Under the pieces are notes generated by a model. It made no database searches. It was not told the origin of the DNA and saw only the letters and a list, made by a program, of their open reading frames with translations. The translations under genes were made by a program, and so were the position numbers. From Candidatus Tectomicrobia bacterium (GTDB lineage Bacteria > UBA8248), in assembly GCA_016192135.1 (NCBI GenBank), contig JACPUR010000011.1, positions 1 through 18,120 of the forward strand: DNA of 18,120 nucleotides. Reading direction: 5' to 3'. This document shows positions 1 to 18,120 of the stretch, in pieces; position 1 is the first letter of the stretch; each line of letters opens with the position of its first letter.

Positions 1-141
1 GATATGAATCCAGCCGCTCCCCGCCTTGTTCGGGAGGGTGAAGTTGCCGGTGAAGGTGGCCCCGGCCTGGAGCTCGATGGCGTCGCCCGGCTGGGCGGAG
101 TTGAGCGCGGCCTGGAGGTCCCCTCCCGAGGGAACGGGGAT
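1..141 (+). repeat. Left arm of exact 141-bp terminal inverted repeat
   Basis: Positions 1-141 are the exact reverse complement of 17980-18120. The match breaks at the next base, although milder similarity continues. The repeat covers codons 54-100 of the left secreted-protein gene. Confidence 0.97.
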
Positions 142-300
142 CACCTTTCCCGCCGGCGCCGTCAAGGTGGTGTCGAGATAGACCTGGGGCAAGGTCGCCT
201 GAGCGGCGGCCGGATGCGGAGACAAAACGATGGAGCCAAAAAACATCAGGAGCAGAATTGGGCTAACATAGCACATACGGAATCGGCGGTGCGTTGCCAT
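1..300 (-). CDS. Secreted probable beta-helix protein, N-terminal part (runs off left edge)
   Basis: This is the first 100 codons of a gene that continues beyond the left edge. The ATG (complement of 298-300) is preceded by GGAGG at 308-312, 7 nt upstream, which fixes the start. Residues 1-35 form a Sec signal peptide: basic MATHRRFR, then a hydrophobic stretch, then AAAQA as a likely cleavage region. Residues 41-100 contain YLDTTLTAPAGKVIPVP, then GGDLQAALNSAQPGDAIEL and AGATFTGNFTLP. That pattern is typical of the start of right-handed parallel beta-helix (pectate-lyase-like) proteins. The protein aligns without gaps to the one starting at 17821. Codons 54-100 are nucleotide-identical between the two, while the signal peptides differ. 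Export, and possible use as a T2SS substrate, is inferred from the signal peptide and location. The enzymatic activity cannot be told from this fragment. Confidence 0.8.
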   Translation of the reverse strand, partial: MATHRRFRMCYVSPILLLMFFGSIVLSPHPAAAQATLPQVYLDTTLTAPAGKVIPVPSGGDLQAALNSAQPGDAIELQAGATFTGNFTLPNKAGSGWIHI

Positions 301-307
301 TTGAAAA

Positions 308-312
308 CCTCC
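308..312 (-). promoter_or_regulatory. Ribosome binding site of the left secreted-protein gene
   Basis: The minus strand reads GGAGG here, 7 nt before the ATG. This is a near-ideal Shine-Dalgarno sequence and supports the start at 300. Confidence 0.75.
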
Positions 313-397
313 AGCCAATGACTTTGAATTGGATTCAAATCTCCGGACTTCGGTAGTTCTCCTAAGTAAGAGATCAGGGATTCACCTGGAACTCGTA

Positions 398-406
398 CGG
401 AATATA
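398..406 (-). promoter_or_regulatory. TATATTCCG motif, possible -10 region
   Basis: The minus strand reads TATATTCCG about 98 nt upstream of the left secreted-protein start. The same nine bases occur at 17700-17708, about 112 nt upstream of the paralogous right gene. The TATATT part resembles a sigma-70 -10 box, but neither copy has a good -35 at 16-18 nt. It could equally be an activator site. The shared position suggests common regulation. Confidence 0.3.
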
Positions 407-817
407 ACTGCGGCCTGTAATTAAAAAATGAATCTTGAATCAGATTTATGTAATATTTGAGTTAATTCTTGGGGGCTGCGTGGGCATTCGCAGGAACTCG
501 CCGGGAGAGATCGTCCAAATTGCGCCAGACCTTTTGAGGCAAATTTCGTGTGCCTTTCGGCGAAAGCCCGGACGGAGCAGCCCAGAGGTTCAAGCGGCAC
601 AAGAGACAAGGAATGGGGGTCAGGCTTCCATGCTATTGTGCGCGCGGAGCAGGAGATTGAAAGTTTTTCATGCAGCGGCCGGGGGTGCTTGCCTTGATTG
701 GCCGAGACAGCCGGCTTTCGAGTGGAGAAGGGATAGCGCTTTCGGTTTCAATCCACGCGACATTCGGCTTGACGTAAGGGACCTTGGTATCCCAAAATTC
801 CTGGCCAAGGAGTGGGT

Positions 818-833
818 GTAAATTTAAATTTAC
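818..833. repeat. Perfect 16-bp AT-rich palindrome
   Basis: GTAAATTTAAATTTAC is fully self-complementary and is followed by a short T-run. It stands out in a GC-rich locus and lies 280 bp upstream of the first T2SS gene. It could be an operator for a dimeric regulator, or a small hairpin at the end of some transcript entering from the left. The sequence does not decide between these. Confidence 0.45.
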
Positions 834-1112
834 TTTTTCCTATCTGTTTTGCGCCGTCTGAGAACTGGCGCGCTCCTTCCCGTTCGCCTCATTTGTCCTG
901 CCGCCGATTTCGATCGCTTTGCTGAAGCGCCTAAGACCGACGCGACCCATTTATCTCTTATGTTTGACGATTTTTTCCGTTCGCTTCGCGCCGGCGGCAT
1001 ACCGCCTACTTCATCTCGGGCTGTTCCAGCTCGCCAGCCTTCGTGCCTCGATGCCAGGCCTGCAAGGCCGAGCGGAGCGGTGCCGGGCATGCTTCCGAAG
1101 CGGAGGGTAGCC

Positions 1113-3572
1113 ATGGCCAGGGAGAACCCGGCGGCGTTTTTCTTCTGCCGCTTCGCCTTTTGGATGGTGGCGAGCGTTCTTCTGTCGGGTTGCGCGGCAA
1201 TCACGGCGCAGCCGGAAACCTCTCAGGCCGAGGCGCTGCCCTTCATACGTCAGGGGGATGCCGCCTACGAGCGCATGGCATTCGAGGCGGCCTGGGAGGC
1301 GTACCGCAAGGCGGAAACCGCGGGTGCGCGGAGCGGCGTCGTCTTCTACCGGATGGACACGCTCAACGCCATTCTGAGGAAATCCCATCGGGAGACGGCC
1401 GAAGTCCAGTACCGGAAGGAGACGCGGCGGCTTCTGGACGAGGAGTATCGCGGCGGGAAGGGCGGTCCGGCCGTCTATTTCTATCTCGCTCAGCTGATGG
1501 AGGGCGGCGAAGGATCCGCCTCCCATCGCCACCGCCTTTATGCGGAAGCGGTGAGAAAGTTCGAGTCGGGGGGCTTCGAGAGGCTCGAAACGGGAGATAT
1601 GGAGAAGTTGGGCCGGATGTATCAGTTCCTCGGCCTGCCGGAAAAGGCCGAGAAGCTATTCCTGCAAGCCCAGGCGATGGATAGCCGCAATGCGTTCGCC
1701 GCTTACGGTCTGGGTCAGTTTTACCGTCAAGCGGGACGCCACCGGGCGGCGCTGACGGAATTCGAGCGCTTCACCGGAATCGTTCCCGACGACAAGGAAG
1801 GGCGGTTACTTCTGGGGGAGACTGCCTACGCACTGGGCCAGTATGCACGGGCGGAGAAAGCCTTCGAAACCGCCCTCGCCCTGGGCCCGGCCGCGCCCGA
1901 GGCGCGCAACGGGCTGCGGCGCGCGAGGGAGGCGCTGGAGCGCCGCGGCGCCCTTCAGAAGGAGCAAGCCGTCCTGGCGTGGGACACCGGGTTCAAGACT
2001 CGGCTTCTGCCGCTGACCCTGCCCAGCGACGGCCTCCGGCTTTCTGGCGGAGGCCTGGGACCGCCGGCCGTGAGCGGCGAGGGAGATATCGCGTTCGCCG
2101 CGGGCGAGGAAAGGCGCTTCAACCTCTATACGTTGTCGGGCAATGGAGTCGATCTGGCCCGGCGGATTTCGAGCTCTTCCGGGTTCACCTCGTTCGAGCG
2201 CGAAGAAAAGCGTCTGATGGTGACGGTCGACATCGGCCCCCGCCTCGAGGTGGGCGCCTTCGACATACAAAAAGGCACGATGAGGGTCATTCACCGGGGC
2301 GAATGCCAGCACCCGTACCTGTCGGAAAGGCACCGCGCGCTCCTCTGTGGCACTCCCGGAGGCGTGCTCCTGGTGGATCCGGTGGCGGGGCACGCCTCGA
2401 CCGTTTTCCGGGAGCCGCGGGCCCGACATCCGCGGCTGGGCGGGCGCGGGCAAACGATCATCCTCGCCGAACGGGGCGAGGTGATTTGGCTCGACCGGAC
2501 CGGTCAGGAACAGGGCCGTCACCGGATTCCGGGACAAGAGGCGGACGCGAGTTATCCCGATTTTTCTCCGGACGGGTTGTGGATCGTTTCCGGGGAAAGC
2601 GGCCTGCACCTCACCTCCGTCAAGGAGAAGGTTTCCGTCCCGCTGGACCATCCCGCGCTGGAGGGCGCCGGCCGGGCGGCTTTCGACGCCGGGGGCGGGG
2701 CCATCGTGTTCGTGAGGGAGGGAAGACTCTACCGGCTGGAGCTCCCGAAAGAGATGGAGGGCTTTTTCGCGCTCCAACATGCCCGGGTGCTGATCCGGGG
2801 AAACAAGCCGGGCGCCGCGGCCCGCTTGCTCAAGAATCTCCCTTCCGGCGAGCGCGGCCGTTTCGCCTATCAACTCCTGCTGGGCGAAGCGCTGATGGGG
2901 TTGAACGTGCATGAAGAAGCCGAAGCCAGTTTGAACAGGGCCGGCGAACTGGAGCCCAAGGACTGGCGCGCGCCCTTCTTGATCGGAAAGCTCCGCGCAG
3001 CGCGAAAGGACTGGGCGGGGGCGCTTCGGAGCCTGGATCGCGCGGCGCATCTCGCTCCGGACCGGTACGAGGTCTATCTCGCCCGGGCGCAGGCGCACGC
3101 GTCGGCCGGCCGCCGCCAGGCCGCCGCCCAGGACTATCAAGCCGCCCTCCGTCATGCGGAGAAGACGCCGGGCGTCAAAGCGGATGCGGCCGTCCTGGGC
3201 CTGCTCGACGCCTACGTGCGGGAAGGACGGATCGATGAGGCCCTCCTGCTGCTGATCGATCGGGCGGGGAGCCTGAGCCCCCAGACCCTTCATACCGTCC
3301 GCACGGCCGCCCGCTATCAGCCTCTCCAGCGCGATTCCCGCCTCCGGGAAATTCTGGGGCTTCCCCGCGAGGCCGCTTTGCGGGACTCCTCTGAGCCGTC
3401 ATCGCCGGCGGAGCCCGTGGAGTTCATCCCTTACCGGGCGAACGTCTTTATCGACGACAATCCGAGCCCGGTGCCGTCGGAGGTGATCTCGGAAGAGGGC
3501 GGCGAAGTGACGATCCGGGCGTTCGGCATCGTGGAGAAGTATCCCCGCGGGCGGCTGCGCATCGTCCGCTGA
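1113..3572 (+). CDS. Large TPR / beta-propeller lipoprotein at head of T2SS operon
   Basis: The product has 819 residues. I chose the ATG at 1113 because GGAGGG lies just upstream (1102-1107) and because it gives a lipoprotein signal peptide with lipobox L24-S-G-C27. The frame stays open upstream to about 849, but nothing there looks coding. After the lipidated Cys come helical TPR-like repeats (about 45-280, clearest at 195-260). Next is a beta-rich WD40/PD40-like stretch (about 315-545, with YPDFSPDGLWIVSG as a typical TolB-like blade). A second TPR block follows (about 550-745, with pairs such as EAEASLNRAGELEP and GALRSLDRAAHLAPD), then a short unique tail. TPR-propeller-TPR lipoproteins are protein-interaction scaffolds. 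Its position, 20 nt before gspA, suggests an envelope accessory or secretin-assembly role, which is inference. No sorting-signal exception (Asp at +2) is seen: residue +2 is Ala, compatible with the outer membrane. Confidence 0.85.
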   Translation: MARENPAAFFFCRFAFWMVASVLLSGCAAITAQPETSQAEALPFIRQGDAAYERMAFEAAWEAYRKAETAGARSGVVFYRMDTLNAILRKSHRETAEVQYRKETRRLLDEEYRGGKGGPAVYFYLAQLMEGGEGSASHRHRLYAEAVRKFESGGFERLETGDMEKLGRMYQFLGLPEKAEKLFLQAQAMDSRNAFAAYGLGQFYRQAGRHRAALTEFERFTGIVPDDKEGRLLLGETAYALGQYARAEKAFETALALGPAAPEARNGLRRAREALERRGALQKEQAVLAWDTGFKTRLLPLTLPSDGLRLSGGGLGPPAVSGEGDIAFAAGEERRFNLYTLSGNGVDLARRISSSSGFTSFEREEKRLMVTVDIGPRLEVGAFDIQKGTMRVIHRGECQHPYLSERHRALLCGTPGGVLLVDPVAGHASTVFREPRARHPRLGGRGQTIILAERGEVIWLDRTGQEQGRHRIPGQEADASYPDFSPDGLWIVSGESGLHLTSVKEKVSVPLDHPALEGAGRAAFDAGGGAIVFVREGRLYRLELPKEMEGFFALQHARVLIRGNKPGAAARLLKNLPSGERGRFAYQLLLGEALMGLNVHEEAEASLNRAGELEPKDWRAPFLIGKLRAARKDWAGALRSLDRAAHLAPDRYEVYLARAQAHASAGRRQAAAQDYQAALRHAEKTPGVKADAAVLGLLDAYVREGRIDEALLLLIDRAGSLSPQTLHTVRTAARYQPLQRDSRLREILGLPREAALRDSSEPSSPAEPVEFIPYRANVFIDDNPSPVPSEVISEEGGEVTIRAFGIVEKYPRGRLRIVR

Positions 3573-3592
3573 GGCGGCTTGAGGCCATCGAG

Positions 3593-4528
3593 ATGTACAC
3601 GGCGTTCTTCGGACTGAAAGAAAATCCCTTTGGGATTGCCCCCAACCCCAAATACGTCTTCTTGAGCCGGGCGCACCGCGAGGCGATTGCGCACCTGAAA
3701 TACGGCGTCGAGGAACGGAAGGGTTTCATCCTCCTCACGGGCGAGGTGGGCACGGGCAAGACGCTCCTCTGCCGCTGCCTTCTCAACGCATTCGGCGATG
3801 ATGTGAAGACGGCCCTCATCCTGAACCCGATCGACTCGGCCGATGGGCTTCTCCGCCGCATGAACCGGGACTTGGGAATCGACATGCAGCCCGGCGACAA
3901 GCCGCTCGATCGCTTGAACGAATTCCTCCTGGAATGTTACCCGCGCGGGCAGAATTGCGTTCTCATCATCGACGAAGCCCACAACCTTCCGCTCGAGGTG
4001 CTCGAGCAAATCCGTCTCGTGTCGAATCTCGAGACCGAACGCAGCAAGCTCATCCAGATCATCCTGGTGGGGCAGGAAGAGCTGAATGTCATCCTGGGGC
4101 TGCATTCCATGCGGCAGCTTCGGGAGCGGATAGCCGTCGGATATCACCTGCGGGGTTTCGACCTCCAGGACACGCGGGAGTACATCCGACACCGCCTTCG
4201 TACCGCCGCCTTGCACCGCCCGCTCGAATTCACGGCCGGCGCGGTGAAGTCGGTCTACCGGGCGACGGGAGGAAACCCCCGCCAGATCAACATCCTCTGC
4301 GACAGGGCCCTCCTCGCCGCTTATTCGAACGGGAAACCCGTCATCAACCGGGCGGCCGTGGCCGAGGCGTGCCGCGAGATGGCCGCCAGCCGGATGGGTC
4401 GGTGGAGGCCCTGGAGCCTGATGGCGGCGGCGCGGGACCTGCCGCCCAGGCGGATCGCGTGGACGGCCGCGGTATTCGCCGGGCTTGTCACCGGTTTCAT
4501 GGCGGGAAGGATTTGGGGATGGCCGTAG
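3593..4528 (+). CDS. gspA: GspA/ExeA-family AAA ATPase with C-terminal membrane anchor
   Basis: The product has 311 residues. The N-terminus MYTAFFGLKENPF is the hallmark of ExeA/GspA-type ATPases. Walker A is GEVGTGKT (50-57), Walker B is VLIIDE (123-128) followed by AHNL, and RQLRERI (174-180) and GGNPRQIN (226-233) match later conserved AAA motifs. A single hydrophobic segment (about 288-308) anchors the ATPase domain to the inner membrane. In Aeromonas, ExeA works with ExeB to remodel peptidoglycan contacts so that the secretin can assemble. The classical protein is about 550 residues and carries a periplasmic peptidoglycan-binding domain. This one stops about three residues after the membrane segment, so that part is missing. 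It starts 20 nt after the lipoprotein gene with a weak GAGG ribosome site, and lies 43 nt before the gspB-like gene. Confidence 0.88.
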   Translation: MYTAFFGLKENPFGIAPNPKYVFLSRAHREAIAHLKYGVEERKGFILLTGEVGTGKTLLCRCLLNAFGDDVKTALILNPIDSADGLLRRMNRDLGIDMQPGDKPLDRLNEFLLECYPRGQNCVLIIDEAHNLPLEVLEQIRLVSNLETERSKLIQIILVGQEELNVILGLHSMRQLRERIAVGYHLRGFDLQDTREYIRHRLRTAALHRPLEFTAGAVKSVYRATGGNPRQINILCDRALLAAYSNGKPVINRAAVAEACREMAASRMGRWRPWSLMAAARDLPPRRIAWTAAVFAGLVTGFMAGRIWGWP

Positions 4529-4571
4529 CGGAGACTCGGGAAGGACGGGCCTGGAAGGCGGAGGGCCGGCG

Positions 4572-5492
4572 GTGAGCATCATCCTGAAAGCGCTTCAGCG
4601 GGCGGAGCGGGAGCGGCAGTACGCGCACCGCGAAGGCTCCGCTCCCCTCTTCTGGTCTGCGGCCGGGCGGGCGCGGCGTCCGAGGCCGATTGCGGCCCTC
4701 GCCCTCGCTTTCGCATTGGCCGCCGGCGCGGGAGCCTGGTCTCTGGGCGGAAGGGGAAAACAAGCCCCGGAGCGTTCAGACCGCGAGGCGGCCGGGGCCG
4801 GGCCGCAGCGAACGGCGGCCCCGCCCACGGCGAACGCCGCGCCGCGAGCGCCCTTTCCCCCAAAAGACGGCTCAGGCAGGGCCGGCGTCCTTTCCTCCCT
4901 GCCGGCACCGGCGGCCGAGTTGCGGGCGGCGCCGCCCGAGACCTTGATGATTTCCGGAATGACGGCCCGGACCGCCTCCTTCCAGGGGCTTCCGGAAGAA
5001 AAAAAGGCGGCCGCCGCCGCGCTCCCTCCGGCAACCCCGGCCCCGGAGGGCCGTATCCGTGAAGGCCGGCAGCCTGGCGCCGCCCTCCCGGCCCAAGCTC
5101 CGGCGGAGGCGAGGAAGGTCAGCGAGCCAGAGGATCTGGACGAGGCCATCGCGCATTTTCTCGCGGCGCTGCGCGTGCGCCCCCGCCACGCCGCCACCCA
5201 CGCGGCGCTCGGGCGGCTGTACGCGAGGAAGGGTTCCTACATCCTGGCGATCAATGAACTGCGCATGGCGGCGGAACTCGCTCCGGGCGATTCTGAATCC
5301 CTCTACGCCCTGAGCGTCCTCTATGCGCGCCTCGGAAACGCCAAGGCCGCGCGCGATTATCTCGCGCAGACGATCCGCAAGGACCCGGACGCCCGGCAGC
5401 GGGCCCTCGGCGAGCGGGAATTCAGCCGCTTTCTCGCGGATCCTCCATTCCGGGCGCTTTTGGGGGTCACCGCGGAGAATCGCCGCCCATGA
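4572..5492 (+). CDS. gspB: GspB-like inner-membrane protein with periplasmic TPR tail
   Basis: The product has 306 residues. I chose the GTG at 4572 because GGAGG lies 7 nt upstream and because it gives the N-terminus MSIILKALQRAERER, the signature of GspB/ExeB proteins (family form MSxILdALkKAErER). A transmembrane helix follows (about 39-58). Next is a long Ala/Pro-rich periplasmic linker (about 60-185) and then a helical C-terminus with two or three TPR units (about 187-290, including HAALGRLYARKGSYILAINE). Classical GspB ends in a small beta domain that I do not see here, so the TPR part looks like a domain replacement. It presumably pairs with the GspA ATPase encoded just upstream. The stop overlaps the gspC start by 4 nt (ATGA), implying translational coupling. 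The N-terminal assignment is firm. The functional equivalence is inferred. Confidence 0.8.
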   Translation: MSIILKALQRAERERQYAHREGSAPLFWSAAGRARRPRPIAALALAFALAAGAGAWSLGGRGKQAPERSDREAAGAGPQRTAAPPTANAAPRAPFPPKDGSGRAGVLSSLPAPAAELRAAPPETLMISGMTARTASFQGLPEEKKAAAAALPPATPAPEGRIREGRQPGAALPAQAPAEARKVSEPEDLDEAIAHFLAALRVRPRHAATHAALGRLYARKGSYILAINELRMAAELAPGDSESLYALSVLYARLGNAKAARDYLAQTIRKDPDARQRALGEREFSRFLADPPFRALLGVTAENRRP

Positions 5493-6412
5493 GTCTCCGT
5501 CATCTCCTATATGGAGTAACCTTTTTTTTCGGCCTGGCGGGCGCCGTCCTGGCCGTGGACACCTTCTTCACCTATCTGGGCATATGGCAGCCCGCCCCCG
5601 TCGCACTGGCGCCGCCTCCTCCCGCGAATCCGGTCCGGAAGCCGCCAGCCGTCGACTATTCGGTCATCGTCCGCCGGGATTTGTTCGCGCCGGATGCCCC
5701 CCCGGCTCGGCCTCCCGCTCAGGCGCAGGCCGCGCCTCGACGGGAGGTTCCGCCGCCCGCGTCGGCTCCGCCGCCCCCGGCGGCTCCGGAAGAAAACTTC
5801 GCCGCCAAGTTCCGGCTGGTCGGCACCACCGTGTTCCCGAAAGGAGGCGGGTACGCAATCCTGGAGGACGTGGCTTCCAAGCGGCAATCCGTCCACCGGC
5901 AGGGAGACACGGTCCAGGGAGCGGTCGTCGAGAGGGTGAGGCGAGGGGAAGTCCGGCTGGCGATCGGCGGGCGGACCGAAACCCTCACCGTCTTCGAGGA
6001 CAAGGAGGACGGCGGGCCGCAGGGGAAGCCGTCTTCTCCGGGCCCCGGCGCGTCCCGGGAACCCGGCGCCTCCACGGGCCCCCCGTCCCTCTCGGGGCCG
6101 GATAGCGCGGCTGTCAGGCTGCCTCGGGAGCAGGTGGCCCGGGTGGTGGAGCGGGCGAGGAGCTATTTCCGGACGGAGCCCTACGGCCTGCCGGGGGGCG
6201 TCGCGGGTGTGCGGGTGTACCCGCTTCAGGCGGGGGTATTTCAGATCCTGGGATTCCAGCCGGGGGACGTCATCCTCGCCGTCGATGGGAGCGCCGTCAG
6301 GACGGAAGCCGAATTGTTCGCCGCCATGGGCCGGGTGCTGGAAAGGGGCGAGAGCGCCGTCGAGCTTCTCCGCGGCGGGAACAAGCTCAGCCTCTCCTTT
6401 CAGGTCCAATGA
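5489..6412 (+). CDS. gspC: T2SS inner-membrane/secretin linker GspC
   Basis: The product has 307 residues. It has a short cytoplasmic tail, a transmembrane helix (about 8-30), the VDYSVIVRRDLFAP segment typical of GspC, and a Pro-rich linker. A homology-region domain follows (about 103-170, with KFRLVGTTV and GYAILEDVASKRQ). After another Gly/Pro-rich linker comes a C-terminal PDZ domain (about 235-305, with FQILGFQPGDVILAVDG). GspC connects the inner-membrane platform to the N0 domain of the secretin, and its PDZ domain contributes to substrate recognition. It sits directly before gspD, the usual arrangement, with 13 nt between them. The start overlaps the gspB stop as ATGA. Confidence 0.92.
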   Translation: MSLRHLLYGVTFFFGLAGAVLAVDTFFTYLGIWQPAPVALAPPPPANPVRKPPAVDYSVIVRRDLFAPDAPPARPPAQAQAAPRREVPPPASAPPPPAAPEENFAAKFRLVGTTVFPKGGGYAILEDVASKRQSVHRQGDTVQGAVVERVRRGEVRLAIGGRTETLTVFEDKEDGGPQGKPSSPGPGASREPGASTGPPSLSGPDSAAVRLPREQVARVVERARSYFRTEPYGLPGGVAGVRVYPLQAGVFQILGFQPGDVILAVDGSAVRTEAELFAAMGRVLERGESAVELLRGGNKLSLSFQVQ

Positions 6413-6425
6413 CAAAGGGCGCTTT

Positions 6426-8495
6426 ATGAGAAGAGCATGGAGCTGGATGATGCGGGCGGCGCTGCGGCGGGCGCTGGTGGCTCTGATTCTGGCCGGAGCG
6501 GGCCCGGCCGCCTGGGCTCAGGCGCCCGCCCCTGCTCCCCCCGCCCCTCCGGCCGCGGCGGCCGAAGGCGTCATCCTCGATTTCGACAATGCCGACATCC
6601 GGGTGGTCATCCGGCACATCAGCGACCTCACCGGCCGGAACTTCCTGGTGGACGAGAAGGTGCGGGGAAGGGTGACCATCATCACCCCGACGCGGATCCG
6701 CCTCCAGGACGTGTATCAGGTCTTCCTGTCCATCCTTCATACCTATGGCTTCACCGCCGTTCCCGCCGGGAACGTGACGCGCATCCTTCCGCTGGCCGAT
6801 ATCTCCCGCTCGGGCGTCCCGACCGTCCGCCAGCCCGATATCCGCACGCTCTCCGCCTCGGATCGGATCGTAACCGCCATCATCCAGATCCAGCACGCGG
6901 ACACGAACACTTTGTCCACCCTCCTGCGATCCATGGTGGCGCGGGAGGGCAACATCATTCCCTATGTGCCCTCCAATACAATCGTCCTGACCGACACGGC
7001 GGCGAACGTGCAGCGGCTGACGGCGATTGTCCGTTCCCTCGACATCCCTGCGGCCTCCGCCGTCGTGGAGGTCGTGCACCTTCGGCATGCCCAGGCGAAG
7101 GAGCTCGCGGCGACGCTCGAGCGGCTGGGCGAGGAGATCATCGAATCGCCGGAGGCGGCCCGGGGCATCAGGGGTCCCGGCCCTCCGCTGCCCCCGGGCA
7201 GGCTGAGGCAGGTCCGGGTGGTTCCGGACGAGCGGGTCAACTCGCTCATCCTCCTGGCGCCCCTTCCGGAGATGGTCCGGCTGCAGAGCCTGGCCCGGAA
7301 GCTGGACGTTCCGCCTCCCCCCGAGCGGAGGCGGATTCACGTGTACCGTTTGGAAAACGCCGTGGCCGAAGAGCTCGCGCGGGTGCTGACCCAGCAGATC
7401 GAGACCCGCTCCGAGGCGGTGCAGCGCGTGGCGGCCGCGCCGGCGCGCGGCAGGACGACGGCCCCCGCCTCTCCCGCCGCGCCGCCCCGCCGGACCCCGT
7501 CCGCCGCCGGAGGCTCCGCGCCGACCTTCGCGGACGTCACCATCACGCCGGACAAGGCCACCAATTCGCTCATCATCGGCGCCTCGCCGGAGGACTTCCA
7601 GGCGCTGTCCGAGATCATCCGGAACCTGGACATCCAGCGCTCCCAGGTGCTCGTGGAGGGCCTGATCGCGGAGATGACGCTGGACAAGGCCCGCGAGCTC
7701 GGCCTGGAATGGCGCATCCTCAGCGCCCCCAAGGAGGGCGAGACCCGGGTCATCGGCGGCACCAACCTCCCCCTGCCTGGCAGCAGCCAGGGCATCATCA
7801 ATCAGTTCGCCTCCTCTCCCTTCGCCGGGCCGGCCGGGCTGGTGCTCGGGGCCGCGCGCGGCACCATCACTTTCGGCGGCCAGACTTTCTTCGATCTCCG
7901 GGGGCTCATCCGCGCATTCGAGACGGAATCAGACATCAACATCCTCTCGACCCCGCAGATTCTCACCACCGATAACGAGGAGGCGGAGATCATCGTCGGC
8001 GAGAACCGGCCCTTCGTGATTCAAGCGCAGACGACGGCCGAGGGCTCCACGGTGCAGACCTTCGAATTCCGGGACATCGGGGTGAAACTGCGCATCATCC
8101 CGCACATCAGTCCGAACCGCTTCGTGCGGATGAAGATATTCCATGAGATCACCAACTTCGTGACGGAGGCCCAGGTGGGCGCGGTGACCACCACCAAGCG
8201 CCAGGCGGCGACCGCGGTGACGATTGAGGACGGGCAGACGGTTGTCATCGGAGGGCTCATCCGGGACGACATCACCGACGCCAACACGAAGGTCCCGCTG
8301 CTGGGGGACGTACCCATCCTGGGCGGGCTGTTCCGCTCGCAGGCGGCGCGGAGGATCAAGACGAACCTTTTGATCTTCATCACCCCGCGGATCGTGGTCA
8401 CGCCGGAGGAGCACCGCCACCTGACGGAGTTCAAGAAGGAGGAGACCGGGCTCATTCGGCGGCCGTTGAGGCCCTCCATCAAGGAGAGGATGTGA
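6426..8495 (+). CDS. gspD: T2SS outer-membrane secretin GspD
   Basis: The product has 689 residues. I chose the ATG at 6426 because AAAGGG sits 6 nt upstream and it opens a signal peptide (basic start, hydrophobic core to about 29, AWAQA cleavage region). Domains in order are N0 (about 48-118, LDFDNADIRVVIRHIS), N1 (about 145-208), N2 (about 210-297), N3 (about 303-405, interrupted by an Ala/Pro-rich loop at 333-366) and the secretin beta-barrel core (about 406-658). The core ends with the family signature VPLLGDVPILGGLF (623-636) and TNLLIFITPRIV. It forms the multimeric outer-membrane channel. Only about 30 residues follow the core, so there is no obvious long S-domain for a pilotin. The stop overlaps the gspE start as GTGA. 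Confidence 0.96.
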   Translation: MRRAWSWMMRAALRRALVALILAGAGPAAWAQAPAPAPPAPPAAAAEGVILDFDNADIRVVIRHISDLTGRNFLVDEKVRGRVTIITPTRIRLQDVYQVFLSILHTYGFTAVPAGNVTRILPLADISRSGVPTVRQPDIRTLSASDRIVTAIIQIQHADTNTLSTLLRSMVAREGNIIPYVPSNTIVLTDTAANVQRLTAIVRSLDIPAASAVVEVVHLRHAQAKELAATLERLGEEIIESPEAARGIRGPGPPLPPGRLRQVRVVPDERVNSLILLAPLPEMVRLQSLARKLDVPPPPERRRIHVYRLENAVAEELARVLTQQIETRSEAVQRVAAAPARGRTTAPASPAAPPRRTPSAAGGSAPTFADVTITPDKATNSLIIGASPEDFQALSEIIRNLDIQRSQVLVEGLIAEMTLDKARELGLEWRILSAPKEGETRVIGGTNLPLPGSSQGIINQFASSPFAGPAGLVLGAARGTITFGGQTFFDLRGLIRAFETESDINILSTPQILTTDNEEAEIIVGENRPFVIQAQTTAEGSTVQTFEFRDIGVKLRIIPHISPNRFVRMKIFHEITNFVTEAQVGAVTTTKRQAATAVTIEDGQTVVIGGLIRDDITDANTKVPLLGDVPILGGLFRSQAARRIKTNLLIFITPRIVVTPEEHRHLTEFKKEETGLIRRPLRPSIKERM

Positions 8496-10207
8496 ATTTC
8501 GCGGTTCAGGAACGGAAGCGGCTGGGGGAATGGCTGCAGGAGACGGCGGGGCTGGACCCGGCCCGGCTGGATTCGGCGCTGGCCGAGCAGCGGTTGAGCG
8601 GAGGCCTGCTGGGGGAGATCCTGGTGGGAAAAGGCCTGGTCACCGAGCGCGCCCTCCTGGAGGCGCTCGGGCGCCAGTGGAACGTGCCCTACCTGGAGGA
8701 GCTGGATCTCGGAGGGCTCGATCCGTCCCTGCTGGGGCGCCTTCCCGTTCCGTTCCTGCTCCGGCACAAGGTGGTGCCCGCCCGGCAGGAGAACGGCGGC
8801 CTCCTCGTCGCCACCGTGAATCCGCTCAACATGGCTCCCGTGGACGCCCTGGGCTCGGCCCTGGAGATGCGGACCGAGATCGCGCTGGCGCCCGAGCGGG
8901 TCATCCTGAGCGCCATCCATTCCCTTTATGAGCGCGAGGAGCATTCCGCCGGGGCCATGATCGAGGAGCTCGATGTCGGCGGCTCCGCCATCGAGGCGCC
9001 CGAAGGGACGGAGCTGGGAGAGGAGCTCGACCTCTCCCACGACGCTCCCGTCATCAAGCTGGTCAACCGCGTCATCTACCAGGCGGCGAGGGACCGGGCC
9101 AGCGATATCCACTGGGAGCCCTTCGAGAGGGAGATGCGCGTCCGCCTCCGGGTGGACGGCGTCCTGCACGACGTTCTCCGCTTCGACCAGCGCTATCAGG
9201 CCCCCGTGACCGCCCGCCTGAAGATCATGGCCGGAATGGACATCGCCGAGCGCCGCCTGCCCCAGGACGGGCGCATCCAGCGGAAGGTCGGGAGCCGCGA
9301 GATCGACATGCGCGTTTCGTCCGTGCCGACCATCCACGGAGAGCGGCTCGTCCTGCGCCTCCTGGACCGGAGCAGCATGCTCCACTCGCTGGAGGACATC
9401 GGGCTATCGGGCGGCCAGTTCACCGCCTTCGAGGGCCTCATCCGCCGGGCGCACGGCATCATCCTGGTCACGGGGCCGACCGGCAGCGGCAAGACGACCA
9501 CTCTCTACGCGGCCATCCAGAAGCTTCATCAGACGCACACGAACATCATGACCATCGAGGATCCCGTCGAATACCAGCTCGACGGCATCGCCCAGATGCA
9601 GGTGTCGACCAAGACGGGCTTCGGCTTCTCCGAGGGGCTCCGGTCGGTGCTTCGCCAGGACCCGGACATCATCCTCGTGGGCGAAATCCGGGACCGGGAG
9701 ACGGCCGAGGTGGCCATCCACGCCTCCCTGACGGGGCACCTGGTCTTCAGCACCCTCCATACGAACAACGCCGTCGGGGCGATCACGCGTCTCGTGGACA
9801 TGGGGATCGAGCCGTTCCTCATCTCCTCGTCCGTCATCGCCGTCCTGGCCCAGCGCCTGGGCCGCCGGGTCTGCCCCCGCTGCGCCGAGGCGGCGCCGGC
9901 GGAGGCGGGGGCGCTGGAGCGGATGGGCATCCCAGCGGAGGAGATTCCCGCCCTCTCGGGCCGCCTCCGGCGCGGGAGGGGCTGCCCGGAGTGCTATCAG
10001 ACGGGCTACCGGGGCCGCACCGGGATTTTCGAGCTGCTGACGATCGACGACGACCTTCGGGAGCTGATCATGGCCCGGAAGGACGCCTCCACGCTCAACG
10101 CCGCCGCCGTCAAGAAAGGGATGCGGACGCTCCTGGCCGACGGAGCCCGGAAGGTGGCCGCCGGAGTCACCACCCCGGAAGAAGTGCTCCGCATCATTCA
10201 GACATAG
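8492..10207 (+). CDS. gspE: T2SS cytoplasmic ATPase GspE with tandem MshEN-like N-terminus
   Basis: The product has 571 residues with a GTG start preceded by AAGGAGAGGA. The N-terminal domain has two 24-residue MshEN-like motifs: R10-L-G to Q33 and L39-L-G to Q62, with a 5-residue spacer between them. In MshE-type ATPases this arrangement binds cyclic di-GMP. The catalytic core has the Asp box around 204-225 (ASDIHWEP, RLRVDGVLHD), Walker A GPTGSGKT (328-335), Walker B DPDIILVGEIRD (390-401) and a His box (HASLTGHLVFSTLHTN, 410-425). A tetracysteine zinc site follows (C461, C464, C498, C501). GspE is the hexameric motor that docks on GspL and GspF and drives pseudopilus assembly. All catalytic motifs are intact. 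Confidence 0.96.
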   Translation: MNFAVQERKRLGEWLQETAGLDPARLDSALAEQRLSGGLLGEILVGKGLVTERALLEALGRQWNVPYLEELDLGGLDPSLLGRLPVPFLLRHKVVPARQENGGLLVATVNPLNMAPVDALGSALEMRTEIALAPERVILSAIHSLYEREEHSAGAMIEELDVGGSAIEAPEGTELGEELDLSHDAPVIKLVNRVIYQAARDRASDIHWEPFEREMRVRLRVDGVLHDVLRFDQRYQAPVTARLKIMAGMDIAERRLPQDGRIQRKVGSREIDMRVSSVPTIHGERLVLRLLDRSSMLHSLEDIGLSGGQFTAFEGLIRRAHGIILVTGPTGSGKTTTLYAAIQKLHQTHTNIMTIEDPVEYQLDGIAQMQVSTKTGFGFSEGLRSVLRQDPDIILVGEIRDRETAEVAIHASLTGHLVFSTLHTNNAVGAITRLVDMGIEPFLISSSVIAVLAQRLGRRVCPRCAEAAPAEAGALERMGIPAEEIPALSGRLRRGRGCPECYQTGYRGRTGIFELLTIDDDLRELIMARKDASTLNAAAVKKGMRTLLADGARKVAAGVTTPEEVLRIIQT

Positions 10208-10236
10208 TGGACGCTATGCGGGACGGAAGGTAGGGG

Positions 10237-11457
10237 ATGCCGGTATTCGTGTACCGGGCGCTGGATTCGAAGGGCCGCGCCCACGAAGATCAGATCGTCG
10301 CGGAGAGCCTCGTTTCGGCGCGGGAGGCGATCCGCAGGAAAGGGTTCTATCCCGTCGAGGTCCGCGACGACCGGGCGGGATTCTGGACCTCGCCCCTCCT
10401 CGCGCTCCCGTTCCGGGGGGAGCGGCTCTCGTTCGCGGAACTGGTCGGCTTCACGCGTCAGCTGGCGACGCTCCTGAACGCGGGGATCCAAGTGGTCCCT
10501 GCGTTTTCTTTGCTCATCCGCCAGACTCGGGAGGAAGCCGCCCGGCGCGTGCTGACGAAGATCCGGGAGGCCGTGAACGAGGGCGCCTCCCTCTCCGGCG
10601 CGATGGGCGCCTATCCCCGCGTCTTCTCGAATCTGTACGTCAGCATGGTGCGCGCCGGGGAGAGCAGCGGGGCCCTGGGCACCGTGCTGGAGCGCCTGGC
10701 CCACTACCTGGAGCTCCAGCAGAAGCTCCGGAGGAGGCTGACGGGGGCGCTCGCTTATCCCGCCCTGATGACGCTGGTCGGCTTCGCCGCGATGTTCTTC
10801 ATGATGATCTACGTGGTGCCGAACGTCGTCCAGATCTTCCGGCAGGCGCGCCAGGAGCTCCCTTGGCCCACCCGGATGCTCATCCAGGCGAGCGAGGCGC
10901 TGAGCGCGCACTACGCGCTCATCCTGCTCGGCGTCGCCATCTTGGCCGGGGCCGCCGTCGCCTGGAGCTTCACCAAGCAGGGCCGGGAGTTCATCGACCG
11001 GGCGAAGCTGCGGATCCCGCTGATTGGCGGCCTGGTGCACAAGCGGGCGGTGGCGCGCTTCGGGCGGACGCTGGGGGTGCTCCTGGCGGCGGGCCTGCCC
11101 ATCCTGGAGGCCGCCTCCGTCGCCCGGCTCGTGCTGACGAACACGGCCCTGGAGGCCGCGGTGGAGGAGGCCCGGGAGGAGGTCCACAAGGGCAAGCGGC
11201 TGGGCTCGACCCTGGAGAGGAGCGGGCTCTTCCCGCCGCTCTTCACCGATATGGTGGGCGTGGGCGAGCAATCGGGCTCCTTGGACAAGATGCTGATTCA
11301 CGTCTCGGATTATCTGGATCAGGAGTCGGAGGCCACCATCCAAACCCTCATGTCGCTGGTGGAGCCCTTGCTCATCCTGGTGATGGGGGCCGTGGTCGGC
11401 TTCATCGTGGTGGCGACGCTGCTGCCGCTTTTCGAGATCAGCCAGCTCATCCGCTGA
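10237..11457 (+). CDS. gspF: T2SS inner-membrane platform protein GspF
   Basis: The product has 406 residues, a normal length. The N-terminus MPVFVYRALDSKGR is characteristic. Two homologous T2SSF domains (about 69-192 and 272-394) each carry the conserved helix motif, GESSGALGTVLERLAHYLE in the first and GEQSGSLDKML in the second. Three membrane segments are visible (about 172-197, 225-244 and 373-397). GspF is the polytopic platform protein that couples GspE rotation to pseudopilin insertion. The ATG is preceded by an AGGAAGG-like run (GGAAGGTAGGGG) directly upstream. The gene lies 29 nt after gspE and 25 nt before gspL, the longest gaps in the core operon. Confidence 0.96.
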   Translation: MPVFVYRALDSKGRAHEDQIVAESLVSAREAIRRKGFYPVEVRDDRAGFWTSPLLALPFRGERLSFAELVGFTRQLATLLNAGIQVVPAFSLLIRQTREEAARRVLTKIREAVNEGASLSGAMGAYPRVFSNLYVSMVRAGESSGALGTVLERLAHYLELQQKLRRRLTGALAYPALMTLVGFAAMFFMMIYVVPNVVQIFRQARQELPWPTRMLIQASEALSAHYALILLGVAILAGAAVAWSFTKQGREFIDRAKLRIPLIGGLVHKRAVARFGRTLGVLLAAGLPILEAASVARLVLTNTALEAAVEEAREEVHKGKRLGSTLERSGLFPPLFTDMVGVGEQSGSLDKMLIHVSDYLDQESEATIQTLMSLVEPLLILVMGAVVGFIVVATLLPLFEISQLIR

Positions 11458-11482
11458 TCCCAGGACGAAGGGAATCCATCGC

Positions 11483-12985
11483 ATGTTCCGCAGGATCATC
11501 GGGATCGAGCTGAGTGGCCGCTCCCTGCACGCCGCCGGCATCCGCTGGGGATGGAGGCAGCCCGCGCTGGAGGGGTTCCTGGGCCTGGATCTTCCGCCGG
11601 AGGAGGAGGGCGAGGACGCCTGGCGGGAGGCACAGGACGCGCTGAGGGGCTGGATGGCGGCCCAGGGGGGCCGGCCCTCCCTGACGGTGGCGAGCCTGCC
11701 CGGGCCGGAGGGGTTCTCGGCCCCGCTTCATTTCCCCTTCCGCCGGATGTCCAAGGCGCGTCAGGTCGTCAAGTCGGCGATGGAGGGCGAGATCCCTCTC
11801 ACCGTGGAGGAGACGCTGGCCGATTTCGTCCCGGCGCCCCGGACCGCCCCCGAGGGTGCCGATGTCTTCGCGGTGGCCGTCCCCAAGACCGCCCTCGCCC
11901 GCCATCTCGGCCGGCTGGAGCGCCTGGGGCTCTTCCCGGACCGGGTGCATTACTCCCCCCTGGCCGAACTGGAGGCGGCGCGGAGCCTCGCCCCGGACCT
12001 GGCCCGGGGCGGGCTGGGAGTGGCGCACGTGGAAGCGGGGCACGCGACCTTCCTCGTCGCGAAGGACGGCCTGCCCGTCCACCTCCGGACCTTTCGGCGC
12101 AAGCCCTTCCCGGACCGCCCGGAGGAAGGCGGCGAGGAGGCGGTCGTGCGCGAGCTCCAGATGGCGCTTTGGAGCTGGCAAGGCTCGCCCAAGGCCGGCT
12201 TCGAGGTGGAGCGGCTGGTCCTGGCCGGGGCGGGCGGCACGGAGCAGCTCGCATCGGCCCTCGAAGGGGCGCTGAACCTCCCCTGCCGCCCCCTCTCCCT
12301 CGGGCCCGGCTCCCTCCTGCCCGCGGACGCGGCCCCGCCGCCGGACATCCTCATGCGCATCGGCGCGGCCCTAGGGGCGGGCTTCAGCGCGCTGAATCCG
12401 CTGCGGACCCCGTTCGACCTGCGCCAGGAAGAGCTCGCGCTGCGTCCGGGCTGGGAAGGGCTGAAGCGCCCCGCCGCCGCGGCCGCCGCCGCGGTCCTCG
12501 CCTTCGGGACGCTCGGCTACGCGGACCTGGCCCTCAAGGTCCGGCGGGAGGCGCGCCGGGCCGCGGCCGCGGAACAGCAGGTCCGCGCGGTTTTCGACGA
12601 GGTGTTCCCGCAGGGCACGCGCATCGTGGACGCGCAGAGCCAGCTGGCGGCCCAGATCCAGGAGCAGGCCGTGCGGCTGGACTTCCTGACGGGCGGCCCG
12701 GGGAACGGCGGCGATCCCCTCGAGGCGATCGCGAAGGTGAGCCGGGCCATCCCCGCCACGATCAAGGTGCGGATCAACCGGATGGAGATCGACGAGATGG
12801 GGCTCTCGCTGGAGGGGGAAACCTACGGCTTCGAGGGCGTGGACCGGATCAAGTCCGGCCTCATGCTCGAGCGGGGCTTCGAGCGGCTCGAGGTCAAGCA
12901 GGCCCGCCTCATCGAGGGAAAGCAGGAGGTGCATTTTCTGATGCGCATCCCGTTCCCGGGCGCCCCCGAGGAGAGAAGGCGATGA
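11483..12985 (+). CDS. gspL: T2SS platform protein GspL (actin-like cytoplasmic domain, periplasmic ferredoxin-like domain)
   Basis: The product has 500 residues. It opens with IIGIELSGRSLHAAGI, the phosphate-1-like strand of actin-fold PilM/GspL cytoplasmic domains. It continues with SLPGPEGFSAPLHFPFRR and a GGLGVAHVEAGHATFLV strand typical of that fold, up to about 315. One membrane helix (about 329-350, Ala-rich) follows. Then comes a periplasmic part with a helical linker (352-420) and a ferredoxin-like domain (about 423-490). GspL recruits GspE to the membrane and pairs with GspM. Sequence divergence is high, as is usual for GspL, so the call rests on architecture, length and its position before gspM. 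It lies between gspF and gspM rather than after gspK, which is uncommon. Confidence 0.87.
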   Translation: MFRRIIGIELSGRSLHAAGIRWGWRQPALEGFLGLDLPPEEEGEDAWREAQDALRGWMAAQGGRPSLTVASLPGPEGFSAPLHFPFRRMSKARQVVKSAMEGEIPLTVEETLADFVPAPRTAPEGADVFAVAVPKTALARHLGRLERLGLFPDRVHYSPLAELEAARSLAPDLARGGLGVAHVEAGHATFLVAKDGLPVHLRTFRRKPFPDRPEEGGEEAVVRELQMALWSWQGSPKAGFEVERLVLAGAGGTEQLASALEGALNLPCRPLSLGPGSLLPADAAPPPDILMRIGAALGAGFSALNPLRTPFDLRQEELALRPGWEGLKRPAAAAAAAVLAFGTLGYADLALKVRREARRAAAAEQQVRAVFDEVFPQGTRIVDAQSQLAAQIQEQAVRLDFLTGGPGNGGDPLEAIAKVSRAIPATIKVRINRMEIDEMGLSLEGETYGFEGVDRIKSGLMLERGFERLEVKQARLIEGKQEVHFLMRIPFPGAPEERRR

Positions 12986-13548
12986 AGAAGCTGTCGCGCC
13001 GGGAATCCATTTTCGTCGCGGCCGGCCTGGCCCTGGCGGTGCTGATAGGGATGGAGGAGTGGGTCTTCCGCCCGCTCTGGCAGCGGCGTCAGGAACTCAT
13101 CGCGAGCCGGGAACGGCACGAAGGCCAGCTCCGCTCGCTCGAGGGCCTGCTGGCCCGGTACCGCCGCCACGATGCGGACCTGAAGACGGTCGAGAAGCGC
13201 CTCATCCGGCAGGGGGACGATTTCTCCCTTTTCTATTTCCTGGAGGAAACCGCTGGAATGACGGGCATCCGCGAGAAGCTGGTGGCGATGAACCCGTCCG
13301 AGTCCGCGGGGACCCCCGATTACCAGCGCATCGAGATGCTCATCCGCTTCGAGGACCTGACCATGGCGCAGGCGGTGGAGTACCTCCGGCGGCTGGCGGA
13401 TGCGCCGAGGCTCCTGCGCGTGAGCCGCCTGAGCCTCGAGCGCTCGACCCGGCAGCCGGGCCGGGTGGCGCTCGGCGCCTCGGTTTCCGCCTTTTCCTCG
13501 AAGCGGACCCAGGAGAAACCCCGCGGCCCGGAGGGCGCCGCGCGATGA
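12982..13548 (+). CDS. gspM: T2SS platform protein GspM (PilO-like)
   Basis: The product has 188 residues. The ATG overlaps the gspL stop (ATGA), preceded by a purine-rich GAGGAGAGAAGG. It has a short basic cytoplasmic start (KKLSRR), one transmembrane helix (about 9-24), a predicted coiled coil (about 33-80) and a C-terminal ferredoxin-like periplasmic domain (about 105-165, IEMLIRFEDLTMAQAVEYL then a strand). This is the GspM/PilO layout. GspM stabilises GspL and contributes to the platform. Sequence identity in this family is low, so the assignment depends on topology and on the adjacent gspL. It overlaps gspG by 4 nt. Confidence 0.85.
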   Translation: MKKLSRRESIFVAAGLALAVLIGMEEWVFRPLWQRRQELIASRERHEGQLRSLEGLLARYRRHDADLKTVEKRLIRQGDDFSLFYFLEETAGMTGIREKLVAMNPSESAGTPDYQRIEMLIRFEDLTMAQAVEYLRRLADAPRLLRVSRLSLERSTRQPGRVALGASVSAFSSKRTQEKPRGPEGAAR

Positions 13549-14015
13549 ACCGGAAGGAGAACGGCTTGGAAGAAGAAAAGAAGCGCCGAAGCGCGGGGTT
13601 CACGCTCATCGAACTGATGGTGGTGATCGTCATCTTGGGCCTTCTGATCGGCGTCATCGGCTTCCGCCTGATGGGCCGCACCGAAGAGGCGCGCCGGACG
13701 GCGGCCAAGCTCCAAATGCGCAGCCTCGTCAACGCCCTGCAGCTCTACAAGCTGGACAGCGGCGGCTATCCGACGACGGAGCAGGGCCTGGAGGCCCTGG
13801 TGCGGCCTCCCGCGCGGGGGACCGCCCCCCGGAACTACCCTCCCGGGGGCTATTTGGAGGGTGGGCAGGTTCCGCGCGACCCGTGGGGCAACCCCTACGT
13901 GTACATGGCTCCGGGGGCGCAGGGCCGGGAATTCGAGATCCGCTCCCTCGGGGCGGACGGGAAAGAGGGGGGCGAGGGGGAGAATGCCGACATCGGGAGC
14001 TGGGACCTCCGCTGA
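13545..14015 (+). CDS. gspG: Major pseudopilin GspG
   Basis: The product has 156 residues from the ATG that overlaps the gspM stop. The type III (prepilin) signal has a charged leader ending in RRSAG, cleavage after G18, then F19-T-L-I-E with the conserved Glu at mature position 5 and a hydrophobic helix to about 42. Downstream are the GspG hallmarks: YKLDSGGYPTTEQGLEALV, the DPWGNPY segment, and GADGKEGGEGENADIGSW, which contains the calcium-binding loop. GspG is the major subunit of the pseudopilus that pushes substrate through the secretin. A TTG at 13566 with AAGGAG 6 nt upstream would give a shorter 11-residue leader and is a credible alternative start. Confidence 0.95.
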   Translation: MNRKENGLEEEKKRRSAGFTLIELMVVIVILGLLIGVIGFRLMGRTEEARRTAAKLQMRSLVNALQLYKLDSGGYPTTEQGLEALVRPPARGTAPRNYPPGGYLEGGQVPRDPWGNPYVYMAPGAQGREFEIRSLGADGKEGGEGENADIGSWDLR

Positions 14016-14514
14016 GGAGGGCTTCACCCTGGTCGAGCTGGCCGTCGCCCTCCTGGTGGCCGGCCTGCTCTTCGGGCTGGCCCTCACGCGGTTCATGCCG
14101 CCGGAGGGCTCCGGCGCCCTGCGGGCCGACGCCCTCGCGCTGGCGGAGGGCATACGCAAGCTGAGGAACCACGCCGTATCCTCGGGCCTCATGGTCCGCC
14201 TCCGCCTGCGGCTGCCGGCCGGCGCCTGGAAGGCCGAGGGAATGGACAACCTGGGCAACTGGAACCCCCTGCAGGGCTCTCCCGTGCCCGCCGGGGAGCT
14301 CTCGCGGGGGATCCAGCTCCGCCGGGTGCGCTGGGGGAGCGGGAAGGAGATCTCGGAGGGGGAGGCGGAGCTGCGGATCCTGCCCACGGGCGAGACGCAG
14401 GAAATCTATCTCTACCTGTCCGACGGCCGCCGGCACGAGCGGACGCTCACCGTCCACCCCTTCCTGAACCGGGTGGACGTCCAGCGGGGAAGGGTCGAGG
14501 CCCATGCGCGGTAG
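13984..14514 (+). CDS. gspH: Minor pseudopilin GspH
   Basis: The product has 176 residues. A prepilin signal follows a 13-residue leader: cleavage after G13 (SAEEG), then FTLVELAVALLVAGLL, with Glu at mature position 5. The C-terminal part (about 70-170) is beta-rich, as in GspH-like minor pseudopilins, and includes a GNWNPL turn. The ATG at 13984 is the only nearby start. It lies inside gspG, giving a 32-nt overlap, and follows a GGGGGAGA run. The leader has no Lys or Arg, which is atypical for prepilin-type leaders. Role: a subunit of the pseudopilus at or near its tip, inferred from the family and from its place between gspG and gspI. Confidence 0.83.
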   Translation: MPTSGAGTSAEEGFTLVELAVALLVAGLLFGLALTRFMPPEGSGALRADALALAEGIRKLRNHAVSSGLMVRLRLRLPAGAWKAEGMDNLGNWNPLQGSPVPAGELSRGIQLRRVRWGSGKEISEGEAELRILPTGETQEIYLYLSDGRRHERTLTVHPFLNRVDVQRGRVEAHAR

Positions 14515-14866
14515 CCGGAGAGAGGAAGGCTTCACCCTCATCGAGCTGATGGTGGCGCTCGTCATCATCAGCCTCGTGGCGGCCGTGACCTTCCGCCTCC
14601 AGTATCAGGGGTTCCGCGTCTACGAGCGCACCAGCCAGCTCACGGACGCCGTCCTCCTCGCCCAGGAAAAGCTGTCGGAGGCCCAAATCTCCGCGGTCCG
14701 CGCGGGCAGGGGGAGCGTCCGCGCGGCCTCGGGCGGCGAGCTCTTTTGGGAGGTTCTGGTCACGGCCACGCGGCATCCGGGGGTCCATTCGGTCCTCGTG
14801 CGGGTGCGCCCCCGGGCGGCCGCCTCCCCTATCCTGGAGGTCTCGACCTATGTCGCGGATCCCTGA
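14504..14866 (+). CDS. gspI: Minor pseudopilin GspI
   Basis: The product has 120 residues, a normal size for GspI. The leader MRGSRREEG is cleaved before FTLIELMVALVIISLV (Glu at mature position 5). The mature protein includes AVLLAQEKLSEAQ, which corresponds to the conserved A-x-x-x-A-E/Q-x-x helix of GspI. The gene begins 11 nt inside gspH and ends 17 nt inside gspJ, so translation is tightly coupled. GspI is the core of the GspI-J-K tip complex that initiates the pseudopilus. Confidence 0.87.
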   Translation: MRGSRREEGFTLIELMVALVIISLVAAVTFRLQYQGFRVYERTSQLTDAVLLAQEKLSEAQISAVRAGRGSVRAASGGELFWEVLVTATRHPGVHSVLVRVRPRAAASPILEVSTYVADP

Positions 14867-15566
14867 CGCCTCCCGCCGCCTCCGGGGCAAGGGCCCGGGC
14901 GCCCCCCGGGGATTCTCGCTGCTCGAGCTGATGGTCGCCCTCGCCATCCTCTCCTTCGTCATGGCGGCGCTCTACGTGAGTGTCGGATCGAGCGCGGCCC
15001 ACGCCCGCCGGCTCCGGGAGCGCATGGAGCACCACCAGGCCGCCCGCCGCGCGATGCAGCGGATGGCGGCCGACCTGGAGGGGCTGTTCGTCCCGCCGGT
15101 GGAGGCGGCCCCGCTCTTCTCGGGGGATCGGGGGGACGCCGACACGGGCCGGGCCGACCGCATCGAGTTCGTGACCCCGGTCTACACATGGGGGCAGTCC
15201 GTGCAGCAGACCGACGACCTCGCCGTCGTCGCCTACTGGCTGGCCACGGACGGGGAGGGGAACCGCCTGCTGCGGCAGAAGAGGCCGCTCAACGGCGAGG
15301 TTTTGGCCGAGGGCCGCTCCACGGTCATCCTGGAGGGCGTGAAGGAGCTGCGCTTCGAGTACCTGGACCGGAAGGGGACCCGCAGCGATGCCTGGGCGGG
15401 CCGGGGGCCGGCCTCCCTGCCCGCCGCCGTGCGGGTGACCTTCATTCTCGAGGGCGGCGGGGGGGCGGGGGACGCGGCCTTCTCGACCCTCATCGCCCTC
15501 CCGGCGGGCGCCAGGCTTCCTGCGCCGGAGAAGGGGGCGCCTCCGGCGGGAGGGGGGGCGAGGTGA
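14850..15566 (+). CDS. gspJ: Minor pseudopilin GspJ
   Basis: The product has 238 residues. A basic leader of 21 residues (ending in GAPRG) precedes FSLLELMVALAILSFV, with Glu at mature position 5. The large beta-rich domain includes RAMQRMAADLEGLF, YWLATDGEGNRLLRQ and a VKELRFEYLDRKG strand, all typical of GspJ. A low-complexity Gly/Pro-rich tail (from about 215) is extra. GGAGG lies 9 nt upstream of the ATG. The stop overlaps the gspK start (GTGA). GspJ is part of the pseudopilus tip trimer. Confidence 0.9.
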   Translation: MSRIPDASRRLRGKGPGAPRGFSLLELMVALAILSFVMAALYVSVGSSAAHARRLRERMEHHQAARRAMQRMAADLEGLFVPPVEAAPLFSGDRGDADTGRADRIEFVTPVYTWGQSVQQTDDLAVVAYWLATDGEGNRLLRQKRPLNGEVLAEGRSTVILEGVKELRFEYLDRKGTRSDAWAGRGPASLPAAVRVTFILEGGGGAGDAAFSTLIALPAGARLPAPEKGAPPAGGGAR

Positions 15567-16531
15567 TCCGGGAGGCCAGAAGGCGGCTCGGCCGCCAGCG
15601 CGGCGCGGCTCTCCTCATGGCCATCGCGGCCACGGGCCTGCTCGCCATGATCGCGGCCGAGATCGCCGGGAGCGCCCTGGACGAAACCCATCTGGCGGAC
15701 GCCTTCCGCGACGACCTCCGGGCGCGGTGGGCGGTCCAGGCCCCGGTCGCCCTCGTCATCTCCGCCCTGCGGGAGGAGAAGGAGGCCTTCACCTCCCTCG
15801 GCCAGAAATGGGCGAGGCTCGACGGGACGCTGACCCTGGGCGGCATCCCGGTGCGCTTCCGCGTCCACGACGAGTCCGCCAAGATCAACTTGAACGCCCT
15901 GGCCTCCGCGGCCGCGGCGCGGCAGGAGGGGACCGCCCGGGCCCTCAAGAAGCTGTTCGATCGGCTCAAGCTGGACCCCGCCCTGGTGGACTTCCTGCGG
16001 GACTGGATCGATCCCGACGCGGACGCCCGCGCGGGGGGGAGCGAGACGGCCTACTACCAGAGCCTTCCCCGCCCCTATCCGGTCAAGAACGGCACACTCG
16101 ATTCCCTCTCGGAGCTGCGGCTGGTACGGGGTTACACGCCCAAGGTCCTCCGCGCCCTGGGGTTCCCCGACCGGGGGGAGGCCCCCGACCTGGGCCTGAG
16201 CGGCCGCCTGACCCTCTACTCCGGCGAGACCGTGAACGTGAACACCGCCGGGCGGGATGTCCTCCTGAGCCTGCCGGACCTGCCGGAGAACGCCGTGGAG
16301 GACCTGGTCGCGCGGCGGAACGCGGAGCCCATCCGCGAGCTGGCAGACCTCAAGAAGCTCTCCGGGATGACGGATGCCCTCTACAACAAGGTGGCTCCCA
16401 TGCTGGGTGTGGAGAGCCGGTTCTTCTCCGTCGAATCCGAAACCGAGGGTGGCCGGATGCGCAAGCGCCTCCTGGCCGTCCTCAAGAGGGAGAAGGAGCA
16501 AGTGAGCATCGTCTATTGGCGGATGCTCTGA
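15563..16531 (+). CDS. gspK: Pseudopilus tip protein GspK
   Basis: The product has 322 residues from the GTG that overlaps the gspJ stop. The leader ends in GRQRG, then AALLMAIAATGLLAMI. The usual Glu at mature position 5 is absent, which is the known exception for GspK. The rest carries the GspK family features: FRVHDESAKINLNAL, a DWIDPDADARAGGSE segment rich in acidic residues, then the helical repeats including VNVNTAGRDVLLSLPDL and a helix-hairpin-helix-like motif (RELADLKKLSGM). GspK caps the pseudopilus and blocks uncontrolled elongation. It sits directly before the prepilin peptidase with no gap. Confidence 0.93.
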   Translation: MIREARRRLGRQRGAALLMAIAATGLLAMIAAEIAGSALDETHLADAFRDDLRARWAVQAPVALVISALREEKEAFTSLGQKWARLDGTLTLGGIPVRFRVHDESAKINLNALASAAAARQEGTARALKKLFDRLKLDPALVDFLRDWIDPDADARAGGSETAYYQSLPRPYPVKNGTLDSLSELRLVRGYTPKVLRALGFPDRGEAPDLGLSGRLTLYSGETVNVNTAGRDVLLSLPDLPENAVEDLVARRNAEPIRELADLKKLSGMTDALYNKVAPMLGVESRFFSVESETEGGRMRKRLLAVLKREKEQVSIVYWRML

Positions 16532-17308
16532 GTGGCCGCGGGGGAGCTTCTCCGCCTCGCCTTCGCCGCCGCCCTGGGCCTGTGCGCGGGCAGCTTCCTC
16601 GGCACCTGCATCGAGCGCGTCCCGCGCGGCCTCTCGGTGCTGCGCCCCCGTTCCCGCTGCGAGGGCTGCGGTGCCCCCCTCGGCCCCGCGGAGCTCGTCC
16701 CCGTCCTCAGCTACCTCCTCCAGAGGGGCCGCTGCCGCCGCTGCGGGGCCGCCATCGGAGCGGGCCATCTCCTGGCCGAGCTGGGCGCGGCGGCCCTGGC
16801 CGTGGCGGCCTATCTCCAGGAGGGGTTCTCGCCGGAGTTCTTCCGCACGTTCGGCCTCGCCTGCGTCTTCCTGGCCGTGGCGGCGGTGGACCTCCGGCAC
16901 CGGATCATCCCGGACGGCTTCGTCGCCGCGGGCCTCCTCGCCGCCTTTCTCGGGGCGCCGCTCCCGGGGCCTCCCACACTCCTCGGCGCGGGTCTGGGGC
17001 TCATCGCGGGAGGGGGCGGATTTTTCCTCGTGCGGGAGGCCTACCGCCGCCTCCGGGGGCGGGAGGGGATGGGGGCCGGGGACGTGAAGCTGGCGGCCCT
17101 GATGGGAGCGGCCCTGGGTCCCGGGGGCTGGCTCGCCGCCGTCCTCCTGGCCTCGGCCGCGGGCACGGCCGTGGGCCTAGGCCTCGTGCTCGCGGGGCGG
17201 GCGACCTGGACGTCGGCCCTGCCGTTCGGGGCGTTTCTCGCCGGAGCCTCCCTCCTGATGCTGTTCTGCCTCCCCTGCCTCTTCTTTTTTAGCTCCTCGT
17301 TTCAGTGA
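16532..17308 (+). CDS. gspO: Prepilin peptidase / N-methyltransferase GspO (PilD family)
   Basis: The product has 258 residues. Its GTG begins immediately after the gspK stop. The N-terminus has GSFLGTCIERVPRG, the family motif. A zinc tetracysteine follows (C43, C46, C68, C71). The two catalytic aspartates of this aspartic peptidase family are visible: D120 in VDLRHRIIPD, and D184 in GMGAGDVKL (the GxGD motif). About seven hydrophobic segments span the inner membrane, ending in PFGAFLAGASLL. The enzyme removes the leaders of GspG, H, I, J and K and methylates the new N-terminus. It closes the operon, 77 nt before the terminator. Confidence 0.95.
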   Translation: MAAGELLRLAFAAALGLCAGSFLGTCIERVPRGLSVLRPRSRCEGCGAPLGPAELVPVLSYLLQRGRCRRCGAAIGAGHLLAELGAAALAVAAYLQEGFSPEFFRTFGLACVFLAVAAVDLRHRIIPDGFVAAGLLAAFLGAPLPGPPTLLGAGLGLIAGGGGFFLVREAYRRLRGREGMGAGDVKLAALMGAALGPGGWLAAVLLASAAGTAVGLGLVLAGRATWTSALPFGAFLAGASLLMLFCLPCLFFFSSSFQ

Positions 17309-17325
17309 AGAAAAAAATTGCCTCG

Positions 17326-17344
17326 AATATCGGGTAATATCGGG
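17326..17344 (+). repeat. Short tandem repeat AATATCGGG x2
   Basis: AATATCGGG occurs at 17326-17334 and again at 17336-17344, separated by one T. It lies between the gspO stop and the terminator. It is too short to classify and may be chance or a protein-binding site. Confidence 0.3.
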
Positions 17345-17385
17345 GAAATCTGAGGAATTCCAGGCATAAATCCCCGCTCGCCTCG

Positions 17386-17419
17386 GCACCGCCCCTCCCA
17401 CGGGGCAGTGCTTTTTTTT
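17386..17419 (+). terminator. Intrinsic terminator of the T2SS operon
   Basis: GCACCGCCCC and GGGGCAGTGC can pair over 10 bp with one mismatch around a 6-nt loop (TCCCAC), followed directly by eight T residues. This is a textbook rho-independent terminator placed 77 nt after the last gene. Confidence 0.9.
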
Positions 17420-17597
17420 GCCGAAACCCATCCGTCCAAAACCATCCCCATCTCTCCACTCGCCGGGTCGGCTGAAGCCGGCCGATGACCAATATACGAG
17501 GGGGAAAGGGACGCCTCGTTACCTCATTTTCGCGCACCTTCCGTCACCCGAGATTTTTTTGCGGGGAATGGCTCAAAGACGCGCATGTAGGGCGAAG

Positions 17598-17616
17598 AAA
17601 ACGGGGGCCGTTTTTT
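17598..17616 (+). terminator. Small hairpin with T-run, possible second terminator
   Basis: AAAACGG pairs with CCGTTTT over 7 bp around a GGG loop, followed by two more T residues. It is weaker than the hairpin upstream. It could be a backup terminator or a leader hairpin for the downstream gene. Confidence 0.35.
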
Positions 17617-17699
17617 GGCTTCAGGGATTTATCTGCAATCGGGCCGCAAAATTAACGTTCGTCTAACGCAAGGTTTCCGTTGCCGTATCGCGAGGCAGG

Positions 17700-17708
17700 T
17701 ATATTCCG
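17700..17708 (+). promoter_or_regulatory. TATATTCCG motif, possible -10 region of right gene
   Basis: The nine bases match those at 398-406 on the other strand, at a comparable distance (about 112 nt) from the start codon. As a -10 box it would be TATATT, but no good -35 lies at the right spacing. Confidence 0.3.
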
Positions 17709-17820
17709 GGGCGGAATTGAGGGAAACACCTCTATAACCCCTCGGGGAAAACCCGAATTCTTCCGGAAGCGGCCCGCCGCCGGTCCTTCCCCGGACGAAT
17801 CCCCCATGGATGGATCCCCC

Positions 17821-18120
17821 ATGAAAGGTCGCCGCGCCTTCCCCCGTTCCCTCTGCGCCTTCTTCGCTCTGGCCCTGGCCGGGACGCTCTTCTTCCCGCC
17901 CCCGGCGCCCGCCGCTCAGACCCCAGCGCCTCCCCAAGCCTTCCTCGATACCACCCTGGCCGCGCCGGCGGGGCAAGTCATCCCCGTTCCCTCGGGAGGG
18001 GACCTCCAGGCCGCGCTCAACTCCGCCCAGCCGGGCGACGCCATCGAGCTCCAGGCCGGGGCCACCTTCACCGGCAACTTCACCCTCCCGAACAAGGCGG
18101 GGAGCGGCTGGATTCATATC
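17821..18120 (+). CDS. Secreted probable beta-helix protein, N-terminal part (runs off right edge)
   Basis: This is the first 100 codons of a gene cut by the window end. The signal peptide is basic MKGRRAFPRS, a hydrophobic core, then PAPAAQ. The mature part carries FLDTTLAAPAGQVIPVP and GGDLQAALNSAQPGDAIEL, the start of a right-handed beta-helix domain. I chose the ATG at 17821 because the protein then aligns residue for residue with the left paralogue, 100 codons each. An in-frame ATG at 17806 would add five residues (MDGSP) before the basic stretch. No clear Shine-Dalgarno is visible for either start. Codons 54-100 are identical in DNA to the left gene, while the signal peptides are different. 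It is likely exported and possibly a T2SS substrate. The specific activity is not determinable here. Confidence 0.8.
   Translation, partial: MKGRRAFPRSLCAFFALALAGTLFFPPPAPAAQTPAPPQAFLDTTLAAPAGQVIPVPSGGDLQAALNSAQPGDAIELQAGATFTGNFTLPNKAGSGWIHI
17980..18120 (-). repeat. Right arm of exact 141-bp terminal inverted repeat
   Basis: This is the exact reverse complement of positions 1-141 and covers codons 54-100 of the right secreted-protein gene. No transposase or integrase is nearby. The repeat is simply shared coding sequence of two paralogues facing outward. Confidence 0.97.

Follow-up and report, generated by a model that had tools for sequence, protein, structure and literature searches.

Delivery of the T2SS secretin to the outer membrane, and its retention there, are known for a few proteobacteria, which employ GspS/AspS pilotins and the GspA-GspB pair; GspA and GspB have an envelope assembly role elsewhere. 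A precedent from the Tad system is the TPR lipoprotein TadD, which binds its secretin, RcpA, at the final residues (PMC10499894). PorE of the T9SS, an outer-membrane-associated lipoprotein that combines TPR, TolB-like propeller, CRD and OmpA domains, is needed for secretion, and its proposed role is to fix the machine to peptidoglycan (PMC5053529, PMC7192894). Here we describe a large TPR lipoprotein with a probable beta-propeller, encoded by the first gene of a T2SS operon in an 18,120-nucleotide stretch of Candidatus Tectomicrobia DNA (the window, from the genome that we call G000); a search of the literature turned up no earlier account of a T2SS protein of this kind.

The lipoprotein, its domains and its operon

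The lipoprotein gene (1113..3572; all coordinates are on the + strand unless noted) is an open frame of 819 aa with an ATG start, with a Shine-Dalgarno-like GGAGGG 5 nt upstream. Its product carries Pfam TPRs and has a homologue that is 42% identical in a related genome (G008). A start at the TTG at position 849 was ruled out by codon-position G+C: from the ATG, the frame has G+C of 0.71/0.49/0.80 at the three codon positions, and because the third-position value is only 0.56 in the upstream TTG extension, we take the ATG to be the correct start. The signal peptide and lipobox (1113..1193; LSGC, with Cys27 and Ala at +2) are recognizable in the sequence, and the lipobox is conserved in the G008 homologue as AGC with Gly at +2. 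In E. coli, lipoproteins with Ala at +2 go to the outer membrane, and under this rule LSGC followed by Ala indicates a lipoprotein of the outer-membrane type. The 819-residue lipoprotein with an outer-membrane-compatible lipobox described in the initial annotation is thus borne out.

Pfam recognizes TPRs alone in this protein (TPR_19 at 3.6e-15, TPR_16 in five stretches), placed on either side of a gap of ~260 residues, and PF09691 and PF16549 (PulS/OutS and AspS) are not among the matches. All NCBIfam matches are driven by the TPRs and lie far below cut-off, so that, as had been claimed, the protein fits no named Gsp component family in either collection. The N-terminal TPR arm (residues about 37-285; 1221..1967) and the C-terminal arm (residues about 550-750; 2760..3362) are both helical in a single-sequence AlphaFold model, with pLDDT of about 58-88 over residues 51-190 and of 74-90 over residues 651-740, respectively. 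The tail that follows (3363..3569) is variable, with 7% identity to the G008 homologue, and a third homologue (G007) has an OmpA domain at the matching position.

Between the two arms, residues about 290-548 (1980..2756) probably form a six-bladed TolB/PD40-like beta-propeller. This region of the window protein has no Pfam match; it is 47% identical to that of the G008 homologue, which gives a sub-threshold PD40 match (E 0.019). Repeats of ~40 aa begin near residues 317, 358, 400, 439, 481 and 521, and the internal repeat score of the region is 358, versus 292 +/- 17 in 500 shuffles; aligning the six with MAFFT was not informative. When a profile was built from the two sequences, window protein and G008 homologue, it aligned with TolB propellers (E 8e-4) along 170-200 residues, covering about four blades in one alignment; among its PDB matches up to E 1, nearly all were beta-propellers. 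AlphaFold run on single sequences without an alignment gave no confident propeller, with a mean pLDDT of 49.7 for the full protein and 36.9 for the segment alone. Hence, of the proposed TPRs on both sides of a WD40/PD40-like region, the TPR arms are supported by Pfam and by the predicted structure of the protein alone, and the propeller remains a probable assignment from weak sequence signals.

The lipoprotein gene also heads the transcription unit, as the initial annotation had it. It is followed after 20 bp by gspA, and then by gspB, gspC, gspD, gspE, gspF, gspL, gspM, gspG, gspH, gspI, gspJ, gspK and gspO, which together make up a complete T2SS; the later gaps, for which some start codons are uncertain, range from -17 to 37 bp through the end of gspO, and a terminator-like hairpin lies 3' of gspO at 17391. 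The gspA/ExeA-like AAA ATPase (3593..4528; TIGR03015 at 6.8e-81, below cut-off) stops just past its TM segment and, unlike the GspA of the known pair, is without a peptidoglycan-binding domain. The next product (4572..5492; SIILKALQRAERERQ N-terminus, one TM segment) we call GspB-like from its N-terminal motif and position; its C-terminal TPRs, found by Pfam, look like an unusual addition. These are followed by gspC (5489..6412; PDZ, NF041515 at 4e-22, below cut-off), the gspD secretin (6426..8495; TIGR02517, 510.7 bits) and gspE, F, L, M, G, H, I, J and K with the prepilin peptidase gspO (8492..17308), among which I, J, K and O were assigned by position and sequence motifs.

Two similar genes that point outward are cut off by the ends of the contig, leaving their 5' parts (1-300 on the - strand and 17680-18120 on the + strand), each with a signal peptide and GGDLQAALNSAQPGDAIELQAGATFTGNFTLPN, inside a 189-bp inverted repeat (94%) at which the contig probably broke. 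Neither has a Pfam match; by eye they resemble right-handed beta-helix secreted proteins, and they are possible T2SS substrates.

Relatives and co-occurrence with GspD

When we compared 18 genomes of the phylum, all from one family, GspD scored above cut-off in three, G000, G007 and G008, which belong to three genera. The lipoprotein was found in 3/3 of the genomes with GspD and in 0/15 of those without; the chance of such a matching distribution is 1/816, a figure that is not independent of operon linkage. The G008 homologue is full length, and that of G007 is a fragment of just the C-terminal 253 residues at the start of a contig. In both, the lipoprotein gene directly precedes gspC-gspD, and in the window it precedes gspA-gspB-gspC-gspD, so the survey of gene neighbourhoods suggested earlier places it next to, and upstream of, gspA or gspC in 3/3 loci, counting the contig-edge fragment of G007. 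Since gspAB intervene in G000 and are missing from between the genes in the other two, the lipoprotein stays with the gsp genes despite this difference. For G007 and G008, the most similar gspA-type ATPases are encoded on other contigs, and T2SS-free relatives have comparable ones, which makes gspAB beside the lipoprotein particular to G000. Identity among the lipoprotein homologues (40-42%) is comparable to that of gspC and gspL (35-46%).

In a sample of 386 genomes from across the domain, with two candidates scored in each, we found no further full-length relative. Two scans of genome contigs with short peptide patterns, a weak negative, found no relative. Among 80 stretches around gspC in other phyla, of which about 75 were usable and some were cut by contig ends, none had a relative upstream of gspC; one gspB-like ORF matched the lipoprotein weakly, probably through its TPRs. 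Other large ORFs before gspC in these stretches were rejected as equivalents because by sequence or Pfam they look like something else (tRNA synthetases, sigma-54 regulators, RecJ, DXP reductoisomerase and others), as were the fn3 lipoproteins of loci L099 and L118. The latter are observations in their own right: two genomes of another family carry a different lipoprotein of ~810 aa with fn3 directly before gspC (L099:4546-6996 and L118:1460-3889). In several T2SS loci of other phyla (L095, L096 and L098), the genes just before gspC encode sigma-54 response regulators.

We had also looked for homologues lying mostly away from T2SS loci; they turned up only at T2SS loci, in each of the three genomes of the phylum that bear a T2SS, in agreement with the proposal of a lineage-specific protein. 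On this sequence evidence, an association of the lipoprotein with the T2SS is likely. Because it lies beside the secretion genes in the sole three related genomes that have them, this is probably an accessory protein of the T2SS at the outer membrane that has not been described before. That it is instead an unrelated envelope lipoprotein, standing before the gsp genes by chance, seems improbable: TPR and propeller lipoproteins are common and all three loci may come from one ancestral operon, but the gene has been kept beside gsp genes across three genera with ~40% identity left and gene order changed, and no T2SS-free copy was found among the 18 genomes of the phylum.

The same distribution bears on a broader role in envelope assembly. 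Two lipoproteins of the BAM machinery have the matching domain types, BamD being a TPR protein and BamB a propeller, so the window protein might be an analogous fusion that helps envelope proteins to fold, the T2SS being one of its clients. We regard this as very improbable, given that no copy was found in the 15 phylum members that lack GspD but should still depend on BAM, and that the profile of the middle region prefers TolB among solved structures.

The G007 homologue has a distinct feature, an OmpA domain of a peptidoglycan-binding family (PF00691, 1e-25) into which its reading frame continues. The domain is absent from the window lipoprotein and from the G008 homologue, so peptidoglycan anchoring is not general in these lipoproteins. 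An anchor is also what this domain suits better than a substrate receptor or sorting factor, which would gather exoproteins at the secretin entrance through the propeller and the TPR grooves. The protein-interaction repeats and the compartment are right for such a receptor, and the genes flanking the G000 operon resemble those of secreted proteins; however, a search of ten other genomes of the family, G007 and G008 included, found none of these flanking genes. A conserved link to substrates is therefore lacking, and we consider a receptor unlikely.

The GspD C-terminus and candidate roles at the secretin

The GspDs of the three genomes are 61-64% identical, and their last ~15 residues diverge save for a terminal SIKERM (8475..8492), which follows a variable linker, is invariant in all three and is thus a candidate docking peptide. 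Its coding sequence overlaps the probable Shine-Dalgarno of gspE, with AAG GAG inside it probably serving as the gspE ribosome-binding site. Because the codons for S, I and R vary synonymously among the genomes, selection on SIKERM as a peptide is likely, as judged from three related sequences with this partial overlap. The ending was seen in 0/25 ORF tails read at gspD positions in other phyla. A search for PulS/OutS and AspS pilotins, which detected its E. coli control but could miss divergent members, found none in G000, G007 or G008; a SlipAM search gave no match anywhere, controls included, and so carries no information.

From the invariant SIKERM, the TadD-RcpA precedent and the failure to find PulS/OutS and AspS, a pilotin role for the lipoprotein is plausible. 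On balance, we favor the somewhat wider reading of an outer-membrane-anchored periplasmic scaffold or assembly factor for the T2SS secretin of this lineage, a function that we infer from three loci of one phylum. Anchored by its lipid, the protein would sit on the periplasmic side of the outer membrane, where its TPR grooves would bind GspC and/or the secretin, the latter likely via the conserved SIKERM C-terminus; the propeller would offer an additional docking surface. By these contacts the lipoprotein could guide GspD to the membrane and stabilize the channel. In the G007 lineage, the C-terminal OmpA domain may in addition attach the complex to peptidoglycan, the role proposed for PorE in T9SS. 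Together, the OmpA domain of G007, the missing pilotin families and the invariant GspD C-terminus favor a scaffold or pilotin over a substrate receptor.

As a special case of the scaffold role, the lipoprotein could be the GspD pilotin proper, its N-terminal TPR arm binding SIKERM and carrying the secretin to the outer membrane in place of GspS/AspS, with the propeller and second TPR arm secondary. Besides the three points given above, this would fit the TPR similarity to PilW (35.9 bits against a cut-off of 154); yet that cut-off and the one for Tgl (13.4 bits, cut-off 225) are not reached, the protein is far larger than known pilotins, and the propeller is conserved as well as the N-terminal TPR arm. 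We therefore hold the strict pilotin role to be possible but rather doubtful.

Comparison with known machines

Like the GspA-GspB pair, whose genes adjoin it in the window, the lipoprotein belongs to the operon, but it is not homologous to them and they are absent from the operons of G007 and G008. TolB of the Tol-Pal system is the best long solved-structure match for its middle region; TolB is not a TPR lipoprotein, though, and the operon is without Tol-Pal genes. With the TPR pilotins TadD, PilF/PilW and Tgl, the protein shares an outer-membrane-type lipoprotein with TPRs that is encoded alongside a secretin, and it differs in being much larger and in having the propeller and a second TPR arm. 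A lineage without detected PulS/OutS or AspS, and with a large TPR-propeller lipoprotein tied to the operon, makes it possible to test directly whether secretin assembly took another course in other phyla.

PorE (PG1058) resembles the lipoprotein in several of its parts: both are lipoproteins with N-terminal TPRs and a TolB-like propeller, probable in ours, that would act as accessories of a secretion machine, and in the G007 homologue the C-terminal OmpA domain is present as well. They differ in that our protein goes with T2SS rather than T9SS, has a second TPR arm where PorE has the CRD, between propeller and OmpA domain, and, in the window, is without the OmpA domain. The NCBIfam PorE model NF052230 gives 16.9 bits against a cut-off of 600, through the TPR part only (E 0.0015), and by analogy the lipoprotein plausibly works like PorE though it lies outside this family model. 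More speculatively, and with considerable doubt on our part, it may represent a further route for building and anchoring a T2SS secretin, in which one large outer-membrane lipoprotein would unite a TPR pilotin with a TolB-like propeller and, in some members, with an anchor to peptidoglycan, would do the work of GspS and partly that of GspAB, and would have converged on the plan of T9SS PorE. The lipoprotein also gives a case in which to test whether the layout of PorE is found again in secretion machines that are unrelated to one another.
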